From the NCBI GenBank assembly GCA_013299105.1, contig JAAFJY010000007.1, positions 124,001 through 188,000 on the forward strand: a stretch of DNA of 64,000 nucleotides, in the 5' to 3' direction. The stretch comes from Chitinophagales bacterium. Lineage in GTDB: Bacteria; Bacteroidota; Bacteroidia; Chitinophagales; Saprospiraceae. This document shows positions 1 through 64,000 of this stretch, piece after piece. Position 1 is the stretch's first letter; each line of letters opens with the position of its first letter. The notes under the pieces are model-generated. The model searched no databases and was not told where the DNA came from. It saw nothing but the letters and a program-made list of their open reading frames with translations. A program made the position numbers and the translations under genes.

Positions 1-129
<129 letters not shown>

Positions 130-276
130 CTATGGTGAAATTGCATCCGGTTTTCAGCTGCAAAACCCTGATTGGCACTCAAAAAACAACTTTTCAGCCC
201 TTCTTCTTGGCATTGTGTTAAACCAAATGGACTTTTGAGGCATTATTGAAGCGTCGGAATCAGTTCTTGTTGTTAG

Positions 277-302
277 AGTAAAAGCTTATTCAAGCTTTTA
301 CT
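277..302. promoter_or_regulatory. Perfect inverted repeat between glpK and bshC
   Basis: AGTAAAAGCTT and AAGCTTTTACT form a perfect 11-bp inverted repeat with a 4-nt spacer in the 327-bp gap between two divergent genes. No U-run follows, so it looks more like an operator or a 5'-UTR hairpin than a terminator. Nothing else was recognised in this gap, and the regulator is unknown. Confidence 0.45.
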
Positions 303-432
303 TGCAAGGATGCGATGGGGGTAAAAATAAATGAATATTTAGCCAAACCTAGCATCTATCAAAAAAATATTAACACGGACTGGTTTTGGCCTCATCCATT
401 CGGGTCAACCCGTAAATTAGTTTTTCGCCTTC

Positions 433-2022
433 ATGCAACACCATTTGATTCCCTATACCGCGATGCCACAACTGGCAGCCACCGATGTCGCTTATGCCAC
501 TGGCAATCCCGCATTGAGTCCTTTTTACAAGTACGACGTTTCACTCGAAAATTTTGCCGCCGTCATTGCCGACAAGCAAAATGAAAGCACTCCTCGCGAG
601 GTTTTAGTGGAGGTCTTAAAAAGGCAGTACCAAGGCCGCGAGCAGGCTCCACTGGTGCAAACAAACATCGAAAAACTGATTTCACCCAATACCTTCACCG
701 TGGTTACAGCCCACCAACCTGCTCTATTCACCGGACCTTTGTATTACATTTATAAGATTTTTTCGACCATTAACTTGGCTGAACAACTCAAGGCCAAGTT
801 CCCTAGGTATGATTTTGTGCCCGTGTTTGTGAGCGGAGGCGAAGACCATGATTTTGCCGAAATCAACCACGCCAACCTTTTTGGTAAAGCCTTGCGCTGG
901 GAAGACGAAACGGCTGGCGGTTCGGTAGGAGCCATATCGACCAAGGGTTTAAGCGCAGTTTTGGAAGAACTAAAAACGATTTTGGGTGAAAATGGCGCAA
1001 CTTTGTACCAGACCATCCACGACGCCTACACCCAAAACGAGTGGTATGGTTCGGCTAGCATTGACTTGGTACATCGCCTGTTCCACCAATATGGCTTGGT
1101 AGCACTGAACATGGCCGAGCCGGATTTCAAACGTTTGTTCATTCCGACCATGCGCGAGGAATTGTGGGGCCAGGTTTCGCAAGGCTACATCGAAAAAACC
1201 CAAGGTGAACTCAATGAAGCGGGTTTCTCCAGCCAGGCCCACGCCCGCGAAATCAACCTCTTTTACCTCCAGCCCGGTCGCCGCGATCGCATCATCCGGG
1301 AAGGGGACGGCTTTCAGGTCTTGAATACCGATTTATACTTCAGCGACATCATGATGGAGGAAGAGTTGGAGGCCAACCCTCAGTTTTTCAGTCCCAACGT
1401 GGTATTGCGCCCCTTGTTTCAGGAATTAATTTTGCCCAACCTGGCCTACGTGGGCGGCGGTGGCGAAATCGCTTACTGGCTGGAGCGCAAAAGCCAATTC
1501 GAACATTTTGGCATCAATTTCCCCATGCTGATCCGCCGCAATTCAGTACTTTGGCTCGACAAAGCCACTTGCCAAAAAATGGACAAATTGGGCCTGGGTG
1601 TCGAAGACCTTTTGCAGGATACCGACCTTGTAATTCGTCAATATGTGGCTAAAAATGCGGAAGGAGAGCTCAACCTGTCAGATGAAATGGGCCAATTAAA
1701 AGCCTTATTTGAAAAAATCCGTCAAAAGTCCCTACAAGTCGATCCAACACTCGAAAAAGCCATTTTGGCCGAAGGGGTCAAACAAGAAAAAGTGCTCGAG
1801 CAATTGGAAGGCCGCCTGATGCGGGCCGAAAAGCAAAAGCACGAAACCAGTCTCAACCAAATTCGGAATTTGCGCGACAAGCTCTTTCCCAACAATGGCT
1901 TGCAAGAGCGAACCGATAACTTCCTACCCTATCAGCTCAAATACGGCGAAAGTTTTTTCGCCGAGCTCAAAAAAGGCCTTGATCCATTTGTTCAAGGGAT
2001 GTTGATTATCGAAGATCGTTGA
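433..2022 (+). CDS. bshC: Bacillithiol biosynthesis cysteine-adding enzyme BshC
   Basis: This is a 529-residue protein, close to the usual BshC length. In the family it adds L-cysteine to glucosaminyl-malate in the last step of bacillithiol synthesis, a low-molecular-weight thiol of Firmicutes and many Bacteroidota. Visible family features are the TAHQPALFTGPLYYIYK block, the SGGEDHDFAEINH block and a Lys/Glu-rich helical C-terminal region (about residues 410-480) that fits the coiled coil. The ATG at 433 directly precedes the conserved N-terminus. The gene stands alone. The family call is confident; activity is inferred from the family. Confidence 0.93.
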   Translation: MQHHLIPYTAMPQLAATDVAYATGNPALSPFYKYDVSLENFAAVIADKQNESTPREVLVEVLKRQYQGREQAPLVQTNIEKLISPNTFTVVTAHQPALFTGPLYYIYKIFSTINLAEQLKAKFPRYDFVPVFVSGGEDHDFAEINHANLFGKALRWEDETAGGSVGAISTKGLSAVLEELKTILGENGATLYQTIHDAYTQNEWYGSASIDLVHRLFHQYGLVALNMAEPDFKRLFIPTMREELWGQVSQGYIEKTQGELNEAGFSSQAHAREINLFYLQPGRRDRIIREGDGFQVLNTDLYFSDIMMEEELEANPQFFSPNVVLRPLFQELILPNLAYVGGGGEIAYWLERKSQFEHFGINFPMLIRRNSVLWLDKATCQKMDKLGLGVEDLLQDTDLVIRQYVAKNAEGELNLSDEMGQLKALFEKIRQKSLQVDPTLEKAILAEGVKQEKVLEQLEGRLMRAEKQKHETSLNQIRNLRDKLFPNNGLQERTDNFLPYQLKYGESFFAELKKGLDPFVQGMLIIEDR

Positions 2023-2230
2023 ATTGGTTCAAGGCTATCAATGATAATTGGTCTGAAATCACGCCTATGATCTGTGAGAAAAATTGTTTTTGGACTGCTT
2101 GATCAAAAACTTGTATTGCAGGTATTGGAAAAATGTAAAAGCTTCGTTTTATTTGTACTCGAACAGCGTTCTAGTAAATAAAGGGGAACGGTTGTCAGGA
2201 GTATGCTTTTGCAGATACCTGACAACTTTT

Positions 2231-2262
2231 TTTGTTTTAGGGCCATACGTTTCCTACCTTTG
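2231..2262 (+). promoter_or_regulatory. Bacteroidota-type promoter for ruvX
   Basis: TTTG at 2231-2234 and TACCTTTG at 2255-2262 are 20 bp apart and match the Bacteroidota -33/-7 pattern TTTG-N~19-TAnnTTTG. Transcription should start near 2269, only about a dozen bases before the GTG at 2281. The promoter therefore lies inside the longest open frame (from 2203) and argues for the downstream start. Confidence 0.65.
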
Positions 2263-2280
2263 TGGCTCAATTTCATCCTT

Positions 2281-2697
2281 GTGGCAAGAATTTTGGCAAT
2301 CGACTACGGTAAAAAACGTACGGGTTTGGCAGTGACCGATCCCTTGCAAATCATTGCCAATGGCTTGGATACGGTCCCAACCCACCAGCTGTTCGATTTT
2401 CTACAAAAATATTGTGAAACCGAAGAAGTGGAGACTTTCGTAGTAGGTGAGCCCAAAAACCTCGACAATACCCCTGCTGAAGTCCATCATTTGGTCATCA
2501 ATATGGTGGCGCAACTCCAGACCAAGTTTCCACAAGTTGAGATTACATTACACGACGAGCGTTTCACCTCCAAAATGGCCAGTCGTGCCATTTTAGAAAG
2601 CGGGGTAAATAAAAAGAAGCGCCAAGACAAAGCCCTGGTGGACAAAATCAGTGCAGTGATTATCTTGCAGTCTTATTTGGAAAAATACAAGTATTAG
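2281..2697 (+). CDS. ruvX: Putative pre-16S rRNA nuclease / Holliday junction resolvase YqgF
   Basis: This is a 138-residue RNase H-fold protein of the YqgF/RuvX family, which acts in 16S rRNA 5'-end maturation and resembles Holliday junction resolvases. It begins VARILAIDYGKKRTGLAVTD, the first catalytic strand with its Asp. It also has HDERFTS and a late DKISAVIILQSYL segment carrying the final acidic residue. The open frame extends upstream to an ATG at 2203, but those residues do not resemble the family and a promoter overlaps them, so GTG at 2281 was chosen. The length then matches the family. Confidence 0.88.
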   Translation: MARILAIDYGKKRTGLAVTDPLQIIANGLDTVPTHQLFDFLQKYCETEEVETFVVGEPKNLDNTPAEVHHLVINMVAQLQTKFPQVEITLHDERFTSKMASRAILESGVNKKKRQDKALVDKISAVIILQSYLEKYKY

Positions 2698-2768
2698 AGG
2701 CCTTAAAGAAGATGTTTATTCAAATATACTCTTCATAAAAGCCCTCTTGCCCAAAGTCAACTTAGCCA

Positions 2769-3329
2769 ATGATTTTACCTATTTATGCCTACGGGCAGCC
2801 TGTTTTGCGCAAAAAAGCCGAGGACATTACGCCCGATTATCCAGGACTGTCAAACCTGATCGCCGACATGTTTGAAACCATGTACCGCGCCGAGGGGGTT
2901 GGACTAGCCGCGCCTCAAATTGGCCGAGCCATCCGATTGTTTGTGATCGATACCGTACAAATGGAAGAGCGGGGCAAAGATGTCCAGGGTTTCAAAAAAG
3001 TGTTCATCAATGCTCACAAAATTGAAGAGACCGGAGACCCTTGGGCTTATGAAGAAGGTTGCCTGAGCATCCCCGAAATTCGTGGGGATGTGGATCGCCC
3101 CAGCGTAATTACCTTACGCTACCTGGATGAAAACTTTGTGGAGCATACTGAGACCTTTGACGGGCTCAATGCCAGGGTAATCCAACACGAATATGACCAT
3201 ACCGACGGCATATTATTCGTGGAGCACCTCAAGCCGATGAAAAAAGCTTTCATCCGTTCACGCCTCGAAGCCATTCGCAAAGGGCGGATCAAAGCGGAAT
3301 ACAGAATGAAGTTTGTTGACGGTAAGTAA
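2769..3329 (+). CDS. def: Peptide deformylase
   Basis: This is a 186-residue metalloenzyme that removes the formyl group from nascent protein N-termini. All three deformylase motifs are present: GVGLAAPQIG (43-52), EEGCLSIP with metal-binding Cys98, and HEYDH with His140, Glu141 and His144. It lies 71 bp after ruvX and 12 bp before the kinase gene on the same strand, so co-transcription with the kinase is likely. The length is normal and nothing is unusual. Confidence 0.96.
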   Translation: MILPIYAYGQPVLRKKAEDITPDYPGLSNLIADMFETMYRAEGVGLAAPQIGRAIRLFVIDTVQMEERGKDVQGFKKVFINAHKIEETGDPWAYEEGCLSIPEIRGDVDRPSVITLRYLDENFVEHTETFDGLNARVIQHEYDHTDGILFVEHLKPMKKAFIRSRLEAIRKGRIKAEYRMKFVDGK

Positions 3330-3341
3330 CACCATACAGGC

Positions 3342-3968
3342 ATGAAACCACTGATCATCGGCATAACCGGGGGCTCCGGTTCGGGAAAAACCAGCTTTGT
3401 ACGTCTTTTGCGCGAGCCCTTTAACGCCCAAGAACTCTGCGTCATTTCGCAAGACGATTATTACCGTCCCCGCTCCGAGCAAGACAAAGATGAGCAGGGA
3501 GTGGAAAACTTTGACTTGCCCAAGTCGATCGACAAAAAAGCTTTTCACGATGATATCCAGCGCTTGATTGCGGGTGAAACCATCCAAAGGCTAGAATATA
3601 AATTCAACGATGGTTCAGCAGTGCCGCGCACCCTTACTTTCTGCTCGGCCCCGGTTATTGTAGTAGAAGGTTTGTTTGTTTTTCACTACAAAAAAATCTT
3701 TGACCTCATGGACCTCAAGGTTTTTTTGCACGCCAAGGAGAACCTCAAGGTCATTCGCCGAATCAAACGTGACAAAGTAGAGCGCAACTACCCACTCGAA
3801 GATGTCCTTTACCGCTATGAGAACCATGTGATGCCTTCTTTTGAGCGCTATGTACAGCCATATCTGGAAAAAGCAGACCTGGTGGTCAACAACAATTCCG
3901 ACTTCAACATGGGACTGGCCGTACTCAAGGGCTTCATTCGCAATTATTTGGATGGTCCGAACAAGTGA
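3342..3968 (+). CDS. udk: Uridine kinase-like P-loop nucleoside kinase
   Basis: The 208-residue protein starts with a P-loop, [12 protein letters not shown]. It belongs to the uridine kinase/phosphoribulokinase family, which phosphorylates uridine or cytidine for pyrimidine salvage. Supporting features are QDDYY after the first helix, a VVVEGLFVF strand equivalent to Walker B, and an Arg-rich lid ([11 protein letters not shown]). The C-terminal VVNNNSDF region is also family-like. It follows def by 12 bp. Substrate specificity within the family cannot be read from the sequence, so the symbol is tentative. Confidence 0.8.
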
Positions 3969-4079
3969 TAGGCCAATCCCCTACCCAAAAAATTCACCAG
4001 AATCTGGAACTTTTTTTGCCCAAGATTTCTTTTTTTGCCAAAGGCTTGTAATTTTGCGCCACTCTTGAAGAAATCAACC

Positions 4080-4167
4080 GGAGGAATGGCAGAGCGGTTG
4101 ATTGCAGCGGTCTTGAAAACCGCCGTACCGAGAGGTACCGGGGGTTCGAATCCCTCTTCCTCCGCCA
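4080..4167 (+). tRNA. tRNA-Ser(TGA)
   Basis: The acceptor arms GGAGGAA (4080-4086) and TTCCTCC (4157-4163) pair, followed by discriminator G and an encoded CCA. The anticodon stem GCGGT/ACCGC encloses CTTGAAA, with anticodon TGA at 4114-4116. A long variable arm (CCGTACCGAGAGGTACCGG region) identifies a class II tRNA, and GGTTCGAATCC gives the T-loop. It reads UCA serine codons. Its 3' end is the integration site of the adjacent element, yet the tRNA remains complete. Confidence 0.97.
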
Positions 4168-4179
4168 CCACAAAGCGCA
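4153..4179 (+). other. attL core of the integrative element
   Basis: This is the left copy of a 27-bp perfect direct repeat. It covers the tRNA-Ser 3' acceptor end and CCA and runs into the terminator arm AAAGCGCA. Divergence begins immediately on both sides of the core. Confidence 0.88.
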
Positions 4180-4212
4180 ATTGATTGAATATCAATCTTT
4201 TGCGCTTTTTTT
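4172..4212 (+). terminator. Rho-independent terminator of tRNA-Ser
   Basis: AAAGCGCAA (4172-4180) pairs with TTGCGCTTT (4200-4208), with an inner ATTGAT/ATCAAT stem, and is followed by a T-rich tail. The ascending arm lies partly inside the duplicated attachment core, and a second terminator with the same arms sits at the other junction of the element. Confidence 0.8.
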
Positions 4213-4401
4213 ATTTTCTATTGTTTCGTTTTCTGTTGCATTTGTACCTACTTGTACACATTTTTCGAGCTGGACAAACAGCCTGACAAAAATATTTTCA
4301 AGCTTTTTTAAAAACCCCAATAACGGTTGAGCAACACCCCGTTAACTTGTTCGGCATCCTATCAATATTTGGACAAATCGGACGCGCCAAAAAGGGGGGC
4401 T

Positions 4402-7400
4402 TTACCCCAAATCAATCTTGTCAATCTCTTTCATCACCCGGTCTGTTTCGACCAAAGCCACAATGATTTTTTGATAGTGCAAAATATCCTCAAAATCCAA
4501 AGCCCGGCCTTTGCGATCCTTCAGCCATTTTTGGGCGGGCTGGTAGCCACCTATGTAAAACTCCCAGGCAGTGGGCGGCACATTGGCGAAGTGTTGCGCC
4601 CCATTGATATAGACATGGCCATTTTCATACCTGATCTTGCCTACCACATTGTCTCCATCAGCGGGGTATTGGGTGAGGTACTTGTTCAGCGCGGGGCTTT
4701 CCATCAAATGCAATAACCGCAGCTCGCCACCTAATGCAACCAGCGCCCAAAAAGTAGCAGCATCTTTGGGATAGGGCACACGCGGGAAATCAATCTTCAA
4801 AAACTCTTTGTAGGTTTCCCGGTAGGTGGGGGAATGGAGGACGGCGTAGATGTAATCAAACAAATCCATCGGGGTGAATATGTTGGTGCTAAAATCTTTT
4901 TCATAAGTAAATCCTATGCTAACCTTATCTGCAAATTGCTGGACAACCGATAAATTTAAATTAGGGGTGCGTTCTACAATGTCAATTGACATTTGCTGGC
5001 TACTTGATGGGTATAAGTATAGCGGAAAAACATAAGATCGTTCCTTGGTCTGAATAGAAATTGAATTCCCTTCGGATGGATTGTTACATACAAAAGCGTG
5101 TTGGAAATCGAAAGTACTTTGCTGTCTACAAGTAATTAAAGCAACATTATCCTTCAATAGGTGTTGGCTAATTTCATGCCTTGGGTAAGACATGAAACCT
5201 TTTGACTTTCCAGTGTAGTAGGTAATTCTTGAATCAAAAGGGCGATAGTTGATACTGTAAATAGTCCCTTTTTCTGACATCACATCTTGCTTGGCAGTGA
5301 TCATTTTCCAATCCCGACCATCAGGTCTTTCATTGTAAGTCTGCCTAATCTCATTAGGTTCTTTCTGCTGAAAGTCGGTAAGTACCTTTTCTAATTCAAA
5401 TAATTTGAAATGAATACACATGTTATCCCTTTCTGTTGTTACTCCAATTGAATTTATACTAAATAGATCATCGAGCCTAATACCTTGCTCATACTTATCA
5501 CGAAGCCTAAAGTCTTTAATTGTAAAGAAATAATTAGGAAAATCAGGTTGAAGTACTTTCCATTGAATAGAATTTAGAGTATTAGCTTTTAAAAAGCCGT
5601 ATTTTTTTTCGCGTTTATTAAACAGATCAAAATGATAAAAGCCTTTTGGGTTTTTGCTATTTATTTTTTTAGTCTTCACAAAAATATTGATACTAACGCC
5701 CTGCATAATATCAAAAACATTCTGATCTGGTGTTCCATCTGGGGCAGTTTCTTTCTTTTTTGCGTTGCCATGTAAGTCCAAAATGTAAATCTTGTCAAAA
5801 CTCTCCAACAAGTGTTTTCTCATTTGTCGGTGGATGATCCCGTCTAAAAAACTGTTGTTGGAAATGTAGGCCAATATTCCTTCTCCATTTTTATCAATGA
5901 AGTGTTGACCAAATCGAATAAACTTGATGTAATCATCCGAAAGCGGCTGTATGTTCCTTTCGTTCAGGTCTTTTTTATAGTCAGCGGTTAGCTTTTCAAT
6001 CCAGGGGCTTTTGTTACTGCTGCTCACTGAATAGGGCGGATTCCCCAAAACCACCATGACAGGGGCATCTTTTTTGATCTGGTTTGCGGCGTTGGCTTCA
6101 TCGCTCAACCAGTGTGAAAACAAAGTCCCTGCATCAGGGTGGCTTTCTTCCAATGAGTTGGTGAGAAAAACTCTTAGGCGTTGGTCCCGTGTAGGCTTGT
6201 AGCCTGTTTCAGTCAAAAGCAGGTCTAATTTGAGGTGCGCCATTGCATAACTGGCCATCAGCAATTCAAAGCCATTGAGGCGGGGGATCAGGTTATTTTC
6301 CACGTAATTGCTCCAAATGCCTTGCTGACCTTCAAAGCGCTGGTAAATCTGTTTGATCACTTCAGCCAAAAACGTACCCGTTCCGGTGGCCGGGTCGAGT
6401 ATCTGCACCCGGTGTACTTCCTTTTCTACTTTCTTGCCTTGTACGTCTATTTTGATTTTGGTCTTGGAGGTATCCGCCAAACCCTGGGCAAGTCCAAACT
6501 CCGTTTTTAGGATTTCATCAACGGCCCGCACGATGAAATTCACTACGGGTTCGGGGGTGTACCATACTCCGCGTGCCTTGCGCAAGGCTGGGTCATAAGC
6601 AGCCAGGAAGGTTTCATAAAAATGGATAACCGGGTCTTCCTGCTTGGTACGGCTGCCAAAGTTGTGCATGATTTCCGCGACATCGGTAGCCAGGAAAATT
6701 TGTACCAATTCGTCCACAATCCAAACCAAACGGTCGTCCAGGTCATAGCCTGCAATGTCTTGAAACAAGCGGCGCAAAAAGGGGTTACTTTTGGGTATGA
6801 GGGTCGCCGCTTCCTGTCGGCTGAAGGTGGGCAAAGTGGGGTCGTGGTATCGCGCCGCAAACATGCCGTAAGCAATGGTTTGGGCGTAAATGTCAGCAAA
6901 TGCCCGGTTGGTAATATCGTGGATCAAAACATTTTGAAAGGTCAGCATTTGGCCCTTCAGCGGGCTTTGGGTTTTTTGCTCATCATCGGCGTTCAAAGAC
7001 TTTTCAATGACATCAGCCATCAGCTTGGCCCTGGAAGCCATCATTTCCGCCAATTTGGTAGGAGATTTGATGCTTTGGGAGATGGTCGCCGCAAAGTTTT
7101 TGATCAATTGGGTAAAGGTGTCGAAGTTTTCAGGCAAGGGCACAATCTTGCCCCCTTCAATTTGGGCGATTGCAATTTGGATGATGAGGTTGCCGTCTTT
7201 GTAAAAATGGAAGTTCAGGTAATCGGTAAAAATGAGGTTGTTGAGTGAAGCCCGGTAGCGGTCAAACTGTTCTTTCAGGGTTTTGCTTTTCAGGTCAACA
7301 CCAATGTCTTTTGCTTCAATGTAACCAAGTGGAATATCTTTTCGGGTCAAAATGTAATCAGGTGCGCCGCACTCAATGCGAGCGGGTTCATTGGTAACAA

Positions 7401-7518
7401 GCACATCCGGTAAAATGGTGGAAAGCAGGGTTTGCAGGTCCCCTCGGTAACTGTGTTCGCGGCTTATGCCTGTTTGGTATCTGGTATCGAGTTGTTTTAC
7501 GTATTCTTGTATGTTCAT
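4402..7518 (-). CDS. Fused nuclease-N6-adenine methyltransferase restriction enzyme (type ISP/IIG-like)
   Basis: This 1038-residue single-chain restriction-modification enzyme is cargo next to attL. Residues 45-70 look like a PD-(D/E)xK nuclease site (APDY with Asp54, then YIEAK with Glu68 and Lys70). Residues 316-325 (RGVWYTPEPV) match the N-terminal methyltransferase motif. DPATGTGTFL (375-384) is the SAM motif I and NPPYS (493-497) the catalytic motif IV of N6-adenine methylases. The C-terminal half would be the target-recognition region, like the LlaBIII-type specificity domain. No helicase motifs were recognised between nuclease and methylase, unlike classical type ISP enzymes. It probably methylates and cuts DNA; the recognition sequence is unknown. 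Confidence 0.85.
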   Translation of the reverse strand: MNIQEYVKQLDTRYQTGISREHSYRGDLQTLLSTILPDVLVTNEPARIECGAPDYILTRKDIPLGYIEAKDIGVDLKSKTLKEQFDRYRASLNNLIFTDYLNFHFYKDGNLIIQIAIAQIEGGKIVPLPENFDTFTQLIKNFAATISQSIKSPTKLAEMMASRAKLMADVIEKSLNADDEQKTQSPLKGQMLTFQNVLIHDITNRAFADIYAQTIAYGMFAARYHDPTLPTFSRQEAATLIPKSNPFLRRLFQDIAGYDLDDRLVWIVDELVQIFLATDVAEIMHNFGSRTKQEDPVIHFYETFLAAYDPALRKARGVWYTPEPVVNFIVRAVDEILKTEFGLAQGLADTSKTKIKIDVQGKKVEKEVHRVQILDPATGTGTFLAEVIKQIYQRFEGQQGIWSNYVENNLIPRLNGFELLMASYAMAHLKLDLLLTETGYKPTRDQRLRVFLTNSLEESHPDAGTLFSHWLSDEANAANQIKKDAPVMVVLGNPPYSVSSSNKSPWIEKLTADYKKDLNERNIQPLSDDYIKFIRFGQHFIDKNGEGILAYISNNSFLDGIIHRQMRKHLLESFDKIYILDLHGNAKKKETAPDGTPDQNVFDIMQGVSINIFVKTKKINSKNPKGFYHFDLFNKREKKYGFLKANTLNSIQWKVLQPDFPNYFFTIKDFRLRDKYEQGIRLDDLFSINSIGVTTERDNMCIHFKLFELEKVLTDFQQKEPNEIRQTYNERPDGRDWKMITAKQDVMSEKGTIYSINYRPFDSRITYYTGKSKGFMSYPRHEISQHLLKDNVALITCRQQSTFDFQHAFVCNNPSEGNSISIQTKERSYVFPLYLYPSSSQQMSIDIVERTPNLNLSVVQQFADKVSIGFTYEKDFSTNIFTPMDLFDYIYAVLHSPTYRETYKEFLKIDFPRVPYPKDAATFWALVALGGELRLLHLMESPALNKYLTQYPADGDNVVGKIRYENGHVYINGAQHFANVPPTAWEFYIGGYQPAQKWLKDRKGRALDFEDILHYQKIIVALVETDRVMKEIDKIDLG

Positions 7519-7628
7519 GCTAGGTTATCATTGATTATGGCAAAAATATCAAAATATTTTCACACTCCTTGCATGAATTTAGCTCAACTGCATACTGTTC
7601 ATCTATGACTTAACGATTAACCACACTT

Positions 7629-7871
7629 TCAATATTCATTTAGGCTAAAGTCAAGGGGTTCCCCTGAACGCATATCAACTGATTCGACTTTTGGCAACAC
7701 GTAAGGCAGCAACTTTATCAGATACCCTAAACGCTTTTCATCTGGCAATTGCTCAAGAAGTTCAGGAATTTTTTCAATCTGACCAGCCAAGGCAGTTTTC
7801 AAAGTTTGCCTTATTTCCTTGGTCAATTTGTTGGGCGTTCCTTTTTCACGCCCTCCGGTTTTCTCCTTCAT
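7629..7871 (-). CDS. Small basic-N-terminus protein of unknown function
   Basis: This 80-residue protein has the N-terminal motif GGREKGTPNKLTKEIR, similar to the short Gly-Arg/Lys-rich motif at the start of several mobile-element and phage-packaging-associated small proteins. The rest looks helical and amphipathic (ALAGQIEKIPELLEQL). It lies between the restriction enzyme and the primase gene on the same strand. A DNA-binding role is possible but not demonstrated. The 190-bp gap upstream (7872-8061) is partly GC-rich and holds nothing recognised. Confidence 0.55.
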   Translation of the reverse strand: MKEKTGGREKGTPNKLTKEIRQTLKTALAGQIEKIPELLEQLPDEKRLGYLIKLLPYVLPKVESVDMRSGEPLDFSLNEY

Positions 7872-8061
7872 GGTTTTCTATTTTTATCTACTTTAGAAAA
7901 AATCCTGGTTTCAAAGTTCGGGCTTTTCCGGGTAACAGCGCGTGTTTTCTCATTGTTTTTTCACTGTTACCAGTTACCCCCCCTTCTTATTTTTCCCAGG
8001 TGGGTGAGAAGAGCGGCAGCGGCGGTGCGCGGCCTACTCTGACAGCTTATACCCCGTCCCC

Positions 8062-9285
8062 CTAGGCTACTATGTCAGGCCAATAAAAATCCCAAACCCG
8101 CCTAAGCATGGAGTTTTGGCCCATGCCATCAATGATGTAAGTATGAAACCTTTGCCGCTGTGATCCTGACAAGATTTCAAGCGGTATATCCTTGACGTGT
8201 ATGCCGTCCGGGTGCAGGGTAAGCCAATTGGGCAAACCTTGGATGTGTCCAAGCCTCGGCGCTAGTTCTGGCTGATCTTGAGTCTCTGCCTGGGCTGTTC
8301 CCTGGGCTTGTTTGCTGGCTGCTTGTTGGGCTAAAAAGTAGTCGGCAATGTCGTAACCTTGCGAACGGTCTTCGCCCTGGGCACGGCATTCTAACAAGTC
8401 AGAACATTGTATTTTAAATCCCTGGGCTTTCAGTTCGGCGGCCTTTGCTTTCCAATCTTCATAAGCACCTAGATCAGGGTAAAGAATGATGTCCCGATCT
8501 TGGAGACGTTCCAGGCGTTCAGCGCTCAAAAAACCCTTTGCACCAATTGCCAGCCAGACGGCGGCGGGTTGCTTGGCAGTCATAATGATAGCCGTCTTGG
8601 CGCTTTCGACAATGGCGCAAGGCTTGCCAGGGTTTTCATTGAGCAAATGCAGGCCAAAGGGAAAAGGAAACTTTGCGGCCTGATCTTGGTATTCCTTTAG
8701 CCAGGTCGGCAAGGCTTGGCCCTGGGTTTCGTAACGCTTCGCAAGGATTGAGTGTATCCAGGTCGTTTTTTGTCGCCTGCCCGTTTCGGGGTCGTACTGC
8801 ATGACTTGCCCGGCGTGTGGGCTTCCAAGTTCATCGAGATACCAAAAAACTGTTGCGCCCTGGTATTGATCAGAATTGGAACCAATGCGGAATTGTTGGC
8901 GCAATGCCTGGGCTTGTTCATCCCCAAACGTAGCAGCCAGGAAGCGCATAAAATTGCATCCTGAGCGCTTTAGGCTTTCAGTAAGCAACTTATTTGGCAA
9001 GGTTTGAACTTGAAGTATTGGAACTGTCTCAAGTCGTATCATGATTTTTTTTCTAAAATTCTCACATTTTTCTGCATGTTCTCCCAATCCTTGCGGGTTA
9101 TCTGCATAGTATTGTTTGGGGGTAAAATGGTAGCTGCAACTAGTTTCCCGGTTGCAGCGACCAACATGATTTGCAAGGTAATGCCCATTTTCATCAATGT
9201 AGCGCACAAAGCTTTTAGGCTTGCCACACCCTGGGCATGTAAAGCGGTTTTTGCCGCCTGGTCTGTATTTTTCAAGTGTAGTCAT
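8062..9285 (-). CDS. Zinc-finger/toprim-like primase-associated protein (DUF6371-like)
   Basis: This 407-residue protein resembles replication proteins of Bacteroidota integrative elements. The N-terminus has a zinc-binding arrangement, Cys17-x2-Cys20 with Cys44 and Cys50, reminiscent of DnaG-type CHC2 fingers. Around residues 215-300 a toprim-like core is suggested by AIVESAKTAI (conserved Glu) and IILYPDLGAYEDW (acidic pair). The C-terminus is less conserved. The gene starts just after the helicase gene at 9312, so the two probably act together in element DNA replication. The family label is from memory; primase activity is inferred. Confidence 0.7.
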   Translation of the reverse strand: MTTLEKYRPGGKNRFTCPGCGKPKSFVRYIDENGHYLANHVGRCNRETSCSYHFTPKQYYADNPQGLGEHAEKCENFRKKIMIRLETVPILQVQTLPNKLLTESLKRSGCNFMRFLAATFGDEQAQALRQQFRIGSNSDQYQGATVFWYLDELGSPHAGQVMQYDPETGRRQKTTWIHSILAKRYETQGQALPTWLKEYQDQAAKFPFPFGLHLLNENPGKPCAIVESAKTAIIMTAKQPAAVWLAIGAKGFLSAERLERLQDRDIILYPDLGAYEDWKAKAAELKAQGFKIQCSDLLECRAQGEDRSQGYDIADYFLAQQAASKQAQGTAQAETQDQPELAPRLGHIQGLPNWLTLHPDGIHVKDIPLEILSGSQRQRFHTYIIDGMGQNSMLRRVWDFYWPDIVA

Positions 9286-9294
9286 GGCGTTCAG

Positions 9295-9344
9295 AAAAAA
9301 TAAATGTTTTTTTAAGCGTCATTTTCGTCACTTGCGTCACTTTT
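9295..9344 (-). repeat. 50-bp inverted repeat, copy A
   Basis: This segment matches 15304-15353 in opposite orientation with 47 of 50 bases identical. It contains three direct copies of (A)GTGACG followed by an A/T-rich tail. Copy A covers the last helicase codons and stop and the start of the gap before the primase gene. Confidence 0.85.
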
Positions 9345-10775
9345 GGTTACGAAAAAGACTTGGCCCACATTTCGCTTTGTTGAGATAAAGCCAAGCACCT
9401 TAATTCGTTTTGAAAAATTGACTTTCGTTAAGGGATGAAAACCGCTATCGGTGCAAAACGTCCGGTATTCAGCGTATAGGTCAGCAAGTGTTTTAAGGTC
9501 TTGCCCTGGCTTATATCCTAACTCATCCATGAAAAGCCAAGCGCTGTCAGACTCTTTTTTGTAGCGGTCGAGGGCGGCTTTTGCTTTTGGGCAATCCGTG
9601 AACCGTTGTTGCATGATAAGCCTGTCCAGTCCTTCCAAAACCCAATTCAAGACGCCTGCAAGCTCGCTTTGAATGATCCGCTTGGCCAATCCCTGGTCAC
9701 GTTCTGACTCCGAAATAGTCACATCAAAGGGTACAATCAAGAAGCGCCGAAAATAGGCTTCATTGTGCTGAACTTCTTTTGGCAGTTCGTTGCAGTTAAA
9801 ACAAAGCCTTGCGTAATCTTCCATGATGAAGCTATTGCCGTATTTCTGCCTGGCTTGGATCGGTTCGCCACTAACCAGGGTTTTGAGCTGGTCAACTTCG
9901 ATACCCTTGGCATTTATTTCGCTCGCATAGTTGAGCAACTTGTTTGCAATCTGGGCGCGGTTATGTTCTTGGCTTAGGCAGGATAAATTGTATTGGCCTA
10001 TGTTCTCTTTACCAAGCAAGGCGTTCATAATATCGAAAAAAACGCCCTTGCCATTTGCACCACCACCGTAAAGCAGTAGCATTTTTTCAAGCTTCAAATC
10101 TTTGGCGAAGATGTACCCCATGTATTCGGCAAGCACTTGCCTTGACGTTTCATCAGGTAGCACCTTGAGCAAATAGTTTTGAAACTGTGGCGCGGTGGCA
10201 TCCTGGTCAAAGCTGAAGGGCAAAGCGTACCTTAAAAAATCATCGGGCTTGTGTAGGCGCAAGCGCTTGTTTTTCCCAGTTATCTCAAGCGTACCGTTTT
10301 GCAAGTTGATCAATGTGCAATTGCTAGTTGAATCGGGCGCGGAAAAACTGGCATCACTTGAAAACTGTTGGTACAATTCATCCCGAAACTTGTAGTACTT
10401 AGTTTCCAGAACCAAATAACCCATTTTCGCAGCGGCTTCACCCAAGAAATTTTTCAATTCTTCTTTTTGGATCACTTGCCAATATTTTCCATTGAAGCAA
10501 AAAAGGTAATCGTACAATTTGGCAAGCCCCCAATTCTTTGCTTTGGCCGTTTCAAGCACTTTTTCGATAATTAATACGATAGCATGTTTTTGTTTGGCTT
10601 GCTCTCCTTGTTCAAGTCCTAACTCTGCATTGAAGTCAAGTTTTGCAATGGTATTAAGCAGTTGGGCCAATAAATCCCGGTTGGTGGGTGTAGTTGCTTT
10701 TAGTTGGTTTTTCGCCAGGTCGGCGGCCAATTCTTCAGCCGTTACATTGCCCTGTGGCGCTGTTGCATTTGACAT
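9312..10775 (-). CDS. D5/P4-type DNA helicase-primase
   Basis: This is a 487-residue SF3-like ATPase of the phage/plasmid D5-P4 primase family. Walker A is GGGANGKGV (237-245). The following segment has the SEINAKG acidic motif, and CFNCNELP is the typical sensor region with the polar Asn. A winged-helix-like tail is probable (about residues 410-480). The N-terminal 200 residues match the D5 N-terminal region, with no clear polymerase site. It would unwind the element's replication origin. It is encoded with the zinc-finger protein and close to the iteron-like repeats at 11.2 kb. The very C-terminus lies in the 50-bp inverted repeat. Confidence 0.85.
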   Translation of the reverse strand: MSNATAPQGNVTAEELAADLAKNQLKATTPTNRDLLAQLLNTIAKLDFNAELGLEQGEQAKQKHAIVLIIEKVLETAKAKNWGLAKLYDYLFCFNGKYWQVIQKEELKNFLGEAAAKMGYLVLETKYYKFRDELYQQFSSDASFSAPDSTSNCTLINLQNGTLEITGKNKRLRLHKPDDFLRYALPFSFDQDATAPQFQNYLLKVLPDETSRQVLAEYMGYIFAKDLKLEKMLLLYGGGANGKGVFFDIMNALLGKENIGQYNLSCLSQEHNRAQIANKLLNYASEINAKGIEVDQLKTLVSGEPIQARQKYGNSFIMEDYARLCFNCNELPKEVQHNEAYFRRFLIVPFDVTISESERDQGLAKRIIQSELAGVLNWVLEGLDRLIMQQRFTDCPKAKAALDRYKKESDSAWLFMDELGYKPGQDLKTLADLYAEYRTFCTDSGFHPLTKVNFSKRIKVLGFISTKRNVGQVFFVTKSDASDENDA

Positions 10776-10832
10776 TGTACAAAGATTTTTTGGTTAAAGA
10801 AATACCCTTATCTTTGTGGTGTACAAAGATTT
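10776..10832. promoter_or_regulatory. Repeated TGTACAAAGATTT sites upstream of the helicase gene
   Basis: TGTACAAAGATTT occurs at 10776-10788 and again at 10820-10832. ATCTTTG at 10810-10816 pairs as an inverted repeat with CAAAGAT at 10824-10830. The sites occupy the gap between the HTH gene and the helicase gene. On the minus strand TTTG-N19-TATTTCTT gives a weak promoter match. Operator sites for the adjacent HTH protein are a plausible reading. Confidence 0.5.
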
Positions 10833-10855
10833 AAGGAGGGTTTGACGTTGGCGCG

Positions 10856-11188
10856 TCAAGCCCTTTTGTTTTTCCCGTTTAATAGTGATTGCCCTACTTG
10901 CCGGGGCTGCTTGGCCTCTGCAAGATTTAGTACATCATCCCGGCGAAAACGTACCGATTTGCCGACGTATCGGCGGATAAGTTTCCCGGCTCGTGCGTTG
11001 TTGTCGATCGTACTTGTACAAACCCCGATTAAGTCGGCGGCTTGTTTCTTGGTTAGTAGTTGGTCGTTGTCCGCTCGTTCTGTCTGGACTGGCTGCTCAG
11101 GTGAATAAGTCAGTAGGCAATACCTTACACGGTCTTCAATGATTTGTTCTAAGTCCCCTTTAGTAAGGTTAAAGATCAAGTCTTGCAT
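10856..11188 (-). CDS. Excisionase-like helix-turn-helix DNA-binding protein
   Basis: In this 110-residue protein the second half (LTKKQAADLIGVCTSTIDNN, then GKLIRRYVGKSVRFRRDDV) is a MerR/excisionase-type HTH_17 domain. In integrative elements such proteins act as excision directionality factors or control replication genes. It lies between the iteron-like array and the helicase gene, beside the TGTACAAAGATTT repeats, so local DNA binding is likely. Whether it is the Xis of this element or a transcriptional regulator cannot be decided from sequence. Confidence 0.78.
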   Translation of the reverse strand: MQDLIFNLTKGDLEQIIEDRVRYCLLTYSPEQPVQTERADNDQLLTKKQAADLIGVCTSTIDNNARAGKLIRRYVGKSVRFRRDDVLNLAEAKQPRQVGQSLLNGKNKRA

Positions 11189-11227
11189 GGTTTGTAATTT
11201 TCACGCAAGATCAGCGGCATTGGCAAG

Positions 11228-11282
11228 TATTATCCGGGTCCCGGATAACTCCCGGATAACTCCCGGATAACTCCCGGATAAC
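11228..11282. repeat. Iteron-like tandem repeat, 4 x 11 bp
   Basis: TCCCGGATAAC is repeated perfectly four times without spacers (11239-11282). The first unit is preceded by its inverted copy, so TTATCCGGG and CCCGGATAA form a palindrome across 11230-11248. It lies in the gap between an unknown gene and the HTH gene. The arrangement resembles replication iterons or cooperative operator sites. Confidence 0.8.
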
Positions 11283-11308
11283 GTGGTTTTCTCTATACTT
11301 TCTCCCGG

Positions 11309-12754
11309 TCATTTTGGTAAATACCTAATCGTTTCCCGGTAAATCGTTTGTGCTTGAGGTGAATCTTTGCTTATACTCCAATCACTCCAAGTATTTTTTC
11401 CAATCGAAGTACCAAAGCGCTGGGCAATAGCTTCACATGCTTTTTGATCTGGCAAATCAGAGTGTACAAGTCTATTGTCCTTGAGAATCTGCCAAACAAC
11501 TGCAAACCTGTTTTTATACCTGTTCTTTTTACTATCGGCTTTCTCCTTGGCTACTTTGTTAGGTATTCCAACACCTTCACAAAGTGCAATGCAAGTCTTT
11601 CCCCCTGACTGATCAATAAACATGCTTTCAAAACTCAATACTTCCTGTTCATCCTTGGCGGCTGGCTGGCTTGGTGGTGTACTGTGGTTCTGCTCAAAAA
11701 ACTGTTCCACAACCTTGTTCAGGTATTCCAGTTGATCGGTTGACGGCGCTGCCAATTCCTGGTAAGTTTCGACAAGTTCAGCAGCTAACCTGCTTTGCTG
11801 CTCTATCGGTAGACTCATTCCCCTGTCCTTACCACCTTGCGGCCAATCATTGGCGTTAGCTTGTTCAAGGGCATCAAGTACGGCCCTTTGTGGTATGTGC
11901 GTAGTATTGGAAAGGAGCTTGATTGCAAGCTTTGCACCAAAAGCAATCCCCTGGTACTTTTTCTTTTGCCAGGTTTCCAGCTTGTCGGACAACATTGCGT
12001 CAAGGTGGTCAATGCAGTAGCTTGTTTTATAGCGTCCAGTAAGTAGAATTAACCAGTAAATTGGATTGCCTGGAATAAATGTTTGAACGCCTTGCTTGTG
12101 ATCTGCAAATTCAGTCCTCCAAGAGCCTAGCAATGTCGATTCGTCAACATTAGCTACATCGAAAAAAACAGCGGGTTCTTTGTGTTTTAAATACCAATCT
12201 GAAAGTTCAACCCGCTTTTTGCGCAAAATATCTAAGCTTTTCAACCTACCTCGATGTTTGAGTTTTTGCGACAAGTAACCTTCTACCCAGGTATCAAATT
12301 CAATTCTTGCCTTTTTCTGAGCAAGGTCAATCAAGCGCCTGGCTAGTTCTAAATTAGTCAATTCGTGTATATCATCGGTTTCAATGACTGCCAAACTTTT
12401 CAACCAAACAATAAATTCCTGACATACCAATTTACCCGCGATCAGATGAAACTCCCCAAACTGCCACAATTCAGGGTAAAAAATGTTTAACTTTTCGAGG
12501 CTATTTCCAAATTTGATAGTTCCTTCTTCATATTGATCCAAGTATCTTTTTGCATCAGCAATAATAGTACTTGTGTGAAGCAACCCAGATTTTAAGCTTT
12601 CCTTATGATCCTCAACATAAGAGACCCATGTATCTAAAGCTTCATCAATTTGGATTTGTGGAATTGGTCCAACTATTTCGTAAAACTTTTGGTATCGCCC
12701 ATGCGAAATTTCGACGGCTTGCTCAACAAGTTGAATTATCCTATCTTTGTCCAT
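11309..12754 (-). CDS. Uncharacterised element protein
   Basis: This is a 481-residue soluble protein that I do not recognise. It has no signal peptide or membrane segment. Composition and hydrophobic spacing suggest it is mostly helical. Around residues 215-250 there is a Trp/Tyr-rich stretch (PGNPIYWLILLTGRYKTSY). The C-terminal 90 residues (LCEGVGIP, then FAVVWQILKD and GTSIGKNTWSDW) look like a compact separate domain. It lies upstream of the iteron array in the same direction as the replication genes, so a replication, maintenance or regulatory role is possible but unsupported. Confidence 0.7.
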   Translation of the reverse strand: MDKDRIIQLVEQAVEISHGRYQKFYEIVGPIPQIQIDEALDTWVSYVEDHKESLKSGLLHTSTIIADAKRYLDQYEEGTIKFGNSLEKLNIFYPELWQFGEFHLIAGKLVCQEFIVWLKSLAVIETDDIHELTNLELARRLIDLAQKKARIEFDTWVEGYLSQKLKHRGRLKSLDILRKKRVELSDWYLKHKEPAVFFDVANVDESTLLGSWRTEFADHKQGVQTFIPGNPIYWLILLTGRYKTSYCIDHLDAMLSDKLETWQKKKYQGIAFGAKLAIKLLSNTTHIPQRAVLDALEQANANDWPQGGKDRGMSLPIEQQSRLAAELVETYQELAAPSTDQLEYLNKVVEQFFEQNHSTPPSQPAAKDEQEVLSFESMFIDQSGGKTCIALCEGVGIPNKVAKEKADSKKNRYKNRFAVVWQILKDNRLVHSDLPDQKACEAIAQRFGTSIGKNTWSDWSISKDSPQAQTIYRETIRYLPK

Positions 12755-12816
12755 GCTTTTTGAAGTTTAGGCAGGGTGAACGGTTCCAAATGTACACCCT
12801 GCCTTTGTTTTGCAAA

Positions 12817-14640
12817 TTATTTCCGTCCTTTTGGCCCCTTGGCCTTGCGGTATTCTCCAGGCTTGAATTTTTGGCCGTCGTGCCTTGCTTCGTGGTGGCT
12901 TTCCCGGCAAGCATCAGAGCAAAACTTTTGCCAGGTGGTGCGAGGTTTGTACGAAGTTCCGCAATTTTCACAAGCTTTCAAACTTGCATCCAGGACAACC
13001 GGATTTTGTGCCCCTGGGCTTGTTCCGGTACCCGCTGTTGGGCTTGCACTATAACGCATTGCGTTAGCATCTCCCTGGGCTTGCGTTCCACCTGGAGCAC
13101 TTACAAAGCCTATTGGTTTGCGGTGGTGGTGTGAAAATGGGTTTTCCGCTTTCCCTTCTAAGTGCTCAATGCACTGCCTTTTGAGGGCTTCGACATTCGG
13201 GGCGCTGGCATCTTTTCCAAGGTACATTTGTAGCACCTGTTCAGCTTTCAGCCTCATTTCCTGGGCAGCATCATCCAGACCGGACGCGGCCAATTGAATA
13301 GCAGCATTGAGATACTGAAAAGCCATTTGTTCAGCGTCCCCACTTACCAGGTGTGCGGCCTGGCTTGTTGTATGTGCTGCGATGGGTGAAGCGCTGGACA
13401 TGGTGGCCAAAGCGGCGGCGGGTGTGCCGGGTGCTGCAAGTTGCTGAACAGGTGCGCGGGCTGTTATCCTTACGTTTTGATACGCGGCGGGTAGCTGCTC
13501 AAAGTCAACGCTATAAACTGGCTGGTTCAGGTTGTCCAGGGCAAACAGTTCATTGGGCGAAATCGGCAAAGGTGGCGGCGGTGTGCTTTCTTCAATGCGG
13601 CGTATCCTTTCCCGGATGTACTGGTTTGCCTTGCTGCTCAGAGCGTGCCAAAGTTCACCCCCAATTGAGTCGGAGAAATCGTATTGAGTCGGCAATACCT
13701 TTTGCTCAATACCGCTGCCTTTCTTGTGGACTTCATCGACAAAGATTGATACCAGCAATATCAAATGACAAATCAGGGTGAAGTAGGAAAACCCGCCTTT
13801 GTAGCGTTTCAGCTTGCTTTCCCCATCGCTTACAAGTTTGCTGTTTTCTCCTTCGATCTTGTTCTTTGCCTGGCTTAGTTCCTGGCTGGCTGTGCTGGTG
13901 GCTTGGTTCCGTCTGTTTACCGCTTCGCTCATTTCCCGGCCCTGGGCGGCTGTCAGTTCGGCAAGCTTGGCGGCTTGTTCGGCTTCGATTTGGGCCACCT
14001 TTGCCCGTGCCTGTCCTTTGGCAGTACTGAATGATTGCCCGGACTTTTCGCGGCGTTCCAGGGCATTCAACGCGCCTTTGTGCTGCTCTGCCTGGGCGCT
14101 GTATTGTGCCTTGGTTGCGGCTATCTGGGCGCTGTATCTCCCTGCTATTTCGGCGCTGTCTTGCCTGAACTGAGCAAAAGCGGTTTGTTGCACCTGGTTA
14201 TACCTGGTTTCATCGGCTTGGCTGCTCTTTAGCTTTGGTTCGGGCTTGAAACTGTCCACTATATCCCGGCTGCCATGATATGACATCAGTGTACCCAGGG
14301 ACAAAAGGACGGCGCAAGCGACAAATACGATGACTGAAATAACCAAGTCAAGCCCTTGGAACCGTTTGTAAAGGACGGCGCGGGCTGAATAAGGCAGCAA
14401 AACCCGCAAACCTATTTCAATGATTGCCGTGCCGATAATGGCCCCAAAAACGGCCCCGGTGGTGGCGTATTGCTCAGAGAAAAACAAAAGGCTGGCATAA
14501 ATGGCGGCATAGATTGCGCCTATCTCAGTGAGGCCGCTAACCACTTGGCCAAAGTACCCGGATAGCTTCAAGGCGGGTATTAATCGGGCATAGCGGTTGA
14601 AAAAATCCTTGTCAGTAGGCAAGGTGAAAAACGTTTTCAT
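12817..14640 (-). CDS. Membrane protein with coiled coil and C-terminal zinc ribbon
   Basis: This 607-residue protein was not assigned to a family. Hydrophobic segments lie near residues 30-52, 60-82, 97-119 and 283-301. Between the third and fourth is a long Ala/Gln/Glu-rich region (about 135-275) expected to form a coiled coil. After the last segment comes a soluble Pro/Ala-rich linker, then a compact zinc-ribbon-like end: CENCGTSYK followed by FCSDACRESHH. The architecture suggests a membrane-anchored scaffold with a cytoplasmic nucleic-acid or protein-binding finger. It is the largest protein of unknown function in the element, between the small paralogs and the unknown 481-residue protein. 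Confidence 0.7.
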   Translation of the reverse strand: MKTFFTLPTDKDFFNRYARLIPALKLSGYFGQVVSGLTEIGAIYAAIYASLLFFSEQYATTGAVFGAIIGTAIIEIGLRVLLPYSARAVLYKRFQGLDLVISVIVFVACAVLLSLGTLMSYHGSRDIVDSFKPEPKLKSSQADETRYNQVQQTAFAQFRQDSAEIAGRYSAQIAATKAQYSAQAEQHKGALNALERREKSGQSFSTAKGQARAKVAQIEAEQAAKLAELTAAQGREMSEAVNRRNQATSTASQELSQAKNKIEGENSKLVSDGESKLKRYKGGFSYFTLICHLILLVSIFVDEVHKKGSGIEQKVLPTQYDFSDSIGGELWHALSSKANQYIRERIRRIEESTPPPPLPISPNELFALDNLNQPVYSVDFEQLPAAYQNVRITARAPVQQLAAPGTPAAALATMSSASPIAAHTTSQAAHLVSGDAEQMAFQYLNAAIQLAASGLDDAAQEMRLKAEQVLQMYLGKDASAPNVEALKRQCIEHLEGKAENPFSHHHRKPIGFVSAPGGTQAQGDANAMRYSASPTAGTGTSPGAQNPVVLDASLKACENCGTSYKPRTTWQKFCSDACRESHHEARHDGQKFKPGEYRKAKGPKGRK

Positions 14641-14726
14641 ACTTTTGTATAAAATTGGTGAACAATTCCCGTCCTGGTTTAGCTGTCGAAGGCATCAGGG
14701 CGGGTTTTTCATTTCTTAGTGGCTGC

Positions 14727-14966
14727 TTACTGGTTTTGCCACTTGATTAACTGCTTGGCTTGTTCCAGTTCGTTAACTGTGCGTTTTAGTTCAATCATTG
14801 CCCGAATGTCAGCGAACATTTCACAGCGTTCAGCGCCCGACATTTCGGCCCAAATTTCCGTACACATTGCCCACTGTTGAAGATCAAGCAGGGTTTTTTC
14901 CACCTGGTTAACTGTTGCGCGTTGGGCTTCATTCCTTAGTGATTGAATCAAATCTTCTGTGTACAT
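14727..14966 (-). CDS. Small helical protein, paralog 1
   Basis: This 79-residue acidic protein aligns along its length with the neighbouring 90-residue product. Shared features are LRNE near the N-terminus, E-x-W/Y-A-E/D-M/L, an ER pair, and IELKR-x-V near residues 59-65. It should be all-helical. The function is unknown; it could be a small regulator or an adaptor. It lies between the membrane protein and paralog 2. Confidence 0.6.
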   Translation of the reverse strand: MYTEDLIQSLRNEAQRATVNQVEKTLLDLQQWAMCTEIWAEMSGAERCEMFADIRAMIELKRTVNELEQAKQLIKWQNQ

Positions 14967-14999
14967 GTCGATTCGTTTTTGTGGTTAGGAATTGGCCAA

Positions 15000-15272
15000 T
15001 CAGATCAGCGGGCTTTGTTCAGCTTGCTTTGCCAAAAATGGCCTTGCAAATTCCGGGTCAGCCTGGGCGACATAGTTGTGTACAAGCCTTTTAAGCTCTA
15101 TCAGACTTTGAAGCCCAAAGAATAGGTTCGAGCGTTCATGCTCATTTAAGTCTGCGTAAGCTTCTGATTCTAAAGCAAGGCGGTAAACTTGCCAAACTTG
15201 CTGCTCAGAGTTTTCAGGGTAGCAGCGCAAAAACTCATTTCTGAGTTGGTCGAAAAAATTACTGTTGTGCAT
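15000..15272 (-). CDS. Small helical protein, paralog 2
   Basis: This 90-residue protein is paralogous to the 79-residue gene product downstream (shared FDQLRNE/IQSLRNE, an ER pair and LIELKR-x-V). It is predicted helical, has no signal peptide and its function is not recognised. The two genes probably arose by tandem duplication and then diverged strongly. It is the first gene after the integrase, separated by copy B of the 50-bp inverted repeat. Confidence 0.6.
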   Translation of the reverse strand: MHNSNFFDQLRNEFLRCYPENSEQQVWQVYRLALESEAYADLNEHERSNLFFGLQSLIELKRLVHNYVAQADPEFARPFLAKQAEQSPLI

Positions 15273-15303
15273 GATTTATGTTTTAGTGGTTATGAAATCG
15301 TCA

Positions 15304-15353
15304 AAAAGTGACGCAAGTGACGAAAGTGACGCTGGAAAAAACATTTATTTTTT
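15304..15353 (+). repeat. 50-bp inverted repeat, copy B
   Basis: Copy B of the inverted repeat shared with 9295-9344 (47/50 identical, opposite orientation). It contains three AGTGACG units and a run ending in ACATTTATTTTTT. Its end overlaps the last codons of the integrase gene. Confidence 0.85.
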
Positions 15354-16658
15354 TTCTTGGTCCTTGTCTGGCTGGTCTTGTTTCTTATCCTGTTCTTGTC
15401 GCTCCTTTCTTTTCTGGGCTATTTCCTTTGACATCAGTTGCGCGTTTTTTCTTCCATCGACACGGATATAGCCCATGAACATTTTTTCTGTGGTATGCCC
15501 GGTGATTTTCATGATGTTGATTGCGGGCACTCCAAGCAGGAACAAGTTTGTGGCGAATGATCGGCGGGCTACGTGGGTAGTTATCAGCTTGTACTTTTCA
15601 ACCAGGCTTTCAACTTTATTCCCAGCCTTGTTGGTTATCACAAGTATCTTTTCCGTCATCCCTGCCAGTTCTCCCAATTCCTTCAAGTATTCATTCAGCT
15701 TTTGCCCTGATATTTTGGGCGGGTTGAAATCGTACTTTGTAAGCAGGTAGGTAAGTTCAGGCTGAAAAGGAATTGTTACGCGTTCGCTTTTCTTCTGGGT
15801 TGTTATCTCAAGCATTTTTTCCCCTTCAACCTCAATGAAGTTTTCCGGTTTGATGCGGCTAAAATCAGAGTAGCGAAGCCCGGTGTAACAGCCGATTAAA
15901 AAAATATCTCTTACACGCTCCAACCGGGTATTTGCTGACAAATCCAAGTCGTACAAAGTTTTCAGTTCCAGCCAGTCAAGGGCAATGTGTGTAACTTCTT
16001 CTTTTTTTACTGTGAAGTCCTTGTAATCCTCATTGCTGTGAAGCTTTCGCCGCTTGGCCTCTGCCATCAATTGCCGAACAACTGCAAAAACCTTGTTTGC
16101 ATAGTTGGCCGAAAATTCACGCGGCGGGCTGTACATCCAGTTTTTGAAGCGTTTAAAAAAATTGTGGTCGATCCGTTCAAACTCCATGTTGAAACGTTCC
16201 GTTTGACTAAAGTTCGACAAGTGCCCTGCAACGGTGTTCAAAACAACCTTGATACCTCTTTTGGCCCCAATGCTGTTCTTTCTTTCCTCAACGTACAAGT
16301 TTGCAAACGCTGTGAGGGTTGTTATTTTTTCCTCTTTAGGCTTCTCAATCCTGCCAAGCCTGAAAAAGGTTTCTTTACGGAAATCCTCAACGGGCAACCC
16401 GCCGTTGGTTTCCCAGTAAATGCGAGTGATAACGCTGTCAACTTCATTCAAGAGTTGGTTGACGTGTGGGTATTCAGGATGTTTGGGAGTGTACCTAGCT
16501 CGCTGGGCTTTGGCATCCCAATATTTTACTTCAACCTTGGCCCCTGGATTGAACCGCAAAACGCCTTTGCTGTATCTGAAAATAGCAAGTACGTACCCCT
16601 CGCCATTTTCAACTTGATTCAGATTGAACCGAACTTTTGGAACTAAAACCCTTGGCAT
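15345..16658 (-). CDS. Tyrosine recombinase (integrase) of the element
   Basis: This is a 437-residue integrase of the Bacteroidota type. Residues 1-95 form an arm-binding region, about 110-205 a SAM-like core-binding domain, and 225-400 the catalytic domain. Catalytic residues are visible: Arg262 (TGLRYSDF), His362 and Arg365 (THVARRSFAT), His388 (ITGHTT) and the nucleophile Tyr397 (FMGYIRV). The C-terminus is a charged Lys/Gln/Asp tail. The gene lies 185 bp inside the right junction, as usual for tRNA-targeting integrases. It should recombine the tRNA-Ser 3' end with the element attP. It appears complete. Confidence 0.95.
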   Translation of the reverse strand: MPRVLVPKVRFNLNQVENGEGYVLAIFRYSKGVLRFNPGAKVEVKYWDAKAQRARYTPKHPEYPHVNQLLNEVDSVITRIYWETNGGLPVEDFRKETFFRLGRIEKPKEEKITTLTAFANLYVEERKNSIGAKRGIKVVLNTVAGHLSNFSQTERFNMEFERIDHNFFKRFKNWMYSPPREFSANYANKVFAVVRQLMAEAKRRKLHSNEDYKDFTVKKEEVTHIALDWLELKTLYDLDLSANTRLERVRDIFLIGCYTGLRYSDFSRIKPENFIEVEGEKMLEITTQKKSERVTIPFQPELTYLLTKYDFNPPKISGQKLNEYLKELGELAGMTEKILVITNKAGNKVESLVEKYKLITTHVARRSFATNLFLLGVPAINIMKITGHTTEKMFMGYIRVDGRKNAQLMSKEIAQKRKERQEQDKKQDQPDKDQEKK

Positions 16659-16842
16659 ATTTTTTGCTTTTTGAATAGTCCAAAGGTATAGGAAAAATTA
16701 GCAGAGTTGCGCTTTTTATGTCGTTTGGCGCTGGCTTTTCATGGTAGATTATGGCCTATTTTAGCAAGTTGATTTTATAAAAAACTGATTGATAGCCTTA
16801 TTTCCATATCACTATTTGCCATGCTTAAACAAGGTTCCGGTT

Positions 16843-16869
16843 CCTCTTCCTCCGCCACCACAAAGCGCA
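16843..16869 (+). other. attR core of the integrative element
   Basis: This is the right copy of the 27-bp repeat, a perfect copy of the tRNA-Ser 3' end plus terminator arm (4153-4179). Upstream bases do not restore a tRNA, so this is a junction and not a second tRNA gene. Confidence 0.88.
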
Positions 16870-16901
16870 CTTTATTGGAAACAATGATTTGCGCTTTTTT
16901 T
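16862..16901 (+). terminator. Second copy of the tRNA-type terminator at attR
   Basis: AAAGCGCA (16862-16869) pairs with TGCGCTTT (16890-16897), followed by further Ts. The arms match those of the terminator after tRNA-Ser, but the loop sequence differs. Confidence 0.7.
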
Positions 16902-17052
16902 GTTTTTGCGAAATTACCCATCCCCCCTCATCCCATCCTATCGAATTCTGGTCGATTAAAGCCGTACCTTAGGCGAGTTGTGGGCCTGCTTCTGTTTTGA
17001 TTTCTTATCTTCACCAAGTCAAAACCAAGCATTCAACCCATAACCCACCTTC

Positions 17053-17940
17053 ATGGAGCTCGTCATCAAAAACCTCTCAAAAACTTATGCCAACGGGGTA
17101 CAAGCCCTCAACAACGTTTCTTTGACCATCCCCCAGGGCATGTTTGGCCTACTTGGGCCAAATGGTGCGGGTAAGTCCTCCCTGATGCGCACCATTGCTA
17201 CCCTACAAAGCGCAGATGAGGGCAGCATTCACCTGGGCAATTTGGACGTGATGGCCAACAATGAAGAGCTCCGCAAAGTGCTGGGGTACCTGCCACAGGA
17301 TTTTGGCGTTTACCCTCGTGTGAGTGCAGAAATGATGCTTGACCACATCGCCCGTCTAAAAGGCATTCACAACCGTGAAGAAAGAAAAGCAGCAGTTGAA
17401 ATTTTGCTGCAAAAAGTAAACCTTTACAAAGAGCGCAAGCGCAACCTCGGCACTTATTCCGGGGGCATGAAGCAACGCTTCGGCATCGCCCAAGCCCTGC
17501 TTGGCAGCCCCAAACTCCTGATTGTAGATGAGCCCACCGCTGGTCTCGACCCCGCCGAGCGCAACCGTTTTTACAACCTACTCAGCGAAATTGGCGACAA
17601 CACCATCGTTATTCTGAGTACCCACATCGTAGAAGACGTAACCACCCTTTGCAAGAATTTTGCCGTCATCTGCGGTGGTGAAGTGATGCTCGAAGGTGCG
17701 CCTCGTCAAGCCATGCACTTGCTCGATGGTAAAATTTGGGCCAAAGCCATCCATAAAAGCGAATTGGAAGCCCACCGCAGCCAGCACCGGGTGATTGCCA
17801 CCCAACTGGTCGAAGGCAAACTCAGCATTCGCATCGTCAGCGAAGAAAATCCTGGAAACGGCTTTGAGCAGGTGACATCTAATCTGGAGGACGTATATTT
17901 CAATGCTATTCAGTCCAAAATGGACTTGGTCACCCTCTAA
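17053..17940 (+). CDS. ABC transporter ATP-binding protein
   Basis: This 295-residue ATPase subunit has Walker A GPNGAGKS (35-42), a Q-loop YLPQDFG, signature YSGGMKQR, Walker B LLIVDEPTAGLD and the switch His in STHIVED. The C-terminal 70 residues form the extension common in multidrug/export-type ATPases. The next gene, 11 bp downstream, encodes the permease, so both form an export-type ABC complex at the inner membrane. The transported substrate is unknown. No strong promoter was identified upstream. Confidence 0.93.
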   Translation: MELVIKNLSKTYANGVQALNNVSLTIPQGMFGLLGPNGAGKSSLMRTIATLQSADEGSIHLGNLDVMANNEELRKVLGYLPQDFGVYPRVSAEMMLDHIARLKGIHNREERKAAVEILLQKVNLYKERKRNLGTYSGGMKQRFGIAQALLGSPKLLIVDEPTAGLDPAERNRFYNLLSEIGDNTIVILSTHIVEDVTTLCKNFAVICGGEVMLEGAPRQAMHLLDGKIWAKAIHKSELEAHRSQHRVIATQLVEGKLSIRIVSEENPGNGFEQVTSNLEDVYFNAIQSKMDLVTL

Positions 17941-17951
17941 ACTAAACCCCT

Positions 17952-20900
17952 ATGTTCTGGACTGTCTTTACTTTTGAACTAAAATACCGCCTGCGCCGCC
18001 CGGCTACCTATGCTTATTTTGGCATCTTGTTTGGAATTACTGCGCTGCTGATTGCCGATGGTGGCTTAAGTGTCAGCGAGAAAGTGAATTACAACTCGCC
18101 AGTGGCGATTGGCACTTTCTTTGCGATTCTGGGGATGATTTGTACTTTGATCAGCTCGGCTGTGATGGGGGTTCCCTTGTTCCGCGACCTTGAGCACCAC
18201 ACCAAAGAATATTACCTGGCAACCCCCATCAGTCGTGGCGGCTATTTTTGGGGACGTTTTTGGGGTTCTTTTCTCATTCTGATTTTTATCGCCAGCGGCG
18301 CAATTCTGGGTTATCAACTTGGTACTGTAATGGGGCCGATTCTGGAATGGAGTGAAGCCGAGCGTTTCGGACCCAATCAACTTTCACATTACCTTTGGCC
18401 CTTCATGACGATCTTTGTGCCCAGTATGTTTTTTACAGGCGCGGTTTTTTACAGCCTGGTAGCCCTTACTAAAAACAACCGGGTTTTGTATTCTGCCTCC
18501 ATTTTGCTTTTCATCCTTTACCTCTTAGCCAATTTTATGGTGCGGGATTTGGAAAAACGCGATCTGGTAGATTTGCTCGATCCTTTTGCCCTGAACACTT
18601 TCCAAAATGCGGTCAAATACATGACTCCAGCCGAGCAAAACACCCAATTGGTCCCACTGACCGGGAATTTTTTGCTAAATCGACTGTTGTGGCCAGGACT
18701 GGGCCTAATCCTTTTATTATTGACTTATTTTCGTTTCTCCTTGCAGCGTTTCATCGCTGCCGCTAGTCGTGGCAAGCGCATTCCTGATGAAAAAACGCCT
18801 GCTCATTTGCTCTCGGCTGCGGTTCCAAATATTACTGGTGTTTTCTCCCAAAAACAAGATTGGTCCAACCTCTGGAGCCTGAGCCGACTAGAGTTTCGCA
18901 ACATCATCAAGGATACTTACTTCGTTTCCATCATTCTGGGTGCGGTATTGTTCCTGTTTCTCGACGATTGGATCGGCAACCTGCAATATGGCGTACCTGA
19001 CCGCCCGGTGACCATGAATATGCTGTTGTTCAAAACCTACAACTACAGCTTGTTCGTGTTCATACTGATCATGTTTTACACGGGCGAAACCGTGCATCGC
19101 GACAAGTCCACGGGTTTTGCCAACATCGGCGATGCCTTGCCCATTCCCAATTGGGTGCAATTGGGTTCCAAATTCATTTCCATCACCGGCATTTGCCTTT
19201 TGCTGGCGACCATTCCAATGCTCATTGGCCTGTTGGTGCAAACCCTGCGCGGGCATTTTGAGTACAAGCTCCACTACTACCTCATCGACTTGTATGGCAT
19301 TACGTTTTGGGACTATTTCCAGATGGCTTTGCTGGCCTTTTTTGTACACTCTTTGGTCAACAACAAGTTTGCCGGGCACTTTGTGGGTTTGGGCATTTGG
19401 ATCATCATGTTCCTTTTGCAATCAACTTTGCAAATGGACTACAACTTGTTTTTTTACAGCTACAAACCCGACTATGCCATCTCGGACATGAACGATTTCG
19501 GGCATTTCATGCAGCCCCTGTTCTGGTTCAACTTGTATTGGACCGCCTTTGGGGCCATTTTGCTCCTACTGGCGGCCTTGATGTGGCCCAGGGGTACGGA
19601 GGACACTTTCAAAAATCGCCGTGCGGCCTTTCGCAAAAGCTGGAATGGGGCTGCAACGATAGGTTTCCTGTCGTTCGGGGCCATTTGGTTGGGGGCTGGG
19701 GCCTTTATTTACCACAATGTGAGCGGCATCAACAAGTACCGTACCAGCAAGGAGAATGAAAAGCTGCAAGTGAGCTATGAGCAAAAGTTCAAAAAGTACG
19801 AGAACCTGCCTCAGCCCAAAGTCACCGATGTAATGCTACACGCCGACATTTTCCCTGAAAAGCGCAGCATGGATTTGAAGGCCATCATCAAAATCAAAAA
19901 CAAAAATGAGGTCCCCGTCAAGACCTTGCACCTGCTTTCGGACGATGGGCAGCGCTATTCGCTGAGTTTTGATGGAAAAGCCCTCAAACCGAGTGAAGTA
20001 AGCTTATTGCCCAAGCCCAAGTTTTCGTTTTTTGCCAAATCCGACACCAGTGGCTACCGCATCTTCACGCTACCGAGAACCATGCAACCGGGCGACTCGG
20101 CTACCTTGGTCATCACCACCACCCGCAGCAATCCGGGCTTTGTGAATGAAGGGTATCGCCGCGAAATTGTAGAAAATGGCACTTTCAGCAGCAGCGGCAT
20201 CCCAAGCATTGGTTACGATGCCAATGGGGAACTGGACAGCGACGAAAAACGCAAAAAGAACAAACTCAAGGCCAAGCCCGAAAACCTGCCCGAACATACC
20301 GATCCTTTGGGTCGCAGGACTTTGTTGTTCAATGACGATGCCGATTTCATTACCTTTGAATGCATTGTGAGCACTACGCCTGATCAATTGGCCATCGCTC
20401 CGGGTTATCTGCAAAAGGAGTGGACCAAAAACGGGCGGCGCTATTTCCACTACAAGCAAGACAACAAGATCGACTACTTTTTCAACGTCGTTTCGGCCCG
20501 TTACACCGTCAAACGCGACAAGTGGACCTCGCCCAGCGGCAATACTGTCAACCTGGAAATTTACCACCACGCCGAGCATACCTACAACCTCGACCGCATG
20601 ATGGACGCCATGAAAGATGGCCTGAGCTATTTCCACGAAAACTTTGGGCCTTACCAGTTCCGGCAGGTGCGCATTTTGGAATTTCCGCGTTATGCAGGCT
20701 TTGCCCAATCGTTTCCGAATACCATTCCGTATTCTGAGGATTTTGGTTGGTACGCCGACTTCAGCGACCCAAATGACTACGACTACTTTTATTATGTCAC
20801 TTGCCACGAGTTGGCGCACCAGTGGTGGGGCCACCAGGTGGTACCCAATAAAACCAGGGGATCAAATCTGATTTCAGAGTCACTGGCCGAATACTCTGCC

Positions 20901-21602
20901 TTGATGATCGCCCAGCAAAAGTACGGCAAAGACAACCTGAACACTTTCCTCAAATACGACCTGGACGGTTACCTACGCGGCAGGGCCAATGAATCGAAGA
21001 AAGAGCAAACCTTCATCAACTGCAACCGAGGCTACCAGTGGTACCAAAAAGGAAGCATCATCTTGTACAGCCTGCAAGACTATATTGGCGAAAAACGCCT
21101 GAATGGAGCCATCCGCGCTTTCCGGGATAGCTTTGGGCTGGTGGAGCACCCGCCCTTCCCAGGCAGCCACGACTTGTTCCGTTTTGTGAAACGCGTGACA
21201 CCAGATTCGATGCACTACTACCTGGAGGATACCTGGAAAAAGATCACCTTGTACGAAAACCGGGTATTGGAAGCCAAAATGAAGGATTTGGGCAAAAATC
21301 GCTACGAAGTAAGCCTAAAAGTACTGGTAGGCAAGGTATATGCCGATGAAAAAGGCAACGAAAAACCCACCACCAATATGAACGACTACATCGACATCGG
21401 GGTCTTTGCGGAAGAAGCGGTGGACAAAAATGGTAAAAAAACTACCGTGCCGCTTTACCTCAAAAAACACCGCCTGAAAGCTGGTGAGCAGACGATCAAA
21501 GTCATTGTGGAGGGCAAAAAACCTGTCAAAGCGGGCATTGATCCTTACAATAAGTTGATTGACCGGATCGCGGATGACAACCGAAAGGAGGTATCAGATT
21601 AA
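17952..21602 (+). CDS. ABC permease fused to an M1-family aminopeptidase
   Basis: This 1216-residue two-part protein has about 600 N-terminal residues with roughly a dozen hydrophobic segments in two ABC2-permease-like halves. The rest, after about residue 640, is an M1 metallopeptidase-like domain. The zinc site is explicit: HELAHQWWGHQ with His952, Glu953 and His956, followed by Glu976 in SESLAEYS. Tyr/Trp-rich segments after it fit the family. Such fusions are known in Bacteroidota and pair with an ABC ATPase, here 11 bp upstream. It may couple export with peptide trimming at the outer face of the inner membrane. The substrate is unknown. Confidence 0.9.
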   Translation: MFWTVFTFELKYRLRRPATYAYFGILFGITALLIADGGLSVSEKVNYNSPVAIGTFFAILGMICTLISSAVMGVPLFRDLEHHTKEYYLATPISRGGYFWGRFWGSFLILIFIASGAILGYQLGTVMGPILEWSEAERFGPNQLSHYLWPFMTIFVPSMFFTGAVFYSLVALTKNNRVLYSASILLFILYLLANFMVRDLEKRDLVDLLDPFALNTFQNAVKYMTPAEQNTQLVPLTGNFLLNRLLWPGLGLILLLLTYFRFSLQRFIAAASRGKRIPDEKTPAHLLSAAVPNITGVFSQKQDWSNLWSLSRLEFRNIIKDTYFVSIILGAVLFLFLDDWIGNLQYGVPDRPVTMNMLLFKTYNYSLFVFILIMFYTGETVHRDKSTGFANIGDALPIPNWVQLGSKFISITGICLLLATIPMLIGLLVQTLRGHFEYKLHYYLIDLYGITFWDYFQMALLAFFVHSLVNNKFAGHFVGLGIWIIMFLLQSTLQMDYNLFFYSYKPDYAISDMNDFGHFMQPLFWFNLYWTAFGAILLLLAALMWPRGTEDTFKNRRAAFRKSWNGAATIGFLSFGAIWLGAGAFIYHNVSGINKYRTSKENEKLQVSYEQKFKKYENLPQPKVTDVMLHADIFPEKRSMDLKAIIKIKNKNEVPVKTLHLLSDDGQRYSLSFDGKALKPSEVSLLPKPKFSFFAKSDTSGYRIFTLPRTMQPGDSATLVITTTRSNPGFVNEGYRREIVENGTFSSSGIPSIGYDANGELDSDEKRKKNKLKAKPENLPEHTDPLGRRTLLFNDDADFITFECIVSTTPDQLAIAPGYLQKEWTKNGRRYFHYKQDNKIDYFFNVVSARYTVKRDKWTSPSGNTVNLEIYHHAEHTYNLDRMMDAMKDGLSYFHENFGPYQFRQVRILEFPRYAGFAQSFPNTIPYSEDFGWYADFSDPNDYDYFYYVTCHELAHQWWGHQVVPNKTRGSNLISESLAEYSALMIAQQKYGKDNLNTFLKYDLDGYLRGRANESKKEQTFINCNRGYQWYQKGSIILYSLQDYIGEKRLNGAIRAFRDSFGLVEHPPFPGSHDLFRFVKRVTPDSMHYYLEDTWKKITLYENRVLEAKMKDLGKNRYEVSLKVLVGKVYADEKGNEKPTTNMNDYIDIGVFAEEAVDKNGKKTTVPLYLKKHRLKAGEQTIKVIVEGKKPVKAGIDPYNKLIDRIADDNRKEVSD

Positions 21603-21621
21603 GGTCTGAATGAATCATTTT

Positions 21622-21657
21622 AGAAAGGGGGCTGATCGCAAAATCAGCCCCCTTTCT
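21622..21657 (+). terminator. Terminator after the permease-peptidase gene
   Basis: AGAAAGGGGGCTGA pairs perfectly with TCAGCCCCCTTTCT around an 8-nt loop, shortly after the stop codon. The T-run after it is weak. The following stretch to about 22014 is AT-rich and holds no recognised gene; TAGTTTTG at 21966-21973 resembles a -7 promoter element but lacks a well-spaced TTTG. Confidence 0.7.
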
Positions 21658-22014
21658 AATTTAACTTTACTCCCTTTTATGAATAAATTACTACAACCAC
21701 TACTTGAATAAATTTTCAAAAACACCTCAAAATTAGCCAATCAACATTCAAAGCTATTATAGCTAAAAAGAATAAAAATGCATTATTTTTTTCCATCGTC
21801 AAAGTGAAAAGAGTCTGATTACGGGCATTTTCGACCAAAAATACATTTTGGCCTTTAGAGGCATGATAAGCATAGGTCAAAAATCCAGTTCTGAAAGCAA
21901 TAAAAGGAGATTCGGCTTTGGGCTTAATCAGGTAAAAGTGCCGTGACTCGGGGCTTCGATCGCTGTAGTTTTGTAATTGTTAATCAAATACTTACACCAC
22001 AAAAACTCAGCGTT

Positions 22015-22176
22015 ATGATCTCCTTTATCGCACTCAACCTGATCACGCTTTTTTCTTTCGTGTTTTCACCAGAACAACTAAATGAGCAAAGACCGAGCAA
22101 TGAACCTATTGAACAGCAAGAAACTTCGATCCCTTTGAACGACAAAGGAGTACGGACTGGTGACTTGGTGTTCTAA
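22015..22176 (+). CDS. Possible small hydrophobic-N-terminus protein
   Basis: This 53-codon frame begins MISFIALNLITLFSFVF, a hydrophobic start like a signal peptide or membrane anchor, followed by a polar tail rich in Glu, Gln and Pro. A TAGTTTTG -7-like element lies about 40 bp upstream. The frame could start further upstream at 21943, but that part does not look coding. No family is recognised; it could be chance. Confidence 0.35.
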   Translation: MISFIALNLITLFSFVFSPEQLNEQRPSNEPIEQQETSIPLNDKGVRTGDLVF

Positions 22177-22211
22177 ACTGATAACCCAAACAAATTGACC
22201 ATACTAAGATC

Positions 22212-22337
22212 ACACAGCAGGTAATCTATACAATCGCATTCATAACTCAATTAATCCATACAAGTTTTGTTAAAATTACGAACCTGCTGTGTATGTGTAC
22301 CCAGAAGAGGCTGGAAAACTCCAGCCTCTTTTTTTTT
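22212..22337 (+). promoter_or_regulatory. Structured leader with terminator hairpin before the TonB receptor
   Basis: ACACAGCAGGT (22212-22222) and ACCTGCTGTGT (22282-22292) are perfectly complementary. They are followed by AGAGGCTGGA/TCCAGCCTCT (22306-22315 and 22320-22329) with a 4-nt loop and nine Ts. The second hairpin is a strong intrinsic terminator only 26 bp before the receptor start. It either ends the small upstream transcript or acts as an attenuator. Confidence 0.65.
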
Positions 22338-22362
22338 GATGTGTCAATTACAATTCAATACC

Positions 22363-24672
22363 ATGAAGCATTTTCTTATGCTATCGCTTTCTTTTTTAGT
22401 GATTACAAAGGCCCATTTGCAATCCACCGAATTGATTGGTACAATCCGGGACAAGGTTACTCAAGGTCCAATTGCAGGTGTCCATGTCAAATTGTTGATT
22501 GCGGGTGAAGAACAATTGATTTTGAGTGACGAAAGGGGGCATTTTAACTGGCCAACCAAGTTCGATGTTTCTATTGACATCGAAGTGTCGCATGTTTCCT
22601 ATATGGGCCAACAAATCAAGGGTTTACAAGTTAAAACAACCAGTAGCCAGCATATCCTGATTGAGTTGGAAATGAAAGCTCAATCTTTGGGCACTTTTGA
22701 GGTCACCACCAACACCCGACAGGAACTTATTCAGCCCATTGCTGGCAAAAGATTTGACCCTGGTGAAATTGGAAAAGTCCCTGGTAATCGAAATGACATC
22801 GCCCGCATGGCGGGAAATTTTGCAGGGGTGATGCCGGCAGACATCCGTAGAAACGACATCATCATCCGAGGCAACAGTCCAAGTGGTTTATTGTGGCGGC
22901 TGGGAGGGGGCAATATTGTCAATCCCAACCACTTCTCGTCTCTTGGCAGCACAGGCGGGGCCGTTAGTGCAATTAATCCAACCATGCTAGGGATTTCAAA
23001 GTTTTATATAGGCGCGTTTCCTGGCGAATTAGGGAACTTGAGTAGTGGCGCGTTCGACCTTCAATTCCGGGATGGAAATACCCAAAAATGGAAATCCAGT
23101 ATAGCGCTTGGGGGGTCTAGTGGCCTGGAAGCCAATGTGGAGGGACCAATTGCAAACAATCAAAAAAGCAGTATCCTGTTTGGTTATCGCTATTCTTTTC
23201 TGGATGCAATGGACAGATTAGGCCTCAATCTTACAGGGTTGAGTGCTCAACCCCAGTACCAGGATTTTTCTTATCACCTAAATTTGGGCAGCATGAAATG
23301 GGGAACTCTTCATGCTTTTGGCATTTTAGGGAATGCAAAAATTGAATTTCCAGATGGCAAAAATCGAGGTATTTCCACATCAGGGCTGTCGATCAATGGA
23401 ATCGCTTTTCAGTACAATCCCGGAAAAACAAAACTGCTATCCAGTACCGTTGTCATTAATAATTTGAACAGTACCTATCGCAAAGAGCTTAGAACCGACC
23501 GTGAAACAGCTGCACTGCTTTACAACCTACAAGAAAAGGAACAAAAAATAAGTTGGAACACTTTTTTTAGACAGCGTATTCGTCCCAATTCAAACCTAGA
23601 GCTGGGTATGCAATTGGATTATACGCAGGTAAATTTCAAAAATGGAAAACTGCTTCCAAGTAGTATTTGGGAAGATCAAAGAGACGCAGCCGCAGGATCG
23701 ATACTTTGGCAGAGTTACTTACAATGGGAGTACAACTGGACTCCAAAGCTTAAATCGACGACTTGTGTGCGCAGCATGTATTGGGATTGGAACCAACACT
23801 GGGTTTGGGAGCCTCGTTTAAATTTTCTTTGGCGGCCTGGCAAGGGGCACCAAGTAGCCTTGGCTTATGCCATGCAACACCAAGCTCTGGCCAGCCCGAT
23901 TGCTTTTGCTAGCATTCAATCCAATACCAGTTTGCAATGGCCCAATAAGATGCTTCCACTCTTAGAGAGTCAAACTTGGGCACTTGATTATTTATCCCTC
24001 AGTAAACAAAACTGGAACATTAAGCTTAGTACTTATCATCAGTTTCTGAATCGAGCGGCCATTGAACAAAGTCCTACGCATTACTCCAGTTTGAATCTTG
24101 GCAATCAGTTCAGGTATACCGCCAGAGATTCTTTGCAGGGGAAAGGCAAAGGTTTCAACCAGGGCATCGAACTCAGCATCGAAAAAAGATTCAGTGATAA
24201 ATATTACAGCACATTGGCAGTAACTTTGATGGATTCAAAATACCGAGGCAGCGATGGACTACTCCGAAATACGGCTTTCAACAACCGCTTCATTCTGAAT
24301 TTAACGATTGGCAAGGAGTGGAAAAATGAAAAACGCCGGGTATGGTCACTTGGATTGCACACTATATGGGCTGGTGGAGCCTATTATATCCCCATTGATT
24401 TGGAACGGTCAAAGCTGAATGCAGATGAAGTGCTGGATTTTAAAAATGCTTACCAAAACCATTTTCCCAATGTTTTTCGGATGGATGTAAGAATTGGTTA
24501 TCGTACTGCTCCCAAGAAAGGAAATTGGGGCTTAGAATCCTACATAGATTTCTTGAACACCACAGCCCACATCAATCCACTAGCAGTGAGATATGACATA
24601 AAAACCCAAAAAATATATACTGAGCATCAAATCAGGTTCATGCCAGACGTGAATATTCGCATGAGCTTTTGA
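22363..24672 (+). CDS. TonB-dependent receptor
   Basis: This is a 769-residue outer-membrane receptor. The ATG at 22363 gives a clean signal peptide (MKHFLMLSLSFLVITKAHLQ); the frame is open further upstream but crosses the terminator hairpin. Residues about 22-110 form a carboxypeptidase-like regulatory domain (LIGTIRDKVTQGPIAGVHVK). A plug domain follows (NDIIIRGNSPSGLLWRLGG), then a beta-barrel rich in alternating aromatic strands. It should import a ligand with TonB energy; the ligand is unknown. It lies upstream of the biosynthetic region but is not contiguous with it. Confidence 0.85.
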   Translation: MKHFLMLSLSFLVITKAHLQSTELIGTIRDKVTQGPIAGVHVKLLIAGEEQLILSDERGHFNWPTKFDVSIDIEVSHVSYMGQQIKGLQVKTTSSQHILIELEMKAQSLGTFEVTTNTRQELIQPIAGKRFDPGEIGKVPGNRNDIARMAGNFAGVMPADIRRNDIIIRGNSPSGLLWRLGGGNIVNPNHFSSLGSTGGAVSAINPTMLGISKFYIGAFPGELGNLSSGAFDLQFRDGNTQKWKSSIALGGSSGLEANVEGPIANNQKSSILFGYRYSFLDAMDRLGLNLTGLSAQPQYQDFSYHLNLGSMKWGTLHAFGILGNAKIEFPDGKNRGISTSGLSINGIAFQYNPGKTKLLSSTVVINNLNSTYRKELRTDRETAALLYNLQEKEQKISWNTFFRQRIRPNSNLELGMQLDYTQVNFKNGKLLPSSIWEDQRDAAAGSILWQSYLQWEYNWTPKLKSTTCVRSMYWDWNQHWVWEPRLNFLWRPGKGHQVALAYAMQHQALASPIAFASIQSNTSLQWPNKMLPLLESQTWALDYLSLSKQNWNIKLSTYHQFLNRAAIEQSPTHYSSLNLGNQFRYTARDSLQGKGKGFNQGIELSIEKRFSDKYYSTLAVTLMDSKYRGSDGLLRNTAFNNRFILNLTIGKEWKNEKRRVWSLGLHTIWAGGAYYIPIDLERSKLNADEVLDFKNAYQNHFPNVFRMDVRIGYRTAPKKGNWGLESYIDFLNTTAHINPLAVRYDIKTQKIYTEHQIRFMPDVNIRMSF

Positions 24673-24696
24673 ATCAGCAGACCAGATAAGATTAGG

Positions 24697-26211
24697 TTAA
24701 TCCAATAGTTCTAAAGACCATTCCCAGAGTACTTCATAGGAAATAATTTCTATCTCGAAGTACTGCTCACTGGCTTGATGCTTTGATTCCAATAACCACT
24801 TGGCAAGCGCAGATGTTTTTCGTTGAAAAGGGTCCTTCAAAAATCCAACCTGAAGCATCACCTGCAACACGCGAATAAAAGCAGATGGTCTGGGTAGTTC
24901 ACTTGAAGTATTGAAATGCCTTGATCGGTACTTGCGTAAGCTTTCAATTCGTATTTCAACTTCATCATATCGCTGCATTTTCAATAAAAAGAAGACTTGC
25001 AACACCAAAATAGGGATATTAAAACCCTTTTTATCTTTTGAAGCGATCGGTACTTCGTTCAAAAATTTTTGCAGCTTGAACTTCCCGCCCCAGTAATCAT
25101 CAATACCAGGTGCTTCAATTTTACCAAGTACTTGCAAAAGACTAAAATGGGCTACATAGATCAGAACGTTCTCTTGGTGAGCATCGGAAAAAAAACGCAG
25201 AGAAGGTTCTTCCAATATTTTTTTCATCACCTCCCAAGCTTCCTGGTATTTTCTCATTTTCATCAAGATCAATACCTTGTCTTTATGGCCAAATAGCCAG
25301 TCTGATCCACCTGGTATGGCCACTTCCAAGCTCTGTTCAATGAAATAAAGCGCCTCGGAATATCGCTCCATCATGGTGAGGCATATGATTTGATTGCTCC
25401 TAAAAAGATTGACGATCCGATTGCTAACGCCTGTTTTTTCTTGTAACCTTTGGATCGCCAAAGTTGCCATGTGGTAACCCGATTGCCAATCGAAAGAATT
25501 CAGGTGCTCAAATAAAGCGACAAAATAATAGGCGGCAATGAACAGTTGGGTATTCGCATACTCAGCATATGGTCTCAATATTTCCAGGTATTTCCTAGCA
25601 ACTTCATTCAGTTGCTTTTTATTTGACTTACCCAAAGTGTAAGGTAAAATGAGTGCTTGATAAGCCTCTAACGCCTGGTTTTCTGCAATTAGTAAACGTT
25701 GTTGGTGGTTCGCAATCTCAAGAAAATAGTGGTATTCTTTTGGCGAAGCTGCAACCATACTGTAATAATACTGGAGGTAGCGTGCTGCTTCCAAACCCAA
25801 GTCCACCAAATCGTATTGTTGGGCTAGTTCAACAATTTCCAGGCCAATGCTAGATGGGCTTAGTGTTAAGTCGCGGCCAATGGCCGTTTTCATGATGGCC
25901 ATTTTTTGCCAGCACAAAAAATAAGCGTTCTGAGCGGGGCTGTATTCTGGCCTTTTACGGTTGATGAAAAGGACAAGGTTATATAGTCTTTTCTTGAGCT
26001 CATGCTTGAACCGTCGAAATGCTTTGCCACTGGGGTCCATCTGAACAAAATCGGCCACTTCTTTTTCAGAACAAACGGACTTTTTAAGTAGCTCATGGTA
26101 GGTATCTCGATAACGTGATACTGCTTCAGGTGAGGTGTCATTTACGATGACTTCAAGCTGCCTGATTTTGTAGCCATCCAGCGCTACGAAATATTCAAGA
26201 ATCTCCTTCAT
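24697..26211 (-). CDS. Helical-repeat protein of unknown function, paralog 2
   Basis: This 504-residue cytoplasmic protein has no signal peptide. Repeated amphipathic helices suggest a TPR-like solenoid. It is paralogous to the upstream gene product: both carry K-x-E/D-LKKRL-x-N, then LFI, then YFLCWQK/RYLCWQR followed by Ala and Ile/Val-Lys within the first 120 residues. Its start overlaps the end of the upstream gene by 4 bp, so the two are translated as one operon. No domain name is recognised. It converges with the TonB receptor gene, whose end lies 24 bp away. Confidence 0.75.
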   Translation of the reverse strand: MKEILEYFVALDGYKIRQLEVIVNDTSPEAVSRYRDTYHELLKKSVCSEKEVADFVQMDPSGKAFRRFKHELKKRLYNLVLFINRKRPEYSPAQNAYFLCWQKMAIMKTAIGRDLTLSPSSIGLEIVELAQQYDLVDLGLEAARYLQYYYSMVAASPKEYHYFLEIANHQQRLLIAENQALEAYQALILPYTLGKSNKKQLNEVARKYLEILRPYAEYANTQLFIAAYYFVALFEHLNSFDWQSGYHMATLAIQRLQEKTGVSNRIVNLFRSNQIICLTMMERYSEALYFIEQSLEVAIPGGSDWLFGHKDKVLILMKMRKYQEAWEVMKKILEEPSLRFFSDAHQENVLIYVAHFSLLQVLGKIEAPGIDDYWGGKFKLQKFLNEVPIASKDKKGFNIPILVLQVFFLLKMQRYDEVEIRIESLRKYRSRHFNTSSELPRPSAFIRVLQVMLQVGFLKDPFQRKTSALAKWLLESKHQASEQYFEIEIISYEVLWEWSLELLD

Positions 26212-27818
26212 ATCGACTTAGTTTCGGTAGTAGTGGCGTGAAACCATGTCTGTAGGTTCGTTTGTATCTGGGCATTGCGTTTTGAATTTTTATTTAAACC
26301 AATATCTTTTGCTTCCTGGCCCAACTGGTTTTTATAAACAGCATTGATAAGCATAGAAAAAGGAATAACTTCAAGCGAAGTAAAACGGTGGCTAAAATTT
26401 AAGTCATGCGCGGACCACTCACGGGTCAGAATTTCAACACAATTGTGCTGTTTACTTTGTATGGCTTTGAGTTGTGCCAGTAAAAGTCCAACTCGATTGA
26501 GGAGGTACAGGTCGTTCAAATCATTGATCTTTTGCTCAATCAAGTCGATGCGGGTATTCATTCGATCAAAAAAACCTTGACGGAAGCAATTAATTAGCTG
26601 GAAAATCAATACTGAAATTTCTTCCGTAATCCATTGAATTTCTTCAATTGGCAAATCGTGAAAATAAGAAAGTTGCTTGATCTTTTGTAACTCGCCTTTT
26701 TCTCTGGGTGATAAATTTAGACACTTCAAGTCGGTTGACAATAAAAAATACAATTTAAAAATATTCCATTTCAATTTCAATTTATCTGGCAGAATGACAG
26801 TTCCTTCAAGATTTTGAAAGGTCTTAAAAATCGCCCAAGCTGATTCAAGTTGTCCCTGGTGTAGAAGCTGTTCAACCAGAAAAGAATGTTGACTGAACCA
26901 CAAGAAAGATCCCGGCATAAATAAATTTAGATTCTTTTTTATCAATACAGTGCCTTCTTCATATTTTCTTTGATTAAACGACACCAGAGCTGCTTGATTT
27001 TCAAAAAAGACCTTCATTTGCTGCAGGGTAGCTTTGTGGGCAGCTAGTCTTGTAATTTCGCATAGTGCAATCCGATACGCTGAATTCCATTTTTCATTCA
27101 ATATCGCCTCTTGCAATTTGAAAAAAGCTAAACAGAAAGATAGCACATTTGTCATGTTTTCTTGCTCAGTACATCTTATTTGTTGGTTCTTTGAACCAAC
27201 AAATGCTACCAAATCTTGGTGATTAAACCCTGGGTTTTGAGTCATCATCACAAAGGTCTGGACCTCATTAGTAGCTTTTGCTTCCAGCTCTAGTTTTTTC
27301 AGCTCTTGGGAAACGAAATTTGCATAATGCTGAAATTGTTTTTCATCACCAACATGCACTGCGAAGTATTGCCGCAAATGCATTCCGATTGAAATATTCA
27401 AACTGGTGATTTCATGTTCTATTCCTACTTGCAATAATTGAATCCCCATCTGAGACATGGTCCGATTACCATTAAGGCTAGATAGGAATTTAATCACTGC
27501 CAATCGTTGCCAGCACAAATAACGGATCCGCTCGGAATCTTGAACTTCTGATTGATTAATCTCAATAAACAATAGGGAATTACGTAGCCGTTTTTTCAGA
27601 TCTTTGACTGATTTTACTAAATTGGGGGCATCTGGTTGAGTACCCAGTAAAGCCGCCAGGTTTTCAGCATCTACCAGTTGGTTTTGTTGAATAAACCTGA
27701 ACAATTCTAAAAATTTATTGGTACCATCACCATTTGAATTTCCTTCTAAAACAGGAATATTTCTTACTTGGTGGTGTTCTAAAATGGTAACCAATTCATT
27801 GATGATATCCATAAACAA
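26208..27818 (-). CDS. Helical-repeat protein of unknown function, paralog 1
   Basis: This 536-residue helical protein is the first gene of a two-gene operon with its paralog. It shares VKDLKKRLRNSLLFIE and IRYLCWQRLAVIK with the second gene, but the remainder is strongly diverged. It contains several Gln/Lys-rich solenoid-like helices and no membrane segment. Lower GC and long Gln/Asn/Lys runs are seen here compared with the genes at 17-21 kb. It is divergent from the biosynthetic operon across a 1.75-kb gap. A scaffold or regulatory role is speculation. Confidence 0.75.
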   Translation of the reverse strand: MFMDIINELVTILEHHQVRNIPVLEGNSNGDGTNKFLELFRFIQQNQLVDAENLAALLGTQPDAPNLVKSVKDLKKRLRNSLLFIEINQSEVQDSERIRYLCWQRLAVIKFLSSLNGNRTMSQMGIQLLQVGIEHEITSLNISIGMHLRQYFAVHVGDEKQFQHYANFVSQELKKLELEAKATNEVQTFVMMTQNPGFNHQDLVAFVGSKNQQIRCTEQENMTNVLSFCLAFFKLQEAILNEKWNSAYRIALCEITRLAAHKATLQQMKVFFENQAALVSFNQRKYEEGTVLIKKNLNLFMPGSFLWFSQHSFLVEQLLHQGQLESAWAIFKTFQNLEGTVILPDKLKLKWNIFKLYFLLSTDLKCLNLSPREKGELQKIKQLSYFHDLPIEEIQWITEEISVLIFQLINCFRQGFFDRMNTRIDLIEQKINDLNDLYLLNRVGLLLAQLKAIQSKQHNCVEILTREWSAHDLNFSHRFTSLEVIPFSMLINAVYKNQLGQEAKDIGLNKNSKRNAQIQTNLQTWFHATTTETKSI

Positions 27819-28586
27819 GCATTAAGGGACCTTCCTGGCAAATTGATGTTTCTCGGTAAGAAAAGTGCTTGCGAATAACATCAGCATACCAAAATGAAAA
27901 AATGACTGCTAAACACAGTAATAAGGAATGCTGTACGCATTCAGCGTCAACATTTTATCTTACTCCAGCTAAGCCAACTAGGCTACAGCCAGCAATTATC
28001 ATGAGATTGATTAATTTAGATCTGCGACCCGGCCGAGGTGTTGATAATTTATTGGAGCGATTACCTTAAGATCAAATGAAGTCGCTTTTACCTCCTTCCA
28101 AAAAAAGGCAATTTGTGAAAATCGTTTCAAATAATGTTGAAGGGCAAAATTTATGCTTAGAACCTGTTTTAAAACACCCTATGGACCTTAAAACAGTTTC
28201 TTAGTGTCTGAGCTAAAATAAGGTAAACAACTTTGCTCTTGAGGATTAGTAAAAAAAGAAAACAGCTCCTTTCATTCAGTTGTCTTTCTTTTTCACCAAA
28301 CCCAAACTGGTTTACTTTGTTTTTTTACGCTCCCTTAGCTGAGGATTTAAATCAATTGCTCCATTGAGAAAAAATACTGGAAGTCTAAGCTCATGAAAAG
28401 CAAGCTTTTATACAAAAATAGTAAATTCAGATCAATTTGTCAATATATTTACAGGAATTGCGCTCAATTTCAGACCAAATAATCTCAATAAATTGTTATT
28501 CAATCCGTAAGATATTAAATAAAAAAAAACGTGATTTCTCCGATCATAATCCTTTACTCCGAAACAACCACACAAACATCTATTTT

Positions 28587-28748
28587 GTAACTATCCAGCC
28601 GAGTGGTTTTGAGACAAAAAGTAGGTGATTTTTTGTCAATCGCGCCTACTTTTGGCGGGGGTAGCCCAAGCTACCTTCGCCAAAAGAGGCGAAGAGTGGC
28701 GGAAAAGCGACCTTTTTTGGCCAAAATGGGAACCGGCTGGATAGTTAC
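28587..28748. mobile_element. IS66-like miniature inverted-repeat element (MITE)
   Basis: A 162-bp segment is bounded by perfect 15-bp terminal inverted repeats, GTAACTATCCAGCCG and CGGCTGGATAGTTAC. It is flanked on both sides by an identical 8-bp sequence, TCTATTTT (28579-28586 and 28749-28756), a target-site duplication. Ends starting GTAA and an 8-bp duplication are the known IS66-family signature. The interior is a strong hairpin (CTTTTGGCG/CGCCAAAAG enclosing GGTAGC/GCTACC) and has no coding capacity. It must be moved by a transposase encoded elsewhere. Confidence 0.85.
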
Positions 28749-29108
28749 TCTATTTTAAACTAAAAACGAAGGTTTAGGCCCTCCTGTTTGGGCTGAAAGG
28801 TCTCTTTTTCATGGCGATGAAGATACAATTTACAGCAAGGTAGTAGAATAGCGAAGTTGTACAACGCATAATGGGCATTTTCCTACCGACCTTTTTTTAT
28901 GAAGGTGAGTCGATATTGGGCTGTTTTATGGCAAACAAAGAAATTTAGCCACGCTCTTAGATCGTCGACCAGAATTTTGGGTCCAAAACAACTAAAGTAT
29001 GCTAAAAGCAATGCGTATTTTTGAACCAATTTTTGAAAAACAAAAGAATCCTTTTGATGCTGTATCTACTCTTTTTGGGTTTGATGTGATTTGAAGTACA
29101 TTTAAAAT

Positions 29109-29154
29109 TTTTTGTCTATACTAGAATTTTCAGAATTTCTTGTGTGACGTTGAC
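29109..29154 (+). repeat. Dispersed repeat, copy 1
   Basis: TTTTTGTCTA, AGAATTTTCAG and AATTTCTTGTGTGACGTTGA occur here in the same order as in the reverse complement of 54353-54414. The second copy has about 16 extra bases in the middle. This indicates a diverged interspersed repeat family. Confidence 0.6.
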
Positions 29155-29435
29155 CAATTCTTTCTAAACAAGAATTTAAAAGAATGAGAGAATGAGACTT
29201 GCTTCGCAGGTCGCCTACATCACGATCAACGAGGCTAATAGTCCCCAGATTTAGGCTCAAACCAAAGGGGGATTGCTTCCGGAATGGGGCTCAAAAATCA
29301 CAAATGGGTTGATAATCAAAGCTAGTTCAGCATACCATGTTCGTTCAGCAGCGAATTTTACCATAAAAAAGAAATTGGCAAAATTTAAAAATTATTATTT
29401 TTTAAATCATAAAATATTGATTAGCAAATAATTGT

Positions 29436-29451
29436 ATTAAAATATTTTAAT
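29436..29451. promoter_or_regulatory. 16-bp perfect palindrome upstream of the acyl/peptide operon
   Basis: ATTAAAATATTTTAAT is a perfect palindrome about 117 bp before the ACP start. It could be an operator, but in such AT-rich DNA it could also arise by chance. Confidence 0.3.
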
Positions 29452-29567
29452 CAACTCGATTTAGGGTGCGCATTTTAGCGAAAATACTGCCTGGTTTCAG
29501 CCCGAAAAGGGATGCAATTTTACAACATCAAACAAGCAAATTTTCAAGGCTTCAAAAATAACGAACC

Positions 29568-29834
29568 ATGCAAGACAAGAACCAAGTACTCGAAAAAGTC
29601 AAAGGAATCATCGCTGAAGTAGCGGAACTTGATCCTTCTTCTATTGGTAATGATGCAAGTTTACCCTACGAGCTGGGGGTAGATTCTTTGATGGGACTGC
29701 AAATCCTGGTAGAACTCGAAAAAGAATTTGGAGTAGAACTCAATGAAGAGCAACTCTTACTGATGACCACTCCAAATAACATTGTTGCTTTGCTACAAGG
29801 TTATGAAGAAACCGTTGCAACTGTCAACTCCTAG
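29568..29834 (+). CDS. Acyl carrier protein
   Basis: This is an 88-residue ACP. The phosphopantetheine site is GVDSLMG with Ser40, followed by helix LQILVELEKEFGVEL typical of carrier proteins. It carries the growing acyl chain as a thioester. It is the first gene of a co-directional set of ketoreductase, ketosynthase, ketosynthase-like protein, dehydratase and acyltransferases, so it is a dedicated carrier and not the housekeeping AcpP. DSLMG in place of the DSLDT/DSLDV of AcpP fits a secondary-metabolite ACP. Confidence 0.93.
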   Translation: MQDKNQVLEKVKGIIAEVAELDPSSIGNDASLPYELGVDSLMGLQILVELEKEFGVELNEEQLLLMTTPNNIVALLQGYEETVATVNS

Positions 29835-29875
29835 TGTATCATTAAGCTGGTATTTGAAAGCAATAATCACGGGTC

Positions 29876-30622
29876 ATGAATTTAGAAGACAAAGTTTTTC
29901 TGGTGACTGGCGGGAGCCGGGGCCTGGGGAAAGCCATAGTTGAGAAACTGTGCGAAAAGGGTGCCAAAGTCGGATTTACTTGCTTGCACAATTTAGCAAA
30001 AGCTGAATCATTGGCAGCGAGTATTAATCAAAAAGGAAAGGGCGAAGCTGTGGCTTTCCAAACGGATGTAGCTGATCCATCCTCCGCAGCCCCTTTGATG
30101 AAAGCGGTAGTTGCACATTTCGGGAAACTGGATGGAATAGTCAACAACGCTGGAATCACCCTGGACCGTCCTTTTTTCAAAATGAGTGATCAAGACTGGG
30201 CCCAAGTGATCAGTACTAATTTGAATGGTGTATTTTATACCAGTAAGGCATACTTGCAAAATGCGATTCGAACTGGTCGAGGCAAAATTGTCAACATGTC
30301 ATCTGTATCGGGTTTGCGTGGTATGAAGGGACAGGCCAACTACAGTGCCAGTAAGGGAGGATTGATGGCCCTAACCCGCACCTTGGCCATAGAGTATGCA
30401 CCATTCAACATCCAAGTAAATGCACTCGCACCTGGGTATATTGAGACCGAAATGTTTGAGCACATGGAAGAGCCTGTCAAGCAAAAATTGAAGCAAAATA
30501 TCCCGTTAAAGCGCTTGGGGTCGCCTCAAGAAATAGCTAATCTCACTGCATTTTTGCTATCCGACGATTGCAATTACCTTACAGGACAGACCATCGCAGT
30601 GGACGGCGGCATAACCTGCTAA
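29876..30622 (+). CDS. 3-oxoacyl-ACP reductase, FabG-like
   Basis: This is a 248-residue short-chain dehydrogenase with TGGSRGLGKA (NADPH-binding loop), NNAGI, catalytic Ser in NMSSVSG and YSASKGG (catalytic Tyr and Lys), and a FabG-type C-terminus ending in GQTIAVDGGITC. It should reduce 3-oxoacyl-ACP to (3R)-hydroxyacyl-ACP in the chain-extension cycle of this gene set. It starts 41 bp after the ACP gene. The position between ACP and ketosynthase supports a role in the dedicated pathway. Confidence 0.93.
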   Translation: MNLEDKVFLVTGGSRGLGKAIVEKLCEKGAKVGFTCLHNLAKAESLAASINQKGKGEAVAFQTDVADPSSAAPLMKAVVAHFGKLDGIVNNAGITLDRPFFKMSDQDWAQVISTNLNGVFYTSKAYLQNAIRTGRGKIVNMSSVSGLRGMKGQANYSASKGGLMALTRTLAIEYAPFNIQVNALAPGYIETEMFEHMEEPVKQKLKQNIPLKRLGSPQEIANLTAFLLSDDCNYLTGQTIAVDGGITC

Positions 30623-30666
30623 TACCCCTTTTATCATTCTTGAACAACATGTAAAAACCTACTGCC

Positions 30667-31911
30667 ATGAGACGAGTAGTCATAACTGGCCTGGGAGTGG
30701 TATCGCCACTGGGCAACGATTTGAACAGCTTTTGGAATGCTTTGATCCAAGGTAAAACTGGGGTAAGTCGACTCAGCAAACTCCCTGCTGACGCATATAA
30801 AGGCGACACCCTTTCAGCTGAGGTGAAATGGGAAAGTACTCAATGCCCTACAATGAAAGGAGAGAGTCAAGCCATTAACTATGCGATTAAAGCTGCACAG
30901 GATTGTTTAGCAGATGCCCATTTGGATCATATTACTTTACCTAATCGGTATGCAGTAATTGTCGGGACGACCAGTGGGAATCAGGACTTGATTGAACGCA
31001 CTGTCAACGAAGATGACATTTGTAGTCCTGAAGATAAATTCTCAGCGGCTGCTATTGATACCTTAGCTAGAGTTCGCCCAATTCGCCTAAGTGCGGTGTT
31101 GGCAAAAACCTTAAAATTCCAAGGGTACAACATGGTTATTCCAACCGCTTGTGCTGCTGGTAATTATGCACTAGGCACGGCTTTTTCGATGATTCAATCG
31201 GGACAAACACCCATTGCATTGGCAGGTGGCGCAGATGGTTTTACCCGCTCTTGCTACACGATATTTTATCGTTTGGGTGGCATGACTTATCGAGACTGCC
31301 GCCCTTTCGACCAGGAACGATCGGGCATGGTTGTGGGTGAAGGTGCCGGTATGCTGTTGCTTGAGGACTTAGAGCATGCGTTGGCAAGAGGAGCCAAAAT
31401 CTATGCAGAAATCAAGGGATATGGCTTGGCCTGTGATGCTCACCATCGGGTCGCACCAGATCCAGAGGGTAAAGGTGCTGCCCTTGCAATGCAACAGGCT
31501 ATTCACTTTGCAGGCATCGAAAAATGTTCTGTGGACCTGATTAGTGCCCACGGAACGGGTACTCTAGCGAATGATAGCCAGGAAGCCAAAGCGTTAATGA
31601 GCGTTTTTGGACAATCCCTAAGCTCGATTCCCATTAGTGGTTTGAAATCAATGTTGGGGCATTGCATGGGGGCAGCAAGTTCACTAGAAGCTATTGCCGC
31701 AGTAATGAGCATCCAAGAAAAAATCATTCCTCCCACCATCAATACAAAAGCTGTTGATTCAGCGTATAGTGGAATCCTAGATGTGATTCCAAATGAAGCC
31801 CGAAGTAAAGGAGTGAAAACCGTACTCAGCAATGCATTTGGTTTTGGAGGAAACATTTGTAGTGTCCTTTTCAGCCAATTTGAACCTATAAAAATAGCAA
31901 ACCATGCATAA
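30667..31911 (+). CDS. Beta-ketoacyl-ACP synthase, FabF-like
   Basis: This 414-residue condensing enzyme has the complete catalytic triad Cys162 (PTACAAGNY), His295 (SAHGTGT) and His332 (MLGHCMGA). It would extend the ACP-bound chain by two carbons per cycle by decarboxylative condensation with malonyl-ACP. The next gene, overlapping by 8 bp, encodes a degenerate ketosynthase-like partner, the arrangement seen for KS/chain-length-factor pairs in type II PKS and aryl polyene pathways. Confidence 0.93.
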   Translation: MRRVVITGLGVVSPLGNDLNSFWNALIQGKTGVSRLSKLPADAYKGDTLSAEVKWESTQCPTMKGESQAINYAIKAAQDCLADAHLDHITLPNRYAVIVGTTSGNQDLIERTVNEDDICSPEDKFSAAAIDTLARVRPIRLSAVLAKTLKFQGYNMVIPTACAAGNYALGTAFSMIQSGQTPIALAGGADGFTRSCYTIFYRLGGMTYRDCRPFDQERSGMVVGEGAGMLLLEDLEHALARGAKIYAEIKGYGLACDAHHRVAPDPEGKGAALAMQQAIHFAGIEKCSVDLISAHGTGTLANDSQEAKALMSVFGQSLSSIPISGLKSMLGHCMGAASSLEAIAAVMSIQEKIIPPTINTKAVDSAYSGILDVIPNEARSKGVKTVLSNAFGFGGNICSVLFSQFEPIKIANHA

Positions 31912-32941
31912 CCTAGATTCAAAAGTAGCCATTATTGGGACGGGGTTCATCTCCCCTCAAGGTACCGGATTGGAAGGGTTTAATGAACATTTTCAAGCTG
32001 AAAACCAGCACTACACAATGCTAGAATTTGACCCACAAAATTATTTAGGTAAAAATGGCCTAAAGTTCGTTGGTACATCCTCTATCATGTTTTGCAACCT
32101 GGCTTATCAAAGCCTGGAAGATGCGAAACTGTTACCCCAACTAGCCGAACACCGTGGTAGAATTGGAATTTACGACGGCTCCGAACTGGCCAATTTGGAA
32201 GAAGCTTTTCATTTTGACATAAGTGCCAAAGTAGATGGAGCCGATCATGTAAGCCCAATGAGGGCCCCCAATACCTTGGCGAATGCTTCGGCCAGTTACT
32301 TTGCAATTAGAGAAAACATTGTAGGGCCAAACGTATCGGTATGTGGTGGAAGTAGTGGTTTTGTTCAAGCTTTGTACCTGGCAAAATTACACCTTGAAAA
32401 TGGAATGATAGATTTTGCAGTGGTCTGTGCTACCGATCATCAAACCTATTACTACGATTCCATTTTAAAAAGCCTGAACCCAAAAGATCATTCTAATCAT
32501 ACACCAAGATCGCATGGTGTAAGTGTAGTCTTGACCACAACACCGCAGGCAACTATTCACCAATTGAAACCTTTGGCTTTTTTGCACGACCTGCAAGCTG
32601 CTCAAGGTATTGAGGAAGTGAGCAATGAACTGCTCATGGCTACCCTTTTGGAAGATTTACCTCAACAAAATAAATGGGAGAAAATATACTTAGCGGGGCT
32701 TGGACTTCAACGGGAAAAAGAAGTCGAAAGCATAATGGAAATCCCTGTACCGTGCGAAAAATTAGCACTTCAATTTGGTACTTGTGATAGTACAGCTGGT
32801 GGAATTGCGCTCTTGACCGCGATCCGGGAAGCTAAACTAAAAAAGGATGAAAATCCTCTGAAAACCAGCTATCCCGTTGCAATTGGAGTTACAGATCCAA
32901 TCTCCTATATGATGGTTCTCGATTTAGAAGTAATACTTTAA
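31904..32941 (+). CDS. Degenerate ketosynthase / chain-length-factor-like protein
   Basis: This 345-residue thiolase-fold protein is shorter than FabF. The active-site region reads VSVCGGSSGF (Cys147); aligned by the conserved Gly, the catalytic Cys position holds Gly and the Cys is displaced. The HGTGT motif is not found. The region matching LGHCMGA reads FGTCDSTAGG, with Thr instead of the second His. It is therefore unlikely to condense by itself and is best read as the non-catalytic partner of the upstream ketosynthase, setting chain length. The 8-bp overlap supports stoichiometric co-expression. Confidence 0.75.
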   Translation: MHNLDSKVAIIGTGFISPQGTGLEGFNEHFQAENQHYTMLEFDPQNYLGKNGLKFVGTSSIMFCNLAYQSLEDAKLLPQLAEHRGRIGIYDGSELANLEEAFHFDISAKVDGADHVSPMRAPNTLANASASYFAIRENIVGPNVSVCGGSSGFVQALYLAKLHLENGMIDFAVVCATDHQTYYYDSILKSLNPKDHSNHTPRSHGVSVVLTTTPQATIHQLKPLAFLHDLQAAQGIEEVSNELLMATLLEDLPQQNKWEKIYLAGLGLQREKEVESIMEIPVPCEKLALQFGTCDSTAGGIALLTAIREAKLKKDENPLKTSYPVAIGVTDPISYMMVLDLEVIL

Positions 32942-32952
32942 ATACCACTGCC

Positions 32953-33462
32953 ATGACATGCTTACTCAGTCAAAATCAAATAAAACAACTCATTCCTCAT
33001 CGTTACCCAATCCTGATTCTGGATGAAATTTTAGAATACACACCCAGCAAGCGCATTTTGGCTTATGCTTATTTGGGTAGTGATGAACAGGTTTTTAGGG
33101 GGCATTTTCCAAGCTTCCCCATTTTACCTGGGGTGTTTCTAGTGGAAGGCTTGGCACAGGCCAGTTCTGTTTTCCTTGAATTGAACCATCAAGCTTGGAA
33201 CCCTGGAAATGAGCTCATACCTAATCCAGGCAATGGAATGCTAGGGGTATTGGGGTCAGCTGAAACGAGGTTTAAGCACCCTGTTTTTCCAGATTCTGAA
33301 GTCTTTTTTGAGGCTGTGACAACCCGTGAATTCAGTAACTCATTATTTATGAAAGTTCGGGCCTATTACGGCGATAAAACCTTCGTATCTGGTACCATTT
33401 CAGTAACAAAAGTACATCAAAAAGTACTGGCAAGAAACTCAGATTATGAAACCATATATTGA
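32953..33462 (+). CDS. 3-hydroxyacyl-ACP dehydratase, FabZ-like
   Basis: This 169-residue hotdog-fold protein has IPHRYPILILDEI with the catalytic His, RGHFPSFPILPGV, and VEGLAQAS with the catalytic Glu of the FabZ/FabA family. It would dehydrate (3R)-hydroxyacyl-ACP to the trans-2-enoyl form. No enoyl reductase gene is present in the cluster, so the product could keep its double bonds, as in polyene pathways, or rely on the housekeeping reductase. Its end overlaps the acyltransferase gene by 17 bp. Confidence 0.88.
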   Translation: MTCLLSQNQIKQLIPHRYPILILDEILEYTPSKRILAYAYLGSDEQVFRGHFPSFPILPGVFLVEGLAQASSVFLELNHQAWNPGNELIPNPGNGMLGVLGSAETRFKHPVFPDSEVFFEAVTTREFSNSLFMKVRAYYGDKTFVSGTISVTKVHQKVLARNSDYETIY

Positions 33463-34537
33463 ATCGTATAACCAGGAAATAAACAAATATGCGCAATTGA
33501 TAGACGAACGGATCAAACGCATGTTTGAAAAAGGAACCTTGATGAGGTATGCTTTTACAATTGCTAATTTCCGAAAAATGATGCCTGACTTGTTTGAAAT
33601 AGAATCAGCAACTGATCTATTCTCGAAGATGCTCAAAATACGTGGTATCGCATTGTTAGATCCACACTATCCGGAGATATTGAATGATGTAAAATACAGT
33701 GGTGCCTGGTTAGAGGAAATACAACTCCAAGGAGCAGCCATATATTGTACTTATCATCTGGGTTCTTATCGCGCAATCATAGGCCATCTAGCCAAGCGCG
33801 GAAAGCCATTCAGCCTGGTTATTGACCAAAAAGTCTATGCAGAACAGCATGAGGAAATCAAGCAATCAGTTCGAAGTGTATGTAAGTATTTTAATACTTC
33901 CTCAAACTTTGAATTGATCAATGCAGAGGACTTTACTTCTACCCTCGAGATGTTGCGCCAACTCAAACGAGGCCGCTCGCTGATTATCTATCTGGATGGA
34001 AATACTGGTGTAGGTGGCGTTTATCGCCAAGACCATCAACTCATTAAGTTGAAATTTTTGGGCCAAGATATGTTGGTTCGCCAGGGTATTGCGCTATTGT
34101 CTCAACTAAGTGGTGCCCCTATCATTCCAACGATTAGTTATCGAGAAACAGATAGCGATCTCAACATGTACTTCGGCGCCCCCATCAAGGCCATTGACAA
34201 TATTGCTGATCAAAAGAATTATTGCGAAAAGGTTACCAAGCAATTGTACTCGCTTCTGGAAGAGTTTCTTTGGCAGTATCCATTACAATGGGAAGGGTGG
34301 CTGTATGTCCATAAATACTTGGACCTGACCTCAATTACAGCGCATGCTGCTGCTGCCAAGCCAATAGGAGAAGATGGTTCATTTGATGATGAAAGATTTG
34401 GGCTTTTCCGTATGGGTAAATCTCAATATTACTTACTGGATAAAGACACCTTTGTCACTTTTGAAATCACTAGTAAGCAATATTTCCAATTCAAGGGGCT
34501 CCCCATTGAGGAATCCTCAAATCTTAATCCATCATGA
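33446..34537 (+). CDS. LpxL-like acyltransferase, paralog 1
   Basis: This 363-residue protein resembles the LpxL/HtrB lysophospholipid-acyltransferase superfamily, which moves acyl chains from ACP to hydroxyl or amino groups. Conserved blocks are TYHLGSYRA (His104), FSLVIDQKVY, a strand GRSLIIYLDGNTG, and RQGIALLSQLSGAPIIPTI. The usual H-x4-D/E dyad is H-LGSY-R, so the acidic residue is replaced by Arg109. There is no transmembrane anchor at the N-terminus. The C-terminal 60 residues form an extra domain also seen in the paralog. It probably takes the chain from the cluster ACP; the acceptor is unknown. Confidence 0.72.
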   Translation: MKPYIESYNQEINKYAQLIDERIKRMFEKGTLMRYAFTIANFRKMMPDLFEIESATDLFSKMLKIRGIALLDPHYPEILNDVKYSGAWLEEIQLQGAAIYCTYHLGSYRAIIGHLAKRGKPFSLVIDQKVYAEQHEEIKQSVRSVCKYFNTSSNFELINAEDFTSTLEMLRQLKRGRSLIIYLDGNTGVGGVYRQDHQLIKLKFLGQDMLVRQGIALLSQLSGAPIIPTISYRETDSDLNMYFGAPIKAIDNIADQKNYCEKVTKQLYSLLEEFLWQYPLQWEGWLYVHKYLDLTSITAHAAAAKPIGEDGSFDDERFGLFRMGKSQYYLLDKDTFVTFEITSKQYFQFKGLPIEESSNLNPS

Positions 34538-35754
34538 ACCTAAAAAATTTTGAAGGAAGACTAGCAGATTTACATGCACAAGTTGACCAACAAGTCGGTC
34601 AGCTTAAAGCAAAGATGGAAATCAAAACCTACTGCAATGCGATTGCCAATATCAAAACATTTTTACCTCAATTTTTAGATGGTAAAAACCCAGAGACTTG
34701 CTTCAGGCAATACTTGGCTTATCGAACTGCCGCCCACTTGGATCATGTATCACCTGAACGGGCTGCTGACATCAAGATCAGTGGTCACTTTGAGGAAATC
34801 TTAAATGATCCCAAACACCCAAGACTGTATTCGACCTTTCATCTAGGGTCTTACCGGGCTTTATTGGGCTTACTGACACGAGTTGGCGTGAAATTTTCAC
34901 TGGTAGTCAACAATCAGGTTTACACTGCACAACGCAATGAAATGTTACAAACCTTGGATAAAATCGCTGAAATGTATGGTTTACAAACTCAAATTAACAT
35001 CATCAACTCCAGTGATTTCAATGCTGCTGCTAAAATGGCTAAAGATTTTCGAAATGGATATTCCTTGGTGATTTATGCAGATGGCAACACAGGAACAGGT
35101 GGTCAATCACGTCAGGACGAACGCACCAGCAGAGTCAAATTTCTGGGTCAACATATTTATGTAAGACAAGGACCAGCATTTTTTGCTAATCTTTTTCAAG
35201 AACCAATCTACCCAATCATTTCTTACCGAGAATGTAAGAATGAAATTCTCTTGAAGTTTTGTGCCCCCATCCAGCCAGCAAAAAAGGCACCGAGATCAAA
35301 AGTTTGTCAAGAAATTATGCAAAAATTATTTGACATTCTGGAGATCCACCTCAAGCAATTTCCCTTGCAATGGGACCATTGGTCGAGTATTCATTTGCAG
35401 CTGGATACTGAAAGTTTGTCCCGTATAAAGCAGGAGTCCTGTTTTTTCGAGCCCAATACCAACGCCACCAAGCTAACTTTTAACGAAGATCGCTTTGGAG
35501 TTTACATCCATGAAAATGCTGGCTACTTACTCGATTATGTCACACAACAGACCTACCCTTTGTCGATTGAACAGGTCCATACATTGAGTAGCTACTGGCC
35601 TCGACTCCAAAACGGGGTAAAGCCACAAGTTGAATTAACACCAGGCCTTATCAAGCAATTACTCAGTCGAGAGATCCTTATTGATCTTGACCAGGTCCAT
35701 TACAAAACACAGATTGCTAAATCCAATTCATTCACCTCAATACAATTGTCATGA
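34534..35754 (+). CDS. LpxL-like acyltransferase, paralog 2
   Basis: This 406-residue paralog of the preceding gene overlaps it by 4 bp. It has the same motifs: TFHLGSYRA (His103, Arg108 at the position of the usual acidic residue), SLVIYADGNTGTGG and RQGPAFFANLFQEPIYPII. The longer C-terminal extension contains DRFGVYIHENAGYLLDY, matching DERFGLFRMGKSQYYLL in paralog 1, which looks like a small peptide- or substrate-recognition domain. Two non-identical enzymes suggest two acylation positions or two acceptors. The acceptor could be the peptides encoded just downstream. Confidence 0.72.
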   Translation: MNLKNFEGRLADLHAQVDQQVGQLKAKMEIKTYCNAIANIKTFLPQFLDGKNPETCFRQYLAYRTAAHLDHVSPERAADIKISGHFEEILNDPKHPRLYSTFHLGSYRALLGLLTRVGVKFSLVVNNQVYTAQRNEMLQTLDKIAEMYGLQTQINIINSSDFNAAAKMAKDFRNGYSLVIYADGNTGTGGQSRQDERTSRVKFLGQHIYVRQGPAFFANLFQEPIYPIISYRECKNEILLKFCAPIQPAKKAPRSKVCQEIMQKLFDILEIHLKQFPLQWDHWSSIHLQLDTESLSRIKQESCFFEPNTNATKLTFNEDRFGVYIHENAGYLLDYVTQQTYPLSIEQVHTLSSYWPRLQNGVKPQVELTPGLIKQLLSREILIDLDQVHYKTQIAKSNSFTSIQLS

Positions 35755-36173
35755 AAACTCATCACTACAAAATTGCATATTTTCTATGCATCGGGCTGAA
35801 TGCATTTGCCCAAACTAGTCATGAATCGATCTCCATCCAAATCAAAGTGGTCAACCTAACTACGAATGAAGGAAAAGTTGGAGTACTACTGCTCAATGAG
35901 GAAAAAAAAGTTGTAGCAAGCGCAATGCTTAAAGTGCAAGAAAATCAATGCAGCATAAAATTTGAAAATCAAAGCGCTGGAAAGTATGCTGCGAAATTTT
36001 TCCACGACCAAAATGGCAATGGTAAAATGGACGCCAATAGCCTTGGAATTCCCGCTGAAAGCTATGGGTTTTCAAATGGAGTCAAAGGTATTTTCGGTTC
36101 TCCACCCGAATTCAATAAAACCATTTTCACAGTATCCAATAACACTATCATTCAGCTGGAGCCAGCCAATTAG
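35751..36173 (+). CDS. DUF2141-family secreted protein
   Basis: This 140-residue protein has an N-terminal signal peptide (about residues 1-20, ending NAFAQ). The DUF2141 pattern is clear: YAAKFFHDQNGNGKMD, then GIPAESYGFSNG and FGSPPEF. The fold is probably a small beta-sandwich in the periplasm. Its biochemical role is unknown, though family members often sit beside pigment and lipid biosynthesis genes in Bacteroidota. It overlaps the acyltransferase gene by 4 bp and precedes the precursor peptides by 43 bp. Confidence 0.82.
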   Translation: MKTHHYKIAYFLCIGLNAFAQTSHESISIQIKVVNLTTNEGKVGVLLLNEEKKVVASAMLKVQENQCSIKFENQSAGKYAAKFFHDQNGNGKMDANSLGIPAESYGFSNGVKGIFGSPPEFNKTIFTVSNNTIIQLEPAN

Positions 36174-36216
36174 GGCTTTTGGTCGAAGCATAACAAAACA
36201 TCAAAAAACGCCAATC

Positions 36217-36396
36217 ATGGAAAACAACATTTTCAACCTAGAAGGCGGGCTGAGTATCCGCGAATTAGAAACCAGACAGGAAATGTCTATTGCCCTAGAT
36301 CAAACTGAGGCACCAGAGGGTGTAGATGCAATGGCCTGCCGTTGTAAATGCTCTGAAAACTCAGATACTGGTGCTGAGCAGGAAAAAACTACCTAA
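36217..36396 (+). CDS. Precursor-like peptide 1 (CRCKC variant)
   Basis: This is a 59-residue peptide. The leader-like part, MENNIFNLEGGLSIRELETR followed by QEMSIA, matches the leaders of the four genes downstream. The C-terminal part differs: DAMACRCKCSENSDTG, with three Cys in a C-x-C-x-C pattern and Arg42 between the first two. This peptide is the only one of the five with an Arg outside the leader. It is the first of the array and the most diverged. It was called from composition, leader conservation and position, not from a known family. Confidence 0.75.
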   Translation: MENNIFNLEGGLSIRELETRQEMSIALDQTEAPEGVDAMACRCKCSENSDTGAEQEKTT

Positions 36397-36446
36397 ACTA
36401 AATCCCTACAAAACATCACCTTATTTACTAACCTAATCTATTTTTT

Positions 36447-36620
36447 ATGGAAACCAACAATTTTGACCTGAACCAAAGCCTGAACATCGAAGAACTCGAA
36501 GCCCGTCAGGAACTGTCTGTTGCCACCATTAGCGATGCAAGCCTCGAAGAAGCTGACGCTGCGGCCATGGCCAAGTGCAAGTCAGAAGAAAAGGCAAAGA
36601 CTGAGACCAAGGAGTCTTAA
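36447..36620 (+). CDS. Precursor-like peptide 2
   Basis: This 57-residue peptide has leader METNNFDLNQSLNIEELEAR then QELSVATISDASLEEAD, and C-terminal part AAAMAKCKSEEKAKTETKES. It has one Cys and six Lys, and its only Arg is Arg20 in the leader. It is nearly identical to peptides 3 and 4, with a repeat period of about 222 bp including the spacer. It is presumably cleaved near the AAAMA/KCK boundary; the cleavage site is a guess. Confidence 0.78.
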   Translation: METNNFDLNQSLNIEELEARQELSVATISDASLEEADAAAMAKCKSEEKAKTETKES

Positions 36621-36668
36621 GCCTTTCTAATCATCAAACCCATTTTCTAACCACAACAATTTTTAAAC

Positions 36669-36842
36669 ATGGAAACCAACAATTTTGACCTGAACCAAAG
36701 CCTGAACATCGAAGAACTCGAAGCCCGTCAGGAATTGTCAGTTGCTACGATCAGCGATGCAAGCCTCGAAGAAGCTGAAGCCGCTGCAATGGCCAAGTGC
36801 AAGTCAGAAGAAAAAGCAAAGACTGAAACCAAAGAGTCTTAA
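36669..36842 (+). CDS. Precursor-like peptide 3
   Basis: This 57-residue near-copy of peptide 2 has a conservative change (EAEAAA instead of EADAAA before MAKCK). Leader, single Cys and Lys-rich tail are unchanged. The spacer before it (TAACCACAACAATTTTTAAAC) is shared by the following copies, so duplication included the ribosome-binding region. Confidence 0.78.
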   Translation: METNNFDLNQSLNIEELEARQELSVATISDASLEEAEAAAMAKCKSEEKAKTETKES

Positions 36843-36891
36843 GCATTTCTGATTATTCAAACCCATTTTCTAACCACAACAATTTTTAAAC

Positions 36892-37065
36892 ATGGAAACC
36901 AACAATTTTGACCTGAACCAAAGCCTGAACATCGAAGAACTCGAAGCCCGTCAGGAACTGTCTGTTGCCACAATCAGCGATGCAAGCCTCGAAGAAGCTG
37001 ACGCTGCGGCCATGGCCAAGTGCAAGTCAGAAGAAAAAGCAAAGACTGAAACCAAAGAGTCTTAA
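36892..37065 (+). CDS. Precursor-like peptide 4
   Basis: This 57-residue peptide has the same protein sequence as peptide 2; the DNA differs at a few mostly silent positions. Silent differences between copies indicate that the protein sequence is under constraint. It has the same upstream spacer as its neighbours. Confidence 0.78.
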   Translation: METNNFDLNQSLNIEELEARQELSVATISDASLEEADAAAMAKCKSEEKAKTETKES

Positions 37066-37113
37066 TCATTTCTGACCATCTAACTCATTTTCTAACCACA
37101 ACAATTTTTAAAC

Positions 37114-37278
37114 ATGGAAACCAACAATTTTGACCTGAACCAAAGCCTGAGCATCGAAGAACTCGAAACCCGCCAGGAATTGTCTGTTGCCACCATTGGC
37201 GATTCAAGCTTAGAAGAGGTTGAAGCCGCAGCAATGGCCAAGTGCAAGTCAGCCGAGGCTGAAACTTCAGCTGAATAA
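37114..37278 (+). CDS. Precursor-like peptide 5
   Basis: This 54-residue peptide has leader METNNFDLNQSLSIEELETR with conserved QELSVATI. The C-terminal part is AAAMAKCKSAEAETSAE, so the KCKS motif is kept but the Lys-rich tail is replaced by an acidic one. It is the last copy before the M50 protease gene, 123 bp downstream. The variation is concentrated after KCKS, as expected of a trimmed or variable end. Confidence 0.76.
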   Translation: METNNFDLNQSLSIEELETRQELSVATIGDSSLEEVEAAAMAKCKSAEAETSAE

Positions 37279-37401
37279 TAGCAGCATAAAGTGATTGATT
37301 TTGGGCATGGAGTATTCCGAATAGGCAGCTCCTGCCCATTATCAATCTTCCTTGCAACATCTGGCAACACCGACCATTATTCAAACCACATCAATTGCAA
37401 T

Positions 37402-38646
37402 ATGAAAACGCAGCAACCCATTCCAGCTCTTGATTTTGAAGCGTTAGCTGCAAAGCTTGCTGCTTTTGATTTCACCCTGGAAATACCGGAATCAAATCGG
37501 TATTTACTCATTTTTCAAGAACAATATTATCAGATCGACCAGGTCTCTTATCTGGTATTGAATAGCATTAAAAAAAGTACTGATCTGGGAACATCTTTGG
37601 AACTGGCATTCCCCACCATTGATCTCTCAACGCATGACCTTCGGGTTATAAGCGATCATTTAACAGAACAAGTACTTCCATTGTTAGAAAACCAAACTCC
37701 TCCCAAAAAGAAATCTGTTAAAGAACTATTCACGCTAGTTCATCCGACAGCAATTCTTCCAATTGCTAAGATGCTTGCTTTTCTTTTCAATCCTCGAATT
37801 TTTTACCCTCTACTTGTTTTATCCGTCGCTTTGAACAGTGCTTTTTGGTTTTTAGTCAAATCTAAAACAATCCATTTCAAAGGTCAAGGACACTTGGAAA
37901 CCGAAGTTTATTTAGGCTATCTGCTAGCCATATTTGGATTCTTGCTCTTACATGAGTTTGGCCACGCCACGGCTTCAATGGTGATGGGCAAAGCACCTGG
38001 CAAAATTGGAGTAGGCATTTACTTTGTTTTCCCAGCCTTTTTTACTGACTTGACAGCTATTTGGTCACTACAACGTCAGCAGCGCATTGTCATCAACCTG
38101 GGTGGAATTTACCTCCAGTTGCTGATCAATCTCCTAATGATGGGCATTCTATTTCTATTTCAAAATTCACCTCCAACGGTCAGCTTCATGCTCCGCATCA
38201 TAGGATTTAATATTTTGATTAGCCTGTACAATATCAATCCCTTTTTCAAATTTGATGGCTATTGGATTTACAGCGATTTTTTCAAGCTTCCTAATTTGAG
38301 ACAACAAAGCAATGAATTATTGAGAAGCTTATTTTTTGCTCTCCCCAAATTTTTATTTAAATCCAGGCTAAAAACCAATTTTAAAGGACTCTCCTCCCCG
38401 CCGTTATTTACTTACACCATTTCATATTTTGTATTCATGGTGTTCGTATGGTACTTGTTATTGCAATTCATTGTCCGTACTCACCTGAGTTTTTGGCATA
38501 GCCTACAAGAAATTGGACCCTTTGAGTGGAATGATTTCCACGCCTGGAAACAATTGGCAGGACCAATTATAGTCTTGCTTTTCTGCTGGATGATCGTCTA
38601 TTTACGCTTTGCTCCAACTTTTAAATTTAGAAAGTATGCAAACTGA
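37402..38646 (+). CDS. Membrane zinc metalloprotease, M50/S2P-like, with possible PqqD-like N-terminus
   Basis: This is a 414-residue multi-pass membrane protein. The ATG at 37402 is preferred over an upstream in-frame ATG (37291) whose extra residues look non-coding. Residues 1-100 have a small alpha/beta pattern (YLLIFQEQYYQIDQVSYLVL then helices) similar to PqqD-type peptide-recognition domains. Then come hydrophobic segments with HEFGH (His184, Glu185, His188) and NPFFKFDGYW (Asn279, Asp285), the two site-2-protease motifs. It is likely the leader peptidase or processing enzyme of the adjacent peptides. The PqqD-like assignment is by eye. Confidence 0.78.
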   Translation: MKTQQPIPALDFEALAAKLAAFDFTLEIPESNRYLLIFQEQYYQIDQVSYLVLNSIKKSTDLGTSLELAFPTIDLSTHDLRVISDHLTEQVLPLLENQTPPKKKSVKELFTLVHPTAILPIAKMLAFLFNPRIFYPLLVLSVALNSAFWFLVKSKTIHFKGQGHLETEVYLGYLLAIFGFLLLHEFGHATASMVMGKAPGKIGVGIYFVFPAFFTDLTAIWSLQRQQRIVINLGGIYLQLLINLLMMGILFLFQNSPPTVSFMLRIIGFNILISLYNINPFFKFDGYWIYSDFFKLPNLRQQSNELLRSLFFALPKFLFKSRLKTNFKGLSSPPLFTYTISYFVFMVFVWYLLLQFIVRTHLSFWHSLQEIGPFEWNDFHAWKQLAGPIIVLLFCWMIVYLRFAPTFKFRKYAN

Positions 38647-39907
38647 ATTTCCCAAACAACTAATAAAATCAGCGTACCTCAAAATAACTGATGAGGATCG
38701 TGATGGGGTAACCTTGATCCATTCCCTGAGTGGTCGTCAATTCAAAGTGTGCAAAAAGACTGTCACAGTTCTCGATTTCTTTCAGGAGCCTCAATTCATT
38801 GAGCAATTGTCTTTAAGCTCAGCAATGAAGTTGAGTATCCATGAACTTTGGTCCAAAGGCCTACTGGTGGACTATCTTCACCGGGAAATTGAAGCCGTAC
38901 TACGCATACCCAACAAGCCTAGTTACTTCGGGCTACCAAACCTGGATGGGCAACAGTCTCCACAGGTTGTTATGATCGGTGTACCATTCGCTGGCGGAAA
39001 TACCGAATCCCCAGAAGTCAAAGGCTTCCCCAGTCGATTGAGGCAATTGAGTGACATGTATGGCATTGACTTGAGCGGTAAAAGCTGGGTAAACATGAGC
39101 GCGCTAGGCGAAAACCTATCCGTACAAAACCTTGCAGCGTTGGTTAAGGAAAACCTGCTCAAAGATGGAGGTGATATCCTTTGTCATCCTTATGAATCCA
39201 GGCGGCATATTCTTGCTAAAATAAAAACACTGCTGGGCGAGTTGTTCTCCGCAGGCTATGTGCCATTCTCTATTGGTGGAGACCACTCCTTGAGTTTGCC
39301 CATCATTCAAGCAGCCAGTACGTGTTACAATGAGTTTCAGGTCTTTCATTTTGATGCCCATACGGATGTATATTCATCTGCTTTCGACCCATTACTGCAA
39401 GTGGATAACATTCACCACCACGGGAATTTTGTAAGCCATTGCCTAAAAATCCCACAAATCACCCATTATTATCAATTTGGTATCCGAGGCATCAACAACA
39501 TCACTCATCAAGACAAGCCTAAGCTCAAGACCTTTTGGGTGAATGAATTAAAAAATGCAATTCTGCAACATCAGATTTTAGACATCTCCCTTGACATCCC
39601 TTGTTACATCACTTTTGACATTGATGTAATGGATCCGTCATTGGCACCAGGAACCAACACCCCGGTTCCGAATGGTTTTACCTTTGGTGAAGTGCTTGAC
39701 TTATTCAATTTACTAAAGTTAGGACAAAGGCAAATCATCGGGCTTGATTTTGTAGAAGTAAATATAAAAAAAGATCCCGGCGGGCTCACAGCTTCACTTG
39801 CTACGCAACTGATTTTGAATTTATTGAATCAAATCAATCCACAACTCCTGCCCACTACTAAACAGATTGACAGGCAATCCAAGTATTCTTTTTCATCACA
39901 AGACTAG
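38636..39907 (+). CDS. Arginase-fold enzyme with N-terminal peptide-binding-like domain
   Basis: This is a 423-residue protein; the ATG at 38636 overlaps the end of the protease gene by 11 bp. Residues about 105-420 form a ureohydrolase domain with all manganese ligands: GGDHS (His217), DAHTD (Asp240, His242, Asp244) and DID (Asp328, Asp330), with a late Glu in DFVEVN. The first 100 residues are not part of normal arginases; a Gly-Arg turn, then helices (VTVLDFFQ, IHELWSKGLLV), resemble winged-helix recognition domains of RiPP enzymes. Peptide arginases that convert Arg to Orn are known (OspR type). It probably acts on the upstream peptides; free arginine or agmatine is the alternative. Confidence 0.8.
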   Translation: MQTEFPKQLIKSAYLKITDEDRDGVTLIHSLSGRQFKVCKKTVTVLDFFQEPQFIEQLSLSSAMKLSIHELWSKGLLVDYLHREIEAVLRIPNKPSYFGLPNLDGQQSPQVVMIGVPFAGGNTESPEVKGFPSRLRQLSDMYGIDLSGKSWVNMSALGENLSVQNLAALVKENLLKDGGDILCHPYESRRHILAKIKTLLGELFSAGYVPFSIGGDHSLSLPIIQAASTCYNEFQVFHFDAHTDVYSSAFDPLLQVDNIHHHGNFVSHCLKIPQITHYYQFGIRGINNITHQDKPKLKTFWVNELKNAILQHQILDISLDIPCYITFDIDVMDPSLAPGTNTPVPNGFTFGEVLDLFNLLKLGQRQIIGLDFVEVNIKKDPGGLTASLATQLILNLLNQINPQLLPTTKQIDRQSKYSFSSQD

Positions 39908-39911
39908 CACT

Positions 39912-42413
39912 ATGAAATCGACTTCTGAATTTTCTAAGGCTCTTGGCACACCATCTGGTATCTTTGTTCGGTGGAAGAGCCATTCTATTACAGGATATTA
40001 CACGATAGTACAATTCTATCTGGCATTATTACTGATTATGTGCAGCGTAAAGTTACACGCCCAAGCCAACGTCGAAGGCTTAATCATCGATCAGCAAAAA
40101 CAAGCCTTGCCAGGGGTCAACGTCAGCCTCATCCGCAGCCAGGACTCTGTGCTGATTACAGGGACTTTCAGCGGTTTAGATGGCAAATTTAGCCTGAAAC
40201 AGGTTCCATACGGCACTTATCACCTCACATTTTCCATGATCGGTTTTACTACTACAAAAAGTGAGGATTTTGACTTGACTAGCCTGCGTTCTACTGTCAG
40301 TAGCCCCACACAAACAATGCAGGAAGAGGTTCATCAACTGAATGAAGTCGTGGTCAAAGCCGTACAACGTAACCTCGAATACAAAGGAGATCGCCTCATT
40401 TTCAATGTAGCCAGTAGTGGAGCAGGAGAAGGTAGTTCGACTATCGAACTCTTGCAAATGATCCCAGGCGTATTGGTAATCAATGAAAGTGTAAGGCTCA
40501 ATGGTCGCGAAGGGGTAAACATACACGTGGATGGTCGCCCAAGTGGCTACAGTGATTTCAGCACTTTCCTGAAAGACATGCCAGGCAGTATGATCGAGCG
40601 CATTGAGGTGATCAGCAATCCAGGGGCACGTTACGATGCAGCTGGCAGCAACGGCATCATCAATGTAGTTTTGAAAAAGAATGCCAACTTGGGCACCAAT
40701 GGCAGCTACAGCCTGGCCGCAGGTTATGGTCGTTTTGAAAAATCGAATGCCTCTCTTGCATTGAATCACCGCAAAGGCATCATCAACGTATTTGGCAACA
40801 TCGGTGGAAATTTACGGCATAGTTTCGACGGAAACACCCTTTCTCGTTGGGTTGGAAGTACGCAATTTTCCCAAGACGGCGATCGAAATTTCAATACGCT
40901 AGCGGGTAATTTACGCATGGGAATTGACTTGTTTCTCAATAAAAAAAATACCATCGGTATTTTGGCTTCGGGCAATCAAGGAAATACCGCTAGTGATCAG
41001 CAAACACTCACTGATGTGTTGCCCGAAAACGTCGCTTACCAACAACAACTCAACACCATCAATATCGGCGAGCGCAATTGGCGCACATCTGCACTCAATC
41101 TCAATTATCGACACAAGTTTGACACTACTGGCCATGAATGGTCTTTTGACCTGGATCGTTCCGATTATATTGTTGGCCTATTGGTCAATCAGCATTCCGA
41201 TTTACTCAAAGGGGCAAGGCAAGGTATACCGCTACCTTTTAGAAATACCCAACCTACGATCACTGGAATTTGGTCCGCCAAAACTGATTACAGCTATCCT
41301 ATCAACTCCAAAACCAGCCTTGATTTGGGCGCAAAATGGAGCCAGGCCCACATCGATAGCGACCTCAAATTCGAACAATCGCTGGATGACAAATGGGAAA
41401 ATGACCAACGTAGGTCCAACCATTTCATTTACGACGAACAGATCAGCGCAGCTTATGCCAATCTTTTGCACAAATTCGGAAAATTCAGTGTGCAAGCTGG
41501 CTTGAGATTTGAAGCAACCGCACTGTCGGGAAAAAACCAGGCTTTGGACAACAGCAGTTTTCAACGAAACTACCAACAATTATTTCCCAGTCTGTTCATT
41601 TCACGGCCCGTTTTGGTAGATAAAATGGTTGCTCATTTGTCCTACAGCCGCAGGATCGACCGACCAGTTTATCAAGACCTCAATCCTTTTGTAATGTACA
41701 TGGATCCTTTTACCTTCCGCAGAGGAAATACGGAATTGAGGCCACAACTCACCGATACGTACAAGTTTCGACTTGCTTACGACGGACAACCATTCATGAC
41801 CTATAGTTACAATGTTAGCCGGGATCCCATCAGCCGAGTGACTGAACAAAACGATGCCGAGCAGACTACCTACACGTACAGTGCTAATTTGGGCACCTTG
41901 CGTAACTTTGACGCCAGTGTTTATTTCCCCATTGTTGTTGGGAAAAAATTATCGGGCATTGGTGGCGTTTCGTTTTTGTACAATGAATACAATGCAACCT
42001 TTTTGAGCGAAGTTTATGTAGCCAAAGCCTGGTCAACCAATTACTTTTTGCAATTGAGCATCAAACTACCCAAAAACCTGAGCTTTGAAGGTACTGGTTG
42101 GTACCAATCCAAGGGCATTGATGGACTGATGAGCCACCAGGCTTTGTATGGCTCTACCTTATCACTACAAAAAAAGTTTACAGAAAGCCGCTCTCGTCTG
42201 CGTTTAGCCTGGACCGATCCCTTGTTCAAATATTGGCAAGGAGCCACTGACTTTAAAAATATGAATTTGAACGTGACAGCCAGGTGGGAAACCAGCATTT
42301 TACGCCTCAGTTGGAGCCAAAGCTTTGGGAACAAAGTTTTGAAAGATGCTCGAAAAAGGACCAACAGTACAGAAGATGAGCAAAAAAGGGTAAAAACCGA
42401 GGACGATAAGTGA
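39912..42413 (+). CDS. TonB-dependent receptor-like outer-membrane protein
   Basis: This 833-residue protein starts 4 bp after the arginase stop. The N-terminus has about 30 extra polar residues, a hydrophobic segment and HAQA, then a carboxypeptidase-like regulatory domain (about residues 57-140, VEGLIIDQQKQALPGVNVSL), a plug with NGREGVNIHVDGRPSGYSDF, and a barrel. It belongs to the receptor type with an outer-membrane beta-barrel domain but no obvious TonB box. As last gene of the operon it may export the mature product or re-import it. A strong terminator follows at 42431. Confidence 0.85.
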   Translation: MKSTSEFSKALGTPSGIFVRWKSHSITGYYTIVQFYLALLLIMCSVKLHAQANVEGLIIDQQKQALPGVNVSLIRSQDSVLITGTFSGLDGKFSLKQVPYGTYHLTFSMIGFTTTKSEDFDLTSLRSTVSSPTQTMQEEVHQLNEVVVKAVQRNLEYKGDRLIFNVASSGAGEGSSTIELLQMIPGVLVINESVRLNGREGVNIHVDGRPSGYSDFSTFLKDMPGSMIERIEVISNPGARYDAAGSNGIINVVLKKNANLGTNGSYSLAAGYGRFEKSNASLALNHRKGIINVFGNIGGNLRHSFDGNTLSRWVGSTQFSQDGDRNFNTLAGNLRMGIDLFLNKKNTIGILASGNQGNTASDQQTLTDVLPENVAYQQQLNTINIGERNWRTSALNLNYRHKFDTTGHEWSFDLDRSDYIVGLLVNQHSDLLKGARQGIPLPFRNTQPTITGIWSAKTDYSYPINSKTSLDLGAKWSQAHIDSDLKFEQSLDDKWENDQRRSNHFIYDEQISAAYANLLHKFGKFSVQAGLRFEATALSGKNQALDNSSFQRNYQQLFPSLFISRPVLVDKMVAHLSYSRRIDRPVYQDLNPFVMYMDPFTFRRGNTELRPQLTDTYKFRLAYDGQPFMTYSYNVSRDPISRVTEQNDAEQTTYTYSANLGTLRNFDASVYFPIVVGKKLSGIGGVSFLYNEYNATFLSEVYVAKAWSTNYFLQLSIKLPKNLSFEGTGWYQSKGIDGLMSHQALYGSTLSLQKKFTESRSRLRLAWTDPLFKYWQGATDFKNMNLNVTARWETSILRLSWSQSFGNKVLKDARKRTNSTEDEQKRVKTEDDK

Positions 42414-42430
42414 TTCATGTTACCAAAAAA

Positions 42431-42470
42431 AATCGCCAAGAGGACGATGTGTCCTCTTGGCGATTTTTTT
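42431..42470. terminator. Strong bidirectional terminator
   Basis: AATCGCCAAGAGGAC and GTCCTCTTGGCGATT pair perfectly over 15 bp around a 5-nt loop. A T-run follows on the plus strand and an A-run precedes it, so it can end both the biosynthetic operon and the convergent YceI gene. Confidence 0.9.
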
Positions 42471-42487
42471 CAACAAAACGAGCCCCA

Positions 42488-43048
42488 TTACTTCTTCAAA
42501 GGTACCAGTTCAGCTTCCAACTTGATACTGGCAGTTTTGCCAACCTTATCAGCTACCAAGTTCGGAATGGTGATTTTGTAATCTGCCAATTGAACTGAGA
42601 AAGCCAGTTTGGCACTGATTTTGTCGCCTTTGACGACCAAGTCCACTGGTGTGTTGATATTCTTCGTTACACCGTGGATGGTCATGGCACCGCTGACATT
42701 GGCCTTGTAAGTGCCATCTTTGTCCAATTTGACCGCAGACATGTTGTCAATTTTTCCTTTGAACACCGCTTTGGGGTATTTGGTGCTTTCCATGTAGTTT
42801 TCGTTGAAGTGTTCCTGCATCAAGGCGCGTTCAAACTGGAAGTTTTTGATCAAAACAGCCATTTCCACATTGCCTTCGTTGGTCAACACGCAGGAATTAG
42901 ACTTGGAAACCGCTTGGATGGTTTCGGGAGAATTGGCCGCAGTTGCGTCAAAACGCACAATAGCGTCGCGGGTGAAGTATTGCTGCGCAAAAACTGCACT
43001 GCTCAAACTGCACAAAAACAGGAAGCTGAAAAGGCTTTTCATAGTCAT
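42488..43048 (-). CDS. YceI-family periplasmic protein
   Basis: This protein of about 186 residues has a signal peptide ending VFAQ. The rest follows the YceI lipocalin-like pattern: VRFDATA, MESTKYPKAVFKGKI, and TVHGVT-like TIHGVTKNINTPVDL near the middle, with VADKVGKTASIKLEAEL at the end. YceI proteins bind isoprenoid or other lipids. The start could be either Met of MTMKSL (43048 or 43042). It ends at the bidirectional terminator. It lies downstream of a DUF5777 protein and an OB-fold protein on the same strand, a common trio in Bacteroidota. Confidence 0.88.
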   Translation of the reverse strand: MTMKSLFSFLFLCSLSSAVFAQQYFTRDAIVRFDATAANSPETIQAVSKSNSCVLTNEGNVEMAVLIKNFQFERALMQEHFNENYMESTKYPKAVFKGKIDNMSAVKLDKDGTYKANVSGAMTIHGVTKNINTPVDLVVKGDKISAKLAFSVQLADYKITIPNLVADKVGKTASIKLEAELVPLKK

Positions 43049-43161
43049 GGTAAATGATTGATGTTGTTCAAAAGGGGTTGTTGTGATTTTGACGCAAAAC
43101 CAGCCCAAAGATTATCTGAAACTGGTCCATTCGTTTTTTGTTAACAGAGCTCCGCAATCAC

Positions 43162-43242
43162 GTTTGCTAAACTTTTGGAGTTTAGTAAACGGAGGACAGG
43201 CTTACGCTTACCAAACTTTTGAAGTTTAGCAAGCGTAAGCCT
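43162..43242. repeat. Two adjacent related hairpins
   Basis: Hairpin 1 (43162-43190) has arms GTTTGCTAAACT/AGTTTAGTAAAC. Hairpin 2 (43198-43242) has 21-nt arms that pair at 19 positions and includes CCAAACTT/AAGTTTAG. Both share the core AAACTTTTGRAGTTTAG. They lie between the DUF5777 gene and the YceI gene, about 5 bp after the former's stop. They may be terminators or copies of a palindromic repeat family. Confidence 0.65.
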
Positions 43243-43247
43243 CGATA

Positions 43248-44162
43248 TTACTCCAGGCTCTTCTTCTTGAGTTGGAACACCCTGGAAAGATTGAAACCAA
43301 ACTGGATTTGCCCATCGGCCCAGTTGCCATTTTCATCACTGATGTAAGCACGTTCATTCATGCCCACCGCGTTGGAGAAGTGGAGTTGAAACACGTGGCC
43401 ACCCGTTTCGATATCCAAGCCAATGGAAAGTGGATTGTGGGACGAATTCCGACCAGGCACACTGTTGAGGATGTAACTGTAATCCCAGGTCAGCGCCATC
43501 CGCTTGGTGAATTTGTAGCGGCCACCTACGCCCAGCGCATAAAGGTTATTGGGTATTTGCTGGCTTTCAACGATGTTGCGGTGGACCATCGTGGGTTCCA
43601 GTTGCAACGTAAAATTATCGCTGAATTTACGGCCAATGATGACTGCATGGTAATAACTCAGGCGATTGCTGAAGGTAACGGGAATCTCCGCATTGTCGAA
43701 TGGGCTTTTCAGGCCATTGCGCGTTACACCGCTGACCCAAACCAGCGAAAAAGGCATGTTTTTTTCACCCTCTGATTGCCAAAGCAAACGGTACTTTACA
43801 AAAGCATCCATTTCTTTTTTGGAGGTGCTGCGGCCAATCCCAGCCATTAGGTTTTTGGTGATGCCAAAGTCAAAACCCATCCGCATGGTGGCATTGTCCA
43901 AGCCAAAAAGGTTGTAAAAACCATCGCTGATGCGCCCAAAACGGTGCAAAATGCGAAAATCCATCGTAGCCGGGGCCAGCATTTCCATGCTGTGGCTGTT
44001 GATCACCCTGGGGCTTTTGAAGCCATTGGTGACTTTGTCGGTTGTTTTTTCTTCACCCAATTGATCTAGGAGACTTCCTTCTTCCTTGTTTTGAGCAAAA
44101 AGTGTTGAGGTGCCCATTGCGCAAAAGAGCAGGGCGAACAGTAGTAATTTTTTCATTGTCAT
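43248..44162 (-). CDS. DUF5777-family beta-barrel protein
   Basis: This 304-residue protein has a signal peptide ending LFAQ. The mature part has many alternating hydrophobic strands ending in a C-terminal aromatic strand (IQFGFNLSRVFQL), as in outer-membrane barrels. The start of the mature region (INSHSMEMLAPATMDFRILHRFG) is the typical DUF5777 beginning. It is probably part of the trio with the YceI protein and the OB-fold protein. The trio's function is unknown to me. Confidence 0.8.
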   Translation of the reverse strand: MTMKKLLLFALLFCAMGTSTLFAQNKEEGSLLDQLGEEKTTDKVTNGFKSPRVINSHSMEMLAPATMDFRILHRFGRISDGFYNLFGLDNATMRMGFDFGITKNLMAGIGRSTSKKEMDAFVKYRLLWQSEGEKNMPFSLVWVSGVTRNGLKSPFDNAEIPVTFSNRLSYYHAVIIGRKFSDNFTLQLEPTMVHRNIVESQQIPNNLYALGVGGRYKFTKRMALTWDYSYILNSVPGRNSSHNPLSIGLDIETGGHVFQLHFSNAVGMNERAYISDENGNWADGQIQFGFNLSRVFQLKKKSLE

Positions 44163-44166
44163 TGGT

Positions 44167-44586
44167 TTATTCCTTGATCATGACGCAACGCGAAATGAGA
44201 ATGGTTCCATCCAGATCGGCACCAGCGCACTCGCCTTTGATGCTGATTTTATCCTGGGGTTTAATGCCCTCGGCCTGGGCCTGGGCTTCAAATTCACAAA
44301 GTACGCCCGCCCCATCTTTTACAGCCAGGGTAACTTTAGTCGTACCGTCTACCGTTTTGGCTTCTTGCACTTGTCCACTTACGGCTACTATTTTGCCTAC
44401 ATATTGTTCGTTGGCTTTGGCTTCGTCGGCTTGAAAAGCATTGTAAAGAACCGTGGCTTCAATCGCCAAATTGGCTTTTTTACCGCTGGTACTGCCGACG
44501 GGTTTGTTGAACAGATAATAGCCATATCCGCCACCGATGAGCCCTAATGCCAGCACGATCAAAAGTATTTTTTTCATTTTTTGCAT
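44167..44586 (-). CDS. OB-fold (tRNA_anti-like) membrane-anchored protein
   Basis: This 139-residue protein has an N-terminal hydrophobic anchor (ILLIVLALGLIGGGYGYYL). The rest, with VGKIVAVSGQVQEAKTV and KISIKGECAGADLDG, matches the tRNA_anti-like OB fold found in small secreted proteins. A start at 44586 (MQKMKK) or 44577 (MKK) is preferred over the open TTG at 44601. It ends 5 bp before the DUF5777 start, so they are co-transcribed. Confidence 0.78.
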   Translation of the reverse strand: MQKMKKILLIVLALGLIGGGYGYYLFNKPVGSTSGKKANLAIEATVLYNAFQADEAKANEQYVGKIVAVSGQVQEAKTVDGTTKVTLAVKDGAGVLCEFEAQAQAEGIKPQDKISIKGECAGADLDGTILISRCVMIKE

Positions 44587-44597
44587 TGTTTTAAGTG

Positions 44598-44924
44598 TCA
44601 AAATTGCATAAAAATCAACTGACTGGGGATAAAACGCTCAAGAACAAAGCTATTGGTTTTTAGTCTTTGCTGAAAGCTTCGAATTGTCGCCTTGGAGATA
44701 CCAAAGCTCATTTGCACGGGACTGAATCTGATGCAAAGATCAATACTACTTTCATTCTGTACATCCTCCTTACAAGTAGTGCCTAAAAAATCCTCCGAAA
44801 GGGGGAGAAAAAGACTACATTCAAAGCACATTTTCCCCAATTCATGTTCCCAGAAAAGCAATTCATCCAAGTTTGCTTGATAAAGGCCTGCACCATAGTG
44901 TAATTTTGGAACATCAAACCCCAC
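44598..44924 (-). CDS. Low-confidence hypothetical ORF
   Basis: This 108-codon GTG-start frame lies in the 383-bp gap between divergent genes. It has no recognised domain; it contains four Cys and a plausible mixture of residues. It could be a real small gene ahead of the OB-fold gene or chance. No promoter with a proper TTTG-TAnnTTTG spacing was found in the gap. Confidence 0.25.
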   Translation of the reverse strand: MGFDVPKLHYGAGLYQANLDELLFWEHELGKMCFECSLFLPLSEDFLGTTCKEDVQNESSIDLCIRFSPVQMSFGISKATIRSFQQRLKTNSFVLERFIPSQLIFMQF

Positions 44925-44984
44925 ACCTCTAACTCAAACAAAATCACTTACCCCCCCAAATCCACACACTAACCCAAACTTCAT

Positions 44985-46130
44985 ATGTCGTCCAAACATT
45001 TTACTATCATCGGCGGCGGAATTGCCGGATTGAGCACCGCCGTAGCCCTAAAACAAAAGGGTTTCCAAGTCAGCATTTTTGAATCAGCGCCAGAGATTAA
45101 ACCACTGGGTGCGGGGCTTGTACTGGCTGCCAACGCCATAAAAGCTTACAAAAAGCTGGGGTTGGCGGAGAAAATCATTGAACGTGGCCGGATTTTGCCC
45201 AGTTTCAGCATCCTCGACCAGTGGGGAAAGGTCATTACCCAGGCTGATGCTCAGGGTCTTTCAGAAAAATACGGCACACATAATTTTTCGATTCACCGCC
45301 CAGCATTGCACCAAGTATTACTGGAAGAAATTGATCCCACTTGTTTACACGTCAACAAAGCCGCCGTTCGAGTGGAAAACATAGGCGATCAAGTCTTGGT
45401 TCATTTCAAAGACGGCAGTAGTCACCTGAGCGACTATTTGATCGTGGCAGATGGCATCCATTCGGCTATCCGCAGGCAATTGGTGCCTAATTCAGCGCCA
45501 AGATATGCGGGTTACACTTGCTGGCGAGCGGTGATCGACACCCCCGGATTGGCCATGAATGAAGCCACTGAAACCTGGGGTTCCAAGGGCCGCATCGGCA
45601 TTGTGCCTCTGGCCGATGACCGTATTTATTGGTTTGCTTGCGTCAATGGCCCCGTGCAAGATGCTAAAATGAGCGCTTGGCGATCTGCTGACTTAGTGAA
45701 ACAATTCAAAGGTTTTCACCATCCCATTCCCGAAATTTTAGCCCATACCCCTGATGAGCAACTGCTCTGGCATGACATCATCGACCTCAAACCAATTTCA
45801 AAATTCGCCTATGGTCGCATCCTCCTGATCGGCGACGCAGCCCACGCCACTACCCCCAACATGGGCCAAGGCGCTTGCCAAGCCATTGAAGACGCAGTGA
45901 TATTGGCTGATGAACTTAGTGCACAAGACAAGGTAGAATCAGCTTTCCTGGCTTTTGAAAAAAGGCGTTTACCCCGCACCCATTTCATCGTCAATGGATC
46001 TTGGCAAATGGGTAAAATTGCACAGTTAGGCAATCCGATCCTGGTGCGGGTACGCAATAGCTTGTTCAGAATGATCCCCGATCGTGTGAATGAAAAGCAG
46101 ATGGAGAAAGTTTTGGGAGTCGATTTTTGA
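44985..46130 (+). CDS. FAD-dependent aromatic-hydroxylase-type monooxygenase
   Basis: This 381-residue flavoprotein of the PHBH group has the dinucleotide loop GGGIAGLSTAVAL (10-22), an Asp-Gly motif in VADGIHSAIRRQL, and the FAD-phosphate motif LLIGDAAHATTPNMGQG with its following helix. These enzymes hydroxylate aromatic or related substrates with NAD(P)H and oxygen. The substrate cannot be inferred. The gene is followed 78 bp later by a NUDIX gene. Confidence 0.9.
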   Translation: MSSKHFTIIGGGIAGLSTAVALKQKGFQVSIFESAPEIKPLGAGLVLAANAIKAYKKLGLAEKIIERGRILPSFSILDQWGKVITQADAQGLSEKYGTHNFSIHRPALHQVLLEEIDPTCLHVNKAAVRVENIGDQVLVHFKDGSSHLSDYLIVADGIHSAIRRQLVPNSAPRYAGYTCWRAVIDTPGLAMNEATETWGSKGRIGIVPLADDRIYWFACVNGPVQDAKMSAWRSADLVKQFKGFHHPIPEILAHTPDEQLLWHDIIDLKPISKFAYGRILLIGDAAHATTPNMGQGACQAIEDAVILADELSAQDKVESAFLAFEKRRLPRTHFIVNGSWQMGKIAQLGNPILVRVRNSLFRMIPDRVNEKQMEKVLGVDF

Positions 46131-46208
46131 GGAATGTTAGGTTGTAAATACCTTTTTAGCTGCGAATTACTGTACTTTGGGAAGAAAAGAAGAACCCAAG
46201 ACAAAAGC

Positions 46209-46757
46209 ATGCAAGACAGCACTTCACTCCAATGGACCCTAGAACGCTCTGAAGCGGGCCCGGACCTCAAACTCTTCCAGGCCCGCTTTGACTACTTAAA
46301 AAACCCACGCAACCAGGCCGTCGAGCGCATGATTGTACTCGACTCACCAGACGCGGCCAATGTGGTGGCCATCACCAAGACAGGGCAAATGATCCTGGCC
46401 CGGCAGTTTCGGGTGGGTACCCGCGAGGAAACCCTGGAACTGCCCGGCGGCATTGTCGATCCAGGTGAAGATCACCAGGATGCAGCCGAGCGTGAATTAA
46501 GAGAAGAAACGGGTTTTGCCAGTCAGCACTGGATTTACCTCGGCAAAGTGGCTTCCAACCCCGTATTTATGAATTCCTACATTTATCATTGGCTGGCCTT
46601 GGATTGTGAACCTTTGCACGATACCGATTTGGACCAGGGCGAGGCCGTTGAAATTGAGCTCTGGGATACCGAAAAAGTTAAAATGGCCTGGCAGCGCGGA
46701 GAATTCATCCATCCACATACCGCAACCGGATTGTTGTTGTACTTTTGCAAAGTCTGA
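46209..46757 (+). CDS. NUDIX hydrolase, ADP-ribose pyrophosphatase-like
   Basis: This is a 182-residue protein starting at ATG 46209; an in-frame ATG at 46134 would add unlikely residues. A perfect Nudix box lies at residues 81-103 (Gly81, Glu87, Arg95-Glu96, Glu99-Glu100, Gly102). The preceding FRVGTREETLELPGG matches ADP-ribose/NDP-sugar pyrophosphatases. It hydrolyses nucleoside-diphosphate-X compounds; the exact substrate is unknown. Confidence 0.92.
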   Translation: MQDSTSLQWTLERSEAGPDLKLFQARFDYLKNPRNQAVERMIVLDSPDAANVVAITKTGQMILARQFRVGTREETLELPGGIVDPGEDHQDAAERELREETGFASQHWIYLGKVASNPVFMNSYIYHWLALDCEPLHDTDLDQGEAVEIELWDTEKVKMAWQRGEFIHPHTATGLLLYFCKV

Positions 46758-46842
46758 CCAGTGAATTTTCAGGTTTTTCATGGCATCAGGCAGCATTTTT
46801 AAGCTTTGTTTACTCTAAATTTACAAGACACCCAGCAGAACT

Positions 46843-47382
46843 GTGACAGAAAACGAACTGATAGAGGGATGTGTAAGGCAACGCAGGGAATGCCAACAAG
46901 AGCTTTTTCGCCGATACGCAGGAAAGATGTTGGTGGTTTGTATGCGTTATGCTCGGCACCAAATGGAAGCAGAGGACCTGCTCCAAGACGCCTTCATCAA
47001 AGTATTCGATCACCTGGCACAGTTCCAAAACAAGGGGTCTTTGGAGGGCTGGATTCGGCGCATCGTCGTGAATACTGCCCTAAAAAACATTGACCGCAAA
47101 AGCTTTACCCACGAGCAGTACGGCATGGAGATCCGCGAAGATTTTTCTTCGACTGACCCTGGCGTTTATGCCCAATTGGGAGAAGCTGAATTGTTGAAAC
47201 TCATTGCCCAATTGCCGGAAGGATACAAGGTGGTTTTTAACCTATATGCCATTGAAGGATACAACCACGCAGAAATCGCCGAATTGCTGGGGGTACAAGA
47301 AAGTACTTCCCGCTCACAATTGGTCAAAGCCAGAAAAATGTTGCAAAGTATGGTTGAACATCTACAAAGCATCGCCGTATGA
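46843..47382 (+). CDS. ECF-type RNA polymerase sigma factor
   Basis: This 179-residue sigma-70 family protein starts at GTG 46843. Region 2 is visible in QELFRRYAGKMLVVCMRYA and AEDLLQDAFIKVF, and region 4 in LPEGYKVVFNLYAIEGY and AEIAELLGVQESTSRSQL (helix-turn-helix). It starts about 86 bp after the NUDIX gene. The next gene overlaps by 4 bp and encodes a membrane partner, the usual arrangement of a sigma factor with its anti-sigma regulator. Confidence 0.93.
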   Translation: MTENELIEGCVRQRRECQQELFRRYAGKMLVVCMRYARHQMEAEDLLQDAFIKVFDHLAQFQNKGSLEGWIRRIVVNTALKNIDRKSFTHEQYGMEIREDFSSTDPGVYAQLGEAELLKLIAQLPEGYKVVFNLYAIEGYNHAEIAELLGVQESTSRSQLVKARKMLQSMVEHLQSIAV

Positions 47383-48746
47383 ACCAGCGCCATCCCATCG
47401 ATCAAGTGTTTCAGGATCGCTTACAGCACCATGAGTTGGAGCCGCCCATGCACTTGTTTGATAAAATTGATGCCCAACGCCAGGCTGCTCAAGGCCAAGA
47501 ACAGCGCAAAAAACGTTGGATCTACTGGAGTGCCACCGCTTTGTTGCTCCTCTTGGGTACTGCCTTGTGGTTTTGGGTTGCACCAAACGATGACCAGTTG
47601 GACTTGTTTTCACCAAGCATCGAACACCTTGTGGTGGCTGAAAAAGCGCAAAAAAGTGCCGATCAAAGTACACCAGCTGGATCGGCGACTGAGCATCAGG
47701 TTGTTTCTGCTACGAGCGATCAGGCTTCACGGAATGCCCCAAGTGCCCAAAATGAGCCTGTTGCTCGACTACCCAAAGGTGATATTCTGCAAAATAAAGC
47801 CCTACCAGAAGCGCAGCTAAGGACCGTTTCTTCGGCTTTAAACACTGGGCAGAACACACTAGACGTTGATGGTGCGAAGCTCGCTGGAGTTGAATCGATT
47901 AAAACGGAAGCAGGTTCATTTACAATAACTGAAGTACCAAGCCAAACGCAAAATCTTGCGACTGAGGCCAGTGAAACGCAAACTGAAGCTGAAATCAACA
48001 GGCCATTGGGCACTTGGGCAACTATCACTACCAAAGCTCCACAAGCTTTGGAAATGCAGCCCCTTCCCGTGTTTGCGCCCTTGATCAAGCCCAAGCAACG
48101 CGGTTGGCGGGTGTATGGCGAAGGCTTTGCAGGTTTCGACTTCAATGGCCGTAGCTTAGAGGCTCGTGCGCCAGAATTCGAAACTTATCGCGAGGCCCGC
48201 CAAAATGCCGAAAACATACAAGATGGGTTCAGTTCCAACTTGCGTTTTTCGATGATATCTATCGATGGTTTTGCCGTGCGCAGTGGAATTCGTTACGCAG
48301 CTTATGCTGAGGTCGTACAATTACAGGGCAAAGAATGGACCAATCGCTTTCGCTCAGTGGATATTCCAATGTTGTTGGGTTACGAAAACAACAGAATCGG
48401 CCAGTTGACCCTCTCAGCCAATGCCGGAGTTTTGCTCAATATGGCTTTCAACCAGGAAGGCCAGTTTTTGGCCCCCGATTTAAGCGGTCCAGTTGAGTTT
48501 TCGAGTAAAACGCCCGACTCTTATCCAGCTTATCGCAACCGCCTGGGTTTGGCTTATTATGGCAGCGTGGCTTTGAGTGCGCCGCTCTCACCTACCTTGC
48601 GCGTGGTGATTGAGCCTTACATCTTGCGCCGTCCGAGCAGCATTACCTATGCAGATTATGCCATCGACCAGCGCAACTGGAACCAAGGCATCCAGATCGG
48701 CATCCGCAAGAAAATCAACAAGTATATTTATTTTGCGAAGCCTTGA
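47379..48746 (+). CDS. Anti-sigma-like membrane protein with barrel-like C-terminus
   Basis: This 455-residue protein has an N-terminal cytoplasmic part of about 45 residues, a single transmembrane helix (YWSATALLLLLGTALWFWV), a long Ser/Thr/Ala-rich linker with SATSDQASRNAP-type sequence, and a C-terminal region of beta-strands (about 230-450) similar to small outer-membrane barrel domains. Overlap with the sigma gene suggests it controls that sigma factor, sensing at the envelope. No zinc-binding anti-sigma motif was seen. Confidence 0.75.
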   Translation: MNQRHPIDQVFQDRLQHHELEPPMHLFDKIDAQRQAAQGQEQRKKRWIYWSATALLLLLGTALWFWVAPNDDQLDLFSPSIEHLVVAEKAQKSADQSTPAGSATEHQVVSATSDQASRNAPSAQNEPVARLPKGDILQNKALPEAQLRTVSSALNTGQNTLDVDGAKLAGVESIKTEAGSFTITEVPSQTQNLATEASETQTEAEINRPLGTWATITTKAPQALEMQPLPVFAPLIKPKQRGWRVYGEGFAGFDFNGRSLEARAPEFETYREARQNAENIQDGFSSNLRFSMISIDGFAVRSGIRYAAYAEVVQLQGKEWTNRFRSVDIPMLLGYENNRIGQLTLSANAGVLLNMAFNQEGQFLAPDLSGPVEFSSKTPDSYPAYRNRLGLAYYGSVALSAPLSPTLRVVIEPYILRRPSSITYADYAIDQRNWNQGIQIGIRKKINKYIYFAKP

Positions 48747-49020
48747 CGAGGCGACGTGACAAAGAAAATCAAAAGCCTTGGTTTTGCCAGAAAGAAGAAG
48801 GCTATTGCTAGGATAATGGTATTTTTCATGTGTATGAATGAGGAATGAGCAGAATTTACGAAAACAATACATCCAAATCAAAACTCTGCTGCACCGTCGC
48901 GGCAGAATAGGAGTTGGGAAATAAGCCAAAAGGGGTCAGCATGGTTAAATAAATCGCTTTCTTGGTCTTGGTCACTTCTTTAAAAACGCTGAATTTGTTG
49001 GCTAACTTTGCAGCATATGC

Positions 49021-50276
49021 CTACGTAATGGCATGGGGATTTTCCGAGAATTTCAACTCAAAAACATTGATGACTCGGTCTTTACGGTCGATCAGTAAAT
49101 CAATTTGGGCACCTTGGTTTTCGCTTGTATCCTGCCAAGACAAGGCATAAGAAACAATGCCTTGGATGCCCATTGCACGCTTGATTTGACGAACATGGTT
49201 GAGGTAAATTTGCTCAAAAGCGAAGCCTTTCCAGGCATGGTACTGTCCAGTTTCTAAAGCGTTTAGCCAGTTGTTTTCATCAAGTAAACTGCTGTTGTGA
49301 ATGAATTTGAAATAGAAAGCGGTAGAAAAGTCACTCAACCGATAAAGGGCATCTATTTTATTTTTACCAAAAGGAGCATAAGGTTGAATGAATCCACTTT
49401 CTTCTAACTCACTGAGAATGGTGGTCAAGCGTCCACTGTTGTGTAATTGCGTGCTGGAGATGATTTCTTTACAGGTCAATCCTTTGTTTTTGCTTGCAAG
49501 GGCGATTAAAACACTGATGTGCTGTTCAGCCTGATTAAAAAGGGATTGCAGTAAAAAAGAAAATTCTCCATGAGAACCCCGTCTTTGGTAAAACAGATGC
49601 GTTCAATGCTTTGCATCGCGCTTTCATGCTCCTTAATCGCGTCCAAATGATAAGGTATTCCTCCCATCACCATGTATAGCATCGTAATGGAATAACGATC
49701 TATTGCAGGGTTCTTGTGCTTGAGAAAGGATTCCGTTTCCTGTAAAGTAAAAGGTTCCAAGCGGATGCGGTCATTAACTCGATTGTGCAAGCCCCCCCTA
49801 TTTTTAAACAATTCATTGATCATCCACGATGCCGAAGATCCACAAGCAACAAGTAAAATATCCTGTCGTGCCGAAGCCCAACTGTTCCAAAAATGCTCTA
49901 AAGAAGATAAGAAGTCGGATTTTTTGGTAGCCAGCCAAGGGAGTTCATCAAAAAACACCACTTTCTTTTCCAAAGGTGAGGCTTCTAAACAGTCAATGAG
50001 GTTTTGAAATGCAAAAAACCAATTTTTGGGTACTCCACTCACTTTTGCCCCTTGTCGCAACATCGCCGTGTGAAAATTGAGGATTTACTGTTTTGTACCC
50101 TCATTGGCGAAAGCGGTCACCTGAAAAGTAATTTTATCAGCCAGGCATTGCCTAATCAAGAAGGTTTTGCCTACCCTTCTGCGCCCAAATACGGCTACAA
50201 ACCTGGAATCATGGTGTTGGTAAGCATCAATTAATATACTCTTCTCCGTTTCACGACCGATAAATACTTTCTGCAT
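49021..50276 (-). pseudogene. Broken AAA ATPase gene (DUF234-type)
   Basis: Three open pieces belong to one gene. 50085-50276 starts MQKVFIGRETEKSILI and has Walker A FGRRRVGKT; it ends at an in-frame TAA (50085-50087). The next piece (to 49506) continues in the same frame with Walker B VVFFDELPWLA. Near 49555 a T6 run (minus strand) lacks one base relative to the frame that continues as LQSLFNQAEQH and SVLIALASKNKG into 49021-49479. That last part has the PD-(D/E)xK-like end (GAQIDLLIDR, FELKF). The nonsense codon and frameshift indicate loss of function. Confidence 0.85.
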
Positions 50277-50419
50277 AATTTGGCTTTAACTGTCAAAAAT
50301 ATAGAGATAAAGCCGAAAATACTAGTGTTAAACTACAATCTGTGTTTAAATCGAGCAATTCTTGCGATTTGGCCTTGTAGTATGATCTCAAGCTCTAAAA
50401 TCTTTATCATTGACCTGGT

Positions 50420-50453
50420 TTTGACTGCAAAATAAATCTAGTCAGTAAATTTG
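50420..50453 (+). promoter_or_regulatory. Bacteroidota-type promoter of the secreted protease gene
   Basis: TTTG at 50420-50423 and TAAATTTG at 50446-50453 are 22 bp apart, within the allowed range for this promoter class. It predicts a leader of about 128 nt before the protease start. Nothing else was recognised in the 311-bp gap 50277-50587. Confidence 0.6.
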
Positions 50454-50587
50454 CAGATAAATTTCTGTCATCTTCGCTACTCAATTGAACATCTTGGGCC
50501 CTTGTCCATTATTTACTTCAATCCGATTTCAAAAAAAACTGTACATTTATTCACCGCCTCAGCTTGTTCCCGACCGAAGCATCAATA

Positions 50588-53383
50588 ATGATTATGAACG
50601 CGAAGTCATACCCAATTCTGTTTTTTTTCTTGAGCTTAATGCCAATGGCATGGGCGCAGGAACCTATGACCAAAGACCAAATCTCCTGGGAACAAGAGCG
50701 GCGCAGCACCCGTCTGCGTTTACCCCAAATCAACAATGAGGAGCTTCGCAGCCAGGAGTTGGCCCAACGCGGAAGTCCTGAACGCGTACCACAGTTTGCC
50801 AAAAGTTTGGGCGTCAACATCACCCCTGAAAGAGATGGCCGTTGGGATGACTTGCCTGGTAACATGAGCCGTTGGCGATTATTGGTGGAATCACCGGGAG
50901 CATACTCACTCAATTTTGGGTTCAATCGTTTTGCATTGCCCCGTGGCGCAATCTTCACCCTTACCAGTCGCAAAACTGGCGAAAAAACAGGCCCTTTTAC
51001 CCCCGCCGACAATGAAGAGCACGGCGAATTGTGGACCCCCGTCGTAGAAGGTGACGCGGTTTTATTAGAAATCACCTTGCCCAAACCCGTTCGTCGGGAC
51101 TTGGACATCCTATTGAGCAATATCAACCACGATTTCATCAATTTCAAGACCGTCTTTTCCGCCGATTGCCACATTGACGTGGCTTGTGGCGAAAGCAATG
51201 GAGCGCCTCAAATCAGTGCTTACCGAAATGTAATCAGTTCAGTGGGCTTGATTTCGCTCAAGGGGACTGGCATTTGCACGGGTTTTTTGGTAAACAATAC
51301 CAAACAAGACTGCAAGCCCTATTTTGTCACCGCTTGGCATTGCCAAAACCGTGGTAGCGATGCTCCCTCCTTGGTAGTGTATTGGAATTACCAAAACAGC
51401 CGTTGTCGCCCCGCCAATACTACTGAAAATGCACGCAGTGGAGATGGAAAATTCAATGTTTTCAATACGGGCACCATCCAAAGGGCTACTTTTCGCAGCA
51501 CTGATTTTACCTTACTAGAACTCGACGACCCCGTTGTTGAGGGAGCCAATGCATACTACGCAGGGTGGGCTCGCGACGAGATACCCGCCACTGGTGGGGT
51601 GGCTTGTATCCACCACGCAGGCACCGATGAAAAACGTTTTTCTTATTCGGGCCAAGCTAGCTATTGGGGCAATTGGGGACAATCTACCTCAATTGCAACG
51701 GGCAATCACCTCCTGGTTCCCCGCTGGGACGTGGGCAGTACCGAAGATGGCAGTTCTGGTGCACCACTTTTCAACAACCGAGCACAAGCGGTAGGCCAGT
51801 TACACGGTGGCACCGCCGCTTGTGGCAATGGAGGCTATGATTCTTTTGGAGCCATCAAAAGCTCTTGGGAGGGTGGAGGCAGCTCCAATAACCGTTTGCG
51901 CGACTGGCTGGACCCCCTCGGCAGCAGAGCCCCCGACCTGAGCGGGCGCTGGGAATACCAATGCCGCCTGGCCATTGAAACCGACTTGGAAAATCGACAA
52001 ATTTGTGTGCCTGGCACTGCGGTCTGGAGCCTCCGCCTGAGCACTATCAGTCCTGTTTCTACTCGTTTTAGCCTGCTCAATTTGCCCAAAGGCATCAACG
52101 CAGTTTTTTCAGAAAATCCATCAACAAGTGGCCAAACCCGCTTGAGCATCAGCGCCAACGCCAACATGATCGCGGGTTTTTATCCCATCACCGTATTGGC
52201 GGTGATCGACAAAGACACCACCAGCCGTTTGCTTTTTCTGAATATTGTTCGCAAGCCCGAAGTGGTGCGTGTGATCGGCCCAAGCAACGGATCACAAGGC
52301 GTTGAGTTGCCTGTTAACTTTCGCTGGAGGAAAGTTCAGGGCGCTACTGGTTATAAAATTAGCATTGCCCGCGATGCCCAATTTCGCAATATCCTGGGGC
52401 GCTTTGAGCATTTCGACACCGTTTTCCAACTTAACCGACTGGATTTACAAGGTACTTTCTTTTGGCGGGTAAATGCGGTTAACCTCTGCGATACCAGCGG
52501 CACCCCCGGCGAAACGTTCAGCTTTACCATCGCGCCAAATACCAAACTGAGCCTTTTGGCCCAAAGTACCAACATCTGCCCCAGTGATTCACTCCGGATA
52601 AACTTGCGGGTGGGCGAGGGTTACACTGGCCAAGTTAATCTTAGTTATCGACTTTCACCTAATTTGCCCTTGACCCTTAGGTTTTCACAAGATCCGCGCA
52701 ACATCACCCCCGGAGCATTGTTGCAAATCAATTCTACAGCTTTGAAAAACCTGCCGCCAGGTGATTACAGGCTGACAATTTCATCAAACCAGGGAAGCTT
52801 CAGGGACAGCAGCAGGCTGATTTTCAGAATTTTAGGACTTCCAGTAGCTCCATTGCTGCAACAACCTGGCGACAAGGCGTATTTATTGGACGAGCTACCG
52901 AGGCTAAATTGGAATGCCAACCTCAATATCCGTTCTTACCTCTTGGACATCGCTAAGGATGCCAATTTCCAGGATATTATCTTAAAATCCGAGCTCAAAA
53001 CCAACAGCTATCAATTGGCCGAAACCCTGCCCGCAGGCCGCTATTTTTGGCGGGTAAAAGCCAGTTGCGAATGTGGTGAAAAGAGTTCCGAAGTACAGTC
53101 TTTTGTGATTTTCCGCAGCAATTTGTTGGAGCTGAATGGCATTTTGTTCGGTGTTGAGCCTGTGCCTAGCACTGGTTTGGTGCGAGTGCGTTTGTCGGAC
53201 ATCATCGAAGAGGGCAGCATCGACGTTTACAGCAGCAATGGCCAGTTGATGCGCAACATCGAGATCAAGGAACCCTTCGCCGAGTGGCCTATCGACTGTT
53301 CTAATTTTCCACCGGGGGTGTATCTCGTTCGCTTGCGCAACCGCCAATCGTCTGCTACCCAGCGGATTGTGATTCAGCGGTAG
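50588..53383 (+). CDS. Secreted trypsin-fold (Lys-C-like) protease with T9SS sorting domain
   Basis: This is a 931-residue protein. The signal peptide runs to MAWAQ. After a pro-region, the serine protease domain has VTAWHC (His251), STDFTLLELD (Asp) and DGSSGAPLFN (Ser390), with several paired Cys, like Achromobacter lysyl endopeptidase. GSSGAP replaces the usual GDSGGP. Two fibronectin-like repeats follow (TGYKISIARDAQF and RSYLLDIAKDANF), then a C-terminal Por sorting domain (SIDVYSSNGQLMRNI ending VYLVRLRN). It is exported by T9SS. The start could also be 50594. Confidence 0.87.
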   Translation: MIMNAKSYPILFFFLSLMPMAWAQEPMTKDQISWEQERRSTRLRLPQINNEELRSQELAQRGSPERVPQFAKSLGVNITPERDGRWDDLPGNMSRWRLLVESPGAYSLNFGFNRFALPRGAIFTLTSRKTGEKTGPFTPADNEEHGELWTPVVEGDAVLLEITLPKPVRRDLDILLSNINHDFINFKTVFSADCHIDVACGESNGAPQISAYRNVISSVGLISLKGTGICTGFLVNNTKQDCKPYFVTAWHCQNRGSDAPSLVVYWNYQNSRCRPANTTENARSGDGKFNVFNTGTIQRATFRSTDFTLLELDDPVVEGANAYYAGWARDEIPATGGVACIHHAGTDEKRFSYSGQASYWGNWGQSTSIATGNHLLVPRWDVGSTEDGSSGAPLFNNRAQAVGQLHGGTAACGNGGYDSFGAIKSSWEGGGSSNNRLRDWLDPLGSRAPDLSGRWEYQCRLAIETDLENRQICVPGTAVWSLRLSTISPVSTRFSLLNLPKGINAVFSENPSTSGQTRLSISANANMIAGFYPITVLAVIDKDTTSRLLFLNIVRKPEVVRVIGPSNGSQGVELPVNFRWRKVQGATGYKISIARDAQFRNILGRFEHFDTVFQLNRLDLQGTFFWRVNAVNLCDTSGTPGETFSFTIAPNTKLSLLAQSTNICPSDSLRINLRVGEGYTGQVNLSYRLSPNLPLTLRFSQDPRNITPGALLQINSTALKNLPPGDYRLTISSNQGSFRDSSRLIFRILGLPVAPLLQQPGDKAYLLDELPRLNWNANLNIRSYLLDIAKDANFQDIILKSELKTNSYQLAETLPAGRYFWRVKASCECGEKSSEVQSFVIFRSNLLELNGILFGVEPVPSTGLVRVRLSDIIEEGSIDVYSSNGQLMRNIEIKEPFAEWPIDCSNFPPGVYLVRLRNRQSSATQRIVIQR

Positions 53384-53642
53384 CGGAAAAGGTTGAAGGG
53401 TGGATAAGTTGAAATGTTGAAAAGTGTCCCGCCCACTCATAGGGGCCACAGAAAAATAACTTGTAAAATTGGCAAATGCTTTGCCCCGCTACGCGGTGCT
53501 GGTTGGGAACACGGATAAAACGGATTTCCACAGATTTCCAACATGATTTTGACCGTAACGTTGACCACAATTAACTCAAAATCGGTGGAGCCAATTTTTA
53601 TAACTTAATCTTTTGCCATCCCATAATCCATAACTCATAACG

Positions 53643-54209
53643 CTAATCGCCCTCATTCCACCGATAAGTCCTGAGTTCCAACCCCGCCAAATCCAAAACC
53701 CGGTCCACCACCGTCAAAGCCGCCGCTTCAATCGTTTCTGGTCGGGAATAAAACGAAGGAGTAGCCGGACAAATGATGCCGCCAGCTTCCGTCACGGTGG
53801 TCATGTTGCGCAAGTGGATGAGGTTATAAGGCGTTTCACGAACCACTAAAATCAACTTTCTCCGTTCTTTCAGGATTACATCCGCAGCCCTGGTGCTCAG
53901 ATCGCTGGAGGTACCCGTAGCAATCCTCGCCAACAGGCCCATCGAGCAAGGGCAAGCGATCATTACATTGTACCGTGCTGATCCTGAGGCGAATGGTGCT
54001 TGGAAATCATTTTTTTCATAAAAATCAAAAGGATAGTTTTCGTAGTCCTTGTTGCCCAATTCGTACTCCCAATTGTACTGGGCATTGCTGCTCATCACCA
54101 CGCCTACGGCAGACCACTGCTCCTGTAAAGTCAAGAGCCTGTCCATCAACAATTTGGCATAAAGTGCACCACTGGAGCCCCCGATGGCCAATACAATTTT
54201 GTGTTTCAT
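53643..54209 (-). CDS. ubiX: UbiX-family flavin prenyltransferase
   Basis: This is a 188-residue protein; ATG 54209 (MKHKIVLAIGGSSGAL) is preferred over an ORF start 132 bp upstream. The family features are IGGSSGALYAKLL, PCSMGLLARIATG, RETPYNLIHLRNM and GGIICPATPSFY. UbiX makes the prenylated FMN cofactor for UbiD decarboxylases. No UbiD gene is visible nearby. Confidence 0.92.
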   Translation of the reverse strand: MKHKIVLAIGGSSGALYAKLLMDRLLTLQEQWSAVGVVMSSNAQYNWEYELGNKDYENYPFDFYEKNDFQAPFASGSARYNVMIACPCSMGLLARIATGTSSDLSTRAADVILKERRKLILVVRETPYNLIHLRNMTTVTEAGGIICPATPSFYSRPETIEAAALTVVDRVLDLAGLELRTYRWNEGD

Positions 54210-54352
54210 TGGTCTTGTGCTGACATTATATAAATCCCTAAAACTTCGGAGAAATTTCCGCAGCTGAGAATTTTGTGAATTTAATGATGAACATGAAGCG
54301 TTCATGACCGCAAAGCGGGCCAATTCTGAAAATTCTTTCAAATTTAGGCTTG

Positions 54353-54414
54353 TTCAACGTCACGCAAGAAATTCTGTAATTCTGAAATCCTGAAAATTCT
54401 GGTTTAGACAAAAA
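54353..54414 (-). repeat. Dispersed repeat, copy 2
   Basis: On the minus strand this reads TTTTTGTCTA, AGAATTTTCAG, an extra 16 bases, then AATTTCTTGCGTGACGTTGA, matching 29109-29154. It lies in the 360-bp gap between ubiX and the thioredoxin gene, which holds no gene. A -7-like TAACTTTG at 54509-54516 is present without a well-spaced TTTG. Confidence 0.6.
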
Positions 54415-54569
54415 TGTGGTTCATATCAAGAATACCTCGCTTGATTGTCGAGACCTTCTTTCTCCAAAGTTTTCAGAAATTCCCCCTGCTGGTTTGTCCA
54501 AAACAACTTAACTTTGAGGGATGCGTTTTCTTATGCAGTTTCTGCTGAACTAACTACAAAACAATTTCC

Positions 54570-55124
54570 ATGAAAAAAGTTCTTTTGGGTAGTCTTTTGC
54601 TGCTGATTTTGGCAGGAGGGCTCTATTCTTTTGTGATGAATCCGAGTGTTTCAGCCTTCAAAACCGAGCCTGCTACCATCAAATGGATGACCTGGCAGCA
54701 AGCCATTGCTTTGCAAAAAAAAGCGCCCAAGAAAATTTATGTCGATTGCTATACCGACTGGTGCGGCTGGTGCAAGCGCATGGATGCAGGTACGTTTACC
54801 GACCCCAAGGTAGCGGAAGTGATGAACAAACACTTTTACGCCGTCAAATTCAACGCTGAACAGAAAGAAGACGTGGTGTTCAATGGCCACACCTTCAAAT
54901 ACATCGTTTCGGGCAACAGTGGGGTCCATGAATTGGCTTATGCCCTATTAGACGGTAAGTTAGGCTACCCTTCCTTTGTTTTTCTCGACGAAAAGCAAGC
55001 CCGCATCGCCGTCTCACCCGGCTACAAAACGCCTGAGCAACTCATTCCTGAGCTAAAATGGGCCGGAGAAGGCCATTTCAGCAAACTCAGCCTGGACGAT
55101 TATGTAAAGGCTCAGAAAAAATAA
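54570..55124 (+). CDS. Thioredoxin-family protein
   Basis: This 184-residue protein has an N-terminal hydrophobic segment (residues 5-23) that anchors or exports it. It then has a thioredoxin fold with DWCGWCKRM (Cys65, Cys68), and a cis-Pro region GYPSFVFLDE. The WCGWC motif and the following MNKHFYAVKFNAEQKED resemble DUF255/thioredoxin-fold reductants in the periplasm. It ends at a hairpin AGTTGAGGAG/CTCCTCAACT (55131-55159). Confidence 0.88.
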   Translation: MKKVLLGSLLLLILAGGLYSFVMNPSVSAFKTEPATIKWMTWQQAIALQKKAPKKIYVDCYTDWCGWCKRMDAGTFTDPKVAEVMNKHFYAVKFNAEQKEDVVFNGHTFKYIVSGNSGVHELAYALLDGKLGYPSFVFLDEKQARIAVSPGYKTPEQLIPELKWAGEGHFSKLSLDDYVKAQKK

Positions 55125-55194
55125 TTTTTTAGTTGAGGAGGTGAATAATCTCCTCAACTTCTAAACCTCTCAACCTCTCAACTCACCTATCCCA

Positions 55195-56343
55195 ATGCCG
55201 TTTTACCGAAACCTTACCAGCCTCCACAACGAAGAATCGCAGCGGGGTGTGGATCGCCTGCTCGAATTGCGCAAGCAACTGAAAAAAGAAGTACCACCCC
55301 GCGACTTGGAGCGCACCCTACTGCTCGCCACCTGGAATATCCGCGAATTTGACAGCCCTAAGTTTGGGGGCCGCACGGCTGAATCATACTACTATATTGC
55401 CGAGATTCTCTCCCACTTTGACCTGATTGCCCTGCAAGAGGTTTATCGGGATTTAGAAGCCCTCAACCAGGTACAACGCATCCTGGGGCCCGATTGGAAA
55501 TTCATTTTCACCGACGAAACCATGGGTTCCGCTGGCAACAAGGAGCGCCTGGCGTTTTTGTACGATACCCGCAAAGTGACTTTTGGTGGCCTGGCCAGCG
55601 AAATCGTCATTCCTGATCAATTCGTCAAAGGAGCGGGTGGCAAACGCGAAATCAAACCCTCGCGTCAACTCTCACGTACCCCCTTGGCGGTAGGTTTCAA
55701 AAGTGGTTGGACCAATTTTGTGCTCACCACTGTACACATTTATTATGGCGATGCCAAAGCCGAGGATCCAACCAGAGTGGAGGAGATCAAAGCGGTAGCC
55801 AAATTTTTGTCGGATCAAAGTGAGGACCCTACTGCTTGGTCGCGCAATTTTATCCTTCTGGGGGATTTCAACATCTTCTCCACCAGCGACAGCACCATGA
55901 AAGCCCTGACTGAAAATGGCTTTACCGTGCCCAAAGAATTGCAAGAATTGCCCAGCAACATCGCTCGCGACAAATTCTATGATCAAATTGCCTTCAAAGT
56001 GCGCGACGACCGCTTCGAAAGGGCAGGGCAAGCGGGGATTTTCAATTTTTTCGACGTGGTTTTCCGCGATGAAGACGAAGAAACTTACATCCCACTGATG
56101 GGCGCTGCCTATAAAGTCAATAAAGAAGGTGTACCTCGCAAAGACCCCAGTACTTACTACAAGCAGTGGCGTACTTTTCAGATGAGCGATCACTTGCCGA
56201 TGTGGGTGCAAATTCGCATTGACTTTTCGGATGCCTACCTGGGCCGCAAGCTCGTACAAATGCAAACTGCCGACGCCGATGCTGCGGCGCGTAGCCTGCA
56301 AATCGACCCCACGCCCATTCCCAAAAGCCCACTTTTGCCTTGA
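55195..56343 (+). CDS. Endonuclease/exonuclease/phosphatase-family protein
   Basis: This 382-residue EEP-fold hydrolase has ATWNIREFD (Asn), LIALQEVYRDLE (catalytic Glu), LLGDFNIFS (Asp/Asn) and MSDHLPMWV (Asp-His) in the right order. Family members cut phosphodiesters in nucleic acids or phospholipids. There is no signal peptide, so it is probably cytoplasmic. The substrate cannot be determined. It is followed 18 bp later by maf. Confidence 0.88.
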   Translation: MPFYRNLTSLHNEESQRGVDRLLELRKQLKKEVPPRDLERTLLLATWNIREFDSPKFGGRTAESYYYIAEILSHFDLIALQEVYRDLEALNQVQRILGPDWKFIFTDETMGSAGNKERLAFLYDTRKVTFGGLASEIVIPDQFVKGAGGKREIKPSRQLSRTPLAVGFKSGWTNFVLTTVHIYYGDAKAEDPTRVEEIKAVAKFLSDQSEDPTAWSRNFILLGDFNIFSTSDSTMKALTENGFTVPKELQELPSNIARDKFYDQIAFKVRDDRFERAGQAGIFNFFDVVFRDEDEETYIPLMGAAYKVNKEGVPRKDPSTYYKQWRTFQMSDHLPMWVQIRIDFSDAYLGRKLVQMQTADADAAARSLQIDPTPIPKSPLLP

Positions 56344-56361
56344 CGTTCTGAGATTCGACCT

Positions 56362-56931
56362 ATGTTTCAAGATAAAAAAATCATCCTGGCCTCGGCTTCA
56401 CCCCGCCGCAGCCAACTGCTGGCCGAAGCCGGATTTTCTTTTGTAGTCAATGCCACCCACGTGGACGAAGACTACCCCGAAACCATGCCCTTGGACGAGG
56501 TAGCCCCTTTTTTGGCCGAAAAAAAAGCCGAAGCGGCCCGTGGTTTCATCGAAAACGATGAAATAGTGCTGGCTGCCGACAGCGTAGTGATTTTGGGCGA
56601 TACCATTTTTGGCAAACCCAGCGACCGGACCGACGCGCAACACATTTTGGGGCAATTGTCCGGCAATATGCACCGCGTGATCACGGGCGTATGTTTGTTG
56701 TCGAAAACCCAAAAGAAAGTTTTTGCCGCCGAAGCCAGGGTTTATTTCGATACCTTGAGCCCCGCAGAAATTGACTTTTACATCGACCAATACCAACCCT
56801 ACGACAAGGCCGGGGCTTACGCCATCCAGGAGTGGATCGGCTTGTGCAAAATCCTTAAAATTGAAGGCACTTTTTCCAACATCATGGGCTTGCCGATGAG
56901 TGAGGTGTATCGGGAGTTGGGTAGTTTTTAA
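56362..56931 (+). CDS. maf: Maf-like nucleoside triphosphate pyrophosphatase
   Basis: This 189-residue Maf/YhdE-family protein starts with IILASASPRRSQLLAEAGF. It also has AADSVVILGD, the HRVITGVCLL strand and DKAGAYAIQEW, which are conserved motifs of these non-canonical nucleotide pyrophosphatases. It hydrolyses dTTP/UTP-like or modified nucleotides; the subtype is uncertain. Confidence 0.93.
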   Translation: MFQDKKIILASASPRRSQLLAEAGFSFVVNATHVDEDYPETMPLDEVAPFLAEKKAEAARGFIENDEIVLAADSVVILGDTIFGKPSDRTDAQHILGQLSGNMHRVITGVCLLSKTQKKVFAAEARVYFDTLSPAEIDFYIDQYQPYDKAGAYAIQEWIGLCKILKIEGTFSNIMGLPMSEVYRELGSF

Positions 56932-57014
56932 AATGCAAGCTTGGGTTCTTCTCATCCCTTCAACTTTTCAACTTTTCCCCTTAACTTTACCCCAATACTA
57001 TAAACAAACACACC

Positions 57015-59111
57015 ATGACCAAAGCATTATTGGCATTAGCAAGCCTGGGTGGCCTGCTCTTCCTGGCCCTACAACTACCCAATCTCAATACCGAATGGCC
57101 CGAATACTTGGGCGGGCCAGAGCGCAACCACTATTCCACGCTCAACCAGATCAATACCCAAAATGTGACCCAGCTCAAACCCGCCTGGGAATACCATACC
57201 AAAGATACCACGGGCCAAATGCAGTGCAATCCCATCATCGTCAATGGGGTTTTGTATGCCACCACGGCTTCCGTGCAGGTTTTTGCGCTCGAAGCGAGCA
57301 CGGGCAAAGAAATCTGGCGCTTCAAAGATGCCTCCGAAGCCACCTGGTTCAACACCAATCGCGGGGTTATTTATGCCGAAACGGATGGTGCAGGCCGCAT
57401 TTACTTCAGCGTTGGCCCCTGGCTGTACGCTTTGGATGCCAAAACGGGCAAACCCGTAGCCAGTTTTGGCGACAAGGGCAAAATCAGCCTCAAAACAGGT
57501 TTGGGACCGGAGGCCGAAAAGAAATTCGTGGTCGCTACTACTCCTGGTGCAGTTTTTGAAAACTTGTTGATTGTGGGCTCCCGCCTGTCGGAAGGAGCCG
57601 ATGCGGCGATGGGCTACATCCGGGCCTTCGATTTGCAGACTGGAGCCTTGGTTTGGGTCTTCAAAACCATCCCTGATCCCGGCGAATACGGTGCCGATAC
57701 CTGGCCCAATGAGCGCCACCCCAGCATCGGCGGGGCCAATTGCTGGACGGGCATGGCCATCGACCGCAAACGGGGCATCTTGTATGCACCCACCGGATCA
57801 AGTACCCCTGATTTTTATGGTGGGAAAAGGCATGGCCAAAACCTTTTTTCCAACTGCCTTTTGGCCCTCGATGCCAAAACGGGCAAAAGAATCTGGCATT
57901 ACCAATTCATCCATCACGACATTTGGGACCGCGACCTGCCCAGCCCGCCAACCCTGCTGACCGTCAATCACGAGGGTAAAAAAGTAGATGCGGTGGCCCA
58001 GACCACCAAGCATGGCTACGTTTTCCTGTTTGACCGCGAAAATGGCAAACCATTGTTCCCCATCGAAGAAGAAAAAGTGCCGGAAAGTGACTTGCCAGGG
58101 GAAAAAACCTGGCCGACCCAGCCCAAACCCAAAATTCCTGTTCCCTTCGTACGCCAGCGCTTCACGGTTGACGACATCAATCCGCATTCAGAAGACAAAG
58201 CAGAGCTGAGAACCCGTTTTTTGACCACCCGTTCGCAGCACCTGTTCACTCCCATCAGCGAGCAGGGAACGATTGTATTGCCGGGTTTTGACGGCGGTGC
58301 CGAATGGGGAGGCGCGGCGGCTGATCCACAAGGCATTTTGTATTTCAATGCCAATGAAATGCCCTGGATCATGTCGATGAGTGAAGTAGCCAAACCCGAT
58401 GGCCAACTCAGCGCAGGAGAACAAGCCTACCGTACTTACTGCTCGGCTTGCCACGGCAAAGACCGCAAAGGCGATGCTTCAGGGGCCTTCCCCAACCTGC
58501 TGGGCATCGAAAATCGCCGCAACAAGGAATTTGTGAGCAATGTCATTTACACGGGAAAAGGCATGATGCCAGGCTTTCCCAATCTGTCCAAAAAAGACAA
58601 AGCCGCCATTGTTGCGTTCCTGTTTGGCGAAAAAGGCAAGGCCGCCAAAACAAAAAAATCAGTTGGGGGTCAAGATCCAAACACCATACCTTACACCTTC
58701 AACGGTTACAACCGCTTTTTGGACAAAAAAGGCTACCCGGCCATCTCCCCACCTTGGGGCAAGCTCATCGCCTTGGACCTCAACACAGGCGAATACCGCT
58801 GGCAAGTGCCCCTGGGCGAATTCAAGGAACTCAGCGCCAAGGGCGTGGCTCCCACCGGCACCGAAAACTACGGCGGCCCCTTGGTCACGGCGGGCAATGT
58901 GTTGTTTATTGGGGCCAGCAAGGATGAAAAATTCCGGGCTTTCAACGTCAATTCAGGCAAGGAACTCTGGCAATACCAACTGCCCGCAGGCGGTTATGCC
59001 ACGCCTTCTACTTACGAGGTAAATGGCAAACAATACGTGGTGATTGCCTGCGGTGGGGCCAAGATGGGGACTAAGAAGGGGGATAGCTACGTGGCTTTTG
59101 CTTTGCCATAA
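57015..59111 (+). CDS. PQQ-dependent dehydrogenase with cytochrome c domain
   Basis: This is a 698-residue quinoprotein. The N-terminus has a signal-like hydrophobic segment (LLALASLGGLLFLALQLP). Repeated W-motif blades of a beta-propeller are visible: VFALEASTGKEIWRF, LALDAKTGKRIWHYQ, IALDLNTGEYRWQV. A heme-binding CSACH (Cys476, Cys479, His480) interrupts the propeller. It probably oxidises an alcohol or sugar in the periplasm and passes electrons to the heme. It resembles glucose dehydrogenase-type enzymes, but the substrate is not known. Confidence 0.88.
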   Translation: MTKALLALASLGGLLFLALQLPNLNTEWPEYLGGPERNHYSTLNQINTQNVTQLKPAWEYHTKDTTGQMQCNPIIVNGVLYATTASVQVFALEASTGKEIWRFKDASEATWFNTNRGVIYAETDGAGRIYFSVGPWLYALDAKTGKPVASFGDKGKISLKTGLGPEAEKKFVVATTPGAVFENLLIVGSRLSEGADAAMGYIRAFDLQTGALVWVFKTIPDPGEYGADTWPNERHPSIGGANCWTGMAIDRKRGILYAPTGSSTPDFYGGKRHGQNLFSNCLLALDAKTGKRIWHYQFIHHDIWDRDLPSPPTLLTVNHEGKKVDAVAQTTKHGYVFLFDRENGKPLFPIEEEKVPESDLPGEKTWPTQPKPKIPVPFVRQRFTVDDINPHSEDKAELRTRFLTTRSQHLFTPISEQGTIVLPGFDGGAEWGGAAADPQGILYFNANEMPWIMSMSEVAKPDGQLSAGEQAYRTYCSACHGKDRKGDASGAFPNLLGIENRRNKEFVSNVIYTGKGMMPGFPNLSKKDKAAIVAFLFGEKGKAAKTKKSVGGQDPNTIPYTFNGYNRFLDKKGYPAISPPWGKLIALDLNTGEYRWQVPLGEFKELSAKGVAPTGTENYGGPLVTAGNVLFIGASKDEKFRAFNVNSGKELWQYQLPAGGYATPSTYEVNGKQYVVIACGGAKMGTKKGDSYVAFALP

Positions 59112-59154
59112 CGAACACGCCTTCTAATCATTTGGTTTTCAAATAAATAGCTTC

Positions 59155-59180
59155 TTTCTTTTTTGCTTGATCAAAAAAGA
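59155..59180. terminator. Terminator-like hairpin after the PQQ dehydrogenase
   Basis: TCTTTTTTG and CAAAAAAGA form a palindromic hairpin about 45 bp after the stop codon, with A/T-runs on both sides. The 238-bp gap to the next gene holds no other recognised feature. Confidence 0.45.
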
Positions 59181-59349
59181 AACAAAAAAATCAAGGGCTG
59201 GGCCCATTCCCCCTCCGATCTAGCATTGTTAGTAGGCTTGAATTTTGATCGACTTAAAGTGGACCCTTCATGCCGACTTTTCGTCCTGCAAATGGGGCAT
59301 TTCACAGAAAAAAAGTGACGATACTTCACCGTACAATTACATTTAGGGT

Positions 59350-60078
59350 ATGAAAACCCTCGACTTTTACCTACTCCTGATCCGCCTTTTCCTGGGCTAT
59401 GTGTTTGCTTCATCGGGCTTGTGCAAGCTCAGCGATGGGCAATTTGCACAATTGATCGGCCCACCTTATTTGATCAAACAACTGGCTGAGTACGACCTGA
59501 CATTGTTTGGCTATTTCATTGCGTATTCGCAGGTGCTGGTGGGCTTTTTGGTGATGTCCCAGCGTTTTTCGCTGTTGGGCTTGGTCATGCTCCTGCCCAT
59601 CAATCTCAGCATTTTGCTGGTCACCACCTCGCAGCACTGGCAGGGTACGCCTTATGTCAATGCCTTCTTGAGCCTGCTCAACCTGCTGGCCTTGCTGGGC
59701 GAATGGAAAAGCCTGCGCTTTTTCCTTTTGCCGGAAGCGGAGGTAAAGCTGCCGCCGCGGGTCAATGTGCTTTTCCCCCAATCCAAATGGGCTTTTGTGG
59801 GCCTGGGTTTGGGTATCCTGGCAGCACTGATTGCCCCCTTTTGGCCAGCACTGACCACTTATCCGGCAGCACTGGCTTGGGTGGCGATGTATGTAAATGT
59901 ATTCCAGTTTACTGGTTTTCGGGGTGTGGAGAAGGGGATTTTGGGGCTTAGTTTGGGGTGTATTTTGGGGGTTACTTTTGCTTGGGTGTGGGGGATGATG
60001 TTTGGGGTGATTGGGATGGGGGGATTGATTTTGGGGTTGTTGGGGTGGCGGGGAGTGAGGGGAACTTATTCGTTCTAG
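59350..60078 (+). CDS. DoxX-like membrane protein
   Basis: This 242-residue membrane protein has about seven hydrophobic segments. The beginning (LLLIRLFLGYVFASSGLCKL) is the DoxX-type N-terminus with a conserved Arg and Lys. The last 60 residues are unusually Gly/Trp-rich, and the DNA there has many short GGGG/TTTGGGG runs. The function is unknown; DoxX proteins are linked to redox processes. It is convergent with the next gene, which ends 1 bp later. Confidence 0.75.
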   Translation: MKTLDFYLLLIRLFLGYVFASSGLCKLSDGQFAQLIGPPYLIKQLAEYDLTLFGYFIAYSQVLVGFLVMSQRFSLLGLVMLLPINLSILLVTTSQHWQGTPYVNAFLSLLNLLALLGEWKSLRFFLLPEAEVKLPPRVNVLFPQSKWAFVGLGLGILAALIAPFWPALTTYPAALAWVAMYVNVFQFTGFRGVEKGILGLSLGCILGVTFAWVWGMMFGVIGMGGLILGLLGWRGVRGTYSF

Positions 60079-61950
60079 TCAAAGTTTGCTGACTACTTCG
60101 ACCACTTTATTTACACCTTGTTTTACTACTAACCAGTATTGGCCTGAAGGAACACCTGACAATGAAAGGTTTACCTCTTGCTTGCCTATTGCGAACCGTT
60201 GAATTTTAGTTGACTGAATCAATTTACCGTCCAAGGCAAAAATATGAAGTTCAATGTCTCCACTCTTTGCACTTTCAAGATCCACTGAAACAATATCTTT
60301 AGTTGGGTTAGGATATATCTTATTTACGATCAAATCATTTGTCAAGGTTTGTATCCTTCTAATAGCTACTGTTTGGGCACAATTCAATGTTATTGGGCTA
60401 GTCATGACTTCAAGGTTGCCATTGTTTGACCTTCCATCGGCCCAGAAAGGAAAAGCTGTCGAATTAGTTGCTACAACTTGTGTGTATTCACCTATTCCGA
60501 ATCCTCCATTTTTCTTACCTATCTGTGAGAAATCCATTGGTTCAGAGCTTAACGGAATCTCGGTAGTAAATGTCTTTCCACCATCACATGAAGTGGTAAA
60601 ATAATAGCGTCCAAGTTTGTTATCCTTATCTTCACGGCGATCATACCATGTAGCTATTAAAGCCCCTTTTGGACTTACATATAGACTTGAATAAAACTGA
60701 TCATTATTTCCGTTGGCATCACGATTTAACTTGTAAGGTGAACTCCAGTTCTTTCCACCATCGGTACTCCGAAGCAGAAAAACATCCATTCCTGATCTTG
60801 GATTTCTGGAAGAGTTCAGGTTATAATTATCTAAGCCAGTCCAACTTAAATAAATATTTCCATCTGTTGATTTACCAGACTTATCGACTGCGATGATTGG
60901 ACAGTGATAAAGCAGTCGATCCTCAAAACCCACAACACTGCATTTAGATTGCTGCTCTGCAGGAAAACAAGGGACTGTAACTTCTATGAGTTTTTTTGGA
61001 GTAGAAAAACTTTTCCCACCATCTTGAGAGTTGCAGTAAAATAATGACAATACGTCGTCTTCAGGTTTCGCCCCAACAAAGGCTAGGTGTACTACACCTT
61101 TTCTATCGACCTCCAAACTTGAAAAATGTGCAAATGCAAAGTTGCTTTTAGTAACAGGAATTCGTGTGGTTTCAAATGCATCAGCTTTTGGCAATTTCCT
61201 TTTTACATAAAGGTTATAGGTTGTATCTTGGATATTTATCTCGGTGTAAGCACAATATACACTTCCTTTATTGTTGCTACTATGTTGGTCAGCGGCCATC
61301 CATTCTTTATCCAGAATTTTTCTACTAGGGTCAGTAAAGCTAACAAAAGCAACCTCATCAATGTCATTTTTAGGCATCCAGGTGATGCCTCCGTCCGAAG
61401 ATACAGCATACCCCATTTTAGCTACAAATTTGAGTTGAAGCAGTACAAATTCTATTCTGAGGAATGATAGGTGAGCTTTTCCCTCGTGATCAAACACAAC
61501 AATAGGGTCACCTCCACCATTTACGATGTTAATAGGTGTAGATCCCATCGGGTTAAATTGGTTAAGTCTCCAGGTCTTACCACCGTCTTTAGTTGTATAG
61601 ATAATTATATCAACTTCGCTGGAAGCAAATAATGGATTTGTGTTAGTAGTAGTCACCTGCATGGTGGCCACTATCATGTTGTTTGAATCAAGAGGATTCA
61701 CCGCTGCATGGATTTCTGATTCAGCTTCTTCAGTTTTGGATACATTGCCTTCTTTCAGGCTTGATTTTTCACTAGGTGTTTCGCTCAGATCAGGTACTTG
61801 TTTATTAGTTTTCAATTGATGTTTCAAAAACTCAAGATCTGCCATCTTATAAATTTTTCCTTTGCTAAATGGCTTTGTTTGAGCTGAGCCCCAATTAACC
61901 GCCAAAAACATGAAAGAGAACAAAAGCCCTAGGTTTAACAATTTTTGCAT
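60079..61950 (-). CDS. Secreted BNR-repeat (sialidase-fold) protein with T9SS sorting domain
   Basis: This 623-residue protein has a signal peptide ending GSAQ. Five Asp-box repeats are visible (TTKDGGKTWR, SSDGGITWMP, SQDGGKSFST, STDGGKNWSS, SCDGGKTFTT), giving a beta-propeller of the sialidase type. The sequence IYPNPTKDIVSVDLE begins a type A Por sorting domain that ends at the C-terminus. It is exported by T9SS. No clear catalytic Arg triad was identified, so enzymatic activity is doubtful. It is divergent from the sigma gene at 62108. Confidence 0.87.
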   Translation of the reverse strand: MQKLLNLGLLFSFMFLAVNWGSAQTKPFSKGKIYKMADLEFLKHQLKTNKQVPDLSETPSEKSSLKEGNVSKTEEAESEIHAAVNPLDSNNMIVATMQVTTTNTNPLFASSEVDIIIYTTKDGGKTWRLNQFNPMGSTPINIVNGGGDPIVVFDHEGKAHLSFLRIEFVLLQLKFVAKMGYAVSSDGGITWMPKNDIDEVAFVSFTDPSRKILDKEWMAADQHSSNNKGSVYCAYTEINIQDTTYNLYVKRKLPKADAFETTRIPVTKSNFAFAHFSSLEVDRKGVVHLAFVGAKPEDDVLSLFYCNSQDGGKSFSTPKKLIEVTVPCFPAEQQSKCSVVGFEDRLLYHCPIIAVDKSGKSTDGNIYLSWTGLDNYNLNSSRNPRSGMDVFLLRSTDGGKNWSSPYKLNRDANGNNDQFYSSLYVSPKGALIATWYDRREDKDNKLGRYYFTTSCDGGKTFTTEIPLSSEPMDFSQIGKKNGGFGIGEYTQVVATNSTAFPFWADGRSNNGNLEVMTSPITLNCAQTVAIRRIQTLTNDLIVNKIYPNPTKDIVSVDLESAKSGDIELHIFALDGKLIQSTKIQRFAIGKQEVNLSLSGVPSGQYWLVVKQGVNKVVEVVSKL

Positions 61951-62107
61951 GGTTGTTGAGTTTTGGGTTAGTAAAAGTTGCTAGTGATTGATCAGCCTAA
62001 ACTGACCAAATGGAGCACTTTGTCAACTTTTATCAAAAATCGAAAGATGATTAATTTGCTTGGTGTAATTTAAATCATATTTTACAGTTGCTAATAAATT
62101 TTTTGCC

Positions 62108-62917
62108 ATGTCCAGTAAAGAATCATTAAAAACAGCTTGGGATTTATTCAGAACAGAGCATAAAATGCTTGAGCATATTTGTAAAGACCTCAATATAGCC
62201 GATGATTCGAAAAAAAAATTAGTGTATTATGATAAAAATATAGATACTATCTTTTCTTTCGAAAACGCGTATAGTACTTGGAAAAATTTTTTGAAGGCCT
62301 TAGATGACTGCCCAGATAATCCTAAACTTGCTGTTGACAATTTTGCTCTTTTTTGGGATAGCAATCTTTTAGTCTTATTGCGAACTGATGACAAAAATCT
62401 AGTAACCAATACTGAAAACTATCTATATAGTCGTTTTAATAAACTCACGTACAAAAATATAAACTCTAATGAGGCGCTCATAAGAGTGGCCTTTAATGAT
62501 GCATTCTCAAAATGTATAAAAAAATGGAAAGAAAATGATTTCAATGCCAAAATGGGATTACTTCCATATTTTGAAAAGGCATTGGAGAATGCCTTTATAG
62601 ATGCAGTCAAAAAAGAAATGAGGCATACGTATGTTGCCTTAGAATCATTAAGCGAAGAAAGCCTAAACCTTATAGAAGATAGTTTCGTTAGACAATTAGA
62701 AGACCAAGATTTTCTTTTAGCTTGCATCCGAAAATTAAGCCCTGAGTGCCAACTAATACTGACATATATGTCTGAGAATGATGGTTATGATTTAGAAGGA
62801 ATTCAAGAAGCACTGCAAGAACCCAATTTAACTCTTGATGCAGTAAAACAAAAAGTTAGCAGATGTAGAGCCAAACTTAGGGATCACTATTGGAACCACA
62901 ACAATCGTAAGTTATGA
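62108..62917 (+). CDS. Sigma-70-like factor, extended
   Basis: This 269-residue protein resembles ECF sigma factors. The C-terminal part (about residues 190-262) has a region-4-like helix-turn-helix (LLACIRKLSPECQLILTYM, then LTLDAVKQKVSRCRAKLRDHYW). The middle has a region-2-like helical stretch (AFIDAVKKEMR). The N-terminal 100 residues are extra. The next gene overlaps by 4 bp and encodes a membrane protein, as in sigma/anti-sigma pairs. The divergence from canonical sigma factors is high. Confidence 0.68.
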   Translation: MSSKESLKTAWDLFRTEHKMLEHICKDLNIADDSKKKLVYYDKNIDTIFSFENAYSTWKNFLKALDDCPDNPKLAVDNFALFWDSNLLVLLRTDDKNLVTNTENYLYSRFNKLTYKNINSNEALIRVAFNDAFSKCIKKWKENDFNAKMGLLPYFEKALENAFIDAVKKEMRHTYVALESLSEESLNLIEDSFVRQLEDQDFLLACIRKLSPECQLILTYMSENDGYDLEGIQEALQEPNLTLDAVKQKVSRCRAKLRDHYWNHNNRKL

Positions 62918-63648
62918 AGCAACAGAACGATAATACGAATAACATTTTACTTTTTTTAGAAGGTAAAATGAATGAACAAGAAAAAAAAGCATTTGATCAA
63001 CAGCTTCGTACTGACCAAGACTTAGTTGATCAGATGGCTTTTATTATAGCTACCAAAAGAGTGATCAAAAACAACTTCACAGATGCTGATAAAAAGCGCT
63101 TGATCGAGGAGGTAAAACGACAAAAAAGAAAACTTAAGGTCATAAGAAATACTTCCATAGCAGCGACAGCGGCAATTATTTTACTCATTTTTTACTTGGT
63201 TCCTAAATTTTTTGTTGATCAAGAACAAAAAGAACTACTTTCGAACACTGTAAATTCAAATGTAAAATACCTAAGAGCAGCTGGCGGTGCAACTTGGGAA
63301 CAAGATATTTTACAGAAAAAATACAAGGAAGCACTAACTAAATTGAACCAAGAATATGAAGCGCGCAAAACCAGTGAGCCCTGTAGCAATGAAGACTTAC
63401 AATTCTGGCAAGGCCTAATTTTGGCCGGCCATTCTTCAAAATATTCAGAAGCTATACCTAAGTTAAAGTGTGCCGTTGAGAAAAATTTTGAAATAAAATC
63501 AAGCGTAACTTGGTTGATCTATGCCTATGTAAAAACAGACCAAAATCAAGCTGCAGAGGAATTGCTCCTAGCTCACCCCGAAGTAAAACCTGCTTTGCCT
63601 GAAAACTTACAGAAAAAACTGAAAAAAGTGCTAAAGCGGAGATTTTAA
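62914..63648 (+). CDS. Putative anti-sigma-like membrane protein with TPR-like C-terminus
   Basis: This 244-residue protein has a cytoplasmic N-terminus with LEGKMNEQEKKAFDQQL, similar to the short N-terminal helical region of Bacteroidota anti-sigma regulators. A transmembrane helix follows at about residues 82-102 (SIAATAAIILLIFYLVPKFF), then a periplasmic helical part. It ends just before a convergent CHAT-domain gene. Anti-sigma function is inferred from the overlap with the sigma gene. Confidence 0.65.
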   Translation: MKQQNDNTNNILLFLEGKMNEQEKKAFDQQLRTDQDLVDQMAFIIATKRVIKNNFTDADKKRLIEEVKRQKRKLKVIRNTSIAATAAIILLIFYLVPKFFVDQEQKELLSNTVNSNVKYLRAAGGATWEQDILQKKYKEALTKLNQEYEARKTSEPCSNEDLQFWQGLILAGHSSKYSEAIPKLKCAVEKNFEIKSSVTWLIYAYVKTDQNQAAEELLLAHPEVKPALPENLQKKLKKVLKRRF

Positions 63649-64000
63649 TCAGTTTTGCCACCTTGGGTCGCCGATAAAAACCAAACTTGTCCAAAGATTT
63701 GGATGACTACTAGGATGAGCCTTGATGTAGTCAAGTTTTGCTTTTTGTAATGCTTTTGTAGGAGAATGATTTTGATCTAAGTAATGATAAAAGGACTTAA
63801 GAATCTCTGCACTAGATTCATCTGATACCTTATTGATTCCAGCAATAACCCTAGGACATCCGCTGAATAAAAATGCCCTGGCAATACTTTTTGCCCCTTC
63901 AAAACTTCCAGCCTCCCCATCAGCGGTAAAACAACTTGCCATAACTACCAATTGAGCATTGATTTGTTGCTCGTAAATTTCCTTCATGTATAACCTGTCT
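63649..64000 (-). CDS. CHAT-domain protein, C-terminal fragment
   Basis: The open frame continues to the window edge, so only about 116 C-terminal residues are visible. LVVMASCFTADGEAG contains the catalytic Cys of CHAT (caspase HetF associated with TPR) proteases, followed by ARAFLFSGCPRVIAGI and an FYHYLDQNHSPTKALQKAKL helix. The upstream part usually has TPR repeats and the catalytic His. It is convergent with the sigma/anti-sigma-like pair; such genes are frequently near regulatory pairs in this phylum. Confidence 0.85.
   Translation of the reverse strand, partial: DRLYMKEIYEQQINAQLVVMASCFTADGEAGSFEGAKSIARAFLFSGCPRVIAGINKVSDESSAEILKSFYHYLDQNHSPTKALQKAKLDYIKAHPSSHPNLWTSLVFIGDPRWQN

What the first reader, a model, noticed from the sequence alone, without database searches (positions are those of the whole stretch)
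29568..42413. Putative type II FAS/PKS-RiPP hybrid lipopeptide operon
One co-directional operon (gaps of 4-123 bp, several 4-17-bp overlaps) ends at a strong terminator. It combines ACP, ketoreductase, ketosynthase, a degenerate ketosynthase/CLF-like partner, dehydratase, two LpxL-like acyltransferases and DUF2141 with five tandem precursor-like peptides, an M50 protease, an arginase-fold enzyme with an extra recognition-like domain and an outer-membrane receptor. Known: KS/CLF, KR and DH without an enoyl reductase is the aryl polyene logic; fatty-acylated RiPPs and peptide arginases exist separately. Inference: a dedicated chain is made on the ACP and transferred by the LPLAT pair to the peptides. 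I do not know a described pathway with this gene set.
Basis: partly seen in the sequence, partly recalled or inferred. Interest (0 to 1): 0.94.

Follow-up and report, generated by a model that had tools for sequence, protein, structure and literature searches.

The report
Lipid-tailed ribosomal peptide gene cluster
This operon looks like a factory for small gene-encoded peptides that receive a fatty tail from an unusual enzyme resembling those that build bacterial outer-membrane lipid, and relatives of the same factory occur in other bacteria.

Summary
In detail: one co-directional operon (29568-42413) encodes ACP, KR, KS, an active-site-less KS partner, DH, two LPLATs, DUF2141, five precursor-like peptides, an M50 protease, a PF00491 arginase and an outer-membrane receptor. 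LPLAT2 has a C-terminal domain whose seven best matches among 350,542 PDB chains are RiPP-recognition-element proteins, though with weak E-values; it is detectably related to the arginase's N-terminal domain. Precursors share an ELExRxE-like leader and a core Cys (85 of 86), usually Arg-Cys. The family arginase was found wherever Arg-Cys was (22 of 22) and nowhere without it (0 of 11), so that Arg is its probable target. Most likely product: a Cys- (or Orn/Lys-) acylated RiPP. These LPLATs have HX4R, never HX4D/E. The papers searched did not list an LPLAT-type RiPP acyltransferase. Activity, acyl group and attachment site are not shown.

The parts
29568..29834 (+). acyl carrier protein
   Evidence: PF00550 5.5e-16; counterparts in L043/L071 and L072
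29876..30622 (+). SDR / ketoreductase
   Evidence: PF13561 4.6e-67
30667..31911 (+). ketosynthase, Cys-His-His present
   Evidence: best PDB match 9s5h_B 2.3e-92, then FabF-type 4ls6_A 4e-79 and ketosynthase 6kxd_A 6.4e-79
31904..32941 (+). KS-like partner without active-site Cys and His residues (chain-length-factor-like)
   Evidence: best PDB match 9s5h_C 5.2e-12
32953..33462 (+). FabZ-like dehydratase
   Evidence: PF07977 5.8e-15; NCBIfam FabZ 6.5e-28, below cut-off
33446..34537 (+). LPLAT1, lipid-A-type acyltransferase with a shortened C-terminal domain
   Evidence: 62 residues after the catalytic domain against 107 in LPLAT2
34534..35754 (+). LPLAT2, acyltransferase with an RRE-like C-terminal domain (about residues 312-392)
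   Evidence: AF2 model pLDDT 83.9; LpxM/PatA fold; C-domain matches TbiB1, CteB, SuiB
35751..36173 (+). DUF2141 protein
   Evidence: PF09912 1.1e-24
36217..36396 (+). precursor peptide 1, core ..MACRCKC..
   Evidence: leader ELETRQE; no Pfam or NCBIfam family
36447..36620 (+). precursor peptide 2, core ..AMAKCKS..
36669..36842 (+). precursor peptide 3
36892..37065 (+). precursor peptide 4
37114..37278 (+). precursor peptide 5
37402..38646 (+). M50-type membrane protease with RRE-like N-terminal domain
   Evidence: HExxH invariant in 9 of 9 (A4); NCBIfam daptide_HExxH 5.4e-29, below cut-off; N-domain related to the arginase N-domain
38636..39907 (+). PF00491 arginase/agmatinase-fold enzyme with RRE-like N-terminal domain; ligand motifs GGDHS, DAHTD, DxD intact
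39912..42413 (+). TonB-dependent-receptor-type outer-membrane protein (OMP_b-brl_3)
42425..42470 (.). hairpin with T run (terminator-like)
   Evidence: seen in the sequence printed; not listed on the + strand by the consensus scan

Best explanation
A pathway for acylated RiPPs (gene-encoded, post-translationally lipidated peptides). Steps supported by sequence or structure evidence: five precursors with a shared leader; an LPLAT fused to an RRE-like domain; an arginase and an M50 protease with related N-terminal domains; and a KS/CLF-like pair with KR, DH and ACP. Inferred mechanism: the RRE-like domains dock the LxIxELExRxE leader. ACP, KS/CLF, KR and DH build a chain (probably unsaturated, since no enoyl reductase was recognised in the operon). 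The LPLAT2/LPLAT1 pair moves it from ACP to the core, most likely onto the conserved Cys thiol, possibly ending on the neighbouring Lys/Orn amine. The arginase turns the Arg of Arg-Cys into ornithine (peptide 1 here; peptides 2-5 already have Lys-Cys). The M50 protease removes the leader in the membrane. The outer-membrane receptor moves or senses the product.
For: LPLAT C-domain alone: the 7 best of 350,542 PDB chains are RRE proteins of RiPP pathways (TbiB1, CteB, SuiB), Foldseek prob 0.60-0.98, TM 0.40-0.52; the whole LPLAT2 model gives LpxM and PatA (E about 1e-11). hhalign: arginase-N vs M50-N prob 95 (E 5e-8), LPLAT-C vs arginase-N prob 79 (E 2e-5), while all 12 pairs involving catalytic domains stay under 1. 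Recurrence: 33 of 52 LPLAT loci have leader-motif precursors; counting, M50 is known for 24 of these 33 and the family arginase for 22. Arginase tracks Arg-Cys: 22 of 22 with, 0 of 11 without; nine genomes were searched whole after the rule had been formed and all nine fitted. The leader Arg is present also where the arginase is absent, so it is not the target. In 150 genomes of one family, strong M50 hits (E below 1e-80) fall in the same 8 genomes in which I had read leader-motif clusters, and the arginase in exactly the 5 of these with Arg-Cys. 85 of 86 precursors have a core Cys. Same gene order in other Saprospiraceae records.
Against: No chemistry is shown. Foldseek E-values for the RRE-like domain are weak (0.05-0.5 for ranks 1-7; none at or below 0.001), Pfam finds no PqqD/RRE domain in the arginase or M50, and LPLAT-C vs M50-N is only prob 13. 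The LPLAT lacks the HX4D/E acid (R in 66 of 72), so acyl transfer itself could be altered. KS genes are missing from 17 of 33 precursor-bearing loci. Weaker M50 relatives (1e-41 to 1e-51) occur in four genomes with no LPLAT match. Eight loci gave no precursor by the pattern, and for four of them (L097, L100, L103, L104) I saw no convincing candidate. In this window four of five peptides have Lys-Cys, not Arg-Cys. The leader pattern was widened after looking at Chitinophagaceae loci.
Confidence: 0.62

Rival explanations
1. Selidamide-like: the acyl chain goes on the side-chain amine of ornithine (made by the arginase) or lysine next to the Cys, and the Cys has another role.
For: 69 of 86 precursors have Arg-Cys and 7 more only Lys-Cys, so a basic residue next to Cys is common; acyl-ornithine and acyl-lysine RiPPs are known (PMC12703449 section 4; PMC13060382 passage).
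Against: 9 of 86 precursors, the Chitinophagaceae two-gene peptides and the Spirosoma-family single-LPLAT peptides have a LPLAT and a Cys but no Arg/Lys directly before it.
Confidence: 0.3
2. The chain-building genes make a separate aryl-polyene/flexirubin-like lipid that the LPLATs put on a membrane lipid; the peptide genes are an unrelated neighbour.
For: KS/CLF, KR and DH without enoyl reductase resembles aryl-polyene logic (recalled); the LPLAT fold is that of lipid acyltransferases.
Against: LPLAT fused to an RRE-like domain; LPLATs beside precursors without any KS in 17 of 33 loci; two-gene precursor/LPLAT units; gene order kept in other Saprospiraceae.
Confidence: 0.07
3. The HX4R LPLAT is no longer an acyltransferase and catalyses another reaction on the precursor, such as thioester or ring formation at Cys.
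For: R in 66 of 72 sequences and never D/E at the HX4D/E acid position; in LpxM a Glu is called catalytic (title of 5knk).
Against: The catalytic His is kept in 72 of 72 and the LPLAT fold is kept; 16 of 33 loci carry KS genes beside it.
Confidence: 0.12
4. The arginase-fold enzyme acts on a small molecule (agmatinase-like), not on the peptide.
For: The catalytic domain matches agmatinases best.
Against: N-terminal domain related to that of the M50 protease; presence only with Arg-Cys precursors, 22 of 22 against 0 of 11.
Confidence: 0.05

Closest known systems
Selidamides (kamptornamide, phaeornamide) and nostolysamides
   Same: RiPPs with fatty acyl on side chains; kamptornamide also has ornithines
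   Different: GNAT acyltransferases on lanthipeptides; here an LPLAT fused to an RRE-like domain, a Cys-centred core and no lanthipeptide enzyme recognised in the window operon (PMC12703449 section 4, PMC13060382 passage)
Lipolanthines, goadvionins, lipoavitides
   Same: RiPP carrying an acyl chain, in the last two from dedicated PKS or FAS genes (titles in the reference list)
   Different: N-terminal acylation by GNATs in class III lanthipeptides (PMC13060382 passage; the goadvionin and lipoavitide papers seen only as titles there)
DAG-RiPPs (DybA/DybH, Dyadobacter)
   Same: Lipidated Cys in a RiPP from Bacteroidota
   Different: Lipidated by the ordinary lipoprotein pathway (Lgt/Lnt) after a signal peptide, with an MNIO enzyme (PMC12636315 abstract and passages); the precursors here show no hydrophobic signal-like stretch by eye (not tested with a predictor) and no MNIO is among the operon's Pfam matches
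Peptide arginases OspR/FlmR/OhkR (PF12640) and KgrD (PF00491)
   Same: Arg to Orn on a RiPP precursor; KgrD is also PF00491 (PMC12703449)
   Different: This family is PF00491 with an RRE-like N-domain; 1 of 7 members touches PF12640, at E 0.21
Daptide and epipeptide HExxH proteases
   Same: Best NCBIfam matches of the M50 protein
   Different: Below their cut-offs; extra N-terminal domain
Aryl polyene / flexirubin clusters
   Same: KS/CLF-like pair, KR, DH, ACP and an LPLAT (recalled)
   Different: Here the LPLAT carries an RRE-like domain and the operon encodes precursors, M50 and arginase; no AMP-binding protein among the operon proteins scanned

Membership tests
RiPP pathway | Short ribosomal precursor with conserved leader and variable core, often in tandem copies | tested here: met
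   Five copies, leader motif shared across genera, purifying selection
RiPP pathway | Maturation enzymes with recognition element (RRE) | tested here: met
   By fold and profile only: Foldseek top 7 all RRE proteins although E is about 0.05 or more; hhalign links LPLAT-C to arginase-N and arginase-N to M50-N; Pfam sequence search negative
RiPP pathway | Modified, leader-free product | not testable with these tools
   needs mass spectrometry
LPLAT / lipid A acyltransferase | LPLAT fold | tested here: met
   LpxM 5kn7 1.6e-11, PatA 5f2z 2.7e-11
LPLAT / lipid A acyltransferase | HX4D/E catalytic motif | tested here: not met
   His 72 of 72 covered sequences, acid 0 of 72 (R in 66)
Selidamide | GNAT acyltransferase | tested here: not met
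   No GNAT match among the operon proteins scanned with Pfam; LPLAT2 has the LPLAT fold
Selidamide | Acyl on a side-chain amine | not testable with these tools
   needs MS/MS
DAG-RiPP | Signal peptide with lipidated Cys and MNIO enzyme | tested here: inconclusive
   No MNIO among the operon's Pfam matches; signal peptide judged by eye only
Peptide arginase PF12640 | PF12640 domain with its own motifs | tested here: not met
   PF00491 1.1e-50; PF12640 only 0.21 in 1 of 7 members
PF00491 ureohydrolase | Metal-ligand motifs intact | tested here: met
   H of GGDHS, D/H/D of DAHTD and both D of DxD invariant in 7 of 7; that these are the ligands is recalled
Aryl polyene cluster | KS/CLF pair, KR, DH, ACP | tested here: met
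   feature list recalled
Aryl polyene cluster | Aryl starter activation (AMP ligase) | tested here: not met
   No PF00501 protein among the window operon proteins scanned; it is present in L044 and L045

The most novel reading that the evidence does not exclude
A new RiPP class, mainly in Bacteroidota, in which a lipid-A-type acyltransferase, re-tooled with a recognition domain and an HX4R active site, loads a type II PKS/FAS chain onto a core cysteine as a thioester, followed in Arg-Cys members by S-to-N transfer onto the arginase-made ornithine; stripped-down precursor/LPLAT pairs beside LytTR and LuxR-type regulators in the Spirosoma family act as lipopeptide signals.
Probability: 0.25. Interest if true: 0.93.

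Novelty: new variant of a known kind. Interest (0 to 1): 0.82.

Why it matters
The lipidated RiPPs described in the passages I read are made by GNATs or by the ordinary lipoprotein pathway. An RRE-fused LPLAT would be a further, independent solution, drawn from outer-membrane lipid assembly, with relatives in many Bacteroidota records including one of Segatella copri. It gives a mining handle (precursor motif, LPLAT-RRE, arginase-RRE), a clear substrate rule (Arg-Cys goes with arginase) that one co-expression experiment can test, and two-gene systems small enough to reconstitute. The precursors scanned match no family above cut-off in Pfam or NCBIfam release 20.

Tried and rejected
Lanthipeptide reading: one cluster (L046) carries a protein matching Lant_dehydr_N, but no such match is in the window operon, so I did not file it there. 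Pinensin relation: searched, nothing in the listing tied the leader to it. First genome-contig scan with the single LPLAT2 protein found nothing; the alignment scan worked. Arginase search with the single protein at E 1e-40 gave only the own genome of 395, and the profile at 1e-60 only the own genome of 296. PDB search by LPLAT profile gave only chance-level matches. Entry 9s5h, nearest to both KS and partner, could not be identified by paper search. Promoter-like sites (36 found against 25.6, sd 5.5, in shuffles) were not used. Rows left out of the 22/11 count: L087, L090, L095, L097, L099, L100, L103, L104 (no precursor met the pattern; by eye L087 and L090 have Cys peptides without Arg-Cys and no arginase, L095 has an RCNNRC peptide and an arginase fragment, L099 has the arginase, L103 and L104 have M50 beside the LPLAT) and the 11 Spirosoma-family single-LPLAT loci. 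The two lists of the Fisher test were typed by hand into; the script missed window peptide 1 (its open frame exceeds the length limit), so the window's Arg-Cys was added. One L052 peptide without Cys may be a false call. No model of the arginase or M50 domain was made (both jobs went to the LPLAT).
Full report
Observation. The operon at 29568-42413 is real and co-directional. The KS keeps its Cys-His-His; in the window's partner protein all three are replaced, as in chain-length factors (recalled), although the L071 copy keeps the last His. The five peptides are coding: three copies differ by 5-11 synonymous and 0-1 nonsynonymous codons, and the genome search found only these five at E up to 1. 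At Rfam's gathering thresholds the only match in the window is a tRNA at 4080.

Relatives. A single-protein search with LPLAT2 gave 3 of 296 genomes including its own. A profile (A1) gave 49 of 150 genomes of the family of G249 (which holds Spirosoma, judged from a shared contig length) and 3 of 60 near relatives including its own. A scan of genome contigs with the profile A2 gave 35 named loci, among them Saprospiraceae, Arcicella, Hymenobacter, Pedobacter, Spirosoma, Neolewinella, Flavobacteriaceae, Segatella, Prevotella and Chitinophagaceae, and also Thalassotalea and Rugamonas. I read 52 neighbourhoods, not all loci. In many, short peptides with a shared leader, roughly L-x-I-x-ELE-x-R-x-E, and a Cys-containing core lie in tandem (about ten in L086), with M50, arginase and LPLAT near. 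In one search, 33 of 52 loci met the leader pattern, which had been widened after to include the Chitinophagaceae peptides. KS genes were in 16 of the 33 and not in 17, so the chain-making genes are an optional module.

The window's gene order from ACP to precursors (ACP, KR, KS, CLF, DH, two LPLATs, DUF2141, precursors) recurs in two further Saprospiraceae records, L071 (also fetched as L043) and L072; L073, whose contig starts within the KS gene, shows KS, CLF, DH, two LPLATs, DUF2141 and five precursors, one of them before DUF2141. L071 ends within a precursor. In all three genomes the arginase with M50 beside it was found on another contig, and in L111 (same genome as L072) a precursor precedes the M50 gene. 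The receptor was not looked for there.

Arginase rule. 69 of 86 distinct precursors from 28 loci have Arg-Cys. Loci with Arg-Cys had the family arginase in the locus or genome in 22 of 22 cases, and those without had none in 11 of 11 (Fisher 5e-9; M50-bearing loci only, 21 and 3, p 5e-4). Related genomes are not independent, so the p-values overstate. Five genomes with Arg-Cys but no arginase in the fetched stretch (L071, L072, L073, L084, L085) and four without Arg-Cys (G762, G785, G688 and that of L075) were then searched whole: all five had it (E 3.2e-133 or better) and none of the four did at E 1e-40. For the seven other loci without Arg-Cys only the fetched stretch was examined, and two of these are short (L089 4.8 kb, L105 6.1 kb). 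In 150 genomes the arginase occurs in exactly five, all with Arg-Cys precursors, and strong M50 hits in the same eight in which leader-motif clusters had been read; weaker M50 relatives occur in four genomes with no LPLAT match. The leader Arg is kept where the arginase is missing, so the target is most likely the Arg of Arg-Cys. In the window peptide 1 has Arg-Cys and peptides 2-5 have Lys-Cys.

Recognition domains. The LPLAT2 model (pLDDT 83.9) has an LpxM/PatA-like N-terminal domain and a separate C-terminal domain of three strands and helices. Modelled alone (pLDDT 82), its best PDB matches, ranks 1-7, are TbiB1, CteB and SuiB chains, RiPP proteins with recognition elements; FusB1 and ThcOx appear at ranks 10 and 12 among unrelated proteins (the names CteB, FusB1 and that these carry RREs are partly recalled). 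E-values are weak (0.05-0.5), probabilities 0.60-0.98. hhalign relates this domain to the arginase N-domain (prob 79) and the arginase N-domain to the M50 N-domain (prob 95), but LPLAT-C to M50-N only at prob 13; 12 control pairs are all below 1. LPLAT1 in the window has a shortened C-domain, suggesting it works with LPLAT2.

Chemistry, inferred. The catalytic His is kept in 72 of 72 sequences that cover it (two of 74 do not), but the acid of HX4D/E is never present (R in 66). The one core feature in nearly all precursors is Cys (85 of 86). A thiol acceptor needs less activation than a hydroxyl, which would fit; an Orn/Lys amine is the main alternative. No enoyl reductase was recognised in the operon, which would leave double bonds in the chain.

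Literature. Read: PMC12703449 (abstract, sections 4 and 6), PMC13060382 (passages), PMC9248904 (passages), PMC12636315 (abstract and passages). Other papers were seen only as search listings. Searches aimed at RiPP acyltransferases, peptide arginases or lipidated RiPPs listed no LPLAT-type RiPP acyltransferase as far as titles and abstract starts show; one search did list a lipidated Bacteroidota RiPP, the DAG-RiPP work, which uses the lipoprotein pathway. The library lacks most subscription papers.

Verdict. A recurrent system that most likely makes acylated RiPPs with a new type of candidate acyltransferase; the operon studied is its Saprospiraceae form with a dedicated type II chain-building module. 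I rate it a new variant of a known kind (lipidated RiPPs).

Noticed in passing
L005:9742-12434, L006:687-3235, L054, L057-L062: Single LPLAT with a Cys-containing peptide (..ACCSS.., ..SCYGI..) directly upstream in 9 of 11 loci read, near a LytTR protein (Pfam-checked in L005 only) and a LuxR-like regulator (by eye): possible lipopeptide signal.
   Followed up: partly
L080, L081, L088, L089, L092, L093, just before the LPLAT: Chitinophagaceae-type two-gene units: peptide ending SCC(I/F)DTQPP-like (SSCGVDTAP in L089) plus LPLAT; no M50 and no arginase in the fetched stretch.
   Followed up: partly
L050/L065 (G762): Cluster without the Arg (core AVC) and without the family arginase anywhere in the genome at E 1e-40, while keeping M50, LPLAT and KS genes.
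   Followed up: yes
L046:10648-13284: Protein matching Lant_dehydr_N (1e-17) inside an LPLAT/KS cluster; similar-sized genes at the same place in L045 and L048 were not identified.
   Followed up: no
L063:8936-11239, L067:14937-16190, L046:3301-4434: A C39-peptidase ABC transporter and radical SAM genes next to some of these clusters: probably separate RiPP loci.
   Followed up: no
L094 (Thalassotalea), L102 (Rugamonas): The precursor, M50, arginase, LPLAT set outside Bacteroidota, suggesting horizontal transfer.
   Followed up: no
window 24697-27818, minus strand: Two adjacent large ORFs (504 and 536 aa) of similar size, function not examined.
   Followed up: no
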